A stretch of DNA of 64,000 bases, from NCBI RefSeq assembly GCF_963678975.1, contig NC_089285.1, positions 3,880,531 through 3,944,530 on the forward strand, given 5' to 3'. The position numbers and the translations under genes were made by a program. Origin of the DNA: Dysidea avara (lineage: Eukaryota; Porifera; Demospongiae; Dictyoceratida; Dysideidae). The notes beneath the pieces are model-generated. The model saw only the letters and a program-made list of their open reading frames with translations. It had not been told where the DNA came from and ran no database searches. Shown piece by piece: positions 1 to 64,000 of this stretch; the stretch's first letter is position 1, and each line of letters starts with the position of its first letter.

Positions 1-1006
1 AGCTAGCCAGAAGGTGATGGAGGGGCAGGCATGCCCCCACGAAACACTCAAAATCATTCATGATTGCAAAAAAGGCTAATGACCCAATGGTGGGCTAGCC
101 AACATACGGTGTTGTATTATTACAGCTGAAATAACTAGCTACGTAACTATTTCAGTACTGACTGCTTCCAATCGAGGTAGCTATATTCGTCGAGCATCAT
201 TGCACGTGCCACAACTGTACTCCAACAAATTCATCCACAGTCCCGTAGAGCTAATACTTTAGTGCAAATACAGGTTACTTTACGTTAGCCACAGCCTGTG
301 CTGCAGTCCTAGCACACTGCTGACAGGATTACGTATTCACTCACTTCACTCGGCAAAATTCAAATGCCATGTATTGCACCAAATCCCACCTGTCTTGCTA
401 GCAGAACTTGTAAGCTTGACTGATCCACCTGACTGACTGACTGACTGACAAAGTAAAAACAGACTGCACTGCCGTACGTACAAAGGTCCAGTGTGATCGA
501 CTCGATAAAATAAACTTGGTACATTTATTTAGCTAACACTTTATCATCTCGTAGGCAGTAGGTCCGTAGCGTCATTTGGTCTCCTTTGTCACTTGTGAGT
601 TGTGACTCCTGCCGCGGAGAAGCGGGTCACTCTTTTTAGATTCAAAAATGTTCTATCACGCGAGTAATCTAGGCTAAATATAGAAGTATGTCTCTAATAT
701 TTTCGTTCGATGGATTCACGAGCGAGTTGAATGTTGTGTGTGCGCATTCACTAGCAACCCTTGGTGATACCGCGTAGTAGTGTACATAATTTACAGTCAT
801 TTGCGTGTCAGTTTAATACTGGTAAACTTGTGACGAAGGTTTTAAAAAAAAATCATTTAGTGATGGGGGGACAAATGCCCCCCCTTGCCCCCCCTTAGCT
901 ACGCCTCTGTTCATAGACTCACCTTACCCTTTCTGTACTAAATATTCAGACTGTATTGCGGTTGGCGCGAGCCTCTTAATAATAATTACTCATTTATCAC
1001 GATCTT
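1..1006. other. Gene-free flank with short low-complexity tracts
   Basis: No convincing coding exon is visible on either strand. The stretch holds a short GACT microsatellite near 431-449 and a C/G-rich inverted tract near 864-897 (GGGGGG, spacer, CCCCCCC) of the sort seen at non-autonomous element ends. It lies downstream of the minus-strand composite gene, where the rest of its Ulp1-like protease domain would be expected. I looked for the catalytic Cys region (Q-x-DCG type) and did not find it. Confidence 0.5.
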
Positions 1007-1122
1007 AGCCACTAAAATGCTGCTGACCACCTTATGCAGGTTTTCTCTATAACAACCACCTGTATATAAAGGCCAGATATATCTGGTCCCAAGGTGACCG
1101 TTATAGACAGGTTCCACTGTAA
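1007..1122 (+). repeat. Dispersed repeat, copy A
   Basis: About 115 bp closely resembling 58226-58334 in the same orientation. Both contain ACTAAAATGCTGCTGACC, then ATCTGGTCCCAAGGT, and end in GGTTCCACTGTA. Partial relatives ending in ACAGGTTCCACTGTA lie near 48330-48355 and 49290-49315. This copy abuts the last recognisable Ulp1-like codons of the composite gene and probably interrupts it. Confidence 0.75.
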
Positions 1123-1476
1123 TGAATGCAGTTGTTCGGCAAGAGTTGAGTGTAATGCTTTTAGGCTGAAGAGAATCGTACAAATAAACTACGTTATCTC
1201 TGATGTGCGATAATGCCCAATGCTCACAAAAGTAGTGAAAAAAGAAAAACTCCTCTTCTGCTTACTTTATCAATTCTGGTCGTGCCACACAAAGTGTGGT
1301 TTGTGGGACAGGTATATCAGGAAACTGCTCACGTATCAAGTTACATGTTCCATTCATGTGCCTGTCAGTGAGTGGAGATTCTTCTACCAGTAACTTCTTC
1401 TCATTGTCTTTCAACTTCAACTCGGGCACCCAATATGACACTGCACTTGGTGGAGAGTCATCAATTTCAATCAGAT
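1121..1476 (-). pseudogene. Ulp1/C48-like cysteine protease segment of the composite gene
   Basis: The exon begins at 1476 after a TTCTAG acceptor, in phase with the donor at 1886. It reads YWVPELKLK, then LTDRHMNGTCNLIREQFP, the stretch that precedes Ulp1-like domains in many invertebrate TE proteins. Next come EHWALS (HW, likely catalytic His) and VYLYDSL. An in-frame TAA at 1262-1264 separates the two halves. The part that should carry the catalytic Cys is missing, replaced by a dispersed repeat. Ulp1-like proteases cleave SUMO-type conjugates; MULEs with Ulp1 domains are known in plants. The assignment rests on short motifs. Confidence 0.6.
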
Positions 1477-1629
1477 CTAGAAGTAATGACAATAATATAA
1501 TTATTTTATCTTTGTTGCCTTAAAACTAAAGGTAAAAAGTCAAGTGTTTTATTGAATAGAGTACGTAGATATTCACTGCAATGCCACACTATCTAGCTAT
1601 ACGTTAGTAAGATTTCTTCAGAATACCAT

Positions 1630-1690
1630 ATTGCAAAATAACATTGGCGAAATCTTAATTAGGAAATATTGGCGAAGGAAGTGCTGTGTA
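1630..1690. repeat. Fragment related to the 10583-10760 MITE
   Basis: The words ATTGGCGAAAT and ATATTGGCGAAGGAAGTGCTGT recur in diverged form within 10583-10760 (ATATTGGCGAATTTGGAAGTGCTGT). It lies in the intron between exons 1886-2395 and 1121-1476 of the composite gene. Confidence 0.5.
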
Positions 1691-2579
1691 CAAGGTATTG
1701 TAGTTTGCTTATAAGATCTTGTAGTTCTTGTAGCTGTTCTCACTAATATTGGGGAGACAACAAACCGTGAATAAGGAGTAGCGGAACAACGGAATAAGTA
1801 AAATTGTATTCAGTGATTTTTTGCTATTATCAAAGTTAAACGTGTCATGCAAATGTGGTCAAAATTACATATGTAATTAGCTCACCTAAATCTTTATGTG
1901 TGTTGTTAGCAGGACTCCTTGATGTTGCTGGTATGTGTCGCTCGTCAGAAGATTTATTTCCTTTAAGGCTGAGAGCAAGATTCTTCGGTTTAGCTGATTT
2001 GTGCTTGGCATCACCTGTAGTTGTGCACACAACTGTTAAGCATAATACATCTATGTTATTACTTGGGTTAAACTTTCTCTTAGTATCAGGAGGTCCATCG
2101 GGATCATCATTTTCTTTGTGATATCTCTTTTGTCTTGCTAGATTTTGCTGACTTGATCTCTTCATGCGGCCATCATTTGACAGATTGTCGTATGTTACAG
2201 AGAGCCCTTTCCTTACTGCCATTATCTCCAGAGAATTTGCCATATCTTCTTTGTAGATAATCATCATTGCTTGTTTTAGCGGTTGTCTGTGCGTGAATTT
2301 GCTAAATCGGTTGTATGACTCGACAGCATTCGTGGAACTAGGAAGCTCTTTAAACTGTTTAGGATCCATTGCATTGTAACAGGACGAGGACATACCTGCA
2401 GCAAGTGCACACTTGTAAACATGTGGTGGTGACAAACTGATAGTGAAATGCATACATATGCTAGGACCAAGTTGAGGTAAACACATATCCCTTACAAAGA
2501 TAAACTTGGGTGTGCTCAACCAAGAGTTCATAATATAATTATGAACCCTATGGCAGGCTGTATGCTCCTTATACTTCAA

Positions 2580-3153
2580 GCTGGTATTAGTTGAGACATG
2601 CCAAAAGACTAGTCACATATAACGTTGGTTTTGCAGACCTAGTCACATATGCATTTTTTACAGTGTATATTAGCTCTGAAATGGATAGTAGTTTTTACTA
2701 TCTGGATATCCTGAACAAAATCTTTCCAGATATCCTACGGATAGTGACATCATCACTTGCTATAAAAGCATTGTATATTTTGTTGTGAACATGTTTGTTT
2801 TACTAGTACTTTAGAATAAAACATAACACTTAAATGAAGATTAAGTAAGTTTGTAATAATGTTTAACTGTATCAAGGAAATATTAACATAAAATTGCTTC
2901 AAATTATTAGAAATTATCCTGATGGCATCAAATCACTATCCGGACAGTAAATTATTGTCTAGATATCTGGATAATACGGATATCTGTTTCAGCCCTAGTA
3001 TATATGCACGATTCGAAACAAAGTGCTGTTTTGTTTGGCTAAGGTACAGAAGCACAAAGATACAGGATAGACAAAATTAATGTATACACATGTAAGAGCA
3101 CAAATAATAAAATTAAAAATTTACAATACAGAAGACTCATGTTTATGACTTAC
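2580..3153. other. Intron of the composite gene, nothing else recognised
   Basis: AT-rich stretch between the exon ending at 3154 and the one starting near 2579. Repeated words such as GGATATC occur around 2700-2750 and 2950-2990 (ATATCCGGA/TCCGGATAT-like), but no exon with family similarity was found. Confidence 0.4.
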
Positions 3154-4020
3154 GTAGATGATTGGATCGCATCCACCAATCACACCAATGCCTGCATAGT
3201 TTCCATTTGTTTAGTTTATGCTCTGATTGGTATCCTTTTAAGATCGTAGATTTAGGCAGAATCTCAATGGCTGATGACATGGGCTTATCTCCGCATAAAA
3301 CTTTGAAAAAAAGTCTTACATGAACTTTTGTCTTTGCTGTTGGTATTGCGTAGGCGATTGTCATGAATGCTTTGTGTGCCATAGGAGATGAGCCCTTATT
3401 AACCTTCTCGCAAACTCTCCTAGCAGAGCGTTGGTAATGCACCTGTAGAAAGCATATTGTGCATGCATACATACTTCACAACTTTTATGTCATTCCTTAC
3501 TTGACAGCCCTTAACCACTTGACTAGTAATGTCGTCTCCAATTACAGATTGCAGGCCTTTCAGTTGGGTATCTGACCAGTCAGTTACTATGCCTTTCAAT
3601 GATTTTCCTACGCTGAACTCAAGATGCTTTGCTTTAACTTGTCCAAAAATAGCCTCAAATGCACACTTGTATGCAACAGCATCAAGCTTATTCATTCTAA
3701 CTCGAGCAACTACTGCCCCTACCATATATAAAATGTTAAATCTTACAAAATATGTGTTACACTTACATTGAAGGGTCTCATAATCAAAACAAACAACATT
3801 GAGTAGATATTCCAGTTCTATTGATGCAGCAAATGTAGCATCAACTTCGATAAATTCTGCTTTACTGAAAAGTGTGGCCATGATAGGACTCATAGTTAGC
3901 ACCCATGTGAAGGAAGGTTTCAGTGAGTAGTCACATGCATATTGGTGGCCAAGTGTTGCGTACTCATCCATGTGATCTACAATATTATACACCCATAAAC
4001 CAAAGTAAAATATACCATAT

Positions 4021-4500
4021 AGGGGGAAAGTTTCAATGGACTAAACTTTCACTGTGAAGGCTGACAAGACATATTCGCGGTAAAAGTTTTTCTGTCCCTC
4101 TTCTAAAATAAATTCCATGGGCACTTATGCTTATAACTTTAGGCGCTTGTTATGCATTTCAAGTTTTCGCGCCATGTGCAATGTCTAAGAATATGCCGAC
4201 GCCTCGTTCGCTGACTGTAGACAGCTGCATATGTGGCTATCACGAGTAAAGCGCTATATGGGAGCCAGTAATTGGAGAAGATTTGCAATGCGACAGGGAA
4301 ACAGATAATCCGAATGATATACGCTGTGTATGTGCTCAAGCGAAGACAAATCGTTGGACACGTGCTCCGCAATATATCTCGAGCATGTTCCGTGTGAAAA
4401 TAGTAAATTCTTGGTTATAATATTTTAGCTGAGAAACTTTTGCGGTTTACTGCTAAACCGCAAAAACTACGAAAGTTTAGCGCATTGAAACTTTCCCCCT
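4021..4500. mobile_element. 480-bp MITE with perfect 18-bp terminal inverted repeats
   Basis: The left end AGGGGGAAAGTTTCAATG is the exact reverse complement of the right end (4483-4500). The match continues imperfectly through CTAAACTTTC on both sides. It is flanked by AT-rich TAT/AT, so a TA-type duplication is possible. It has no coding capacity for a transposase. It lies in an intron of the composite gene, between exons 4526-4714 and 3767-3976. Confidence 0.85.
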
Positions 4501-4778
4501 ATGCGGTACTAACATAAATACTTACCAAGACTACCACATTGCTCTGTGCTGTGTTTGTCATATTCAACACTATCATTCTCAAATGAAAGAATGACCACAC
4601 CAGGATTTCTTTCTTCTTTGGTCTCTTTTAGTACAGCTGCTCTGATATTCTTGATCTTTCCTTTGTGAGTTGCTGCAAGTGATCCTGCTGCTGGCATGTA
4701 TGTTAATCCTTTCCCTAACAAATTTACATTAATGGGATGATTATTTTTACCACATATGAACCTAATGCCATGTAATAC

Positions 4779-5949
4779 CTGTCACTAAATCATGAGTCTT
4801 GAGAGTTGGGTCTAGCTTTACAGTATGTCGGATGTCTTCCACTATCTTAGATGGTACTTTTGTTGGACCATGAATATTATGGTTGTGCAAGTTGTTCAAC
4901 TTCATATCACCAACTCTAACAACTCCAGAAAGCCATCGCCGTTTATCTTCATCTTTTTCTGGCCAAGCGTATACAAACTCTACTGGGCATTCTTTGTTGA
5001 AAAGAAGCTCCGTTTCAGGATGGTCTGGACAAGGACGATGTTCACCAGCTGGTATCGTATAGGCACAGTTCTCAACTGAACAACACTTTATGCCACCGCA
5101 AGGTGCGATACTATAGTAGAGAAATTCTTCGTTTCCGTTAACAGTAAACTTTACTTTACGCGGTGCTCTTAATTTTCCTTTGCTGATCTGAATATTATTA
5201 AAGAGAAAATGCTCATCTTTCTGGGTGTAAAAAGGTAGGGCTGAAACGTCACACACATAGCCCAAACGCTGCGGATGTTCCATTTGAAATATGCCTGGGT
5301 ATTGGTAATCCTCCGGACTTTCAATGTTGTACCAATTCACACTACTTGACAACAGATTTGTAAGAACCGGCAGAAGATGCGTTCCTTTAGTTTGTCTTGT
5401 TTGTGTCACATTTTCATGGGCTGCGGTAGTAGCCGAAATGGCTGGACTCTGTTGTGAATTGATTACAGGAAGCTCAAGCTTTTTAGGTGACTGTATAAAT
5501 TCTTTACCAGCTTCAGTGACTGTATAACTGTTGAACCCCAAATTTGAAACCTTTCCTTCTCCATGTCCCAACTGCATATTCCTATCCAGCAATCCAGAAA
5601 GCCATGCTTGTCGAATGCGAATGCGCCAAGAGATTTCAGGTAAGTGGAATTGAGTTCCAATACCAAGAGATGCCGATGCACCATCTGATTGCACAAGACT
5701 CTTGCAGTATCCACGCAAGTATTCGGCAATCTACATAGATGATATACATGAAGTAGAATGTGAGCTTCAACAATACCTACCTTCTTTTCATCCATGGCAG
5801 GAATTTCCATCACTGTTTGCACAATTGCCATCAATTCTCTCTCACAGTCAACAATCTTCACAGAATCCAACTGAGAGCAAACATCGCAACATTGGCCAGT
5901 TACGGTTTTAGTGCTGTTGGCCTCTCCAAAGTATTCAAGTAGCACTTCC
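4779..5949 (-). pseudogene. RecQ zinc-binding and winged-helix region joined to a zinc module
   Basis: Exon 5781-5949 encodes EVLLEYFGE and CCDVC, the hallmark of the RecQ zinc-binding domain. After a small intron, exon 4779-5730 continues in phase 0 with a helical segment around ISWRIRIRQAWLSG and YTVTEAG, which fits the RecQ winged helix. It then runs into about 130 residues of low-complexity linker and a Cys/His module (APCGGIKCC, ENC, CPDH, and LHNHNIH after a conserved W). That last pattern resembles the GCM1/WRKY/FLYWCH zinc folds found in front of MULE transposases. Helicase end and transposase DNA-binding module therefore share a single exon, which argues strongly against two neighbouring genes. 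Confidence 0.75.
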
Positions 5950-6356
5950 CTTCAGCATTTGGTATGAAGATGAGCAAGACAAAACCTATGTAAATGGTAT
6001 GAAATCTGTAAGTGGAATGATATACTGTATGTTTAACATTGTCCGCACATACTATTTCAAAGGTTAATCACACTTAGCAACTGTTGCCTAGCAACCGTTG
6101 CCACGGAATTAAAGGCATCCACCTTTGCTAAGCAATTGTGAGATTTTGTGGTTATCATGATGGTAGGGTACAACATAACACGATTGTCATGTAGGCAAAA
6201 ATGACAATTGTAGTGTACAAAACAGACAAGGCACAACTACTAGGGAAACTTTGGTCACCACTAAATACAATATACACATAGTTGGAATCAAAAAATGGAA
6301 TTTATAGAATTGAGTGATCTTGCTATATAGTTACAGCATTTGTTTTGTAGAATTAT

Positions 6357-6590
6357 TTAATGATATACAATGCCTTCAGTGTTTGTTCCCGATTTTGGAG
6401 AGCTAAACACCATGCTAAAGACATCTTGATTAATCTCACAATCTAAACAATTGCTTACCCCTACATCTATCACTTCATCTAAAGTTAATATTTTAGCAGC
6501 GCAACTGCATTTTACAGTAGCAATTAAGTGTGCTGTACTAATAATACAGCATACTTCACAGTAAATATCTGTTCTATGACCAACGATAAA
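6357..6590 (-). other. Unrecognised Cys-rich open stretch in an intron
   Basis: An open frame of 77 codons without ATG lies on the minus strand, in the unresolved gap between helicase exons 7493 and 5949. It contains RTDIYCEVCC, KCSCAAK, DEVIDVG and NCLDC, a Cys spacing that could bind zinc, and a good GTAAGC donor candidate follows DEVIDVG. I do not recognise the family. It may be a missing exon between RecQ motif VI and the zinc domain, or a TE remnant. Confidence 0.3.
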
Positions 6591-6677
6591 CTATTATTCT
6601 GACAAAACCTGAAACAGTTTGAGTCACCTAAATAAGCACTTCACTAAAATGACTAGAGGCACTTTATTACAGTTTAA

Positions 6678-7348
6678 GGTGGCTGGGAACAGTTTCTGTA
6701 TGGCTTCACCATGAATTTACAGGGCCTAAAACAAGCAAGCTATCTTCATGAAGTGCATTGAACTAACAGAAATGTATGAAGCAGTTTGTTCTCTACCATT
6801 TACAACAAACAGGAGCTCTCTGGGATGCGTGTAGCGTAAGTTACAAATTTAGCCCTTCAAAGTGAACTCTTCCTCCGCGCTTGACGCTATGGGGCTGGAT
6901 TCGCTGTTAGACACTATTTACCTGATCATCTATCATTGTGTGGAGCTACTTTTCCTACCAGATCTTTAGTTTACGCGTTAATTCTACCCATGTCACACAA
7001 AGATTTGAAACGGTTTTTTTTAATTCGCCACTGCCAGGTCGAAGCGAATACTAAAAATCGACTTCTGCACAATTGCAGCTTATTTACTACTGATTGCCCA
7101 TCCAAAATTTGACAGTCATATCTTGAAAAACCGGCAACTAGTTCATTTTTGTATGGAGGCTTGTAATAATAGCGCGCAGCGATCTTGTTAAATGCTGTGA
7201 TGATGTGTGCTTACGCAACATAATTATATTCATTTGCAAATGACAGGAACTGGTGGTCAACCACAGTAATGATTACATTTAAGCCTCATAGCTAATGTGA
7301 TTGCTTACATAACACTGTTGAAACCTTATGAAAACTGTTCGAGCCACC
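6678..7348. mobile_element. TTAA-flanked MITE, 671 bp
   Basis: The left end GGTGGCTGGGAACAGTTT pairs with the right end AAAACTGTTCGAGCCACC (one mismatch and small differences). TTAA flanks both ends (6674-6677 and 7349-7352), as expected for piggyBac or Kolobok-type integration. No transposase frame is present inside. It sits in an intron of the composite gene. Confidence 0.8.
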
Positions 7349-8078
7349 TTAAGCACCATTTACTTAGTTGCACAAGAATTAACTTCACCACCCAAGGCTT
7401 TTTTATATAAAGAAGGTGTGTACTTTAATCAGTTTGATACGTTCAGATAATTCATATTATGCATGTGTACACATATTTACCAATTCACGTACTTCCAAAC
7501 TTGTTGAAATTGTGCCAATAAAGCATGTTGTTCTTCTGTCTACCTGTGCTTACACCAGTACACTGTATGCTGCTAATTTGCTTCACTGAACAGAACAATT
7601 CCTAGTGCATGGATTTAAGATGAGCACAATAATCAACTACGTACAGTATTAGCATTTACCATTAACTTGTCGGCCATCTCTTCCAGCCCTGCCCAGTTCT
7701 TGTACAAGTTCCTCCAGTGTCGCAGGACATCCGATTCTTATAACAAGATCCACATTGGGTACATCAACTCCCATTCCAAAGGCTGTCGTACATACCATCA
7801 CCTACAAAACATAGGCAATGTATGCACATGCATGCACTTATTTGCTTTATCTGACCTGAATGTTTGAGTGATCTGGACACCAGTTTTCAACTGTCTTTAC
7901 TTTGTCGTGGCTGGACATACCCTTTCCATGATAAGCACAACTGTTGATTCCTTTTTCTCTCAATGCTATTGCCAGAGGTGCCACATCCTTAACAAAATCA
8001 GTGTAAACAATGACCCTTTGGTGTTGTATAAGATCAAACAGATAATCTGTTAGTACAGAATAGTAGGAAGTAGTACCT

Positions 8079-8101
8079 GGGGGGGGGGGGGGGGGGGGGG
8101 G
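8079..8101. repeat. Homopolymer run of 23 G inside the helicase exon
   Basis: On the coding (minus) strand it is poly-C, read as a poly-proline run between a HYFI segment and GTTSYYS. The downstream text TACTAACAG could instead be a branch point and acceptor, making the run the pyrimidine tract of an unseen intron; no donor is obvious. Confidence 0.8.
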
Positions 8102-8530
8102 TATAAAATAATGCATTGCATGGTTAATCAATAACTGCAAACCATTTTTGGGCAATTTTGTTAGCTCCATTGCATGAAAAGTAACGTTAGGTTTGTTTAT
8201 ACTGGAAACTTCTAGTACTGGGTCTTGCAACATATCTTGCAGCTGCTCTTTGATGAAAGGAGTGGCTGTGGCTGTCAGTGCCATAATAGGCACAGCTGGA
8301 AAGTGATCCTTCACATTCACTATATACCCATATTGTGGTCTATACGACAGATATACACATACATATGAGCATTTATTGTAACTTCAAACACATAAGTAAC
8401 AAGGTTGCACTGTGGCTACTATCCGGGGCGGCTATTGTGTAAGCCATGGCTATTAACTGGTAAAATACGGTAGTTTGAAAACACTAAACAAGCTACTGTA
8501 ATATCACCCGAGAAGATTTATATTTCTATA

Positions 8531-10508
8531 GTACGTTCGTGTTGAGCTGAATCCTGAGTTGTTGATTAAGAAGCCATACAAGATCAAAGGCTTTAAACAT
8601 AATGTTAATGACGCATTTATTCGTAAGCCCATGTTATGGGCGCGCACTTAATTGTTGAGAATATGGCGTCCAGTGTACTGTCAGCGAGTGCGGAGCGAAA
8701 CCCTCTTGGGAAGACGTTAAACAGCCAAACGAAGTATCTACTTATGAAACTATGGGAGTACTTTAAGCAAGAAGTGAAGAAATGTAAAATTTCTATCAAC
8801 ATCACGGAGAGAATCTCGAAGGCCAGCGGTATTGTATCATGCCTTTTTTGCTGGGTTTTGGCATACATTACGCCACGCAGGGATTTCAAGGACATCCATT
8901 AGAATGGAGCACCGCAAGAAAGGCGATTTATTTATGCCAAGAAAAAGGTACAAAATGCACTTTGCACAAGCCCGCTCAATTCTGTAATCGTCAGGTACAA
9001 ATGTTCACGAGTCCTTGTTGATACAGACAGTTTTAACCCAGATACTATCAGACAAGATCCATTCATTGTACGGAAGGGAGGAAATCTATCGCTCTCAAAG
9101 ATTTTGGTAAGTTAAATTTTGAAACCTGGAACTTTGTCACTTACTCCGTCTTAGGCCAAACTTAAGAATGATGGTGTTTTCTCTGGGGGTAGAACATTGC
9201 TTTAAAGAGTGTTGAGTGATATGGGATTTAAGTACAAGACGATTAATGACAAGAGGTTAGCATTGAAACTGTTTGTTCTTTAATTTCACTACACGTATGT
9301 GCAGGGTATGCTATGAGCAGCCCTGCACAGTCCATCAGTATCATAAATATTAAAGACGAACGAGGTGCAACAGAACTGAAGGAAGACCAGTTGTGTATTT
9401 GGATGAGACTTGGGTAATGAAGAACTTCTAGAGCAATTCCTCATCCAAATCGGCAGTGATAGTGAAGATGGTGATGGTGGTATTAATGAATTGTCCACTA
9501 GCAGCAGCGGGTCCAAGTCTTCTTCTGGGCTTACTTCATCTGATGTAAGATTGTTTGATATTTGCAGCATTGGTGTTACAACTTGATTTTGTTCCCCAGG
9601 AGTCATCAGGTAGCTGGGATTAAACTCTGTGAAGTACATAAAAATACAGATGAAGTACGTGTAAGTGTGTGCACTTTAATAAAAAATATCATTGCTTTAT
9701 TGTGCTATCCGAAGTTGAACATACCATCCCTTGTATATTTAATCAGTGCAGGAGTGTTTGGAAGTCACTACAGGTACTATCAGCCCAAATTCATATAAAC
9801 AGTATTATTTCATTTGTTGAAACTTTTAGAGTTTTTTGGGAATGTAACTTCAAAAACAAAATGCCGGCTGGAAAAACTGTGTACATGTGTGGCGAAGTGA
9901 TGAGAAAAGTATTAAAATGACAAATTGACTAAATGGGAACAGAAGACGATAGTCAGCTGTGGTGAATGTGAAGTAAAATACATGTTGTTTGGCTCACTTG
10001 CAGGAACACCAATGCTACATAACGGATTTTGAGCTGTTATAATTTGGTTTTTTTCTTTTTTGAGGCTGAAGAAGTTTTTACCTGAATATAAGCAGGCCAC
10101 TTATCTTCTAAATACAGTGCAACAGTGGCCCCAGCTCTTCTACTTATGCAACTCTGTTTTACACACACAAAATCTGTTTTATTTTTCTTGTAAAAGTGTA
10201 TTACAGCCTCTTACATAAGGGATGGTGAAATCATGCGTGTTGAGGGCGGGTATGTGACGTCTGGCTTCGCCACAAACATGTGTCAACATGACCATCAAAG
10301 GGCCGCGCTTTAGAGGCTTCCCCATTGAAAATGTATGGCGAAACTTTACAGTGCCATAACGGGAGTGTCTTACATTCGAATGAAGCGCTTTTAATATATT
10401 TTTAGTGGATCGAGAAGCGCTACGTATCGAGCTATACAGGAGCCCCATGCGATGTAGCAATCGTAAGTTATTAATCGTTTTTGAGGGTTCAGCTCAACGC
10501 GAACGTAC
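8531..10508 (+). mobile_element. Tc1/IS630-like DNA transposon with TIRs and TA duplication
   Basis: The ends GTACGTTCGTGTTGAGCTGA (8531) and, inverted, GTACGTTCGCGTTGAGCTGA (from 10508) match over about 25 bp with two mismatches. TA dinucleotides flank both sides (8529-8530, 10509-10510), the target duplication of Tc1/mariner/IS630 elements. The 1978-bp body carries remains of a plus-strand transposase, opposite in direction to the composite gene whose motif II-III intron it occupies. The boundaries come from the sequence; the superfamily comes from the transposase motif and the TA site. Confidence 0.88.
8663..9590 (+). pseudogene. Broken IS630/Tc1-like transposase
   Basis: The start at ATG 8663 gives a helix-turn-helix type N-terminus (NPLGKTLNSQTKYLL, then NITERISKASGI). 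After small introns come LVDTDSFNPDTIRQ, a stop-broken SGGRTLL, and DMGFKYKTINDKR, a typical segment just before the catalytic core. Then PVVYLDETWVMK near 9387-9415 carries the catalytic DE motif of this family. A TAG follows almost at once, and the reading resumes in an acidic Ser-rich tail (IGSDSEDGDGG). The middle of the DDE domain is therefore deleted and the copy is non-autonomous. Splice sites at 9110/9154 (GTAAGT...TTAG) look real. Confidence 0.75.
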
Positions 10509-10582
10509 TATATCATTCAATTTATTGGGTGTAGTTTACATTATTCACACATACATTAATGACCCTGCAGAGTGTACAGTAC

Positions 10583-10760
10583 GAGACAAAATTTTGGTGG
10601 GAGAAAAATTTGGCGAATGCTCGATTAGTAATAATTGGTGGATAATATATTGGCGAATTTGGAAGTGCTGTATATATATATTCTCTATTTTTTATTTAAT
10701 TGGACAAGAAAATTTTGGCGAATTGAATAAAATTCGACAAATTGGCCAAAATTTTGTCTC
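10583..10760. mobile_element. 178-bp MITE with GAGACAAAATTTTGG ends
   Basis: GAGACAAAATTTTGG at 10583 is the exact inverse of CCAAAATTTTGTCTC ending at 10760. The interior repeats TTGGCGAA several times. No coding capacity. It lies between the Tc1/IS630-like element and helicase exon 10861-11341. Confidence 0.8.
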
Positions 10761-11399
10761 ATGCGGTAGTCCTGTGTTAATGTGTATGCAGGAGGAACTG
10801 TAGAGCATTCCATGCATAGCCCATGTACATGCATGTACACACATACATACATGTACTTACCTGAAAGTTTTCCAACTGATAATCAGATGAGCTTCATCAA
10901 TGGCCACCATACTTAGCTTGCTATCTCTGAATAAATTCAAGAAAATTTCTCAAGGTTGTTGATTTGTGCTGTTGTAAAATGATTCAGGTGTTGTGTAAAC
11001 GATTCTGTATTCTCCATTTAGTATTGCTGGAGTTACGTCACCTTTCTGAGCTGAGCCAAGAAAAGTAGCACTGATCCCTTTGTCTGTCAACTTGTTTACT
11101 TGATCAGTCATTAGACTGATTGTAGGAGAAATAACAACGGCTGTTTTGCCATCATGCAATGGTGGAATGCAGAAACACAGGCTTTTCCCACTGCCTGTGG
11201 GCTGTATGATAAGACTGTCTCTTCTCATCAAAGTGGCTACAATAGCATTTATTTGCCATGGATGCAAGTTTGCTAATCCAAACTTTTGTGCTGCCAGACC
11301 ACTAATTATTGTGTCTTGGAATTCAGGGACTTTATCAGTAGCTATAATTACAATAATAATAATAATGATGAGAGCTACGTATTCAATACTTGTGTGTAC

Positions 11400-11777
11400 C
11401 TTTACACAAGTCCACCTGAGGACTACTCAGTACAATAGAACTAGTTGAGTGATGTTTCCTAGTAGGATGCTTATGTCGGACATCGGCACATGGTGCACAG
11501 TAATGATGTGCACATTGTTTACAGAATACTTCTGCCAATTCACCACAGTTTTCACATTCTGTATCTACAGAAATTGTTATATTACATGCATAATACTGTA
11601 GATATTTGAATTCTCACTTCTTGTGCTCAAATTCTCTTCTGTGGCTGTGAGCTGCCTTGAATATTGGTCACTTACAAATGCGCTGGCCTCTTCAATATCT
11701 GAACATTCCATTTTATCACTAGCATACAGGCTTGTAGTATAGAGGCTACTATTTTCTTCATTGTCAATCTCCATCAT
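11400..11777 (-). pseudogene. B-box zinc finger N-terminus of the composite gene (two exons)
   Basis: Exon 11618-11777 starts at an ATG and gives an acidic, Ser-rich leader (MEIDNEENSS...), ending at a GTGAGA donor. Exon 11400-11564 follows a TGTAG acceptor in matching phase and encodes a Cys/His cluster: CENC, then CKQC, then CAPC, then HKH and HH, spaced like a B-box (C-x2-C-x7-C-x2-C-x4-C-x2-C...H...H). B-boxes usually mediate protein contacts or oligomerisation in TRIM-like proteins. The exon ends at a GTACAC donor in phase 1, which matches the helicase exon beginning at 11341. The start is chosen as the first ATG before the leader; an upstream exon cannot be excluded. Confidence 0.65.
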
Positions 11778-11946
11778 TGTTTAATATTCGTAAGCAGCAT
11801 GAAGCTGCACGCTAGCAACTGACCAAGGTAGGAGACTGAGTGGCAATGCACTACCTGCTTTTATATGCAACGCTGGGCATACTTGTAAGACTAGCTTTAA
11901 AACCAGTACAACTGGATAGTGGACTGGTATTACCAATTGTAAAATA

Positions 11947-12073
11947 CCAACACCTTTCAAGGAGTAAACAGGACACAGAGAAATATTTTTAGCTAATACC
12001 AACACCTTTCTCTGCCAGACATGTCAACTAGCATTCAAGGAGTAAACAGGACACAGAGAAATATTTTTAGCTC
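11947..12073. repeat. Two-copy tandem duplication, about 79-bp spacing
   Basis: TTCAAGGAGTAAACAGGACA...AAATATTTTTAGCT occurs at 11956-11994 and again at 12035-12072, with ACCAACACCTTTC also repeated. It lies just upstream of the composite gene start; a promoter role cannot be judged. Confidence 0.75.
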
Positions 12074-12079
12074 TAAACA

Positions 12080-12345
12080 AGGTGGAGTGTTAATAATGAA
12101 GTATTATTTTATGCCTACAACAATGTAGGGAATAATTAGTGCTTCTTTGAACAATATTTTGCCTACTACATTGTAGGGAACATTTAGTGCACCTTAGCAC
12201 TAAATCTTTCCTACATATAAGGGCAAAAAATAATATTTGAGTATAGTGCTTCATCCCACATGTATTATAGGGGAGATTTAGTGCTCAGTAGTACTAAATC
12301 TTGCCCATATACATAGGAACAAAAGTGCATTTAGTGCCATTTTAT
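12080..12345. repeat. Palindrome-rich AT repeat block
   Basis: Several short inverted pairs: AGGGAACATTTAGTGC with GCACTAAATCTTTCCT, and GGGGAGATTTAGTGC with ACTAAATCTTGCCC. They look like nested remains of a MITE family. No gene is present. Confidence 0.5.
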
Positions 12346-15300
12346 CTGGACCCGTAACTTGAAATGCAAATTTCAGGATATATATCCTATAAACCCTGGC
12401 TGGCCATGGTACATTTAAATTAATCTATGGCTGGCCATGGTGCATCTATGGCTGGCCATGGTATCTCTCTGACTTGCTATGAAAAAAAATGGCCTTGATG
12501 TAGGAGCAATACCGTCAAATTCTATATACAAAACTCAAGCTGAAATCGATTGTGGGGATTTATTATTGGTCACGTGATGAAAACCATACTTTTGATTTTC
12601 AATCCTACAGCACTCAGACGGAAGCGATTTGTCACCCTTGCCATCCTATGAGTTGAGAAACATTGGTTTAAGATGAGAACTAGTACTATAGCATATTTAC
12701 AAGCGGTTTGCTGCATTTTCGAATACGGACACACCTACTGTTTGAGTAACAAGAGATGAACACTCTACAGCGAAGCTTGCCCCAGTAGATGCTTAGTAAA
12801 TGTTGTAAACCATCTGTAAAAGGATGCAGTTGCTTTTTGTAAGATTGCTTAATTGAACTTATCCATGATACTGTTAGGACTAGCCCGTTCGTGTTAATAA
12901 ATGTAGTCACAATATTAGTTGCTGATGTCCCATAATGGAATTTCACAAGTTTGTCTATGATTATAATAAACTCATTGGTCAGTCTCGTATTAGTTTCGGT
13001 GATTAATCGCCCGCAGGCTCTTCGCCTAGATTGGCATGGTACATATCAGTTGTATCACATGTTCTCGTGATTTACTTGATACGTACACCCATGCTCTCTG
13101 CCCGTCATTTACTCAGGCACATGACATAGCTTCGTATTGCTTGTTTACCTAAATAGTTGTTGTTACATGTTAACATTAATGTAAGATTATAGCCAATACA
13201 TTTAACTATGTTTCTTTTACTTTATGTGATTGTGTATAACTACACACATGATGATGATTGTGATTTGGATATTCAGCTCGTAAGTTGATATTTTGTTACA
13301 ATAGTGTATATGTACCATGAAGCCTCCTAACTTCAAAAGCAAATTTCAGGATATATATCCTATAATCCCTTGCTGGCCATGGTACATTTAAGTTAATGTA
13401 GTATAGCCAGCCATGGCTTATCTATGGCTGGCCATGGTACCTCTCTGGCTTGCTATGAAAAAGAAAATGGCCTTGATGTAGGAGCACTACCGCCAAATTC
13501 TTTATTCAAAAACTCAAACAGAAATCAATTGTGGGAGTTTATTATTGGTCACGTGATGGAAACAATACTTTTGATTTTCAATCCTACAGCACTCAGACGG
13601 AAGCGATTTGTCACCCTTGCCATCCTATGAGTTGAGAAACATTTGTTTAAGATGAGAACTAATACTATAGCATATTCAGAAGCTGTTTGCTGCATTTTCG
13701 AATACGGACACACCCACTGTTTGAGTAACATGAGATGAACACTACAGCGAAGCTTGCCCCAGTAGATGCTTAGTAAATGTTGTAAACAGTCTGTAAAAGA
13801 ATGCAGTTGCTTTTTGTAAGATTGCTTAATTGAACTTATCCATGATACTGTTAGGACTAGCCCGTTCGTGTTAATAAATGTAGTCACAATATTAGTTGCT
13901 GATGTCCCATGATCGAATTTCACAAGTTTGTCTATGATTATAATAAACTCATTGATCAGTCTCGTATTAGTTTCGGTGATTAATCGTCCGCAGGCTGTTC
14001 GCCTAGATTGGCATGGTAAGTATCAGTTGTATCACATGTTCTCGTGATTTACTTGATACGTACACCCATGCTCTCGGGCCGTCATTTACTCAGGCACATG
14101 ATACAGCTTCGTATTGCTTGTTTACCTAAATAGTTGTTGTTACATGTTAACATTTATGTAAGATTATAGCCAATACATTTAACTATGTTTCTTTTACTTT
14201 ATGTGATTGTGTATAACTACACACATGATGATGATTGTGATTTGGATATTCAGCTAGTAAGTTGATATTATGTTACAATAGTGTATATGTACCATGAAGC
14301 CTCCTAACTTCAAAAGCAAATTTCAGGATATATATCCTATAATCCCTGGCTGGCCATAGTACATTTAAGTTAAACTATAGCCGGCCATGGCTCATCTATG
14401 GCTGGCCATGGTACCTCTCTGGCTTGCTATGACAAAGAAAATGGCCTTTATGTAGGAGCATTACCGCCAAATCTTTATTCAAAAACTCAAACAGAAATCA
14501 ATTGTGGGAGTTTATTATTGGTCACGTGATGAAAACCATCCTTTTAATTTTGCATCCTACAGCACTCAGATAGAAGCAATTTGTCACCCTTCCAATCCTA
14601 TGAGTTGAGAAACGTTTGTTTAAGGTGAGAACTAGTGCTATGCCATGTTGACAAGCGGTTTGCTGCATTTTCGAATACAGACATGCCCACTATTTGAGTA
14701 ACAAGTGATGAACACTCTACAGCGAAGCTTACTCCAGTAGATGCTTAGTAAATGTAGTAAACAGTCTGTAACAGTATGCAGTTGCTTTTTTGTAAGATTG
14801 CTAAATTGAACTTATCTGTGATACTGTTAGGACTTGCCCGTTCGTGTTAATATATGTAGTCACAATATTAGTTGCTGATGTCCCATAATCGAATTTCACA
14901 AGTTTGTCTATGATTATAATAAACTCATTGGTCAGTCTCGTATTATTTTCTGTGATTAATATCCCACAGGCTCTTCGCCTAGATTGGCATGGTACGTATC
15001 AGTTGTATCACATGTTCTCGTAATTTACTTGATACGTACACCCATGCTCTCTGCCCGTCATTTACTCAGGCACATGACACAGCTTCGTATTGCTTGTTTA
15101 CCTAAATAGTTGTTGTTACATGTTAACATTAATGTAAGATTATAGCCAATACATTTAACTATGTTTCTTTTACTTTATGTGATTGTGTACAACTACATAC
15201 ATGATGATGATTGTGATTTGGATATTCAGCTCGTAAGTTGATATTATGTTACAATAGTGTATATGTACCATGAAGCCTCCTAACTTCAAAAGCAAATTTC

Positions 15301-18300
15301 AGGATATATATCCTATAATCCCTGGCTGGCCATGGTACATTTCAGTTAAACTATAGCCGGCCATGGCTCATCTATGGCTGGCCATGGTACCTCTCTGGCT
15401 TGCTATGAAAAAGAAAATGGCCTTGATGTAGGGGCATTACCGCCAAATTCTTTATTCAAAAACTCAAACAGAAATCAATTGTGGGAGTTTATTATTGGTC
15501 ACGTGATGAAAACCATCCTTTTAATTTTGCATCCTACAGCACTCAGATAGAAGCAATTTGTCACCCTTGCCATCCTATGAGTTGAGAAACATTGGTTTAA
15601 GATGAGAACTAGTGCTATAGCATATTTACAAGCGGTTTGCTGCATTTTCGAATACGGACACACCTACTGTTTGAGTAGCATGAGATGAACACTCTACAGC
15701 GAAGCTTGCCCCAGTAGATGCTTAGTAAATGTTGTAAACAGTCTGTAAAAGGATGCAGTTGCTTTTTGTAAGATTGCTTAATTGAACTTATCCATGATAC
15801 TGTTAGGACTTGCCCGTTCGTGTTAATAAATGTAGTCACAATATTAGTTGCTGATGTCCCATAATCGAATTTCACAAGTTTGTCTATGATTATAATAAAC
15901 TCATTGGTCAGTCTCGTATTAGTTTCGGTGATTAATCGCCCGCAGGCTCTTCGCCTAGATTGGCATGGTACATATCAGTTGTATCACATGTTCTCGTGAT
16001 TTACTTGATACGTATACCCATGCTCTCTGCCCGTCATTTACTCAGGCACATGACAGAGCTTTGTATTGCTTGTTTACCTAAATAGTTGTTGTTACATGTT
16101 AACATTAATGTAAGATTATAGCCAATACATTTAACTATGTTTCTTTTACTTTATGTGATTGTGTATAACTACACACATGATGATGATTGTGATTTGGATA
16201 TTCAGCTCGTAAGTTGATATTTTGTTACAATAGTGTATATGTACCATGAAGCCTCCTAACTTCAAAAGCAAATTTCAGGATATATATCCTATAATCCCTT
16301 GCTGGCCATGGTACATTTAAGTTAATGTAGTATAGCCAGCCATGGCTTATCTATGGCTGGCCATGGTACCTCTCTGGCTTGCTATGAAAAAGAAAATGGC
16401 CTTGATGTAGGAGCACTACCGCCAAATTCTTTATTCAAAAACTCAAACAGAAATCAATTGTGGGAGTTTATTATTGGTCACGTGATGGAAACAATACTTT
16501 GATTTTCAATCCTACAGCACTCAGACGGAAGCGATTTGTCACCCTTGCCATCCTATGAGTTGAGAAACATTTGTTTAAGATGAGAACTAATACTATAGCA
16601 TATTCAGAAGCTGTTTGCTGCATTTTCGAATACGGACACACCCACTGTTTGAGTAACATGAGATGAACACTACAGCGAAGCTTGCCCCAGTAGATGCTTA
16701 GTAAATGTTGTAAACAGTCTGTAAAAGAATGCAGTTGCTTTTTGTAAGATTGCTTAATTGAACTTATCCATGATACTGTTAGGACTAGCCCGTTCGTGTT
16801 AATAAATGTAGTCACAATATTAGTTGCTGATGTCCCATAATCGAATTTCACAAGTTTGTCTATGATTATAATAAACTCATTGATCAGTCTCGTATTAGTT
16901 TCGGTGATTAATCGTCCGCAGGCTGTTCGCCTAGATTGGCATGGTAAGTATCAGTTGTATCACATGTTCTCGTGATTTACTTGATACGTACACCCATGCT
17001 CTCGGGCCGTCATTTACTCAGGCACATGATACAGCTTCGTATTGCTTGTTTACCTAAATAGTTGTTGTTACATGTTAACATTTATGTAAGATTATAGCCA
17101 ATACATTTAACTATGTTTCTTTTACTTTATGTGATTGTGTATAACTACACACATGATGATGATTGTGATTTGGATATTCAGCTAGTAAGTTGATATTATG
17201 TTACAATAGTGTATATGTACCATGAAGCCTCCTAACTTCAAAAGCAAATTTCAGGATATATATCCTATAATCCCTGGCTGGCCATAGTACATTTAAGTTA
17301 AACTATAGCCGGCCATGGCTCATCTATGGCTGGCCATGGTACCTCTCTGGCTTGCTATGACAAAGAAAATGGCCTTTATGTAGGAGCATTACCGCCAAAT
17401 CTTTATTCAAAAACTCAAACAGAAATCAATTGTGGGAGTTTATTATTGGTCACGTGATGAAAACCATCCTTTTAATTTTGCATCCTACAGCACTCAGATA
17501 GAAGCAATTTGTCACCCTTCCAATCCTATGAGTTGAGAAACGTTTGTTTAAGGTGAGAACTAGTGCTATGCCATGTTGACAAGCGGTTTGCTGCATTTTC
17601 GAATACAGACATGCCCACTATTTGAGTAACAAGTGATGAACACTCTACAGCGAAGCTTACTCCAGTAGATGCTTAGTAAATGTAGTAAACAGTCTGTAAC
17701 AGTATGCAGTTGCTTTTTTGTAAGATTGCTAAATTGAACTTATCTGTGATACTGTTAGGACTTGCCCGTTCGTGTTAATATATGTAGTCACAATATTAGT
17801 TGCTGATGTCCCATAATCGAATTTCACAAGTTTGTCTATGATTATAATAAACTCATTGGTCAGTCTCGTATTATTTTCTGTGATTAATATCCCACAGGCT
17901 CTTCGCCTAGATTGGCATGGTACGTATCAGTTGTATCACATGTTCTCGTAATTTACTTGATACGTACACCCATGCTCTCTGCCCGTCATTTACTCAGGCA
18001 CATGACACAGCTTCGTATTGCTTGTTTACCTAAATAGTTGTTGTTACATGTTAACATTAATGTAAGATTATAGCCAATACATTTAACTATGTTTCTTTTA
18101 CTTTATGTGATTGTGTACAACTACATACATGATGATGATTGTGATTTGGATATTCAGCTCGTAAGTTGATATTATGTTACAATAGTGTATATGTACCATG
18201 AAGCCTCCTAACTTCAAAAGCAAATTTCAGGATATATATCCTATAATCCCTGGCTGGCCATGGTACATTTAAGTTAAACTATAGCCGGCCATGGCTCATC

Positions 18301-21300
18301 TATGGCTGGCCATGGTACCTCTCTGGCTTGCTATGAAAAAGAAAATGGCCTTGATGTAGGGGCATTACCGCCAAATTCTTTATTCAAAAACTCAAACAGA
18401 AATCAATTGTGGGAGTTTATTATTGGTCACGTGATGAAAACCATCCTTTTAATTTTGCATCCTACAGCACTCAGATAGAAGCAATTTGTCACCCTTCCTA
18501 TCTTATGAGTTGAGAAACATTGGTTTAAGATGAGAACTAGTGCTATAGCATATTTACAAGCGGTTTGCTGCATTTTCGAATACGGACACACCTACTGTTT
18601 GAGTAGCATGAGATGAACACTCTACAGCGAAGCTTGCCCCAGTAGATGCTTAGTAAATGTTGTAAACAGTCTGTAAAAGGATGCAGTTGCTTTTTGTAAG
18701 ATTGCTTAATTGAACTTATCCATGATACTGTTAGGACTTGCCCGTTCGTGTTAATAAATGTAGTCACAATATTAGTTGCTGATGTCCCATAATCGAATTT
18801 CACAAGTTTGTCTATGATTATAATAAACTCATTGGTCAGTCTCGTATTAGTTTCGGTGATTAATCGCCCGCAGGCTCTTCGCCTAGATTGGCATGGTACA
18901 TATCAGTTGTATCACATGTTCTCGTGATTTACTTGATACGTATACCCATGCTCTCTGCCCGTCATTTACTCAGGCACATGACAGAGCTTTGTATTGCTTG
19001 TTTACCTAAATAGTTGTTGTTACATGTTAACATTAATGTAAGATTATAGCCAATACATTTAACTATGTTTCTTTTACTTAATGTGATTGTGTACAACTAC
19101 ATACATGATGATGATTGTGATTTGGATATTCAGGGAGTAAGTTGATATTATGTTACAATAGTGTATATGTACCATGAAGCCTCGTTGCTTGAAATGCAAA
19201 TTTCAGGATATATATCCTATAAACCCTGGCTGGCCATGGTACATTTAAATTAATCTATTGCTGGCCATGTCTCATCTATGGCTGGCCATGGTGCATCTAT
19301 GGCTGACCATGGTATCTCTCTGACTTGCTATGAAAAAAAATTGCCTTGATGTAGGAGCAATACCGTCAAATTCTTTATACAAAACTCAAGCTGAAATCGA
19401 TTGTGGCGATTTATTATTCGTCACGTTATGAAAACCATACTTTTGATTTTCAATCCTACAGCACTCAGACGGAAGCGATTTGTCACCCTTGCCATCCTAT
19501 GAGTTGAGAAACATTGGTTTAAGATGAGAACTAGTACTATAGCATATTCAGAAGCGGTTTGCTGCATTTTCGATTACGGACACACCTACTGTTTGAGTAA
19601 CATGAGATGAACACTATACAGCGAAGCTTGCCCCAGTAGATGCTTAGTAAATGTTGTAAACAGTCTGTAACAGTATGCAGTAGCTTTTTGTAAGATTGCT
19701 TAATTGAACTTATCCATGATACTGTTAGGACTAGCCCGTTCGTGTTAATAAATGTAGTCACAATATTAGTTGCTGATGTCCCATAATCAAATTTCACAAG
19801 TTTGTCTATGATTATAATAAACTCATTGGTCAGTCTCGTATTAGTTTCGGTGATTAATCGCCCGCAGGCTCTTCGCCTAGATTGGCATGGTAAATATCAG
19901 TTGTATCACATGTTCTCGTGATTTACTTGATACGTACACCCATGCTCTCTGCCCATTATTTACTCAGGCACATGACACAGCTTCGTATTGCTTGTTTACC
20001 TAAATAGTTGTTTTTACATGTTAACATTTATGTAAGATTATAGCCAATACATTTAACTATGTCTCTTTTACTTTATGTGATTGTGTATAACTACACTCAT
20101 GATTATTCTTGTGATTTGGATATTCAGCTTGTAAGTTGATATTATGTTACAATAGTGTATATGTACCATGAAGCCTCGTAACTTGAAATGCAAATTTCAG
20201 GATATATATCCTATAAACCCTGGCTGGCCATGGTACATTTAAATTAATCTATTGCTGGCCATGGTGCATCTATGGCTGGCCATGGTATCTCTCTGACTTG
20301 CTATGATAAAAAATGCCTTGATGTAGGAGCAATACCGTCAAATTCTTTATACAAAACTCAAGCTGAAATCGATTGTGGGGATTTATTATTCGTCACATGA
20401 TGAAAACCATACTTTTGATTTTCAATCCTAAAGCACTCAGGCGGAAGCAATTTGTCACCCTTGCCACCCTATGAGTTGAGAAACATTGGTTTAAGATGAG
20501 AAATAGTCATATAGCATATTTACAAGCGGTTTGCTGCATTTTCGAATACGGACACACCTACTGTTTGAGTAACATGAGATGAACACTCTACAGCGAAGCT
20601 TGCCCCAGTAGATGCTTAGTAAATGTTGTAAACAGTCTGTAAAAGGATGCAGTTGCTTTTTGTAAGATTGCTTAATTGAACTTATCCATGATACTGTTAG
20701 GACTAGCCCGTTCGTGTTAATAAATGTAGTCACAATATTAGTTGCTGATGTCCCATAATCGAATTTCACAAGTTTGTCTATGATTATAATAAACTCATTG
20801 GTCAGTCTCGTATTAGTTTCGGTGATTAATCGCCCGCAGGCTCTTTGCCTAGATTGGCATGGTACGTATCAGTTGTATCACATGTTCTCGTGATTTACTT
20901 GATACGTACACTCATGCTCTCTGCCCGTCATTTACTCAGGCACATGATACAGCTTCGTATTGCTTGTTTACCTAAATAGTTGTTGTTACATGTTAACATT
21001 TATGTAAGATTATAGCCAATACATTTAACTATGTTTCTTTTTCTTTATGTGATTGTGTATAACTACACACATGATTATTATTGTGATTTGGATATTCAGC
21101 TGGTAAGTTGATATTATGTTACAATAGTGTATATGTACCATGAAGCCTCGTAACTTGAAATGCAAATTTCAGGATATATATCCTATAAATCCTGGCTGGC
21201 CATGGTACATTTAAATTAATCTATAGCTGGCCATGGTGCATCTATGGCTGGCCATGGTATCTCTCTGACTTGCTATGAAAAAAAATTTCCTTGATGTAGG

Positions 21301-23060
21301 AGCAATACCTTCAAATTCTTTATACAAAACTCAAGCTGAAATCGATTGTGGGGATTTATTATTCGTCACGTTATGAAAACCATACTTTTGATTTTCAATC
21401 CTACAGCACTCAGACGGAAGCGATTTGTCACCCTTGCTATCCTATGAGTTGAGAAACATTGGTTTAAGATGAGAACTAGTACTATAGCATATTTACAAGC
21501 GGTTTGCTGCATTTTCGAATACGGACACACCTACTGTTTGAGTAACATGAGATGAACACTCTACAGCGAAGCTTGCCCCAGTAGATGCTTAGTAAATGTT
21601 GTAAACAGTCTGTAAAAGGATGCAGTTGCTTTTTGTAAGATTGCTTAATTGAACTTATCCATGATACTGTTAGGACTAGCCCGTTCGTGTTAATAAATGT
21701 AGTCACAATATTAGTTGCTGATGTCCCATAATCAAATTTCACAAGTTTGTCTATGATTATAATAAACTCATTGGTCAGTCTCGTATTAGTTTCGGTGATT
21801 AATCGCCTGCAGGCTCTTCGCCTAGATTGGCATGGTACGTATCAGTTGTATCACATGTTCTCATGATTTACTTGATACGTACACCCATGCTCTCTGCCTG
21901 ACATTTACTCAGGCACATGATACAGTTTCATATTGCTTGTTTACCTAAATAGTTGTTGTTACATGTTAACATTAATGTAAGATTATAGCCAATATATTTA
22001 ACTATGTTTCTTTTACTTTATGTGATTGTGTATAACTACACACATGATGATGATTGTGATTTGGATATTCAGGGAGTAAGTTGATATTATGTTACAATAG
22101 TGTATATGTACCATGAAGCCTCCTTACTTCAAAAGCAAATTTCAGGATATATATCCTATAATCCCTTTCTGGCCATGGTACATTTAAATTAAACTATAGC
22201 CGGCCATGGCTCATCTATGATTGGCCATGGTACCTCTATGGCTTGCTATGAAAAAGATGACTTTGATGTAGGAGCAGTACTGCCAAATTCTTTATACAAA
22301 AACTCAAGCTGAAATCGATCCTGGGATCATGATGGAAACAATACTTTTGATTTTCAATCTTACAGCACTCAGACGGAAGCGATTTGTCACCCTTGCCATC
22401 CTATGAGTTGAGAAACATTGATTTAAGATGAGAACTAGTGCTATAGCATATTCAGAAGCGGTTTGCTGCATTTTCGAATACAGACACGCCCACTGTTTGA
22501 GTAACACGAATTGAACACTCTGCAGCAAAGCTTACCCCAGTAGATGCTTAGTAAATGTAGTGAACAGTCTGTAACAGGTTGCAGTTGCTATTTGTAAGAT
22601 TGCTTAATTGAAATTATCCATAGGACTTGCCCGTTCATGTTAAGAAATGTAGTCACAATATTAGTTACTGCTGTCCCATAATCGAATTTCACAAGTTTGT
22701 CTATAATTATAATAAACTCATTGGTCAGTCTCGTATTAGTTTCGGAGATTAATTGCCCGCAGACTCTTCGCCTAGATTGGCATGGTACATATTAGTTGTA
22801 TCACATGTTCTCGTGATTTGCTTGATACGTACACCCATGCTCTCGGGCCGTCATTTACTCAGGCACATGATACAGCTTCGTATTACTTGTTTACCTAAAT
22901 AGTTGTCGTTACATGTTAATATTAACGTAAGATTATAGCCAATACATTTAACTATGTTTCTTTTACTTTATGTGATTGTGTATAACTACACACATGACGA
23001 TGATTGTGATTTTCTTATTCAGTTGGTAAGTTGACATTTTGTTACTATAGTTTATTTGTT
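12346..23060. repeat. Satellite array of eleven ~975-bp monomers
   Basis: The palindrome AGGATATATATCCT marks each monomer at 12375, 13348, 14325, 15301, 16277, 17253, 18229, 19205, 20199, 21171 and 22144. Spacings are 972-977 bp, with one of 994. Each monomer has two or three GGCTGGCCATGG blocks just after the palindrome, a TTATTATTGGTCACGTGATG segment, and a conserved tail TAGTTGTTGTTACATGTTAACATT...GATATTCAG. Monomers 2-3-4 are nearly identical to 5-6-7. The array ends in a truncated, more diverged copy near 23.05 kb. No gene is supported inside. Confidence 0.95.
13348..19204. repeat. Higher-order repeat: duplicated block of three monomers (2 x ~2928 bp)
   Basis: Monomer 2 (13348) matches 5 (16277), 3 (14325) matches 6 (17253), and 4 (15301) matches 7 (18229), at offsets of 2929, 2928 and 2928. 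The pairs differ by only a handful of bases (for example one missing T near 16498), while neighbouring monomers differ far more. This indicates a recent duplication of a trimer, by unequal exchange. Confidence 0.9.
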
Positions 23061-23660
23061 TACCTAAATAGTTGTCATTACATGTTAACATTAATGTAAG
23101 AATGTAGTTTTTTGCCTTAGCAATAAATGAAAGTTAACAGACTAGCTTTCTTGAGTGTTGGGTCAGGAGCAGAAATCAAGTTTTAGCACCATCTGTCATC
23201 AGGTTGCATAAGTGCATGTCTTAATTAAATTTCATTCCCTTTATGGTAGTGGAACTGAGTGGTATCTGCGACAATTTTCTATTTGTGTCATCTGTGCGTT
23301 TGGTACGCAAGTCTAGTTTCTCAGCCCTTAGAGATGTAACTAGAAAAGTTTAACAGGATAAATCGTCGTCGATCATTAGCTGCTGCTAGTGAAGTCATAA
23401 GCTGCTTGACTGAGATCGCTACTGAAGCTACGCCAGTGAAATCCCTAATCACCAACTTGTAACCTACTAGCTGCTCCGCTACAAAACCAGCTAAGTCACA
23501 CTGTGTATAACTGTCTTAATTTAAATATAGCTATTGCTTTATTCAACTATCAACCGAACGTGTGGCGTAAAACTATTAGTGCATGAGTTTGCAGGCTGAC
23601 GCGAGCTTGTTTTCAATAGCGATAGCTATCACTTAACCAGCAACGCGTCCTGACAGCACT
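23061..23660. other. No gene seen
   Basis: Unique-looking sequence between the satellite and a GC-richer open stretch. A partial echo of the satellite tail (TTTACCTAAATAGTTGTC...ACATTAATGTAAGA) occurs at 23055-23100. Confidence 0.4.
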
Positions 23661-23664
23661 GTGA

Positions 23665-24250
23665 GGAATTGCTCGGACAACCACGGATTGTGCGAAGGGG
23701 CTTGTTGGGGCGCTGGACCTGGCTCTCGTTGGCTGTCGTATCTTGGATCCCTCGGCAATGCGACAGGAGCGGAAGTCCAGAAACCTGCGTCATGCTGAGG
23801 ATGAACTCCATGACTCTTTGAAACTGCAGGTTGACGCAACAACCCATAAAGCTGACGACACTTCACCTGTCACTGGTCAGGCTTCCCATGCGATTCCCAC
23901 AGTGACATCTCAGCATACCAACGCAACCGCCAGTCACACTGACTCCACATCTACAATGAGCAACGAGTCACCGCGTCTACTTTCGTCACAACACAGCTTG
24001 CAAACCTGTTACATCAAACGACGTCCAGTGGCACCCGAATACCTCAATCACAGATCGCCGTTGCTATCCTCAGTCTACCGGTTTCCCCGGTACAACTCTT
24101 GCTTCCTACTTCAGGAACAACAGTGACCCCTACCTCTCAACCAGCAGTCAACCCGAACATATTTCCTCATCTGCAGTCTACAGCTAGCAACCAAAGCTTT
24201 TCAATCAACAACAACTTACACTTCAGGTTATGTCCCGCTGTTCTGGCCAT
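23665..24250 (+). pseudogene. Degenerate gag-like open stretch (probable DIRS-like ORF1 start)
   Basis: GC-richer than its surroundings. One frame runs from about 23665 with RILDPSAMRQERKSRN and HAEDELHDSLKLQ. After a frameshift near 23960, another frame continues with TTQLANLLHQTTSSGTRIP and IAVAILSLPVSPVQLLLP to about 24246. The Ser/Thr/Pro-rich composition fits a retroelement gag N-terminus. It is tentatively linked to the gag-like pieces at 25226-25316 and 31482-31975 by direction and order. No catalytic domain is present. Confidence 0.35.
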
Positions 24251-25225
24251 GTTCCGGTAGCCTCAACCAGCTAGAACTGCATACCTAGGAACTAGCCATT
24301 CTTGGTACTACTCATCCTCCTCCACTAATAGCTCCACTACCGGTACGTCTATGCACTGGAATCATAGTGCAGTAGTACATTGAATTCATAGCTCATTCGC
24401 CCATGCCATATGAAATCTTGCTCAATAATCTTTGAAATCTTGAAAAAAGTTGAATATTTGAAATCTCGTACAGAATTTTTTTTCCAGTTTTGGGCCCCTC
24501 GAAAAACTCAACTCCTTTGCCTCATACAAAAAATCAACTCCTTTGCCTTATGGATGGCGACTTGAAACATGTATGTCACCTCCATTCTTCTAGACAACCT
24601 ATCCCAAGTGCTAGAAATGTTCAGCTACCAGTGCATTATACCCTTTAAACTAGTGCTGCATCGCTACACATTTTTCACATTACTTTTACCAATACCAGTA
24701 TTTGTCTATTCTTGTAAACGTTATGCTGATATTAACCAACATTCAGTCCTTCAGAACAAGGAAGGGGAGCAGAATATCACATAAAATAAATTGCAAATGT
24801 AATTAATGCAATTAATTGAGTGGGAATATGATTTTACAACATTGTCAACGTATTTCCACTAACCCTTTCATGGAAAAGAAGCCAAGTGGTTATAAAATGT
24901 CAAACAGTGTTTCTGCTGGGATTTGAGACCATTTGCAAAAAGTGATTGACAAATTGCGTGGGGTGCCAATAAATACACACAGCCTATTATAGCCTGGCAG
25001 CCATACTTTCAAAAAAAAAAGCCTACACAGTTATAAACATTAAAGTGTTGTATGCTGCATTTCACAGCTTCTTTACTTTCACCTGTTCATTGTCATCACC
25101 TATGATTGATTGTCGGTTTTAGTTAATCGACGAAACATCTCCACTTTGTAATTGATACCACTACTTGTAAAATTAGCTAATATCAGCTTTTACTGATAAT
25201 TCAACCAATTATTGGTGCAGCGCTA
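24250..25225. other. No gene seen
   Basis: AT-rich stretch separating two gag-like segments, possibly an insertion or an intron of the retroelement. Small frames here (for example 24569-24784) show no family signal. Confidence 0.35.
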
Positions 25226-25316
25226 CTCTAAACTTCCAACCTGCCCCTTGGATGACTTATGATATTAAATTCCGCACCCTGGCTGCCAGCTATCCCATGC
25301 TACACTGGGATGTACA
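25226..25316 (+). pseudogene. Gag core fragment cut by the gypsy insertion
   Basis: The plus-strand frame reads LNFQPAPWMTYDIKFRTLAA then SYPMLHWDV, a W..YD..FR...A......W pattern that I associate with the gag-like ORF1 of DIRS/Ngaro-type retroelements. The LTR of the Ty3/gypsy element begins immediately after, at 25317. The reading continues on the far side at 31482. Confidence 0.5.
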
Positions 25317-25481
25317 TGTAGTGGGTTATGATTCTACTAGAGAGAAGACGCGACAAATAACCACCTCTTGTTAGCTCACGTGACCAGACTACTTATTTTT
25401 AAAGCACACTACTCAATATAATTTACAATTATTGACCTACAATAAGTCTTCCCTATACAAATATAAATACATACTATTACA
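25317..25481 (-). repeat. 3' LTR of the Ty3/gypsy element
   Basis: 165 bp, TGTAGTGGGTTATGATTC to CATACTATTACA, matching 31317-31481 with scattered substitutions and a few single-base indels. It is the downstream LTR because the genes run on the minus strand. Confidence 0.95.
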
Positions 25482-25572
25482 AATCCCTGTCCTTAAATAG
25501 CAACGTCCTCGCGCTTAGCATAGAGAAAATGAATCAATGTTTGTTCCGTAGTCGACCAGACCAAGGGTTTTT

Positions 25573-26404
25573 CTACATTCCAGACAAATTCATTTCTTCC
25601 TTTTGTATCTCTTGATCAGGCCCACCTTCTTGGGTGTCTACCTCATCAGTGCTTTGGCTCTCCTCTTCTCCATCAGTGTCACTACCTGCCTCATTGGCAT
25701 GCAGCGGAGTAGCTGAAGATTCTGCTATCTCCTTTGGGCACAATCTGATCCGGTTGAGGGCAACGCGGATGATTGGAGCCGTTGGCTTGGAAGTTAGGTT
25801 CAGTTCTGCCCCATTAGGGTGTAGCTTTAACACTCGGTAGGAGCCCACAAAGGGTCTTACTAACTTGTAAGCTTTACTTCATTTCTTGGAGGGATTGTGT
25901 ACAAAAACTCGGTCCCAACATATACAGCAGACTGGTTAGCTCATTTATCATGAGAATCCTTCTGACGCACTTGTGCCTTCTCAATTTGCATTTGGGCTAG
26001 CTGCCATGCTGTGGACAAACGTTCCACCATGTCTTCTCTGTAATCTCTTATGTTTATTACTCTTGGTCTGTATTAATGCTCAGAGCTTCATCTGTTGGTA
26101 GGCGTGGATTTCGCCCATATAACAGGTAAAAAGGGCTCTCCCCTGTTGAGTTCTGCACACTACTTCTGTAGGTTAATAATACATATGGTATCTGCCGGTC
26201 CGATTCCTGCCACTTTTCACAACACTTTTAGCCAACATATCTGTGAGGGTTCTATGAAGTCATTCCACTAACTCATCTTTTTGGGGTGGTATGCAGTAGT
26301 ATTAGTTTTGGTAATCCCCATGAGCTTGTAAACATCCAACATCAATCTGGACAGAAAAGCTGTTCCTCGGTCAGAAAGCAGTTCTGAGGGTACTCCATGA
26401 CGAC
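25573..26404 (-). pseudogene. Gypsy integrase C-terminal part
   Basis: From 26404 downwards: HGVPSELLSDRGTAFLS and NTTAYHPKK, where the region around the catalytic Glu (normally after AYHP) is broken by a frameshift and stop. Further on, VGSYRVLKLHPNGAELNL and an Asp/Glu-rich tail (25573-25848) correspond to the usual small C-terminal domain. Degenerate throughout. Confidence 0.8.
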
Positions 26405-26896
26405 TTATAATTCCTCTACAAGTAACTTTGCTATAGTAGGTGAAGTTTGATCAACAGTAGCGAACACTTCCAGCCATTTTGTCAAGTAGTCCATGAGAAC
26501 TACCACATAGTTTTTCCCAGTGCTGCTACAAGGGAACTTGATAATGTCCACCTCAACGTGGTCAAAGGCACCACCCACTGAAATTGGGGTCAGGTACAGC
26601 TTGATAGGTTTTCCCACTTGTCGTGAAGCACATACCTCACAGGCTCTACTCCATCTACTGATGTCACTATGCATGTTTGGCCACCAATATGTTTTACCTA
26701 TCTGACTGTGGATCTTTGCATCTCTAAGGTGCCCTGCAAACCTCCCTTGATGTACTTCATGAAACACACGTAATCTATCTTCCTTTGGTAACACAATCCT
26801 TAAAGACATATCAGCTGTTACATGATACAAGGTGTCATCTATGACAACATACCTGGATTTCCCTAGGATCAGTTCCCTAGCTTTCTTATCTTCCAT
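26405..26896 (-). pseudogene. Gypsy integrase N-terminal and core part
   Basis: The zinc-binding HHCC pattern is visible: HEVHQGRFAGH, then YWWPNMHSDISRW and CEVCASRQ. The core follows with FDHVEVDIIKFP (first Asp) and VVVLMDYLTKWLEVF. The frame ends at 26405 where the second catalytic Asp segment begins in another frame. The integrase would insert the cDNA copy into host DNA. Confidence 0.9.
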
Positions 26897-27132
26897 TGGA
26901 AGCGCTCCTGTCTGTAGGTACTACATGACAATTTGTAATTCTGGGTCCAATGCTTGCCTCATATTCAACGGAACTTCCTCCCCTGCTTGTTTCCAAAGGT
27001 ATGCTGTCCAGTGGCACACCCTCCCTGTCCTTTGCTGAAGATACCTGGGATTGCAACTCACTAGCTGAGGCAGTCTGTCTAGGCGGTGTGTCTGCTGTTA
27101 CATCTACACAGCCAACCTCAGTCAATGCACAT

Positions 27133-28466
27133 CTAGATAAGCTGTCTGCTGACTGGTTCAATTTGCCGGGTCGGTAGTGAGTCAAGCTCTTGCAATGCTA
27201 AACCCCAGCGAGCCAACTTTCCTGAAGGATGAGGGGTATTGAGTAGTGACAAAAGTGCCTCATGGTCAGTGTACACGTCACACTTATGACGATAGAGGTA
27301 AACATGACAGTGTTTTACTGCCCACACTACTGCCAATGCTTCCAATTCTGATACTCCATACTTTTTTTGTGCGATTAAAGGGTTCTACTGGCATAGCAAA
27401 GAGGCTTGGGCCTACCATCTTCTTAATTCTGAGATAGCACAGCTCCCAGTCCTGTACCAGAGGCATTTGGTTCTAAGATGAAAGTCTTTGAAAAGTCTGG
27501 GAAAGCAAGTACTGGAGCTTGAGTTAGTGTCTGTTTCAAGTGATCGAATGTATGTTGACAATGTGCAGTCCAATTGTATGGCACATCCTTCTTTGTCAGT
27601 GCATACAAAGGTGCAGCTACTTGTGAGAACGGTGGTATAAACCTCCTGTAATACAACTCCAGGCCAAGAAAAAATCTTGAGTTGCTTTAAATTCTGCAGT
27701 CTTGCATAACTTCTCACAGCCTCAACTTTCACTGGGTCTGCATTCACCCCTGCATGTGATACCACATATCCCAAATACTTTGCTTCTGTTTTGATTAGGT
27801 AACACTTCCTGGGCTTTAATCTTAAACCCGCAAGTTGTAGCCGGCTTAACACTTCCTGCAGATTACTCAAGTGCTCTTGAAAGCTTTGTCCCATCACTAA
27901 AATGTTGCCAAGGTACACAATGCATTTGTGCCTTGCTAAACCACGTAATGTTACTTCCATCAATCTTGAAATGTGGCTGGTGCATTGCACAGCCCAAATA
28001 GCATTACTGAAAATTCATACAACCCTTCATGGGTCACGAACACTGTTTTTTCCTTAGACTCTGGTGACATTCCAACTTGCCAATAGCCAGTGGCTAAGTC
28101 TAGGGTAGAAAAGTACCTCATTCCTGCTAGTAGATCCAGGGAGTCATTGATGCGGGGTAGGGGAAACTCATCTAGTTTTGTTATTGAATTCAGATGACAA
28201 TAATCCACACAGAAACGGATCGAGCCATCTGGTTTTGATACCAATACTATTGGACTAGCTCAGGGGCTTGCAGAATGTTCAATTACACCATTCTTCAACA
28301 TTTCTTCAACCATTTCCTCAACTTTCTTGCGCATGGAGAAAGGGATTCGACGAAGAGATTGCTTAACTGGTGCGTGCTCCCCAGTGTTGATCTTATGTTG
28401 TACTAATTCTGTGCGACCTACCTCCTTAGGATCAAGAGCGAACACTTCACTAAATTCTTCAAGCAC
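27133..28466 (-). pseudogene. Gypsy reverse transcriptase and RNase H, inactivated
   Basis: RT begins with EEFSEVFALDP and NTGEHAPVKQSLRRIP. A TGA at 28257-28259 replaces the usual W in the SPWASP motif. Then [31 protein letters not shown] and [13 protein letters not shown]. The active site reads VYLGNILV instead of the YxDD motif, so both catalytic Asp are lost. RNase H shows EPNASGTGLGAVLSQ (Asp to Asn), SELEALAVVWAVKH and YTDHEALLSLL. Several frameshifts split the frame near 27960 and 27420. Confidence 0.93.
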
Positions 28467-28895
28467 TGCTTTTTAGCCATCCTTCTCTGTTTCATTTACA
28501 TTTCCCCATTCCACATCTAGCATGGTCAATTAGTTGTTTCTCCCTAAATGACTGGTCCCACATTTGGGCAGTAATGTCTGCAGGCTCCTCTGAGGTTTCT
28601 GCTGCTGTATCTAGGTGTAATACCTGTGGTAGCTCATTAGTGGGTATGACTTACACTGGCTGTGACTGACCTAACGTTGTGCCTACTTCTAAGATAACTG
28701 GATACGTTGCATGGTTTTCCACCAGGATTGCTACTCTTTCTAACTGATCTGCATTCACCAATACTTCAATTGTCACTTCATGATCCTCCTTAGTTAAACA
28801 TGAGTCTAGCAACAGCTCTTTCTCTTCTGCTGTTCAAGCAGCTGTTGCCCTACCTGTAACAATCTTGCCATGCCTGCCACATACAGGTAATGCAT
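28467..28895 (-). other. Degenerate linker between gypsy protease and RT
   Basis: No long open frame; short acidic stretches fit a protease-RT linker with several stops. Confidence 0.5.
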
Positions 28896-29668
28896 TCAGC
28901 AATTTACTTCCACACTGTGTTGTGTGCCTGTCTTGATGGTGGAAGATACATCTGTCTTTCCAGTGGTTGGTCCTGAATTTCCAATTGCTGTACTAGAGGC
29001 TTCTACATGAGTGCCTTCTTGCCCTACCATTGGGTTGGCAGTTTTCCCTTGCCTGTCATTTCCATTTAAAAGATCAACTGCTTGTCCATCCTTATTAAGT
29101 GGCTGAAACACACAAAATCCAAAGCGAGTCAGCAGTTCAGTACCCAGTAAGAGGTCCAGAGTTGCTCCTTTTGTACAAGAATTGTAGCACAATATTCCTT
29201 ATCACCCAGTCTCAAGGAAACAGGTATTTGACTAATAATGTTTATCATACCTCCACCATAGTTGTTCACCACAATACTAGGAGTCTGAAACTTTCTCTGA
29301 ATCTGTATTTTCCACTCATCCATAGTCTGGTTAGGGTTTCTCAATTTCCCAAGAATATCCAGTAGACATGTTATAGATACTATTGTGACTGGGGAGCCGG
29401 TGTCAACCAAAGCCTTCACAGGGTGGCCCTCCAATAAAACCTCCACATGTATAGATGGGCTCAGTGCTGGATTGTTCGATTCATCTTTTGGCTTTACAAC
29501 ATGTGTACCTTCTGTCTGCAGGGCTAATGCCTCCTGGAGCTCTGCATCCTGTAACTCCTTCCTTAATTGATCAACTCTCTGTCGAATGTGCTTAAGTTCT
29601 GCTCCTTTCTCATGCTCATGGCTAGAAACATAGTTGGATGATGTTTTACCACTTGGCAGCCTCCCCAT
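28896..29668 (-). pseudogene. Gypsy aspartic protease region
   Basis: A coiled-coil-like leader is followed by KALVDTGSPVTIVS (catalytic Asp of the retropepsin, about residue 89 of the 29668 frame). In the next frame comes DLLLGTELLTRFGF, which matches the end of the retropepsin fold. The frame shifts near 29129-29192. The protease would process the polyprotein. Confidence 0.85.
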
Positions 29669-31307
29669 TTGTCTCTTCGATTCTAATAGTTTCCCTCATC
29701 GTAACTGGAGGCATTGCTTCTTGAAATGACCACTCTGTCCACACAAAAAAGCACTTGCAATCGCTATCATGGAGTGTCTCTTGCACCTGCTGCCTTCCTG
29801 GTAAGCTTCCCTCTGGTATTAGTCTGGGTGGTCTTGGCATTAACGTCACTTACTAATCACGTAGTTTCTCTTCTTTTAGCCTGGCTTTCATTAACAACTG
29901 GTCAAATGTTCCTTCATTTCCAGCCACTTTAAGTCTTATCTCTGGTTTTAAACCAGCAACAAACTGATAAGTAAAAACGGCCTGACCCAATTTTTCTGCC
30001 TCAACACTGCCTCTATCTGTGAATAGGTTAAGCACGCTGGTACAGTCTGTTAAGGTCTTGTGCATATTCCTCAACACTTTCTTTTGGCTGTTGCTTCTGC
30101 TCATGAAATAGTCCACTCTGAACAGACTTGATACATACCGGATTGAATCGCTCAGTCAAAGTAGCAGTAAGAGCTTCATACGAGGTTCTTTGGTGAGACG
30201 GACATGTCCAATAAAAAGCATAAGTCTGTCCCTGTAATCGAGTCACCAAGTTAACTAACTTTGCTCTCCCTTCCGAATGGCAAACAGAGGCCACTAGCTC
30301 GAATTGTTCTAGCCATTCTTCAAATGGTTCTGCTTCTGAATTACCATCATACTTCATCACTGGTGGAACCTGGAAACTCATTGGCGATAATTCATAATGG
30401 TTCAGTGACTGTGAAGTGGGTTTCACAGGTGGCAGCGATGATGGAAAGGGTCCGCTTACCATCGGCAAACTGCGAGTAGCACTGCTTGGCAGAAGACTCA
30501 CGGAGCTCATATTAGTCATGGGAATAAGTGATGGCACTGATGACTCGTAATTGGAATGTGCTCTGTAGGCGGAGCCATGAGGAAAGAGGAATTCGGAGGC
30601 TGACATGTTTAGTCCAGCTGTATACCCGGTTGACTCACGGGCAGCAAGCGTAGTTCGTACAGTTGACAGTGGAGCTCCATAAGACATTAGCGACAACCCA
30701 GGGGTACTCTGTGCACTACTCTGCACAACACTCAGATCAACTACACCAACATTTGACCGTGGTTCATACCCAACAGACTGTTGAGGTAGACTAAGTACTT
30801 GAGTCTTGAACAGCCATACTAACGGTGGCGCTGCGCAACGAGGCCCCGTTAATGCTTGCTACTGGATGCTGCTCCAGTGTACTGGCGTGTGATTGTACCT
30901 CAGACAATAAATTATTTGCACGCAATGTGTTTAATTCTAATTGACGCTCATTACCCTCTATGATGAGCTGCTCCACTCTCCTGGTCTGGTATTCCAACTG
31001 CTTGGCCAGGGACTTCACTGATTCTCCTCTGGCCTGCTTCGCTGTCTCCAGGTCCACTTGTAGCTTCTCCGCTATAGTTTTCCATTCATCGGCATCCTGC
31101 TCTGCCTTTATGACCCTTTCCTAACTTTCCAGTAATCGTTGCCTCAATTCTTCCAATAAGTTCGATGTCAGGTTGGTCTCCCAGCGGTTCTTCAGAATGC
31201 AACTTATCGTTTTCAACTTGAAGAAGTTGTACCTCTTGCTGGGTGTTATCCAGTTGAACGCGTAGAGCTTTTGTCGCCGACATTCCTGTACTGTTTGATT
31301 CGGACAA
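29669..31307 (-). pseudogene. Gypsy gag region
   Basis: The first frames (31307-30791) are Gln/Glu-rich and coiled-coil-like (QLDNTQQEVQLLQVENDKL). The capsid part is in 30726-29853: VPPVMKYDGNSEAEPFEEWL, LQGQTYAFYW, KESVEEYAQDLNRLYQ, then after a frameshift AVFTYQFVAGLKPEIRLKV. A zinc knuckle remnant lies near 29700-29760 (AFLCGQSGHFKKQC), lacking the first Cys of the CCHC set. Gag packages the element RNA. Confidence 0.85.
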
Positions 31308-31316
31308 GCCCCCAAA

Positions 31317-31481
31317 TGTAGTTGGTTATGATTCTGCTAGAGAGAAGACACGACAAATAACCACCTCGTGTTAGCTCACATGACCAGACTACTCATTTTT
31401 AAGCATACCACTCAATACAATTTACAGTTATTAACCTACAATAAGTACTTCCCTATACAAATACAAATACATACTATTACA
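31317..31481 (-). repeat. 5' LTR of the Ty3/gypsy element
   Basis: 165 bp, same ends as the other LTR. Just inside it on the minus strand is TTTGGGGGCTTGTCCGAATC, which resembles a tRNA-Pro primer binding site (TGGGGGCTyGTCCG). Confidence 0.93.
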
Positions 31482-31975
31482 TACATCACCTGGATACACG
31501 AGCAGAGTGCTTATCCATACCTAATCCCAACTAGAATGCTGACCACATGCACCGTTTTCCTGTCCGTTGTCCCTTTCGTCCTAGTACCATAGATCTTCAG
31601 CTCCTCATTACGGAAAACTAATCCCCTTCCGAACCCCTGGAACTGTCCCAACTACCCCCAGGCCGTCAATCCATCCTACCCCTAACACGTCAATTGTCAA
31701 TACCTCAACATTTGCGAACAATGCAAAGGTACGTACCCAATTACAAAATGCACTTGCCCCACCTTATTGGTGGAGATTCCCCTACCCAGTATGCATAAGT
31801 GGGGTGCATGCACCCCACTACTACAGTACCACTCAACTTTGAGTGCGAACTATGCAATCACCTTGACAAGGCTTTTGTACAGCTGTTCTTATCCGACATT
31901 TGACAAGGGTGTAATTTTGGTTACACAGGCCCACACTCCGCATACATGGTGCACAACCTACAATGCGCATTTGTG
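31482..31975 (+). pseudogene. Continuation of the interrupted gag: zinc-knuckle part
   Basis: After the 4-bp duplication the plus-strand frame of 25226-25316 continues as HHLDTRAECLSIP before a stop. Further on, NICEQCKGTYPITKCTCP (about 31705-31758) matches the C..C...H/Y....C cluster at the end of DIRS-like gag proteins. Many stops and frameshifts are present. No RT or tyrosine recombinase part is recognisable downstream. Confidence 0.45.
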
Positions 31976-33055
31976 AACCCATCTGTTTTGGGTGACCCCC
32001 TTGCTCAGAGTGCACTCAAACTAGAACCTTTCAGTGCCTCACCTGTCTACACCTGTGGGCTTTAGCATTACCAATTTTATAGATCCCTCTGTATGTGCTC
32101 TTAATTACTATGCAGTAGATGATGCATCTTCCATAGTTAACAAGCTCGGAACCCTAATATCCTTATTACATTTGAACACTTCACGAAGATCCCTGATATT
32201 TTATACAACTCAAACACTTCATTCTGTGAATTATCCCAACATACGTTAACACAGGTACTAGAGTTATGCATCATAATAATTTGTAGCATTTGTTACTGTT
32301 ATGCATATTCATGTGTAGGGTCACATTAACCTACATTGCTTGTGTTGTGTGCATATTGATATGGCAGCTGAACTTAGTCATGTAGATTCATTGTACACAA
32401 TATGGGGTACACAGAATATCACCAGAGGATACATTGTATTCACTTAAAACATGTCACATATTTATGGTTGTGCATGTCCCATAGCCATGGTAAATGGAAC
32501 AATATTTGTCATCAATTCTCACGGTCAGTACATAAGAAGCTATTCAAAGGGGAAGCAGCACTTGATGGCTCGTTCCAGTAGTGGTAGACCTCATTTATGG
32601 TAGCAACATGACCACTGTGGTAGTTATAATTACAGAGATACATATTGATTGTACTACTACTATACACATCACATCATTCATAGATTCTGATGTCATTGAA
32701 GATTAATTACCATCACGTATGGTAGTATTACATAATCATAATGTACCAGTAATGAGTGGTATGGTAAATCAGAGTTACAGTCAGTGGAAGAATTGGATTT
32801 TGTCACTCATGATGTTGTATTGGTTGTGAGCTTTGATATTGTATGCGTACAGCAATAGTACTGGAACATTAATTCAATTGTGGCAAATGGATACCACACA
32901 AGTTCTGCAAAAATATACATCATCATGTGTTATGTTTTAAATCACTGTTAACAACCATTTTGGGGGAAATTTGGTGCAAATTGCTGAACTTAGTTAAAAG
33001 TAATTCAGTCCAAAGATGCATGTGTTATCACTAATGCAACTTACCAATAAATGCT
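31976..33055. other. No gene seen
   Basis: AT-rich, many stops on all frames, no repeat with a partner elsewhere in the window that I could find. Confidence 0.4.
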
Positions 33056-33410
33056 ATGTTCAAACTGGTTACTTTGTTGCGACTAAATCTTCCTATGTTT
33101 GTTTGTTGCAGCTAAATGTAGTTATGTGTTGTAATTATATGTGTTTATTTGTTGCGACTAAATGTTTGTAATGTTTGTTACGACTAAATGTTGTAATGTT
33201 TATTGCGACTTAATGTTTGTATTGTTTGTTGCGACTTAATGTTTGTAATGTGGGCTGTGACTAAATGTTGGTAATGCTTGAGTATGGTAATCTTGGGTGT
33301 ATGTACTGTGGGTTGTAATTTCTGTCAGGTATAGGCACTATTGGGTGAAGTCACAATGGGGCATAGGCACTATTGGGTGTATTTACTGTTGGGTGTTATT
33401 AATGTCTTAT
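33056..33410. repeat. Degenerate minisatellites
   Basis: First, about seven copies of a ~27-29-bp unit with the core TTGCGACTAAATGTTTGTAATG (33070-33275). Then a shorter family built on GGCACTATTGGGTG and ACTGTTGGGTG (33320-33400). Confidence 0.8.
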
Positions 33411-33660
33411 AAGTTACATCATCAAAGTTAGCATTAAGCATGGCACAACTGGGACAGGGATAGCACACGATTCCCCTTCAAGCAAATGTGCCTCACCTCA
33501 GTTGCCCTACCTCCCCCAAACAGTTGTATGTACGTATGTGTATACATGTATGTGAAGTGATGTTTCTATGTAGTTATCATGTGAAGTAATGTGCTTAAAG
33601 TTTGGTGCGGTGGAAGGGTGGTCTGTGTAGGGCATGCTGTAACGTGCCGTGATGTGTCAT
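33411..33660. other. No gene seen
   Basis: Low-complexity GT-rich stretch with ATGTATGTG runs. No coding signal. Confidence 0.4.
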
Positions 33661-33974
33661 TAAGGTAGCATGTTAATTATAGCAAATACATTTAACTATG
33701 TTTCTTTTACTGTATGTAATTGTGTATAACTACACACATGATGATGAGTGTACTTTGGATATTCAGCTCATAAGTTGATATTGTGTTACTATAGTGTATT
33801 TGTTTACCTAAATAGTTGTTGTTACATGTTAACATTTATGTAAGATAATAGCCAATACATTTAACTATGTTTCTTTTACTTTATGTGATTGTATATAACT
33901 ACACACATGATGATGATTGTGATTTGGATATTCAGCTTGTAAGTTGATATTATGTTACAATAGTTTATGTACCA
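33661..33974. repeat. Satellite monomer tails, diverged
   Basis: Two copies of the conserved monomer tail (CAATACATTTAACTATGTTTCTTTTACT...GATATTCAGCT) about 155 bp apart, related to the 12.3-23 kb array. Interrupted on the right by the foldback element. Confidence 0.85.
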
Positions 33975-35037
33975 CTCTGCGTGGGAAGTTCAAAGGCACC
34001 GCCAGTGCCATAATTTGTATATTGCACTGCTGCAGACCGCAGCGAGTGCATTATAATTTATAACGCACTGGTTGCGGTTTTGTAGACCACAACGAGTGCA
34101 TTATAAGTTATAATTCACCGACCGCAGTGCAATATACGGATATTGCACTGGCTGCGGTTTTATGCAGCATAGCACAAGTGCCGGTGGCGAAGACCACTAC
34201 GACACCTCACCTAATAGGTGGAAGGACACTTCACAGATCACTCGAATTCTTTTATAGCCTGACATGTAAAGGTCGATTGTGGGCCATAACGTCACCAATA
34301 CGTATAATGTTTACAAGCAGCCAATGGCGATCGAAAAAGCCAACACGGGTGGCCACAACTCTAGTCTACATATATATAAACGTACTTATACACCGTATTA
34401 GTCTGGTGCCATCTTAGCCCAGATTAAACTGTAGTCCACTTCGACAATGACTCAATAAAACAAATATATTCTAAATAATACTAACCTTTACGTTCGATTG
34501 TGGTAACCAGTTTTGTCATGCCACCAGATTCGAATTTAGCCAGTGTGAATAGTAAGAATTAGACTAGTATCGTTTAGTAGTTGGGTTTTGTTTACTTAAA
34601 ACGTCTATTTAGCTACTTTTTTTTGCTCGAGGGAATCACTATGGCGATTAGTCTGGCGCTTAGTCTATATGATGATTGAGTGATCACGCTGGCATGTTGA
34701 GCACTACATAATGAGAGTCGAACAACGAATGCAGGTTAGTGATATAACCCATAGCGTACTAGCTTTCAATATCTCAGGTGGCTGCAGTACTGCAGGGGGA
34801 ACGTCATCGCAACGTCCGGCTTGGTTACCCACAATCGATGTTAGAAACCTGGCCTTTATAAGTGTTAAAGCTGTCTTGTGAGACTCTTCCCACCTATTAG
34901 GTGAGTGGTACATAACAGTTATACAACATGCGCTCGTGCTCTGCCTGAATAAACGCACTTGCCTTCAGGCCTAACGGCCCTCAGGCTCGTGCGTTTATAT
35001 CAGGCAGAGCACTCGTGGCCGTTGTATAACTATATAA
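33975..35037 (+). mobile_element. Foldback-like non-autonomous element, copy 1 (9-bp duplication)
   Basis: 1063 bp inserted in a satellite monomer. TATGTACCA occurs on both sides (33966-33974 and 35038-35046); monomers elsewhere have it once, so it is the target duplication. Inside, CACCTAATAGGTGG and its inverse at 34210 and 34885 lie in subterminal inverted repeats that share GGTCGATTGTGGG-type text. The right end (34916-35035) is a ~115-nt imperfect hairpin whose arms start with AGTTATACAAC. A second copy lies inverted at 63150-64000. A 9-bp duplication fits MULE-type insertion. The 96-codon frame at 34127-34417 is shared by both copies but looks like no known protein. Confidence 0.8.
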
Positions 35038-36870
35038 TATGTACCATGAAGCCTCCTAACTTCAAATGCAAATTTTAGGATATATATCCTATAAACCCTG
35101 GCTGGCCATGGTACATTTAAGTTAAACTATAGCCGGCAATGGCTCATCTATGGTTGGCCATGGTACCTCTCTGGTTTGCTGTGAAAAAATGGCCTTGATG
35201 TAGGAACAGTACCGCCAAATTCTTTATACAAAAACTCAAGCTGAAATCGATTGTGGGAACATGATGAAAACCATACTTTTGATTTTTCATCCTACAGCAC
35301 TCAGACAGAAGCAATTTGTCACCCTTGCCATCCTATGAGTTGAGAAACATTGGTTTAAGATGAGAACTAGTGCTATAGCATATTCATAAGCAGTTTGCTG
35401 CATATTCGAATATGGACACACCCACTGTTTGAGTAACATGAGATGAACACTCTGCAGCGAAGCTTACCCCTGTAGATGCTTGGTAAATGTAGTGAACAGT
35501 CTGTAAAACGAAGCAGTGGCTTTTTGTAAGATCACTTAATTGAACTTATCTGTGATACTGTTAGGACTTACCCGTTCATGTTAAGAAATGTAGTCACAAT
35601 ATTAGTTGCTGCTGTCCCATAATCGAATTTCACAAGTTGGTCATTGGTCAGTCTCATATTGGTTTGGGTGATTAATCGTCCACAGGCTCTTAGCCTGGAT
35701 TGGCATGGTACATATCAGTTGTATCACATGTCCTCGTGATTTGCTTGATACGTACACCCATGCTCTCGTTACTCAGGCACATGATACAGCTACGTATTAC
35801 TTGTTTACCTAAATAGTTGTTGTTACATGTTAACATTAATGTAAGATTGTAGCCAATACATTTGACTATGTTTCTTTTACTTTATGTGATTGTGTATAAC
35901 TACACACATGATGATGATTGTGATTTGGATATTCAGGTGGTAAGTTGATATTGTGTTACTATTGTGAAAACCATACTTTTGATTTTGCATCCTAAAGCAC
36001 TCAGGCGGAAGCAATTTGTCACCCTTGCCATCCTATGAGTTGAGAAACATTGGTTTAAGATGAGAACTAGTGCTATAGCATATTCACAAGCGGTTTTCTG
36101 CATTTTCGAATACGGACACACCCACTGTTTGAGTAACATGAGATGAACACTACAGCGAAGTTTACCCCAGTAGATGCTTAGTAAATGTAGTGAACAGTCT
36201 TTAAAAGGACGCAGTGGCTTTTTGTAAGATTGCTTAATTGAACTTATCTGTGATACTGTTAGGACTTGCCCGTTCATGTTAACAAATGTAGTCACAATAT
36301 TAGTTGCTGCTGTCCCATAATCGAATTTCACAAGTTGGTCGATAATTATAATAAACTCATTGGTCAGTCTCGTATTAGTTTGGGTGATTAATCGCCTGCA
36401 GGCTCTTAGCCTAGATTGGCATGGTACATGTCCGTTGTATCACATGTCATTGTGATTTGCTTGATACGTACACCCATGCTCTCGGGCAGTCATTTACTCA
36501 GGCACATGATACAGCTACTTATTACTTTTTTGCCTAAATAGTTGTTGTTACATGTTAACATTAATGTAAGATTATAGCCAATATATTTAACTATGTTTCT
36601 TTTACTCTATGTGATTGTTTATAACTACATACATGATGATGATTGTGATTTGGATATTCAGTTAGTAAGTTGATATTGTGCTACTATAGTGTATTTGTTT
36701 ACCCAAATAGTTGTTGTTACATGTTAACATTAATGTAAGATTATAGCCAATATGTTTCTTTTACTTTATGTGATTGTGTATAACTACATACATGATGATG
36801 AATGTGATTTTCAGAGAGTAAGTTGATATTGTGTTACTATAGTGTATTTGTTTACCTAAATAGTTGTTCT
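35038..36870. repeat. Diverged satellite monomers (about two)
   Basis: The palindrome AGGATATATATCCT at 35077 and the monomer landmarks (GGCCATGG blocks, CAGTTTGCTGCAT, monomer tail) recur with many substitutions, deletions and truncated tails (36500-36860). It is a detached, older part of the satellite family. Confidence 0.88.
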
Positions 36871-37650
36871 TGCAACAAGAGTTGTAATATTTTGGGGGTT
36901 GTCGAAATGCCAATACAGCCTGTACAGAAGTGCTGCTACAAATTCACTTTTGGTCGTATGTATACTTCTACCTTGCTTCTGCTGATGGTATAGAGAACTG
37001 TTTGTCATGAAGCCAAGTGATCAAGATGCTAAACTGGCTTAGCTCTCCAAGGTTATAAGCTTATTAATAAGCTTAAATCAGCTGAAACATTTATAAAAAC
37101 TGTACAATGTGCTCTCCATTTATATTACAAAACTGAATTACCTAACTTCTTGAAGGAATACTTACAAAAACCACGAAGTCTTTATAGAGTACTTTCTTAC
37201 TGGATATAAGCTAACACTAGAGCACACTTTAGTCCTAACCCAACTGCTAATTTGTTGTAGAATGCGAGTTATAATTTTTCCCTTTAAACTAGAACTAGTC
37301 TTACAGTTTACACACTAGAGCCTTGATATTTTCAAGATACACTATACAAACTATTCTGCATTTTTATTTTTGTCTTTTAGCTTCTCAATCATCAGATACT
37401 CAACTTCCGGTTTGACACAGCCACCAATCTTTTTTTTCTTCATTTCATGCTATTTATCACCTGAAGTTGCTATCAAAAAACTGCAAGCGCTCCTTTTTAG
37501 CAAAATTATTACAGTAACTCATCCAAAATTTTCATGCCTTTGCGTGAAAAATGACATGCTAATTCTATTTTTAAAAGGATATAGAATAGCAAGGGGCGTG
37601 CCTGTTGCTTAATGCACAAGTACTAAACATTCAGTAATAGCCACAGACTA
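36871..37650. other. No gene seen
   Basis: AT-rich, no exon with family similarity; small frames (for example 37370-37612) have no support. Confidence 0.4.
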
Positions 37651-38460
37651 AGTAACGACTATCAAGACACACGGTAGTGTGTCGTGCGGCCCAAGAAACC
37701 GGCGCGCCACACCGTGAGTACATTGACAGGAAATAAGAAAACGTCATTTTCACACTTTTGTATCTCGGTGATACCTTATCCGATTGAAACTAAATTTGCT
37801 GCAGAGTTGCCCGCCAGTTAGGGGAGTCTACATTCCAAATTTGAAGGAAACCACTCAAGCCATTTCCGAGATCTGAGTGGCCAGAGTTTCGTTTTTTTTC
37901 TTCACCTTTTGCACATCTGCAAAAATTGCTATAAAACGCAAACGCGTCCTCCGATCGCCTTGAAATTTGGCACACAGAAAGAGAGTCCAAAGGCAAATTC
38001 TAGCATCAAATTTGGTGCAAATCCGATGAATGGTTCAGGAGTTATAACCGATTATTTGCGTAAAACAAGATCGATTTGTTGTCACGCCTACAGGGTAAAC
38101 CGCTTCATGTAATGAGTTGAAAATTGCTATGTAGATGGAGTAACCATCGTAGGAGTGCCTTTTGGTGGTTTGAAAGGAATCGAGATTAAGACCACGGAGA
38201 TATGACACAAAACCCAACCTGTGTCACAATTACGCGATCAATTTTTAGTAATAAAAAAAGTATTAGTTTTTACACCTATTAGGCAAACCGCTAAGAGCAA
38301 TGAGCTGAAAATTGGTGTATAGCTGAAATAATCTTCATAGAAAGTCCTTGCAGTAGTATAGAAGAATTGGAGTACAAACCACTCAGTTATGATTCGAAAG
38401 CCAATTACGTGTAGCAAATGCGAGATCGAGATACTCTAATAGAACAGTCACCCTAATAGA
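37651..38460. repeat. Dispersed repeat, ends in the CTCTAATAGAACAGTC motif
   Basis: It starts with ACACGGTAGTGTGTCGTGCGGCC...AAGAAAC, shared with 47376-47456, and ends with GATCGAGATACTCTAATAGA (38424-). It contains two related sub-blocks (TGAGTTGAAAATTGCTATGTAG and TGAGCTGAAAATTGGTGTATAG). It is probably a non-autonomous element, with no protein-coding signal. Confidence 0.55.
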
Positions 38461-38509
38461 GCATTCAGCTAATTTATTTACTCCATTATAGAATTCTATT
38501 ACATTACAA

Positions 38510-40437
38510 ATTATTCTGTAGGGACTTCAGCTGCAAACAGTTAATCTTATAGACAGTTCAGCAAGAAGCAAGTCACCCTGTGGAGAGTTAAGCTACAGTT
38601 GTATCACTGTAGAGATTCAGAACATTACAAGTCACACTGAAGAGAGTTCAGCTATAAACAAGTCATGCACCCTGTAGGGAGTTCACCTACAATTAAATCA
38701 CTCTCTAGAGGATTCAGCTACACACAAGTCACTGTGCAGAGAGTTCAGCTACAAACAAATTACCCTGTAGAGAGATCAGCTACAAACAAAACACTTTGCA
38801 GAGAGTTCAGCTACAAACAAATCAATCTTTAGAGAGTTCAGCTACAAGCAAATCAACCTGCAGAGAGATCAGCTACAAACAAATCACCTTATACACAGTT
38901 CAGCTAGAAACAAATCACCCTGTAGAGAGTTCAGCTACAAGCAAATCAACGTGCAGAGAGATCAACTACAAACAAATCACCCTGTAGAGAGATCATCTAA
39001 AAACTAGACACAATGTAAGGAGTTCAGCTACAATTAAGCAATACACCCTGTTGAGATTTCAGCTACAAACAAATCAACCTGTAGAGCAATCAGCTAGAAA
39101 CAAATCACCCTGAAGAGAGGTCAGCTACAAAAAAATCATCCTGTAGAGAGATCAGCTACAAACAAATTACCCTGTAGAGACTTCAGCTACAAACAAATCA
39201 ACCTGCAGAGAGATCAGCTACAAACAAATTGCCCTGTAGAGAGATCAGTTACAAACAAATCAACCTGCAGAGAGATCAGCTACACATAAATCAACTTGTA
39301 GAGAGATCAGCTACAAACAAATCACCCTGTGGAGATCAGCTAGAAACTAGACACAATGTAAGGAGTTCAGCTACAAGCATATCACCCTGTAGAGAGTTCA
39401 GCTAAAACAAATCAACCTGCAGAGAGATCAGGTACAAACAAATCACCTTATAGATAGTTCAGCTACAAACAAATTACCCTGTAGAGAGATCGGCTACAAA
39501 CAAATTAACCTGCAGAGAGATCAGCTACACACAAATCAACTTGTAGAGAGATCAGCTACAAACAAATCACCCTGTAGAGAGATCAGCTAGAAACTAGACA
39601 CAATGTAAGGAGTTCAGCTACAAGCAAATCACCCTGTAGAGATTTCAGCTGCAAACAAATTACCCTGTAGAGAGATCAGCTAGAAACTAGACACAATGTA
39701 AAGAGTTCAGCTAGAAGAGGTCACCTTATAGAGAGTTCAGCTACAAAGAAACCATCATGTAGAGAGTTCAGCTGCAAACAAATCACTCTGTATAGAATTC
39801 AGCTAGAAAAAGTCACCTTGTAGAGAGTTCAGCTACAAAGAAACCGCCATGTAGAGAGTTCAGCCTCAAACAGATTACCGTGTAGAGAATTCAACTACAA
39901 ACAAATTGCCCTGTAGAGGGATCAGCTAGAAGAAGTTACCTTGTAGAGAGTTCAGCTACAATGAAACCATCATGTAGAGAGTTCAACTACAAAGAAAGCA
40001 CCATGTAGAGAGTTTAGCTGCAAACAAATCACCTGTAGAGAGTTCAGCTAGAAACAAATCACCCTGTAGAGAGATCAGCTAGAAGAGGTCACCTTGGAGA
40101 GAGTTCAGCTACAAAGAAATCACCACGTAAAGAGTTCAGCTGCAAACAAATCACCCTGTAGAGGGATCAGCTAAAAGAAGTCACCTTGTAGAGAGTTCAG
40201 CTACAAAGAAACCATCATGTAGAGAGTTCAGCTACAAAGAAACCACCATGGATGTAGAGAGTTTAGCTGCAAACAAATAACCTGTAAAGAGTTCAGCTAG
40301 AAACAAATCACCCTGTAGAGAAATCAGCTAGAAGAGGTCACCTTGTAGAGAGTTCAGCTACAAAGAAATCATCCTGTATATAGTTCAGCTATATTTTAAG
40401 TCACCCAGTAGAGAGATCAGCTGCTAAAAAATATCCT
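38510..40437. repeat. Minisatellite, ~31-bp unit, about 60 copies
   Basis: The consensus is GTAGAGAGWTCAGCTACAAA followed by CAAATCACCCT, 31 bp. Variants include AGAAGAGGTCACCTT and AAAGAAACCATCATG, and a longer variant GAAACTAGACACAATGTAAG recurs several times, hinting at higher-order structure. Frames inside are by-products because 31 is not a multiple of 3. Confidence 0.95.
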
Positions 40438-40739
40438 GTGGGGAATAATGTAATAAATATATGTATATAATTTGTATAATTACTAATAAAATCAAAAATA
40501 ATTGAAGTAGTAAAAATCTTCTGTAAGTTCTTTTCTTCTTCCTGTGGTAAATAAAAAAGCACATAATTTATTTCCATCAACATAAAAGATAATCTGTTTC
40601 TCCTTGTGACTTGGGAAGCCTTACAAAAACTGTACAGATCACCTTTAAATGTACCAATTAAAAAACAGAAATAGATATTGCTTGGTGTGTACATGAGTTC
40701 ACAAGGACACAGCTTACTATTCCACATCCCTCCCTCCTT

Positions 40740-41345
40740 GTGAAAACAGTGAGGGGTTTCTTAGCAACTTTTCGCTGTTGTTTTCAATTGGTCCATGCGA
40801 CAGTCCATCAGCATTTCCATTATGGCTCGTGGCTCACTGTCATGTTATATGGCTGAACTGCTAGTACCCATCTAGTTTGTTGAGGGTTGCTGTTTTTAAT
40901 CCGTTTGCAACCATGACAAAGGCTGGTGGTCAGTCTGTACCACAAAGTTTTGTCCATAAAGACACACATGATAAACTTTAAGGGCCCACACAATTGCCGG
41001 GCATTCCTTCTCAATAACTGAATACCTCTGTTCACGAGGGAGTAGCTTTCAACTTGCATATGCAACAGGGTACTGTTGGCCATCATCATCAATCTGACTA
41101 AGTACAGCCCCTAATCCTTGACCTGAAGCATCCATCTGCAGCATGAATTGTTTGTTACGCTCAGCCACCCTTGAAACTAGTGGGAGTGCAGCCTAAGTCC
41201 CCTTTAAGCTGTATAAAGCCTTATCACATCCTTCATTCCATAAAACCTGTTCTGGCTGATTAGATCAGTTAGTGGAGCTGCAATAGTTGCAAAGTGAGGT
41301 ACAAATCTTTTATAATTGAGAAACTCGAAGCATCTCTGTGAAAGA
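40740..41345 (-). pseudogene. Second Ty3/gypsy fragment (RT end and RNase H)
   Basis: Minus strand: FLNYKRFVPHFATIAAPLTD near 41345-41270, then QMDASGQGLGAVLSQ, YAS-stop-KLLPREQRYS, VIEKECPAIVWALK, and VVQTDHQPLSWL, typical of the RT thumb and RNase H of gypsy elements. Stops and frameshifts are present. The sequence is clearly different from the element at 25-31 kb. It lies just upstream of the Roc-COR gene. Confidence 0.85.
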
Positions 41346-41926
41346 AGCAGGAAGGCATGTAGTAGAAAATTTGGCTAAACAAATTTTTTTTTGAAATTTT
41401 GTAGAAATTCATTTTGTGCCATTTTGAAGGCATGTTTGGGCTTGATTGTTGTCCCTGATCACTACTGTCAAGCTGTCATGAAGGAATTATAAGGATGACT
41501 TCTGGTTGACCTTTTTCATAGGCCGTGTGCATGATAACATGCTTCACCTGTTGCAAATAACACACTTCACCTCATATTTCGTTGTTGCAATTGAAGATTC
41601 CAAACTGTATGTTGTATATAAGTACTCCCATAACCACCTTGTCCACAATCAGTTTGTCCACAATCACTTTTCACCTTGTTCACTCTTACATAAGAAATCA
41701 ATGCCAAAGCTTGAATAGATGCTGGGCTTGTTTAAACAGTGGTTCCAAAATCACTGTTAGGAAATAAACTCCCAAGCTTCTATACAGATAAATGGTAATA
41801 CAGTTTTGATAAAAGTACTTATACATCTATTGGAAATATTTTTGGAGGTGTGTGGAAGGCACATTATGTCTTGTTTTGTTCCACAAGTTGTGATGATAGT
41901 AAATTAGTACTACTAAGTGTACTAAT
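41346..41926. other. Upstream region of the Roc-COR gene, no exon recognised
   Basis: The first Roc exon may be preceded by a splice acceptor at 41971-41972, so a 5' exon could lie here or beyond the repeats. I found no convincing candidate. Confidence 0.4.
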
Positions 41927-44900
41927 GTGTTCATTAATAATTACAATTTGGTGTTTACTGGTCATTTTTTAGTGGTAAAGTATGAAACAATTGAGGAAAA
42001 GCTACAGAGAGCCAAAGCCAGTGGCTCTACAATAAAATTATCGTATAAAACTATTGCTTTTACTGGATCAGCTAAAGCTGGAAAGACAAGTTTTCTAAAT
42101 TTACTATACCAAAAAAATTTTGAATCTGTTTATCACAGCACAGGAGTGGCAGAATCCCAACAGGTTATCTGTAGTCAGAAGCTTAGACTCAGACCTTTTG
42201 TTGCAGGAAATTCACCTAAATGGATTTCACTAAGTCACCAAACCATGTTACGACAACTCAACAGATATTTGCATGTACAGTTAGAATCTGGAAATGAACC
42301 ATTTTATCCAGAACAACTTGTAAAGAAAGGTGACAGTGCACATGAGCAAAGTAAATGTTCAGTTGAAGATGACATTTTATCAGCCCAGTACTACTTTTTC
42401 TCTTCAGAAACAATAGCAGGTGACATCTGGAATATTTTTAACCTGCTGGACACTGGAGGACAGCCTGAGTATATAAATCTCCTCCCAGCAGTTAGTAGGT
42501 CCATTTCTGTCACTTTTATTGTCCTCAATATGAGTGGAGGAGAGAAGAGTTTGGATGAACCAGTGTTGGTAGCTCACAGTGAAGATGGGATGCAATCATT
42601 TGAGCCATATCATTTAGAAATTACCAACCTAGAGTTTATTAAACGTCTTATGGCATCTTCAAACAACTCTGTAATACAAATCAAGCAACAAGAGAAAAAT
42701 AGGCTTTGTCAGTGCTGCATTGGCACTCATGCAGACCAGGTTGATAAAAAAGAGATTGAAAAAATTGAAAAAAGACTAAGCACTCTTGCTACTGAACTTA
42801 ATTGCAAAAGTCATTTGTGGTCTTTAAATGAAAAAATATTATTTCCAGTTGATAACACAACAGCAGGAAGTAAAAATGAGGATCCTGTTGCTGAGCAAAT
42901 TCGTGATCATATTCAAGAAGTGGTAGAAAGTGGTAACATCCATGAAGTTCCCATTACCTGGTTTATATTTCTACTTGAACTACAAAAAGTTTCATCCGAA
43001 CAAAAAGTTTATTACATAACATACACATCAGCAGTTAAAATTTGTATACAAGGGCAACTTTGTCAAAGTGAAGATGAACTTCAAGATGCTCTAAAATGTT
43101 TTCACAACATGGGTATGCTACATTACTACCACGATGTTCCTGATATGAAGCAGTTTATCATCACTGACCACCAATGGTTCTTCGAAAAACTAACTATCCT
43201 TGTCAAACTGTCATTTAAAGGACAGATTATAAACAGTGAGGCCATCACAAAATTTAAAAAAGAGGGATTACTAAGTAAACAACTATTCTTCCAAATTAAA
43301 ATAGGAACAGATATACCAACAGAATGTTTCATTTCTTTATTGGAGTATTTAAAAATTGTAGCACCAGTAGATACAGAGCACTATTTCATGCCGTGTGTGC
43401 TACCTAGTTATCCATCTCCCAGTAATGATATCCTGACCAAATATGGCAAACTTCAGCAAATTCAATTACTAGTCCAATTTCAACAAGCCCCTTTGCCACA
43501 AGGCTTCTTTTGCTGTGTGGCTGTAGAAATATTTCAAAGCTTACCTAAAAATTGGCTACGCCCTATGCAATCAACAAATGATACACATCACACTTATAAC
43601 AACCTGGTCACATTTCACACATCAGACACTGGCCACTCTGTGTCACTGATTGACAGAATCCGCTACCTTGAAATTCAAATCAGACACAAGGAAGCTTCAC
43701 CTGCCATCCACCATGATGTAAAACAGTTTGTGTCTACTACTTTAGTTAAAGTGTGCAATAAGCTGCAGCTCGATAGTGATAATTTACAGTATGGGTTCTT
43801 GTGTGGCTGTGGACAGACCAGTGAAGGAAGACACATGACAATGTTACCTCAAAAGTTTGATTTTGTTCCTCAATGGATACATTGCAAATACGACAAAACA
43901 AAGATCACTGATGATCACCTTGTTTGGCTGCAACCATGTCAGGTAAAAAGAATACATTACTTTATATTATATAGTTTGTTGTATACATTAATTGATCATA
44001 CTTTTGAAAACTGAAATAATTTTTAGTGGCTGGGCAAATTCACAAGTTTTATTGGCAAATTCTTCACTGAAAGTGGGTATCAAACAAAAGTTTGTGGAAG
44101 TTAAGTTTCAAATCACAATTTGCAAAATTTTAAACATTTATAAATGTTTAGTTAACTTATAGCAATTATGCACTCATGTAAAGAAATCATTACAGACAAG
44201 GCAGTTTTATCATCCTTTGTACCATTTTTGAACCAGCAACCAGCTATATACATAGTACTAATGAAATATGTTATACTGTGACCCTTGATGGTGATAAGCA
44301 CTTTTAAACCTTACCTTTTAGCTGAGTCAGCTGGTAACATGCATAGAATAAGTACAACATTTATAGTTAAATATTTAGTAGTGATTTATTGGAAGATATT
44401 TACATGCCACTTTTTCATTTTACCACATCATTGTGATGTGATTATTTTGATTAAAGATAACATAATGTTACAAAATTGTTCTAGTTTCTGATTATGCTAT
44501 AAATTTCTTTACCAGCCAACTATGTAGTATAATTCAAATAGTCTTGATGTATTTTAGCAAAAGTAACAATATGGAGAAGAGAGTATCTAATGCCATATAG
44601 CCCTGTAACAGACAAATGGTTGAATGGCTTCATTTCTGCATAACTCAGTAAATGTTTGCATAGACCACTCAGATAGAAGGACATGCATTCCCTACGTGAA
44701 TTAAGGGCAAGAGCATCGTCTGAGAGCTAGGATCATCGTCAAGACCAGACAGCTCTATGGAAACGTCTGAAGAACTAATAGCTAAGGGGAGTCAGGGCTG
44801 CAGTATAAGAAAGCAAAAACTCGTTGATGGTCTCGTGGACTATGATAGTTGCATGACACAAGAGGTGATGAAGGAGCAGTCAATTGCAAACAATACTAGT

Positions 44901-47219
44901 GCCTCAAAGAAGCCCGTGGAACAGCATAGTGGCTTCGTTACAAAGAAGTGGAAGAAATGCACTGCACAGAAGCCCAAGTCAACACCTATATACAAATGCT
45001 CAAGTTTAGCAAAGGATTTGGGTAAGATTGAACCAAGTTTGCTGCGTGAAGAAATAAAGGGTTTGTTCACCAGCCAGTTTTCAGATAGTACAGAATTTGT
45101 TTCTGTAGTGTGTGCGTATGACCAGCCACTGTGTAGTATAGTATAGACACACACTATCGTGATAATTTTGCTAGATTGTATGTGGATTGCATCAAGTTGT
45201 CAATACAATTTCAGCTGGATTGGTATGCTCACTGCAGTGCATTTTTACTCAGTGAAGACTTGTACTTGCAGCAATTGGCTTTGATGGATCTGATGGTAAA
45301 TATTCTACATTAGTAAACACCAGAAAACTTGATCCAATTTTGTGTATCTAGGTCACACTGAGGTAGGGCGAGGAGTTGAGTTGAGATTCACAAACATTTG
45401 GAAATCTATTCCAACCTCGCCTTGGATGTCTTCTACTGCATCACCATCTATCCCGTCATCCTTTCTTGCTCAGTTCCACTGAAAACTCTTGAGCATTCAT
45501 TTCTATGTGGCTACAAATTTTGTGGTTAAAGTAGGATGGGTGCTATGTTTCACAGAAAAAGAAGCCCTTTACTTCTGTGCAATCATCTGTTACAGTGCTA
45601 TACGGCATTAGATCCTCTCCTCCATATTATTAACTCTTGGTTTTAATTATAGGATGATGGATCAAATACAAGGCCACCAGGTATGAACAGATGTATATCT
45701 TCATTGCACTTTGTACTACTGTACATTACTTTCCCATGCCCACAAAGGGCACAAAGGATGTTTAATGTATTTACTGGACCACATGCACCCCTCACAAATC
45801 AGAATGTGAATTTTCAGTTAACTTGACTCCAGGTATAAGTACTTTATACTATATACACTGTAACTGATAAATATTTTATTTGGTAGCAATTTATCCTTAA
45901 ATCACTGACAAGTACTGAATAGGACAGTTGATACATTGTGACCTGCTGAACAAAAGCTGACTTTGTTTGCATTTTCCTCGAACTTCATTTTATGACTTTT
46001 TGTTGTCTAGAGTGGAAAACTAATGGGCTGTTAAAGTTTTTGCTGTATCTGGTTAGAGCTTTCGGAGTTATAGCGATAGACAACAAGAAAAGCAAAACAA
46101 TTGATTTGAACAGTGCCTATATATACAGAACAAAATTACAGGTGCTTATGTAATCAATCATAGGTCTCAAGTGCAATGGAGTTGGGACTTGTGTCGTTAT
46201 ATTCACCATAAACTGGGGCTTTTGTCAAGGTATAGTTTTGGCCTAAATATATCCATTCTATCAAACAAGAAGGCTCAAAAGTGTTACGTTTTACTGCAAT
46301 GTAAACAAATACATGCAACTCATTTTTGCTTCATGGTACAAAAACAGAATAAAGATATTCTTAGATCCCATGAAGAGGCAAATCCATTGGTATATTAGAT
46401 ATTTAAATCCATGTCTTCCTTCACTGTTTACTGAAGCAACTAAACGTACGTATAATTATTTATATAGCATGTATTGTTACCCAATGTATTAAAGGCATTT
46501 ATTTAAAGTATCTAACAACATTATGCAAACAAGTCGAGTTTTCACTCAGCAGGTCACTAAAATTATGTAAGTGTGAAAAGAATTTTGCAGAATTTAGAAT
46601 TAAAAGTTTGAGGTAACTAAAAACAATTATAGTTAGCAATATTTACTTTGCAGATATAATTTCTGTGACCAATTCAGCAGTTGGTAGTTGAGCTAATGGC
46701 TGTTATTATCACTTTAATTTAGCTATTGGGTGTTGCTAGTGTAATCATGAACATTGTGGCTATCTTAAGAGAAACTGCACATGATTTTTTTTATAAATGG
46801 TTTTCTTGTTTAGAACCTAACAAAATACCAACAACAGTTCCAGCTCCATTAATTTTACAACAAGGTATGATACTTATTAATGTATACAATACATGTATTA
46901 CTGCTGCATAAATGTTTACATTGACCATTCAGAACCAGATATGTGGAATTTGATAAAGATAGTTGTTCCAAAGGTCAAAGCCAGCTGGGACCATGTGGCA
47001 TATTCTATGGGATATGATGTTTATTTTGTCAAGGCTACAAAAAAAGATTTCAGCACCTTAGACGAACGATGTGAACAAGTTTTTACTGACTGGCTTACTA
47101 CAAGTCATGGTCCTACACCTAAAACATGGGAAACACTTTTGTCGAAATTGAAAAATGTTGATGACCTTGTGGCTGCTGTAGAAAGTATTGAAAAAGAACT
47201 TACTGAGCACTACAAGTAA
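41927..47219 (+). CDS. Roc-COR (ROCO) GTPase with C-terminal death domain
   Basis: The large exon 41927-43942 encodes a Roc GTPase: P-loop GSAKAGKT (residues 47-54), DTGGQPEY (175-182) and THAD (267-270, in the place of the T/NKxD base-recognition motif), followed by a COR region (TDHQWFFEKL, CFISLLEYLKIV, YFMPCVLPSY) and a Cys/His-containing segment ending at HLVWLQPCQ. A CAG/GTAAAA donor at 43942 leads, in matching phase, to exon 46723-46864 and then to exon 46933-47219, a death domain. Family knowledge: Roc-COR proteins are GTP-regulated scaffolds, and Roc-COR-death proteins (DAPK1-like) act in cell death or innate signalling. All frames are open. The N-terminus is uncertain: either ATG 41927 or a splice acceptor at 41971-41972. 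AATAAA at 47347-47352 could end the transcript. Confidence 0.85.
43943..46722. other. Long intron of the Roc-COR-death gene
   Basis: 2.8 kb between the Roc-COR exon and the linker exon. It contains an unrecognised 129-codon frame (44757-45146) and a dispersed repeat near 45946-46020, related to 54357-54416 (TTTGCAnnTTCCTCnAACTnCAT). No other exon of the family was recognised, though one or more may be hidden. Confidence 0.5.
44757..45146 (+). CDS. Unrecognised 129-codon open frame inside the intron
   Basis: ATG-initiated frame: METSEELIAKGSQGCSIRKQ at the start, Lys-rich middle (TKKWKKCTAQKPKSTP), then IYKCSSLAKDLGKIEPSLL and LFTSQFSDSTEFVSVV. Hydrophilic and basic, with no domain I recognise, and long for this AT-rich background. 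It could be an alternative exon of the surrounding gene, part of a TE, or chance. Confidence 0.25.
   Translation: METSEELIAKGSQGCSIRKQKLVDGLVDYDSCMTQEVMKEQSIANNTSASKKPVEQHSGFVTKKWKKCTAQKPKSTPIYKCSSLAKDLGKIEPSLLREEIKGLFTSQFSDSTEFVSVVCAYDQPLCSIV
46723..46864 (+). CDS. Linker exon of the Roc-COR-death gene
   Basis: After a TTTAATTTAG acceptor, 47 codons read LLGVASVIMNIVAILRET then HDFFYKWFSCLEPNKIPTT, ending at a CAAG/GTATGA donor in phase 1. The phases fit both the Roc-COR exon upstream and the death-domain exon downstream. The hydrophobic helix could be a membrane segment or a packed helix; I cannot tell. Additional exons between 43942 and 46723 are possible. Confidence 0.65.
46933..47219 (+). 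CDS. Death-domain exon with stop codon
   Basis: Acceptor ACCATTCAG at 46924-46932. The 95-codon exon shows the death-fold pattern: KVKASWDHVAYSMGYDV, DFSTLDERCEQVFTDWL, KTWETLLSKL, VAAVESIEKEL, then TAA at 47217-47219. The death domain mediates homotypic contacts in apoptotic or immune signalling complexes. Intact, six-helix length. Confidence 0.85.
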
Positions 47220-47346
47220 TAGGTACAACATTTAAAGCTATACTGCAATATACACACACACACTTTATTATATACTTTTCTAAACATTATTATTGACATT
47301 GCTGTTTATTATACTGAACAACCATTTGTTTTTACACTATTATTTG

Positions 47347-47352
47347 AATAAA
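47347..47352 (+). terminator. Polyadenylation signal AATAAA for the Roc-COR-death gene
   Basis: A canonical AATAAA lies about 130 bp after the stop codon at 47219, in an A/T-rich setting. Inferred by position. Confidence 0.5.
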
Positions 47353-47375
47353 ATAAAAATTTTCAAATTGGAATC

Positions 47376-47456
47376 AAGACTCACGGTAGTGAGCGTGCGG
47401 CCAAGAAACTACAAAGCGCACGCCCAATTAAAAGACGTGCAGCCACTACTGTGAGT
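47376..47456. repeat. Short inverted-repeat element
   Basis: ACTCACGGTAGTGAG at the left is nearly the inverse of CACTACTGTGAGT at the right. The left part through GCGGCCAAGAAAC is shared with 37660-37705. Confidence 0.6.
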
Positions 47457-48180
47457 TATTTATGTGTAGGGACGGTTTTGCAATATTATCCCTGAATTAT
47501 GTAACATCTTTCAATAGGTTTGTAAATCTTTTTTCGTAGTAGTTTTCTTGCGACCGGTATTAAACGCGTATTTAGACACATTTCGCTTTGTTTCTCAACC
47601 TTGTGTTACACCTAGCATCACCTTATACCAGTCAACTTACCCATGTTTGTACAGTCCATCTAGCACTGACATTATCTAATGCTGGTTTGTTCATACGTGT
47701 ATTTTCTTCGATCAAACCTCTAATCCCTACAATAACTTTTAAAGACACGATGTGAACACAAGCCCTAATGTCTGATAAACAAGTTGTAAAAGTGTGTAGA
47801 ACCATAAGTTCCCTAGGGAAGGTGTTTTAAGCAGAAATCTTTTAAACTCCATTTAGTGCCACACCTCATGCGTGCGTTGATAATTGGCAGATGTCTTATA
47901 AACAAGTGTGAAAGTGTCAAGAACGTAGTGTCACTTGAGAAAGTGTTCCAAGCATAATTCTTGTTGCCACACCACACATGGTGTATTGTGTGTTCTGGTG
48001 GTGTTCAAACCAGCTTGTTAGCTACATAGCATTACCCACCCTAACAGCAAGTAGTCACTCCCATTGTGGCTTTCGTCATGCATGTCATTTAATTAATACA
48101 CAAGTTACATAACAAAATATATCACATTAATTGTTTGTGTCATTAACAATAAATTTCTGACAATAAAATGGGATGCAGTG
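47457..48180. other. No gene seen
   Basis: Two related passages (ACCATAAGTTCCCTAGGGAAGGTGTTTTAAGC near 47800 and ACGTAGTGTCACTTGAGAAAGTGTTCCAAGC near 47920) suggest an old duplication of about 120 bp. No coding signal. Confidence 0.4.
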
Positions 48181-49320
48181 GAAACTGTCTAAGCCGGTCA
48201 CCTTCGAGCCAAGATTTCTTGGCCTTAATAGGCAGGTGGCTCTTTAGACAGGTAAATTAGTGTATAAACTTCTCACTAGGGGAATTTAAAGCTGGCCTTT
48301 TTAAAGAGGTGGCCTTCTATACAGGTGGCTGCTAAGACAGGTTCCACTGTAGTTAGTCCCATCGCAACTGTACACCTCATCCTGGAAATTCAGAAGATTG
48401 TAATCAACTGAGATATAATGCCAAGATCTTATCAGGCCTCATCGTCCACGTACACTTGACAATTGAGAACTAAAGAACACACATAACATTATAAAATTCC
48501 TCTGTCTATATAAATTACTCTCCCGAACCTTGATCTTTACGTATGTACCACTGCTAGTGAGAGAACCGCATGTTATGACCAAGTACCCTGTACCTGTAAA
48601 ATTGACAGGGCATTAAATACAATACAGCTAAAAATCTGTCACTTTTTATGCAAATGACAGATTTGGGGATCTGAAAATTCATCACACCCTTGAGGTAATA
48701 CAAAAATTTCTTAGTATACACACAGACTGACCTGAAGATCCCCAACGTCCTTGCAGTCCACGCACACTTGGTGTACAGTCCACATACACTTGACAATTGA
48801 GAACTAAAGAACACACAACATTATAAAATTCCTTTGCCTACTTACCCCCTGAACCTTGACCTTAGTTACCAAGTTTAGAGCAGGTTATGTATGTAGCACT
48901 GCTGACCTGAAGATCCACAACGTCCTTGATGTTACTACAGTCCACGTACACTTGACAATTGAGAACTACATAACATTATAAAATTCCTTTGTCTACTTAC
49001 CCCCGAGTTGCCAAGTTTAGAGCAGCTCTAGCCAAGTTATGTACATAGCACTGTTAGTAAGAGAACCACATGCTATGACCAAGTACCCTGTACCTGTAAA
49101 ATTGACAGGCGGGCATTAAATACAATACAGCTAAAAATCTGTCACTTTATGTAAATGACAGATTTGGGGAATTCATCACATCTTGAGGTAATACAAAATT
49201 TGAGGACCTGAAAATTCATCACACCCTTGAGGTAATACGTTTAAGGATTCACAAGTTGGCCCAGCAGTGACCTTACTACAGTGTCCTGATTAGACAGGTT
49301 TCACTGTACATAAAGACCAG
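48181..49320. repeat. Old tandem duplications and relatives of the dispersed repeat
   Basis: CTTGACAATTGAGAACTA with ACATTATAAAATTCCT occurs three times (about 48458, 48790, 48950). ACCAAGTACCCTGTACCTGTAAAATTGACAGG with AATACAATACAGCTAAAAATCTGTCAC occurs at about 48578 and 49078. Flanking pieces ending in ACAGGTTCCACTGTA belong to the family at 1007-1122. Confidence 0.75.
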
Positions 49321-49640
49321 TATGCAATGTGAAAGAGTATTTTTTGTACAAGCATCATGTAGATTACCTTACTTCTTCCACCTAGTTCCAGGACTTCTAA
49401 ATTGGCACTACAGTGACAATACTGAAAGCTGTTTGGTCTGTATGAGTACGCCTTGTTGACAATCCATCCATGAGATATAATTTCAAGCAGGAAAATATTG
49501 GTACTTGCTGCTACTCAACTTGGTACCATCACAGAAGTTTTCAGCTTGGTCTCAGTGAACTTGCACTAGTCAGTGCAGACGTCTGACAGTGCGGTTAATC
49601 AGTGTGAATAGATGTGGCACTTTCACACTAGCCTTATTTT
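49321..49640. other. No gene seen
   Basis: No exon or repeat recognised. Confidence 0.35.
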
Positions 49641-49643
49641 TTT

Positions 49644-49750
49644 CACTCCTCCTTTCGTTACTGAACCTCCACTCCTCGTTTCGTTACTGAACCTCCACTC
49701 CTCTTTTCGTTACTGAACCTCCACTCCTCTTTTCGTTACTGAACCTCCAC
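49644..49750. repeat. 26-bp minisatellite, four copies
   Basis: The unit ACTCCTCTTTTCGTTACTGA + ACCTCC repeats four times with one or two variants. Confidence 0.9.
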
Positions 49751-50117
49751 GAAGAGCTGAGGACATCAGTATTCTCGCCGGAGACTCCGCCTTTAATATC
49801 CACTAGACGTTCTTCTTCAAACGGTGTAGACTCTACGTATCTTAGTTTCAAATCAGTTAAGTACGCTTCGCCGCTCCATTGAAATCCAGTTACAATACAA
49901 CAAATATTTAGTAGTATTCAGTCCTCTCAAGACATGGACTGCCATCAATAATAATTACGGAGTGTCTATGTCCACCGGTGTACCGGTTATTCTTAGAGCC
50001 ACGTACATCTTATTTCCACCGGTGCCTCACATAATCATCTGCTGATGGGCCTGCGCCTGTCACTTGATCACGTGATTAAACCATGCGTGTCGGCACACTC
50101 ACCACGTGTCGATTTTC

Positions 50118-50270
50118 ACGTATCATGGCAATTGGCGCCCAATGTGACACTTTTCAGCAGTGCTCCGCACGTGTCATGGTGGTTGGCGCCCAATCGGACA
50201 CTTTTCAGAGCTGTACTGAGAACTTGTTATGGAAGTTGGCACCCAATTCGACACTTTTGAACAGTTTCAT
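50118..50270 (+). repeat. ~52-bp triplication over the start of the FAR1/ZSWIM-like frame
   Basis: Three diverged copies of TCATGGnnnTTGGCnCCCAA followed by nCGACACTTTT at about 50122, 50175 and 50226. Each reads VM.(V/I)GAQ.DTF in the same sense as the coding frame beginning at 50229, so the first coding codons appear triplicated. Confidence 0.75.
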
Positions 50271-50931
50271 ACGGCATTGGACGATTTAAAGCGAAATGGT
50301 TACCATCCACTACGTGTGCATAACAGTCAGAGTGCTGAAGATTACAACAAGCAGAGGAAAAAGAAGATAATTACTGACCTTGTAGATGCTGAGAAAATAA
50401 AGTACACATATCTATAGTTATAGTGTTGTGTGTGTACATTATGGAGACCCAAGAAGTCGTGGAAAGAACATTAGACCTAACCAGCGCACTTTTGCTATGA
50501 ACTGCAAGACAAAGATAACTGTATCTTATGACAGGTAAGCACTACAGTAATTCGCACACAATGCTGTCATTTATGTAATCATTACTGCAGTCTTTATAAA
50601 AAGTTGTGCGTACGTCATTGTCACCTTGAGCATACTCATCGAGTGGGTCCTGCAATATTTGCACATTATCCAGTCAATATAGAAGGTTGACTGCAGCAGA
50701 AGAAGCCACAATTTCTGAGATGCTGACTGTGAAACCCAATACCAAACGAGTGAAAGAATTAGTTGAGAAGAAGTTTGGAAAATGTGTGACCCTCAACGAC
50801 ATCAGTAACCTAAAGACAAAGGTAAAAGAGCAAACCCGGAAAGGTCTTGAGGAACCACAACTGCTACTCAGTACACTCCAAAATATTACCACTACCCAGG
50901 ATGCCCAAGCAGGAATTGTGGTAAATGAGAA

Positions 50932-51190
50932 CAGGGGTGGCGGAGAAGGGGGGCTTCAACCCCTGTGAAAAAAATTTTGGAGGGGCTTAGCCCCCATATG
51001 ATTATTCAATAGCATTATTCGAGATACTCTAATAGAGCAGTCACAGTATTCTTTGAGGAGCAGTGTAGTAAGCTGCAGGTAATGACCTTTTTTTTTTTTT
51101 TTTTGGTCTTCGATATACAACTAGGCCATGGCATCATCATGCTAGACCCCCAGCCCCCCCCACTAAATATAGGTGTCTCCGCCGCCTCTG
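50932..51190. mobile_element. hAT-type MITE with 8-bp target duplication
   Basis: The left end CAGGGGTGGCGGAGA and the right end, inverted, CAGAGGCGGCGGAGA match at 13 of 15. AATGAGAA occurs directly on both sides (50924-50931 and 51191-51198), the 8-bp duplication typical of hAT elements, as are CAG...CTG ends. Removing the element and one duplication restores an open frame between the flanking FAR1/ZSWIM-like exons. It contains a T-tract (51088-51105) and the CGAGATACTCTAATAGA motif. Confidence 0.9.
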
Positions 51191-51321
51191 AATGAGAATA
51201 ATATTGAAATTTGTTATTTGCAGACAAATCACATGACTAAACTGTTTGATAGGTTCCCGGAAATCATGTTCATCGATGCACCTACAATGTAAATGGTCAT
51301 GGAATGCCATTGTACTGCCTG

Positions 51322-52165
51322 GTAATGTTATATAACAGAACTTGATCATTATAAATTGTCCCGTACAGGAATGAACCAAACTCTCATCCTGCATTTAGTG
51401 GTGACATCATGCACTACACTGGAATGTGTTAGTATAGCTAATGGACCTAGGCATGGTAATGTTAACAGAACTTGATCATTATAAATTGTCCCTTATAGGA
51501 ATGAACCAAGCTCTCGTCCTGCATTTAGTGGTAACATCACTACACTGGAATGTGTTAGTACAGCTAATGTACCTAAGTATTGTAATGTTAACAGAACTTG
51601 ATCATTATAAATTGTCCCTTACAGGAATGAACCAAGCTCTCGTCCTGCATTTAGTGGTGACATCACTACACTGGAATGTGTTAGTACAGCTAATGGACCT
51701 AGGTATGGTAATGTATATAACAGAACTTGATCATTATAAATTGTCCCTTATAGGAATGAACCAAGCTCTCGTCCTGCATTTAGTGGTGACATCACTACAC
51801 TGGAATGTGTTAGTACAGCTAATGGACCTAGGTATGGTAATGTATATAACAGAACTTGATCATTATAAATTGTCCCTTACAGGAATGAACCAAGCTCTCG
51901 TCCTGCATTTAGTGGTGACATCACTACACTGGAATGTGTTAGTACAGCTAATGGACCTAGGTATGGTAATGTATATAACAGAACTTGATCATTATAAATT
52001 GTCCCTTACAGGAATGAACCAAGCTCTCGTCCTGCATTTAGTGGTGACATCACTACACTGGAATGTGTTAGTACAGCTAATGGACCTAGGTATGGTAATG
52101 TATATAACAGAACTTGATCATTATAAATTGTCCCTTATAGGAATGAACTAAGCTCTCATCCTACA
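51322..52165 (+). repeat. 129-bp tandem array, each unit an exon-like block plus a 46-nt intron-like block
   Basis: The landmark CTTGATCATTATAAATTGTC occurs at 51341, 51471, 51597, 51726, 51855, 51984 and 52113, mostly 129 bp apart. Each unit is GTAATG...TTACAG (46 nt, GT...AG) followed by 83 nt beginning GAATGAACCAAGCTC and ending CCTAGGTATG. The exon-like part can be read NEPSSRPAFSGDITTLECVS. Because 129 is divisible by 3 the unspliced array is also open in another frame (51441-52151). Confidence 0.9.
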
Positions 52166-53243
52166 TGCAACAACCATAGCAGTGCTAATACATACCAAAG
52201 TACTAATGTAAGTCAGTTAGTGTAGCACATCCTCAGTTCTCAGTATACATTGAATGCACACCAGGGGAGGTTGGACGCGTTCATGTGAGCTGTACATTTT
52301 CATTGGAAAACCTTTGTTTCAAGACAATTTGTAATAAAACTATAGTGCAATTGAAAGTTTATGTATTCCTAAATCTAACAGCATGTTGAACCCCAGTGAA
52401 CCCCGCTGATTTGGCTGGTAACAAAGCCAAAGTTTAAAGCGCCAATATAAAGAATTGTGCAAAATCTGTGTTTATGAGCAAGGTAATACAGCGACCTCAG
52501 TGTAATGCAGCGAAGGGTCATTGTTTCATTGTAGAAAAACGTACGTGACAAGTCTGGTGAAAATTGTATGGATTAAATTGCAATTTATTAATTTCACCCA
52601 AAATCTCGAGTGCTTTATGAAAACAAAGTACATAGCCTTGAAGCCTAATTGAAGGATGATCTGATTATCTAATGAACACCATCGTTTTTCAGTTTAGTAT
52701 TGCGACTATTGAGGATCACGTGAAATATTAGTGCAAAGAATGCAATTAAGAGCAATATATTTAAGTAGCGCTTAATGTGTGTCCAACTTCCTCTGAATGC
52801 ACACATTATGGGTTTTTTCCATATGAAAATTGTAGACACCAGTCTGGTCATAAGGTGCATGTAGTTATCATTTTCAGAGGAGCTTTTTGTATGTTTAACA
52901 CGTTCTTATGCATTACCTTTCCCAGAGTTTCTGTTAGTAGAGCAGTATTTGCATCCACATTGTTCTGCTAGCTTTTTGAATAGCCGACTTATTCTAATAG
53001 TCTGTCTTGATAACTAAAAGGTGATGGCAGTGAGTTAGGTGGTAGACAATGTGACACGTGTACTTGGATGTTTTTAGTTTGTTTTGCTGTTCCCAAATAT
53101 CTTAACATTTGCTTCAACACATGCACTTAACAAACAGGTGTCTACCACAAGTATATGCATCATGTGTGCTCAATAAGCATATGAACCTAAAAAACCAGTA
53201 CCGCAATACTATACTTTAGACACTCCTTTTATTTCAATTTCAG
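52166..53243. other. No gene seen, within the FAR1/ZSWIM-like relic
   Basis: Separates the tandem array from the last RGRPK exon. No MULE core motif could be found here on the plus strand. Confidence 0.4.
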
Positions 53244-53578
53244 CATGGACTGTCTTTATCAATACTGGCAACATCGATGAAGGTAAAGCCACGTATTAAG
53301 ATGCGCGGGAGACCAAAACACAGTGGTACAGTTTGGTGTAAGAAGAGGAAAGTTATAAATTCTGAAAATATCCCACCTACAAAAAGGGTGAAATCCAGCA
53401 CAGAAGACATAAGTGTTAATTATATTTATTAACAGCATGTGCTCTCAGTTGCTGTAATTATTTTGGGAGCATTTAAGTGTGTACACCCAACCAAGTTAGC
53501 CAAATGTTTTAATGGTAAAAGCAGCAAGAGTAAGTACTCCCTCCATAAACTCTGGAGTAAACTTAGCAGTCAGGTGAA

Positions 53579-54296
53579 GGGTTGGTATAAAGAGTGGACC
53601 TGAGGACCGAGTACCTGGGACCAGGGGACCCGCGGGAACTGAACTTTTCATGAAATTTTTATACTTTACAATGTTTATACACTCTATACTTGTACTAGAT
53701 ATCTTTGCATATCTCAACATGTAGTCTTGCACAGCCAATCCACTTTTTCTTCGTCACACTGAGTACCTAACGTCACAGAAATTATAAGCGCCACTGAAAA
53801 AGAGTCTATTACATCAAGTTTAGAAACTGTGAGCAAGCAAAACAGCTTCAAGCGATCGCTGCAAGTTACCAGCAGCTCAACAAGCACTGAGATTTCATGT
53901 GTCATGTACTGCTTGCATAGACCACTTCTTCACACCCGGGGTATTAATCGAGGGCTTTAAATTCTTACAAGGCTTTGATTTTGTGCATCACATGACACAT
54001 GAAATCTCAGCGCTTATTGAGCTGCTGGTGACTTACAATGATCGCTAGATGCTGTTTTGCTTGCTCATAGTTTCTAAACTTGACGTAATAGACTCTTTTT
54101 CAGAGGAGCTTATAATTTCTATCATGTTAGGCACTCTGTGTGATGAAGAAAAGTGGATTGGCAGTGCAATACTACATGCTGAGACTTGCAAAGGTATCTG
54201 GTACAAGTATAGAGTGTATAAACATTGTGAAGTATAAAAGATTTCGCGAAAAGTTAGGTCCCCGCAGGTCCCCGGGTCCACTGTTTATACCAACCC
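53579..54296. mobile_element. Foldback element with ~310-330-bp inverted arms
   Basis: The left arm 53579-53908 begins GGGTTGGTATAAAGAGTGGACC. The right arm, about 53991-54296, ends GGTCCACTGTTTATACCAACCC. Most of both arms can be aligned base by base (for example AGTCTATTACATCAAGTTTAG and AGTCTATTACGTCAAGTTTAG), at something like 85-90% identity by eye, with a loop of about 80 nt. Open frames in the arms are not known proteins. No clear target duplication was identified. Confidence 0.88.
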
Positions 54297-55849
54297 AGTA
54301 TTGCTTGGAAGCATCTATTTTGTGTCAACAATGGTAAAACTGGTCTGTAGAAATGTAACCAGCTGAGCAAAGAAACCAGACCCATTTGCACGTTCCTCAA
54401 ACTCCATGTTATATAATCCCTGCTATCTATTGTAATTATGAAAGAGTGGAATCCAAATGTTTCTTCAGTCTTGTATGATGAATAATTTAGGAGTGCACTG
54501 ATGGAAAAGCTAGAAATTTGATTTTCACAGCAACAATATGGGAAATAATTTACAAGCGCTCACTTAATCATAACTCACAGACGAAACCAGCTGGACAGAC
54601 GGGACTTGAATTAAAATTTTCACTACTTTTACCATATGTAGGTGATGAACACCACATGGCATACATGTAGTAACTGGTTGCTTAACGATACTTACTAGGT
54701 AACTGTTGCCAAAATGAATGTGCTTTTGGGCTATATCAATGGTTGCTAAGTGTGGTTGTCTTTTGAAATGACTGTTTTTAAATGTTTTTGCTTAGCAACC
54801 ATCTAGGACGGTGTCTGTCCAGAACCCATGTTAGCAAAAAAGCAGCCTGTGTAAGAGATATGAAGGCTGTATAAGACCTGTAATTACTTTCTGGGTAAAT
54901 AAGATTTGCTTCTAGGTGGGTTGTTTGTGCCAGCTTAAAATATGGGTGAAGCAAGTTCTTGAATGCGTTATGAAAGCCTTTCACAATGAGCTGTACAGGA
55001 GTAAAACAACCGGAAAAAGGAATATCTAGCCTAGTAGACTACAAGGAATAACAAATTTATAGGGGGCATGTCCTGTACTTATGCAAACGGAAATGAAGGG
55101 CTGCCTTGTGGCTTTCTCAGTTTCTCTAAAGAATTTGTATCGGGAAACACGATAGGCAGATTATAAAACACTCCTGTGCATAATTTGTAGTTTGAATATA
55201 GTGTGTGATGCACTAGGACTATTCCAAAAGGGTGATTTTCGTCACGTATGGTATTTCTAAGCTGGTTTTTCATGGCCTTGTTTTTTCAGGTATGCACCAT
55301 TTTAAGGGCAAGACCTACTTGAACAGTACTACTGTACTGTTTCATACAGTGGTTGTAGCAAACCCACATTTGTTTCTTAGCTGTTTGAGGCTAGCTTAGG
55401 GTATATCCTAAGTGTATATGGCATCCACGGCATGGCATCCACCCAACCATGGAATGTTTTCTGCAATGAAAATAACCTCTATGGAATAATCCTAGTGCAT
55501 CTAGCATCAAATCGACCAGAAGATACTTACAAAAGGAATTTAAAAGAAATTTCCCTGACCAAATATTAAATAAGTTTACAAACTTTCAACAAAGATAAGG
55601 GACATTAGTTTTCTCCATAAATTTTTGTATAAGTATTGGTCAGTTGTGGTTACTATCTTCACCTGGTAATTTTCATCATTTAAGCACCATGTCAGCAAGG
55701 TATGTGTAAAATTAGTCTTATTGAATATTTTTTTACAGAACACCCTGGGAAGACACCCCCCAATAGAAAATAAGACAACATGTAAGGAAGTACATTCCAT
55801 CTGAAATACTTGACACTATTATGTACTGACAGCGAATTGAAAATGAACT
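54297..55849. other. No gene seen
   Basis: It holds a fragment related to 45946-46020 (54357-54416) and a GGTTGCTAAG/CTTAGCAACC inverted pair (54732-54800). No exon was recognised. Confidence 0.4.
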
Positions 55850-55969
55850 CGCTGTGGCAAGTACAGTGGTTGCAAGCACCCAAACTGTGGAACGTGCCCT
55901 GAATGTTCGGATATGAAGTAGTTTGGGGGACAAGGGCAAAAAAAGAAGGCTTGTAGCATGAGAAAATGC
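55850..55969 (+). pseudogene. CXXC zinc-finger remnant
   Basis: The plus-strand frame reads RCGKYSGCKHPNCGTCPEC, then SDMK-stop-FGGQGQKKKACSMRKC. This is the CXXC domain of CpG-binding proteins (CGxCxxC...CGxCxxC.DM.KFGG.G..KQ.C..R.C). Two defects: Tyr replaces the second Cys, and TAG at 55919-55921 interrupts DMK/FGG. No extended open frame flanks it, so it looks like one decayed exon. It may belong to the same TE-derived locus as the OTU exon at 57.05 kb; this is inference. Confidence 0.75.
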
Positions 55970-57053
55970 TCAGCCCAGTCATTTGAAACCATGACCTCTG
56001 CAGCTCATGGCACAGATACATACATATGTATGTTTATGTTTTTACTCAGAAAGGATGGGCATGTGCATGAGAGCACAAACATTTGTATTGAAATCATTCC
56101 CAAAGTCCTTGTACAGCATCCCCATAGTTCATGATTGAAGAAAGTGATACATATATATAATGCTACAGTCTGCGGTTAAAAGAAGTGGACACCGCCAACA
56201 CATCATCACAGAAATGAGAAGCCTTTTCACTTGTTTTTATTTGGATTCTATAGTTTTTCACAACTAAATGTAATATCATGGCTATTGCCAATACTTCTTA
56301 TTATGTCATCTTTATGTTCCCGTTAGTAATATGGAATTAACTGTATAAAATCGTTGTGCTTATAATAGTGTCCATCCTCTCTGACTTTTACTTTACTTTA
56401 CCCCACCCAATCCAATTAACAGACATCTCTCAAAAAGACAATAAGAAATTGTTAGAAGTAAGTGTGTAGATAAAATAATATTAACAAATGTGACTGAATT
56501 TTTTACAAAACCATCAATGTACGCACTGCATTACTTATGTACAATTGGTAAAAAAAACACAAGTTCTACAAAAACAACTTACACAAGTATTTATCGCCTC
56601 ACTAGTTAGTGAATTAACACTCTACTCAACTAATTCTGGGTACCATTGGGTTTGCCTGTCCACTGGGAGTTTGGAAAGCTCTATTTCACCTCCGTACACA
56701 GATTAGTTTCCAAGTTACATCTGTTTGTTTACGTTGCTGTGACAAAAGAATTTACTGATGATCTTTGCTCAGTGAATACGCCTTCCTTATCGAGCACAGA
56801 CGTATATATTGAACACTAACTATACCTCAGTAGATGGACAAATTCATGGTGAACGTTTCAACTTCATACATCATTGCATCAGTAAGTTATGATTGTACAC
56901 AGCTCAACTTACGAGGTTAAAACTTGGCAAGCCCATCCATCTGTCCCTATAGATAACATAGAACCAATAAAATAAAATTTTAAAGTGTGCGTACATTGAC
57001 GGTTTTGTAAAATTGGGTCACAAATGCATTCGATGATATTTAGAAACCTGTAG
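55970..57053. other. No gene seen upstream of the OTU exon
   Basis: One or more 5' exons of the OTU gene should lie here or further upstream, since its exon opens at a splice acceptor. None was recognised. Confidence 0.4.
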
Positions 57054-57643
57054 GCACAATAAAGTTGTCACTTGCACCAGAATCCAGTAATCTAGCTAGT
57101 TTGGTCTCTGAGTCTAAGCCACCATCATCAATGCTAACAAGCATTACAGATTTCTTGAAAGATCAAAATCATAAAGTCCACACTGTGGCTGCTGATGGCA
57201 ACTGCATGTACCGTGCTTTGTCTCATCAATTGTGTGGCAGTGAGGAAAAACATTTTTATCTACGTAGTTTGTTACTGCAAGTGGTCAAGGGTAACAGTGA
57301 TATTTACAGAAAGTACTGGATTGATGATATGCCTAGGGGAGTTGTTACATTTGACCAACATGTAGAAGACATTGGAAAACCTGGAAGTTGGGGGACTCAA
57401 GTAGAACTTCAAACGTGTAGTGATTTTATTAATCTGGATGTATACGTTTGTTCACACAACGCTTATGGTATTGTCCGATGGGAAAAGAAGGCTACTCCCA
57501 AAAATTGGATGAATCAGATTCCCCACAATGTATGTACAACTACAAGATGTAGACACATTGAACTGTCTTTTAGCAACAGCCACTACAACAGCATTGTTCC
57601 CACTCAGGATGAGGTGCCACCACCTACTGTTGTGATTGATTAA
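57054..57643 (+). CDS. OTU-family cysteine protease (last exon)
   Basis: OTU proteases remove ubiquitin from proteins. The exon follows a CCTGTAG acceptor (57052-57053) and is open to TAA at 57641-57643. Numbering from the TTG codon at 57065, the catalytic motif DGNCMYRALS is at residues 44-53 (Asp44, Cys47), WGTQVELQ follows in the middle, and SHYNSIVP supplies the catalytic His173. All three catalytic elements and the spacing are intact, giving a complete ~140-residue OTU fold with a short Pro-rich tail. Phase 1 at the acceptor means an upstream exon provides the start. In animal genomes such genes are either host deubiquitinases or parts of TE-encoded proteins; the surroundings here are TE-rich. 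Confidence 0.85.
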
Positions 57644-58225
57644 GTTATACGTATAATACAGCAGCAATGCAGAGAAACTAAGTAACTTCCTTGTATTTCC
57701 TTTGCTTATTGAAATGTTATGTTTGGTCATCAAAATATTTACTTTGAACGATTTATTAGTACAGTGGAGCCTGTGTTACTGGTCACCTGAATTAAGTGGT
57801 CGTCGGCAGTCAAGGGACAAAAGTCCCGGATATCTTCCCATACAAATGCATGTGTTGTGGTCTGTATTGATCGGTCAACTGTCTAATGTGTATACTGGCC
57901 AGCCACAAATTCTCTAAATCTCCGTATACACTGTACATACATGTAACTTGTACTCCATGTTTAGCAGTCTCTGCCTTATAATGATCAGCTAGTGATGGTT
58001 TGTTCGGTAAACACTTTAATGTACCATTGGTATACTGTTTCAATTTACACGCAATTTTTATACTTTAATGAACACTTCATACCTGTCAGGCTTAACGTAT
58101 TTATTAGCCATTGGAAACCAGCTGACCTCTTTTGTAACCGTACCACTGACGCTAAGTACTGTTCTATGGAATGTTGTGGTTAGCAGATGTCTCTTAATAT
58201 TAATTACCTTTTTATGATGGTGGTA
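57644..58225. other. No gene seen
   Basis: A diverged relative of the 1007-1122 repeat family occurs near 57762-57800 (ACAGTGGAGCCTGTGTTACTGGTCACC). No other signal. Confidence 0.4.
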
Positions 58226-58334
58226 ATCACTAAAATGCTGCTGACCATTTTGTGCAGGTTTCTCTAGCCACCTACATATAAATGCCATTGATATCTGGTC
58301 CCAAGGTTACTGTAACAAACAGGTTCCACTGTAG
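58226..58334 (+). repeat. Dispersed repeat, copy B
   Basis: Closely similar to 1007-1122 in the same orientation: ACTAAAATGCTGCTGACC, GCAGGTTTCTCTA, ATCTGGTCCCAAGGT, GGTTCCACTGTA. Confidence 0.8.
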
Positions 58335-59048
58335 TGTTGTGATATAGGAAGTTGGTCACATATCATTCGGAAGTGTTGTGGTACATGGAAACTTGCAAAC
58401 TACACAAGGCAAACATTGTATTTATGTAAGCCAGGAGAAGTTTAGTTGCACTAGGGTGACTGTTTGCATTTTGATATAAAATTAAAAAATATGCATATTT
58501 CAGCTACTTTTAATTAATATCAACAATTACAGTGAAATGATGGTTGTAGGTTCACTCAAGCCCACCAGAGAGTCAAGACAACCTTAGAACAGGCTAGATT
58601 GATTTTAGACATGTTTTAAGATGCAGAGTTTAAAAACTGATACCCACAAGGACATCAAACATGTTAGAGGTAAACTAAATACCTACTGTAATTAATGTCC
58701 ACTTTGGGATCAAAAAAATTCGTGCAAATATAGATCAGGCAGCATAGCTAATACACCTATCAATATTATTGAGCCAGCCACACTCCCTTCTTTTCAGGTA
58801 AATGTGGGGTAATAGCAGGTGCTTTGATCCAGTTTGAACCTAAAATTTCTCTCACTGGTAGGGCATTTGACTACTACAAATTTATTTCGATGCTGGACAC
58901 TGTAAAGCTGAATAATAATAATATTAACTGGTTGCCTTCTGTAAGGAAACCTGTTTTCAAAAGTATCTTGAAATTATTGAGAATTAAAGTCAAATCCCCA
59001 CTACCCGTAAGTGGCAGTATTGACAGGTATATTAGCACAGTCTAAGCC
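58335..59048. other. No gene seen
   Basis: A plus-strand frame of 73 codons (58824-59045) after a TTTTCAG-like tract has no recognisable family. No repeat partner found. Confidence 0.35.
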
Positions 59049-59057
59049 CTGGTAACT

Positions 59058-59413
59058 TAGAGGGGGGGGGAGGGGGGGTAGGACAAGGCCACATCCACAC
59101 ATAATAAAATCGGGCTCAACAGGGCTCGATGCATATTTCAGTTCTACTTACAGTAGCTTGTTGTTTGCAATGGTGTGATTTACAGTCAGAAAAACACAGC
59201 CGTTACAGAGTAATTAGACACACAGTGATGGTGATTAGTGGTGGTCATGACTTTCACGTCAACAGAAGCAGTACCATGATCATAATACAATAGTTGTTGT
59301 ATGATTTGTTACTTTCAACAGTTGGTATTACTATGTAAAAACTAAATTAAAATATTTTTGTTAGCCTTTCGTTTAGCACTTCATAGTGCACGTGGTCCTG
59401 TCCTACCCCCCCG
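59058..59413. mobile_element. 356-bp MITE with 9-bp target duplication
   Basis: CTGGTAACT occurs on both sides (59049-59057 and 59414-59422). The ends are G-rich at the left (GGGGGGGTAGGACAAGGCCAC) and the inverse at the right (GTGGTCCTGTCCTACCCCCC). A 9-bp duplication fits MULE-type insertion. No coding capacity. Confidence 0.85.
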
Positions 59414-59422
59414 CTGGTAACT

Positions 59423-60245
59423 GGAGCACAATTGATCTGCATTCATGTTTAACCATACATTTATGCACCTGTCATTCATAACCCCCAGTATGGGATATGT
59501 AGGGGAGATCTTTGCCCACAAAATATCCTCTAGTCTTGTGCCCAGACCACAATTGTCTAGTTGCCACGCAATAGAAACACTTGACTGGGTTACACAAAGC
59601 CATATAACATTACTATGACATCACATGTTACATAATCAAGGCCCATGTCCTACTCCATTGGGGATAGGCGGTTTCTGCTTAAGCTGCAAGTGGTAATGTG
59701 AATACCATCAAAAACTATTGTCCACAGGAAATGATAAAAACATGAGATTTAGTCACATGAAATATATAGAATACATTAAACACATTCTTGATTCTAATGG
59801 TGACTAATTTGGTCAGTTATAATCAAATTTTTTCTATTGTGTGTCACCAGACCAACATGGTCTGGGGAGGAGAATAAGTATCCCCAGGTAAATTTTTCAT
59901 TTTGAACCAAATGTTTCATTTCAGTTTACAGATGATGGTAGAATTCCAACAGGGGTCTAATATAGTGGGTTAAGGAATTGTCAAATTCCCATCCTGGGGG
60001 TATGGGGTTAACATTGATAGGTGCATTATAAACCCCAGGTTCATAGATTTAAATCTATCTGGTTTGACATAGGGAGTAGGGACCAGTCTATTTTGCTTTT
60101 TTTTCTACCTATTTTTCTTTCCAGCAATTCTTTTATTTTTCACCTATTATGCTCCATATTTTGCTCAAGAATTATAATTTTGCTCAGCACTGATCTTTGT
60201 TAATTGAATAGTTCCTAGTGCAAAGCTACAGTTTCGCCTTAAAGT
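59423..60245. other. No gene seen
   Basis: No exon recognised; T-rich tracts at 60090-60180. Confidence 0.4.
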
Positions 60246-60431
60246 GACTGTTCTATTAGAGTATCTCGATCAGAAATTACTTCTAACATGTAAAGCAAGA
60301 AGCCAGCTAATATTGCTTAACATGTGCGACTGTTTTATTAGGGTATCTTGATTGTCACTTGTTCTTGTAACAATTAGCTATGCATTGTTGATATTTTAGC
60401 GTGTCTAACTGTTCTATTAGAGTATCTCGAT
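60246..60431 (+). repeat. Three copies of the 26-nt ACTGTTCTATTAGAGTATCTCG motif
   Basis: ACTGTTCTATTAGAGTATCT(CGATC) at 60247, a variant (ACTGTTTTATTAGGGTATCT) at 60329 and a third copy at 60408. Inverted copies lie at 38424 and 51020. Confidence 0.8.
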
Positions 60432-60765
60432 CTTTTGTGCAATTTTTATGTCAACTTCACAAAAATTGCACGTATTATGCCAGCATTTTGCTCTTTGCTT
60501 TTACCCAACCATTATGCCAAAAATTTTGCTGGCGAAATCGACGAGTCCCTAATAGGGAGCCACATTTCTGTTACAGTGATGTAAAAATTATGCCTCAACT
60601 CACTTAAATAGTCCACCTACAACAACAGAACCAAGTCCTGCAATACCAGTAATCAACACGACCATAGTCCTGATAATAAATTCAAACCCACAATCATAAG
60701 GTTAACTCTAACGCACCTGTACACCGGTGGCGCGTACTAGTCAGGTACCTCGTTGGGATGGTGAT

Positions 60766-61515
60766 GTTATGTTATGTTATGTTATTATCAATTTTGTCAA
60801 AAGACCGGGTTGTACAAAAGGGCAAGCCTGTAGGCGTACTTCCCACAAAAAGCACATACACACCAGAAATTACAAAAACAATGACATAAGCAAATACACC
60901 TGTAAAACAAAACTACTACAAGAACAAAAATAAATACTAACAAAACAAGAACATTAAGTATACAGAAGATTCAAAAAAGAAAACGACGGAGGGCTAAACG
61001 GAACAAGGGTGGCTGTTTAATTCGCAGGATGGTATGGGGTATGGTATTCCACAGAAATGGGCTGTTCACAAAGAAAGAGTAACGAAACGCATTGATAGAC
61101 AATGTCACAGGCCGGAGAGATAGAGGGTGACACCTTGTGGGAGCTTGGGACAACTGAAAATGTTCACTAAATGGTAAGGAATTCCTGTGGTAGAGACTAT
61201 CATGAATGCAACAAATAGTAAAGTAGTTGTGACGCTGTTGAATGGTAGGCCACTTTAATGCTTGGATGCATTCGTCAGAAGACTTACTCCAACAGTGAGA
61301 TGAAGGAATCCACCTACTATTGGAAGCCCAACGGGCAGCTCTACGCTGAACAGATTCCAGAGCATTGATGTTTTTAGCAGTATGAGGATGCCAAACTGGA
61401 CTGGCATATTCCATAACGGGGCGGACAATGCATTTGTAAGCAGTAGATTTAATGGATGAAGGAGCATTGAACAGGCAGTGGCGAAGAAAATTGAGTGCTT
61501 TAGTATCGTCATCAA
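60766..61515 (-). mobile_element. 5'-truncated LINE (non-LTR retrotransposon) with ATAAC tail
   Basis: The minus strand carries the end of a reverse transcriptase ORF. Near 61515-61400 one frame reads like the region after the catalytic core, then VRPVMEYASPVWHPHTAKNI and NALESVQRRAARWA, the usual C-terminal landmark of Jockey/CR1/L2-type elements. It ends with LWNTIPHTILR and RRFLF at 60971. The 3' UTR ends at 60766-60786 in four repeats of ATAAC (GTTAT on plus), a typical LINE tail. The element was truncated on insertion, as is usual. Confidence 0.88.
60971..61414 (-). pseudogene. LINE reverse-transcriptase C-terminal fragment
   Basis: 147 codons in one open frame: MEYASPVWHPHTAKNINALE, RRAARWASNSRW, SLYHRNSLPFSEHF, and SPFLWNTIP, all conserved positions of the region downstream of the RT domain in this LINE group. 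A stop follows at 60971. The upstream continuation in another frame shows a frameshift near 61415. Confidence 0.88.
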
Positions 61516-62222
61516 AACGTATCTATCTCAATTGCACAATCGAAGTTAATATCCTTTACTACAAAAAGGTACGGATGGTTCAATTGTAATAACGTGCAAG
61601 CGGCGTAATTTTTCCATACTGCGCTATTATTGTTCGGAGGCTTGGCGCAACTTAGCGCTAATGACTACGAGCAACGCTTGCAGGGCTACAATGCCACCAG
61701 CGATTGGCTATCGCTTCTGTGACAGTAGCCCGACTGTCACCGTCCACCGGTGGTAATAGCCTTTCGTGGCTCTAAGCGCCACCGGTATACAGGTGGCTAT
61801 AGAGCCGGCCTTATAAGAATTGTTCTTTCTTTGGTAGATCTTGCAATGTAGGGACACATGGTTGGACGCTCTTTCGCAAGTCACACTAGATAAGGGACCA
61901 GAAGTGCAACCGTTTTCTCTCTGTTAATGGTTAGTTTAACCTTCGAGGTAACAGTGTATTCGATGTGTTGTTTTGCTGGTAGGTCTCGAAAGTAGATTGA
62001 TGAGCCGGAGTGTCTGTTTACAGCTCAGATTTGCTCTACTGCAGCGTACCGCGTACGCAAGCCGGCGTCCCTTTCAAAATATGGTGTGATGTTTGTCTTT
62101 CTAGTATGTAATTTTTAGCCATACGATTTATTTGGTCTTGTGTAGCTGAACATTTTTTCCATCTTTAGACTGAGTTCTTCCAACCATCATTCAGAAAAGC
62201 GGTCTGGCCACATGAGACTTTA
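61516..62222. other. No gene seen
   Basis: Contains paired CACCGGTGG/CCACCGGTGG-type words near 61742 and 61780. No exon recognised. Confidence 0.4.
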
Positions 62223-63102
62223 TAGTCTTGCCAGCCAGACTGTATTTTTTTTCATGAATGTCATTCTACCCTCAGATATGATAAAATTATCATACAGTAG
62301 GGACCACAAAGGTGTGGGTGTGGCCCATGAAAAAACCACCCGAAAACCAGCCTCACTTTTCTCTGACGATGAAGCAGTATTGGTTAAGCGCAAACAAGCC
62401 TTCAGATCTGTAAAGCATTAATACAATACAATACAATACAGATCAACCCGAAACGCTTTCAGCAAGTTCCTATGAACTTTCTAAAAAAATTATAAAACGG
62501 GAAATTTTCTACTGACTGACTGATGCCTTCATACAAGCGTAACTGTATAACAGCTAAGGATACGGGCTTGATTTTTTCACTGTTCGACGTTGCTGTGGCC
62601 CGAAAGGTGCATTTTGGCATAACGTATTTTTCTACTTTGATTGCAGTGGTGCTTTTCGAACAGTTCTTGATTCATACTGCTATGTAACGGGTTGAACATA
62701 GCCAACAACGAAGTAATGGATACTTCACTTTTCAGAGGATAATTGATAGCTAGGCGGTGCTGTTTCTTTTGATGCATGGGCATAATTTTAGTTTATAAAG
62801 AAGTTAGCAAACAAGTACACAAAAATATTTAAATTTTCAACTAGAGTAGGGACCATAGTACATTGATAAAAAGTACTGAAACAAGCTGCAGGATATTAAA
62901 TCATAGTAAAACAAAGAAGTGTTATGTCTCTACTGTGCATATGATTGCTTTTTTTAAGATTGCTTTTTTTTTTCATTACATTGGTAGAGCTTTGTAAGGT
63001 TTGAGGCTAGCCAACTCAATTACCTGACCTCAAAAGCTCAGACTGCTGGCTATGTTACCAGACTGTCTTTTAGACCAAATGACAAGCCTGGCTGGCAAGA
63101 CT
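62223..63102. mobile_element. Possible DNA element with TAGTCTTGCCAGCCAG inverted ends
   Basis: TAGTCTTGCCAGCCAGACT at 62223 and, inverted, TAGTCTTGCCAGCCAGGCT ending at 63102. The interior contains an ATACA microsatellite (62422-62440), AT-rich text and no transposase. Target duplication unclear. Confidence 0.55.
62420..62441. repeat. ATACA microsatellite
   Basis: Four ATACA units, possibly the 3' tail of a short retroposon running 62200-62440 on the plus strand. Confidence 0.7.
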
Positions 63103-63149
63103 AATTTACCTGTTGATAGAAAAGTAACCCAAATGTTATTTGGGTTGTT

Positions 63150-64000
63150 TAATGTTGTTATATAGTTATACAACGGCCACGAGTGCACGTTGTATAACTG
63201 TTATGTACCACTCACCTAATAGGTGGGGAAAGTCTCACAAGACAGCTGTAACACTTATAAAGGCCAGGTTTCTAACATCAATTGTGAGTAACTAAGCCAT
63301 ACGTTGCGATGACGTCCCCCCTGCAGTACTGCAGCCACCTGAGATATTGAAAGCTAGTACGCTATGGGTTATATCACTAACCTGCATTCGCTGTTCGACT
63401 CTCATCATGTAGTTCTCAGCATGCCAGTGTACCATATAGACTAAGCACCAGACTAATCACCATAGTGATTCTCTCGAGCGAAAAAAAGCAGCTAAATAGA
63501 CGGTTTAAGTAAACTAAACCTAACTACTAAACGATACTAGTCTAATTCTTACTATTGACACTGGCTAAACTCGAATCTGGTGGCATGACAAAACTGGTTC
63601 CCACAATTGAACGTAAAGGTTAGTATTATTTAGAATATATTTGTTTTATTGAGTCATTGTCGAAGTGGACTACAGTTTAATCTGGGCTAAGATGGCACCA
63701 GACTAGTAAGGTGTATAAGTACGTTTATATATATGTAGACTAGAGTTGTGGCCACCCGCGTTGGCTTTTTCGATCGCCATTGGCTGCTTGTAAACATTAT
63801 ACGTATTGGTGACGTTATGGCCCACAATCGACCTTTACATGTCAGGCTATAAAAGAATTCGAGTGATCTGTGAAGCGTCTTTCCACCTATTAGGTGAGGT
63901 GTCGTAGTGGTCTTCGCCACCGGCACTTGTGCTATGCTGCACAAAACCGCAGCCAGTGCAATATCTGTATATTGCACTGCGGTCGGTGCATTATAACTTA
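63150..64000 (-). mobile_element. Foldback-like non-autonomous element, copy 2 (cut by window end)
   Basis: Inverted copy of 33975-35037: ATAGTTATACAACGGCCACGAGTGC at the start, then GTACCACTCACCTAATAGGTGG, the shared middle (GACAAAACTGG, ATAAAACAAATATATTC inverted), CACCTATTAGGTGAGG and GTGCAATATCTGTATATTGCAC. Compared with copy 1 the terminal hairpin is much shorter (about 35 instead of 115 nt). It continues past the window end. Confidence 0.88.

Follow-up and report, generated by a model that had tools for sequence, protein, structure and literature searches.

Does the first part of a 64,000-nucleotide stretch of the Dysidea avara genome (hereafter the window) encode a single protein in which a RecQ helicase is joined to a transposase, or do two neighbouring genes lie there side by side? 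We conclude, with a probability of roughly 0.82, that the locus holds the decayed remains of a MULE transposon whose one long protein combines a RecQ helicase, a D-D-E transposase and modules specific to each lineage.

The exons of the window copy come from a model built by hand from the DNA, with all of them on the minus strand and in the order B-box-like module, RecQ, transposase and Ulp1-like module. The series opens with an N-terminal exon without known domain (11618..11777), followed by the exon of the B-box-like zinc module (11400..11564). RecQ motifs I to II (GSGKS, DEAH) are found in 10861..11341, which matches DEAD at 4.8e-16. For the next three exons, the model agrees with a match to solved structures: motif III (TATAT) is located in 8143..8339, the second helicase lobe begins in 7856..8076, and motifs V and VI occupy 7660..7801. 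At 7572..7601 the model places a RecQ fragment in which the frame stops, and the RecQ zinc-binding exon (LLEYFGE...CCDVC) is found at 5781..5984, with a RecQ_Zn_bind match of 0.002 that is under the cut-off. The junction exon (4784..5730), supported by related proteins, alignment and genome matches, runs from the RecQ winged helix into the zinc module of the transposase. Transposase exons then follow at 4526..4775, 3769..3974 (first catalytic Asp, VDATF), 3499..3719 (second catalytic Asp, VTDWSD), 3151..3442 (past the CxxH motif, which straddles the splice) and 1890..2396 (catalytic Glu, STNAVES, and linker). The Ulp1/C48-like exon at 1140..1478 holds the His and Asp part of that module.

The element is longer than this series of exons. 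Alignment with a paralogue on C9 and the terminus GGGTCCAGATAAAATGGCACTAAA indicate that it fills positions 1..12353 of the window on the minus strand, with its 5′ terminus at 12353, and that it continues some 2.4 kb past the left window edge to its 3′ terminus (G000:C14:3878091). The initial annotation had set the composite at 1121..11777, which lies within the element but is shorter than its true span. The 5′ terminal region (12114..12353, minus strand) has inverted-repeat similarity to the 3′ end (AAAATGGCACTAAA), and the terminal inverted repeat (TIR) of the window family pairs GGGTCCAGATAAAATGGCACTAAA at the 5′ end with its own inverse at the 3′ end. No second copy of the element was found in the remaining window (12001-64000).

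The window copy is broken. One in-frame stop interrupts each of the exons 11341-10861 and 5984-5781 (both RecQ) and 1478-1140 (Ulp1), and the frame changes near 4780, between the junction exon and the next transposase exon. The C9 paralogue matches the window element in pieces, at 93 to 99% identity, from window -2367 to 12354. It is also defective, being without window 3277-3704 and with it part of the transposase, and its Ulp1-like exon is open (215 aa). Missing in this paralogue are the stretches 8528..10511 (a nested insertion, or a loss in C9), 6678..7349, 2670..2997 and window -372 to 1110 (1..1110 inside the window), the last of which splits the Ulp1 exon.

A copy interrupted in this way, with extra stretches between the RecQ and the transposase exons, is what a RecQ gene or pseudogene and a neighbouring MULE would look like if they had been wrongly joined. 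The rest of the family speaks against such an error. A protein search with the junction exon (5730-4784) found 24 database proteins, 6 of which cover at least 99% of the exon length; this result bears out the earlier claim that the RecQ winged helix and the transposase zinc module share one exon. P0004 (99% identity over 57%) is, judging by its sequence, almost certainly the window copy itself. A search of the window's genome with the junction exon gave 98 matches, a good many of which are incomplete or contain stops, and these fall at 91 places. At 60 or more of these 91 places, a RecQ or DEAD match lies at most 8 kb upstream on the same strand, and the multiple copies with the same domain order that had been anticipated do exist. 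Among the matches listed, RecQ was found only downstream or only on the opposite strand at 0 of the 91 places, and 31 places had no RecQ match. RecQ positions for this count came from 77 of 132 matches (one or two per place) and from 10 of 50 others; 60 is a lower bound because the C9 paralogue, which is among the 31 places, does have RecQ.

Uninterrupted stop-to-stop frames with both RecQ and transposase were found at L041 (1256 aa), L042 (1682 aa) and L040 (1825 aa). They were among the first four loci to be read from end to end; in the remaining one, L043, a single stop separates two frames. A long-protein search with the transposase part of L041 found 8 database proteins, three of which (P0030, 1272 aa; P0032, 1287 aa; P0037, 977 aa) match DEAD, Helicase_C, RecQ zinc and RQC, and P0033 matches Helicase_C, RecQ zinc and RQC. 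The fused database proteins likely come from other species. On the DNA we found neither separate genes nor a fusion confined to one locus. Single open frames in L040, L041, L042, P0030, P0032 and P0037, a common junction exon, a constant order and strand and the agreeing trees described below refute, at the DNA level and for the family, the idea of two genes joined by mistake, and we find it hardly credible; separate products could be made in some lineages. An alignment of the junction exon gave 84 pattern matches in viral_contigs, of which 0 were confirmed as relatives.

Spliced together, with X at each stop, the RecQ exons of the window match solved RecQ helicases (4tmu, E 3.9e-55) as well as the Pfam profiles DEAD (9.5e-25) and Helicase_C (2.5e-19), in agreement with the RecQ motifs initially read from the DNA. 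The family has the RecQ core together with the zinc and winged-helix regions, the winged helix of the window copy being assigned by alignment only. TIGR00614 was over its cut-off in one of three sequences (L041 only) and RQC in two of the eight long database proteins (P0032 and P0037). The same helicase lobes, zinc and winged-helix regions are found in BLM, WRN and bacterial RecQ, but those proteins are cellular and not joined to a transposase.

To which superfamily does the transposase belong? The transposase alignments contain a D-D-E triad with CxxH, and the segments VDATF, VTDWSD and STNAVES, previously taken for MULE landmarks, correspond in them to the exons of the first Asp, the second Asp and the Glu. 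Transposase_mut (0.007) and MULE (0.04 to 0.09 in three of the eight long proteins) matched under the Pfam cut-offs. Beyond these two, the Pfam scans listed no transposase profile, that of KDZ included, and CxC6 gave a weak match in 2 of 25 junction proteins (best E 0.086). Among PDB sequences, a profile of the transposase alignment found two weak, unrelated matches. For a model of the transposase core (mean pLDDT 74.8), VIA ranks ISCth4 first, then Hermes and the P element. Foldseek with the same model places ISCth4 (1.9e-4) directly behind Rous sarcoma virus integrase, its top match (E 4.2e-5); the fold search alone therefore supports a D-D-E core, not MULE specifically. An HNH-type module had also been proposed, which turned out to be the transposase zinc module: the letters LHNH sit in it, Pfam scans of the junction exon gave no HNH profile, and an HNH nuclease was rejected.

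The weakness of the Pfam MULE matches would suit a transposase from another RecQ-bearing superfamily (Kolobok/KolobokH or Academ) or from KDZ. KDZ elements often carry Ulp1, which counts towards KDZ, and published descriptions place RecQ in KolobokH and Academ. Such an origin is nonetheless decidedly unlikely. The target duplications described below are 9 bp of other sequence and not TTAA, on which ground Kolobok was rejected; the only Pfam transposase matches, weak as they are, are Transposase_mut and MULE; and the predicted core has ISCth4 as its first VIA match. Because the MULE profile matches are weak, assignment to MULE rests mainly on the duplications and the fold. Target duplications of MULEs are 8-11 bp and mostly 9 bp, according to PMC6446971; a C/DxxH between the second D and the E is common to MULE, hAT, P, Kolobok and Dada (PMC9587614).

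We asked whether the family is mobile. Frames of up to 1825 aa and low dN/dS are compatible with a host gene family, that is a domesticated RecQ-transposase fusion that does not move, but both are also expected for a young transposon. L040 (C15), L044 (C1) and L045 (C4) are similar over about 8.4 kb and their ends are abrupt. Comparisons with L044 gave 98.4 to 99.7% identity over 6.3 kb, then 90 to 96% across the next 1.7 kb, and L040 is 95.9% identical to L045 over 8.5 kb. The frame of L040 is whole; those of L044 and L045 have a shorter front and are split within the transposase. Perfect 9-bp duplications flank L040 and L045. Among the six kinase-type copies, the duplication is 9/9 in three (C15, C4 and C12), 7/9 in C13 and absent in C1 and C11, the C11 copy having a different end that was placed by hand. 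Flanks paired across different kinase-type copies were identical at 6/9 positions at most. The inverted repeat at the kinase-type termini is only about 4-5 bp long; some MULEs have no terminal inverted repeats, as stated in PMC6446971.

The window family also has internal deletion derivatives, in which about 590 bp of the 5′ end are fused to the Ulp1 tail. Identity to L059 is 94-99% in L060 to L067. The terminus GGGTCCAGATAAAATGGCACTAAA begins all 10 copies examined (L059 to L067 and the longer L057), which were taken from the 12 loci of the Ulp1-exon search with L056 (the C9 paralogue) and L058 left out, and their flanks are unrelated. Three copies were examined for duplications: L060 is bordered by a 9/9 duplication, the 9/9 repeat of L059 is shifted by 6 bp, and none was found at the ends of the window copy. 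The termini and 9-bp duplications foreseen in the initial annotation are therefore present, the duplications in kinase-type copies and L060 and the TIRs in the window family. Some copies moved recently enough to retain perfect duplications. The ends and duplications already largely refute a domesticated host gene. With near-identical copies on different chromosomes, sharp ends, unrelated flanks, internal deletion derivatives and many copies with stops, we consider that reading very improbable.

The extra modules differ by lineage, with a B-box-like and a Ulp1/C48-type module in the window family, and a protein kinase and a Tudor-like end in sister lineages. The supposed B-box does resemble B-box profiles, but its scores remain under the Pfam cut-offs (ANCHR-like_BBOX, E 3.5e-5, 24.3 vs 27 bits; zf-B_box, E 3.7e-4, 21 vs 24.1 bits). 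The Ulp1-like segment recognized from HW/YDSL is genuine. Only its His/Asp half falls within the window; the part with the Cys (KDCG) is located further left, outside the window and beyond a stretch missing in the C9 paralogue. The Ulp1-like alignment contains the catalytic HW, YDS (YNS in the C9 copy), Q and KDCG. PF02902 (Peptidase_C48) matched weakly, under its cut-off, in all 8 members (best E 0.025), and several homologues of the Ulp1 exon at 35-36% identity in the same genome, for example C4:36563193, are over that cut-off. With the catalytic His-Asp-Gln-Cys and a profile match, the module belongs to Ulp1/peptidase C48. A PDB sequence search with the Ulp1 exon gave nothing of note.

Ulp1-like modules are abundant in the genome (at least 150 matches), and the Ulp1 part is thus not special to RecQ elements. 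One match, C9:3938979, is on the same strand as the junction copy L014 (40% identical) and about 3 kb downstream of it. As L014 has RecQ upstream, its lineage may have the order RecQ, transposase, Ulp1 too. A protein kinase opens both L040 (Pfam 3.2e-37) and L042 (1.4e-28). By Foldseek, the C-terminal region of L041 is similar to the PHF1 and PHF19 Tudor domains (probability 1.00, E about 0.02); Agenet (0.05) and Tudor_5 (0.08) in L042 are hints only, and the Tudor-like end of L040 was assigned by alignment.

Next, we compared the histories of the two main parts. RecQ and transposase trees (11 sequences, IQ-TREE, LG+G4) recover the same groups except at one node, which concerns the window sequence versus L029/L007-L031; support there is 50 for the transposase and 89 for RecQ. 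Such agreement fits a single fusion followed by joint descent, and we show that the RecQ part descended together with the transposase across the sampled family. Between L041 and L043, NG86 dN/dS is 0.094, 0.087 and 0.095 for three helicase parts and 0.044 for the transposase; the pair L040 and L042 gives 0.074 for the helicase and 0.090 for the transposase, the dS behind all these ratios being saturated (1.5 to 4.2). YN00 gave no estimate in 9 of 9 comparisons, and dS is undefined for the kinase, linker and Tudor parts.

MULEs tend to acquire fragments of host genes, as noted in the abstract of PMC6446971, and RecQ, kinase and Ulp1 might be passengers of this kind with no role in the transposition cycle. 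Some derivatives retain only the Ulp1 tail, and L041, compared with P0030, is 32 residues short in the second helicase lobe; an open frame is therefore no proof of an active helicase. Against mere passengers, RecQ descended with the transposase and kept its frame and motifs in several lineages, and on balance we think a passenger origin unlikely. For the kinase the corresponding evidence is thinner, with two lineages and an undefined dS.

How does this MULE family compare with known systems? With MULE/MuDR it shares the 9-bp duplications, the D-D-E triad with CxxH, an N-terminal zinc module and, in the window family, TIRs; it differs in having RecQ within the transposase protein and in its kinase, B-box-like and Tudor-like modules. 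Some plant MULEs carry Ulp1 modules. Bacterial IS256-family transposases (ISCth4) are without helicase and without eukaryotic modules. Academ target duplications are short. RecQ is reported in Academ transposons (PMC3627910) and helicases in AcademH and KolobokH (PMC10799480); Academ/AcademH bear a helicase as our family does, but their transposase is of a different superfamily. KolobokH of fungi, like one Kolobok of a rhodophyte, has RecQ together with a D-D-E transposase that bears C/DxxH, but according to PMC9587614 its RecQ lies downstream of the transposase and its target is TTAA, whereas here RecQ lies upstream in the same frame and the duplications are 9 bp.

RecQ in DNA transposons is already known. 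A MULE with RecQ was not named in any title or abstract opening among the matches listed, in a search with most subscription journals outside its scope. Term searches found no mention of helicase, sponge or Ulp1 in the main text of the 2019 MULE survey (PMC6446971), and no mention of helicase, Ulp1 or kinase in PMC13359780. The first impression that no described family has this set of domains has to be narrowed, as RecQ or related helicases have been described in KolobokH and Academ.

What might the helicase do? The transposase would bind and cut the element ends, and a tethered RecQ would act on the DNA intermediate of the element. Its most likely role would be to aid homology-directed gap repair by unwinding D-loops, comparable to that of BLM at gaps left by P elements in flies, where loss of BLM causes a severe defect of synthesis-dependent strand annealing in a gap-repair assay built on a P element (PMC8951532). 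Templated gap repair would refill the donor site and raise the copy number. Alternatively, RecQ could open strands at the element ends or serve replicative transposition. The Ulp1, kinase and Tudor-like modules probably tune contacts with host SUMO, phosphorylation or chromatin.

More tentatively, and with somewhat less than even confidence, we suggest that the family is an old eukaryotic (probably animal) MULE lineage in which RecQ was fused before the subfamilies split and works in transposition, with the other modules repeatedly swapped. If so, the roles of RecQ would be helicase-coupled excision, gap repair or copying, and the swapped parts would be a kinase, a Tudor-like reader, a B-box and a SUMO protease. 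On the usual view, cut-and-paste transposons depend on host repair for the donor site, and a RecQ-transposase protein would offer a natural test of whether an element can bring its own repair or unwinding step. The family also illustrates how modules for signalling, chromatin and SUMO can be pooled by transposons in a single protein, from which composite host genes might arise. Finally, RecQ gene counts call for caution in genomes with such elements.

At two paralogous loci with uninterrupted RecQ and transposase frames (L040 and L042), we found a protein kinase domain fused N-terminal to RecQ and transposase. Elsewhere in the genome, long frames match the transposase zinc module, among others at G000:C1:38943895 and C13:16611643 (954 and 882 aa), and no RecQ match is present for these frames among the matches listed. 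It is possible that they represent a sister lineage without the helicase.

The nine shortened copies (L059-L067) are deletion derivatives of the window family from which both RecQ and the transposase are gone. Their Ulp1 tails are stop-free across the matched 132-142 aa in six cases, and the Ulp1-like protease of these copies perhaps has a separate use of its own.

The window also holds other coding sequences. On the plus strand, a 703-aa open frame (41903-44011) matches the COR-A domain (8.7e-9) with a weak Ras match and may be a Roco-type gene; a second plus-strand frame (57044-57640) matches an OTU-like cysteine protease (2.5e-13). A retroelement remnant lies on the minus strand (26408-28014), with matches to an integrase zinc domain (2.1e-16) and a reverse transcriptase (3e-8).

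Eleven tandem repeats of a roughly 976-bp unit (12762-22879) directly adjoin the element on its upstream side. For the first family listed, identity to the reference is 94-100% in ten copies and 86% in the last. Two further tandem arrays have repeat units of 31 bp (61.5 copies, 38516-40422) and 129 bp (6.6 copies, 51320-52166), the latter array overlapping an open frame.
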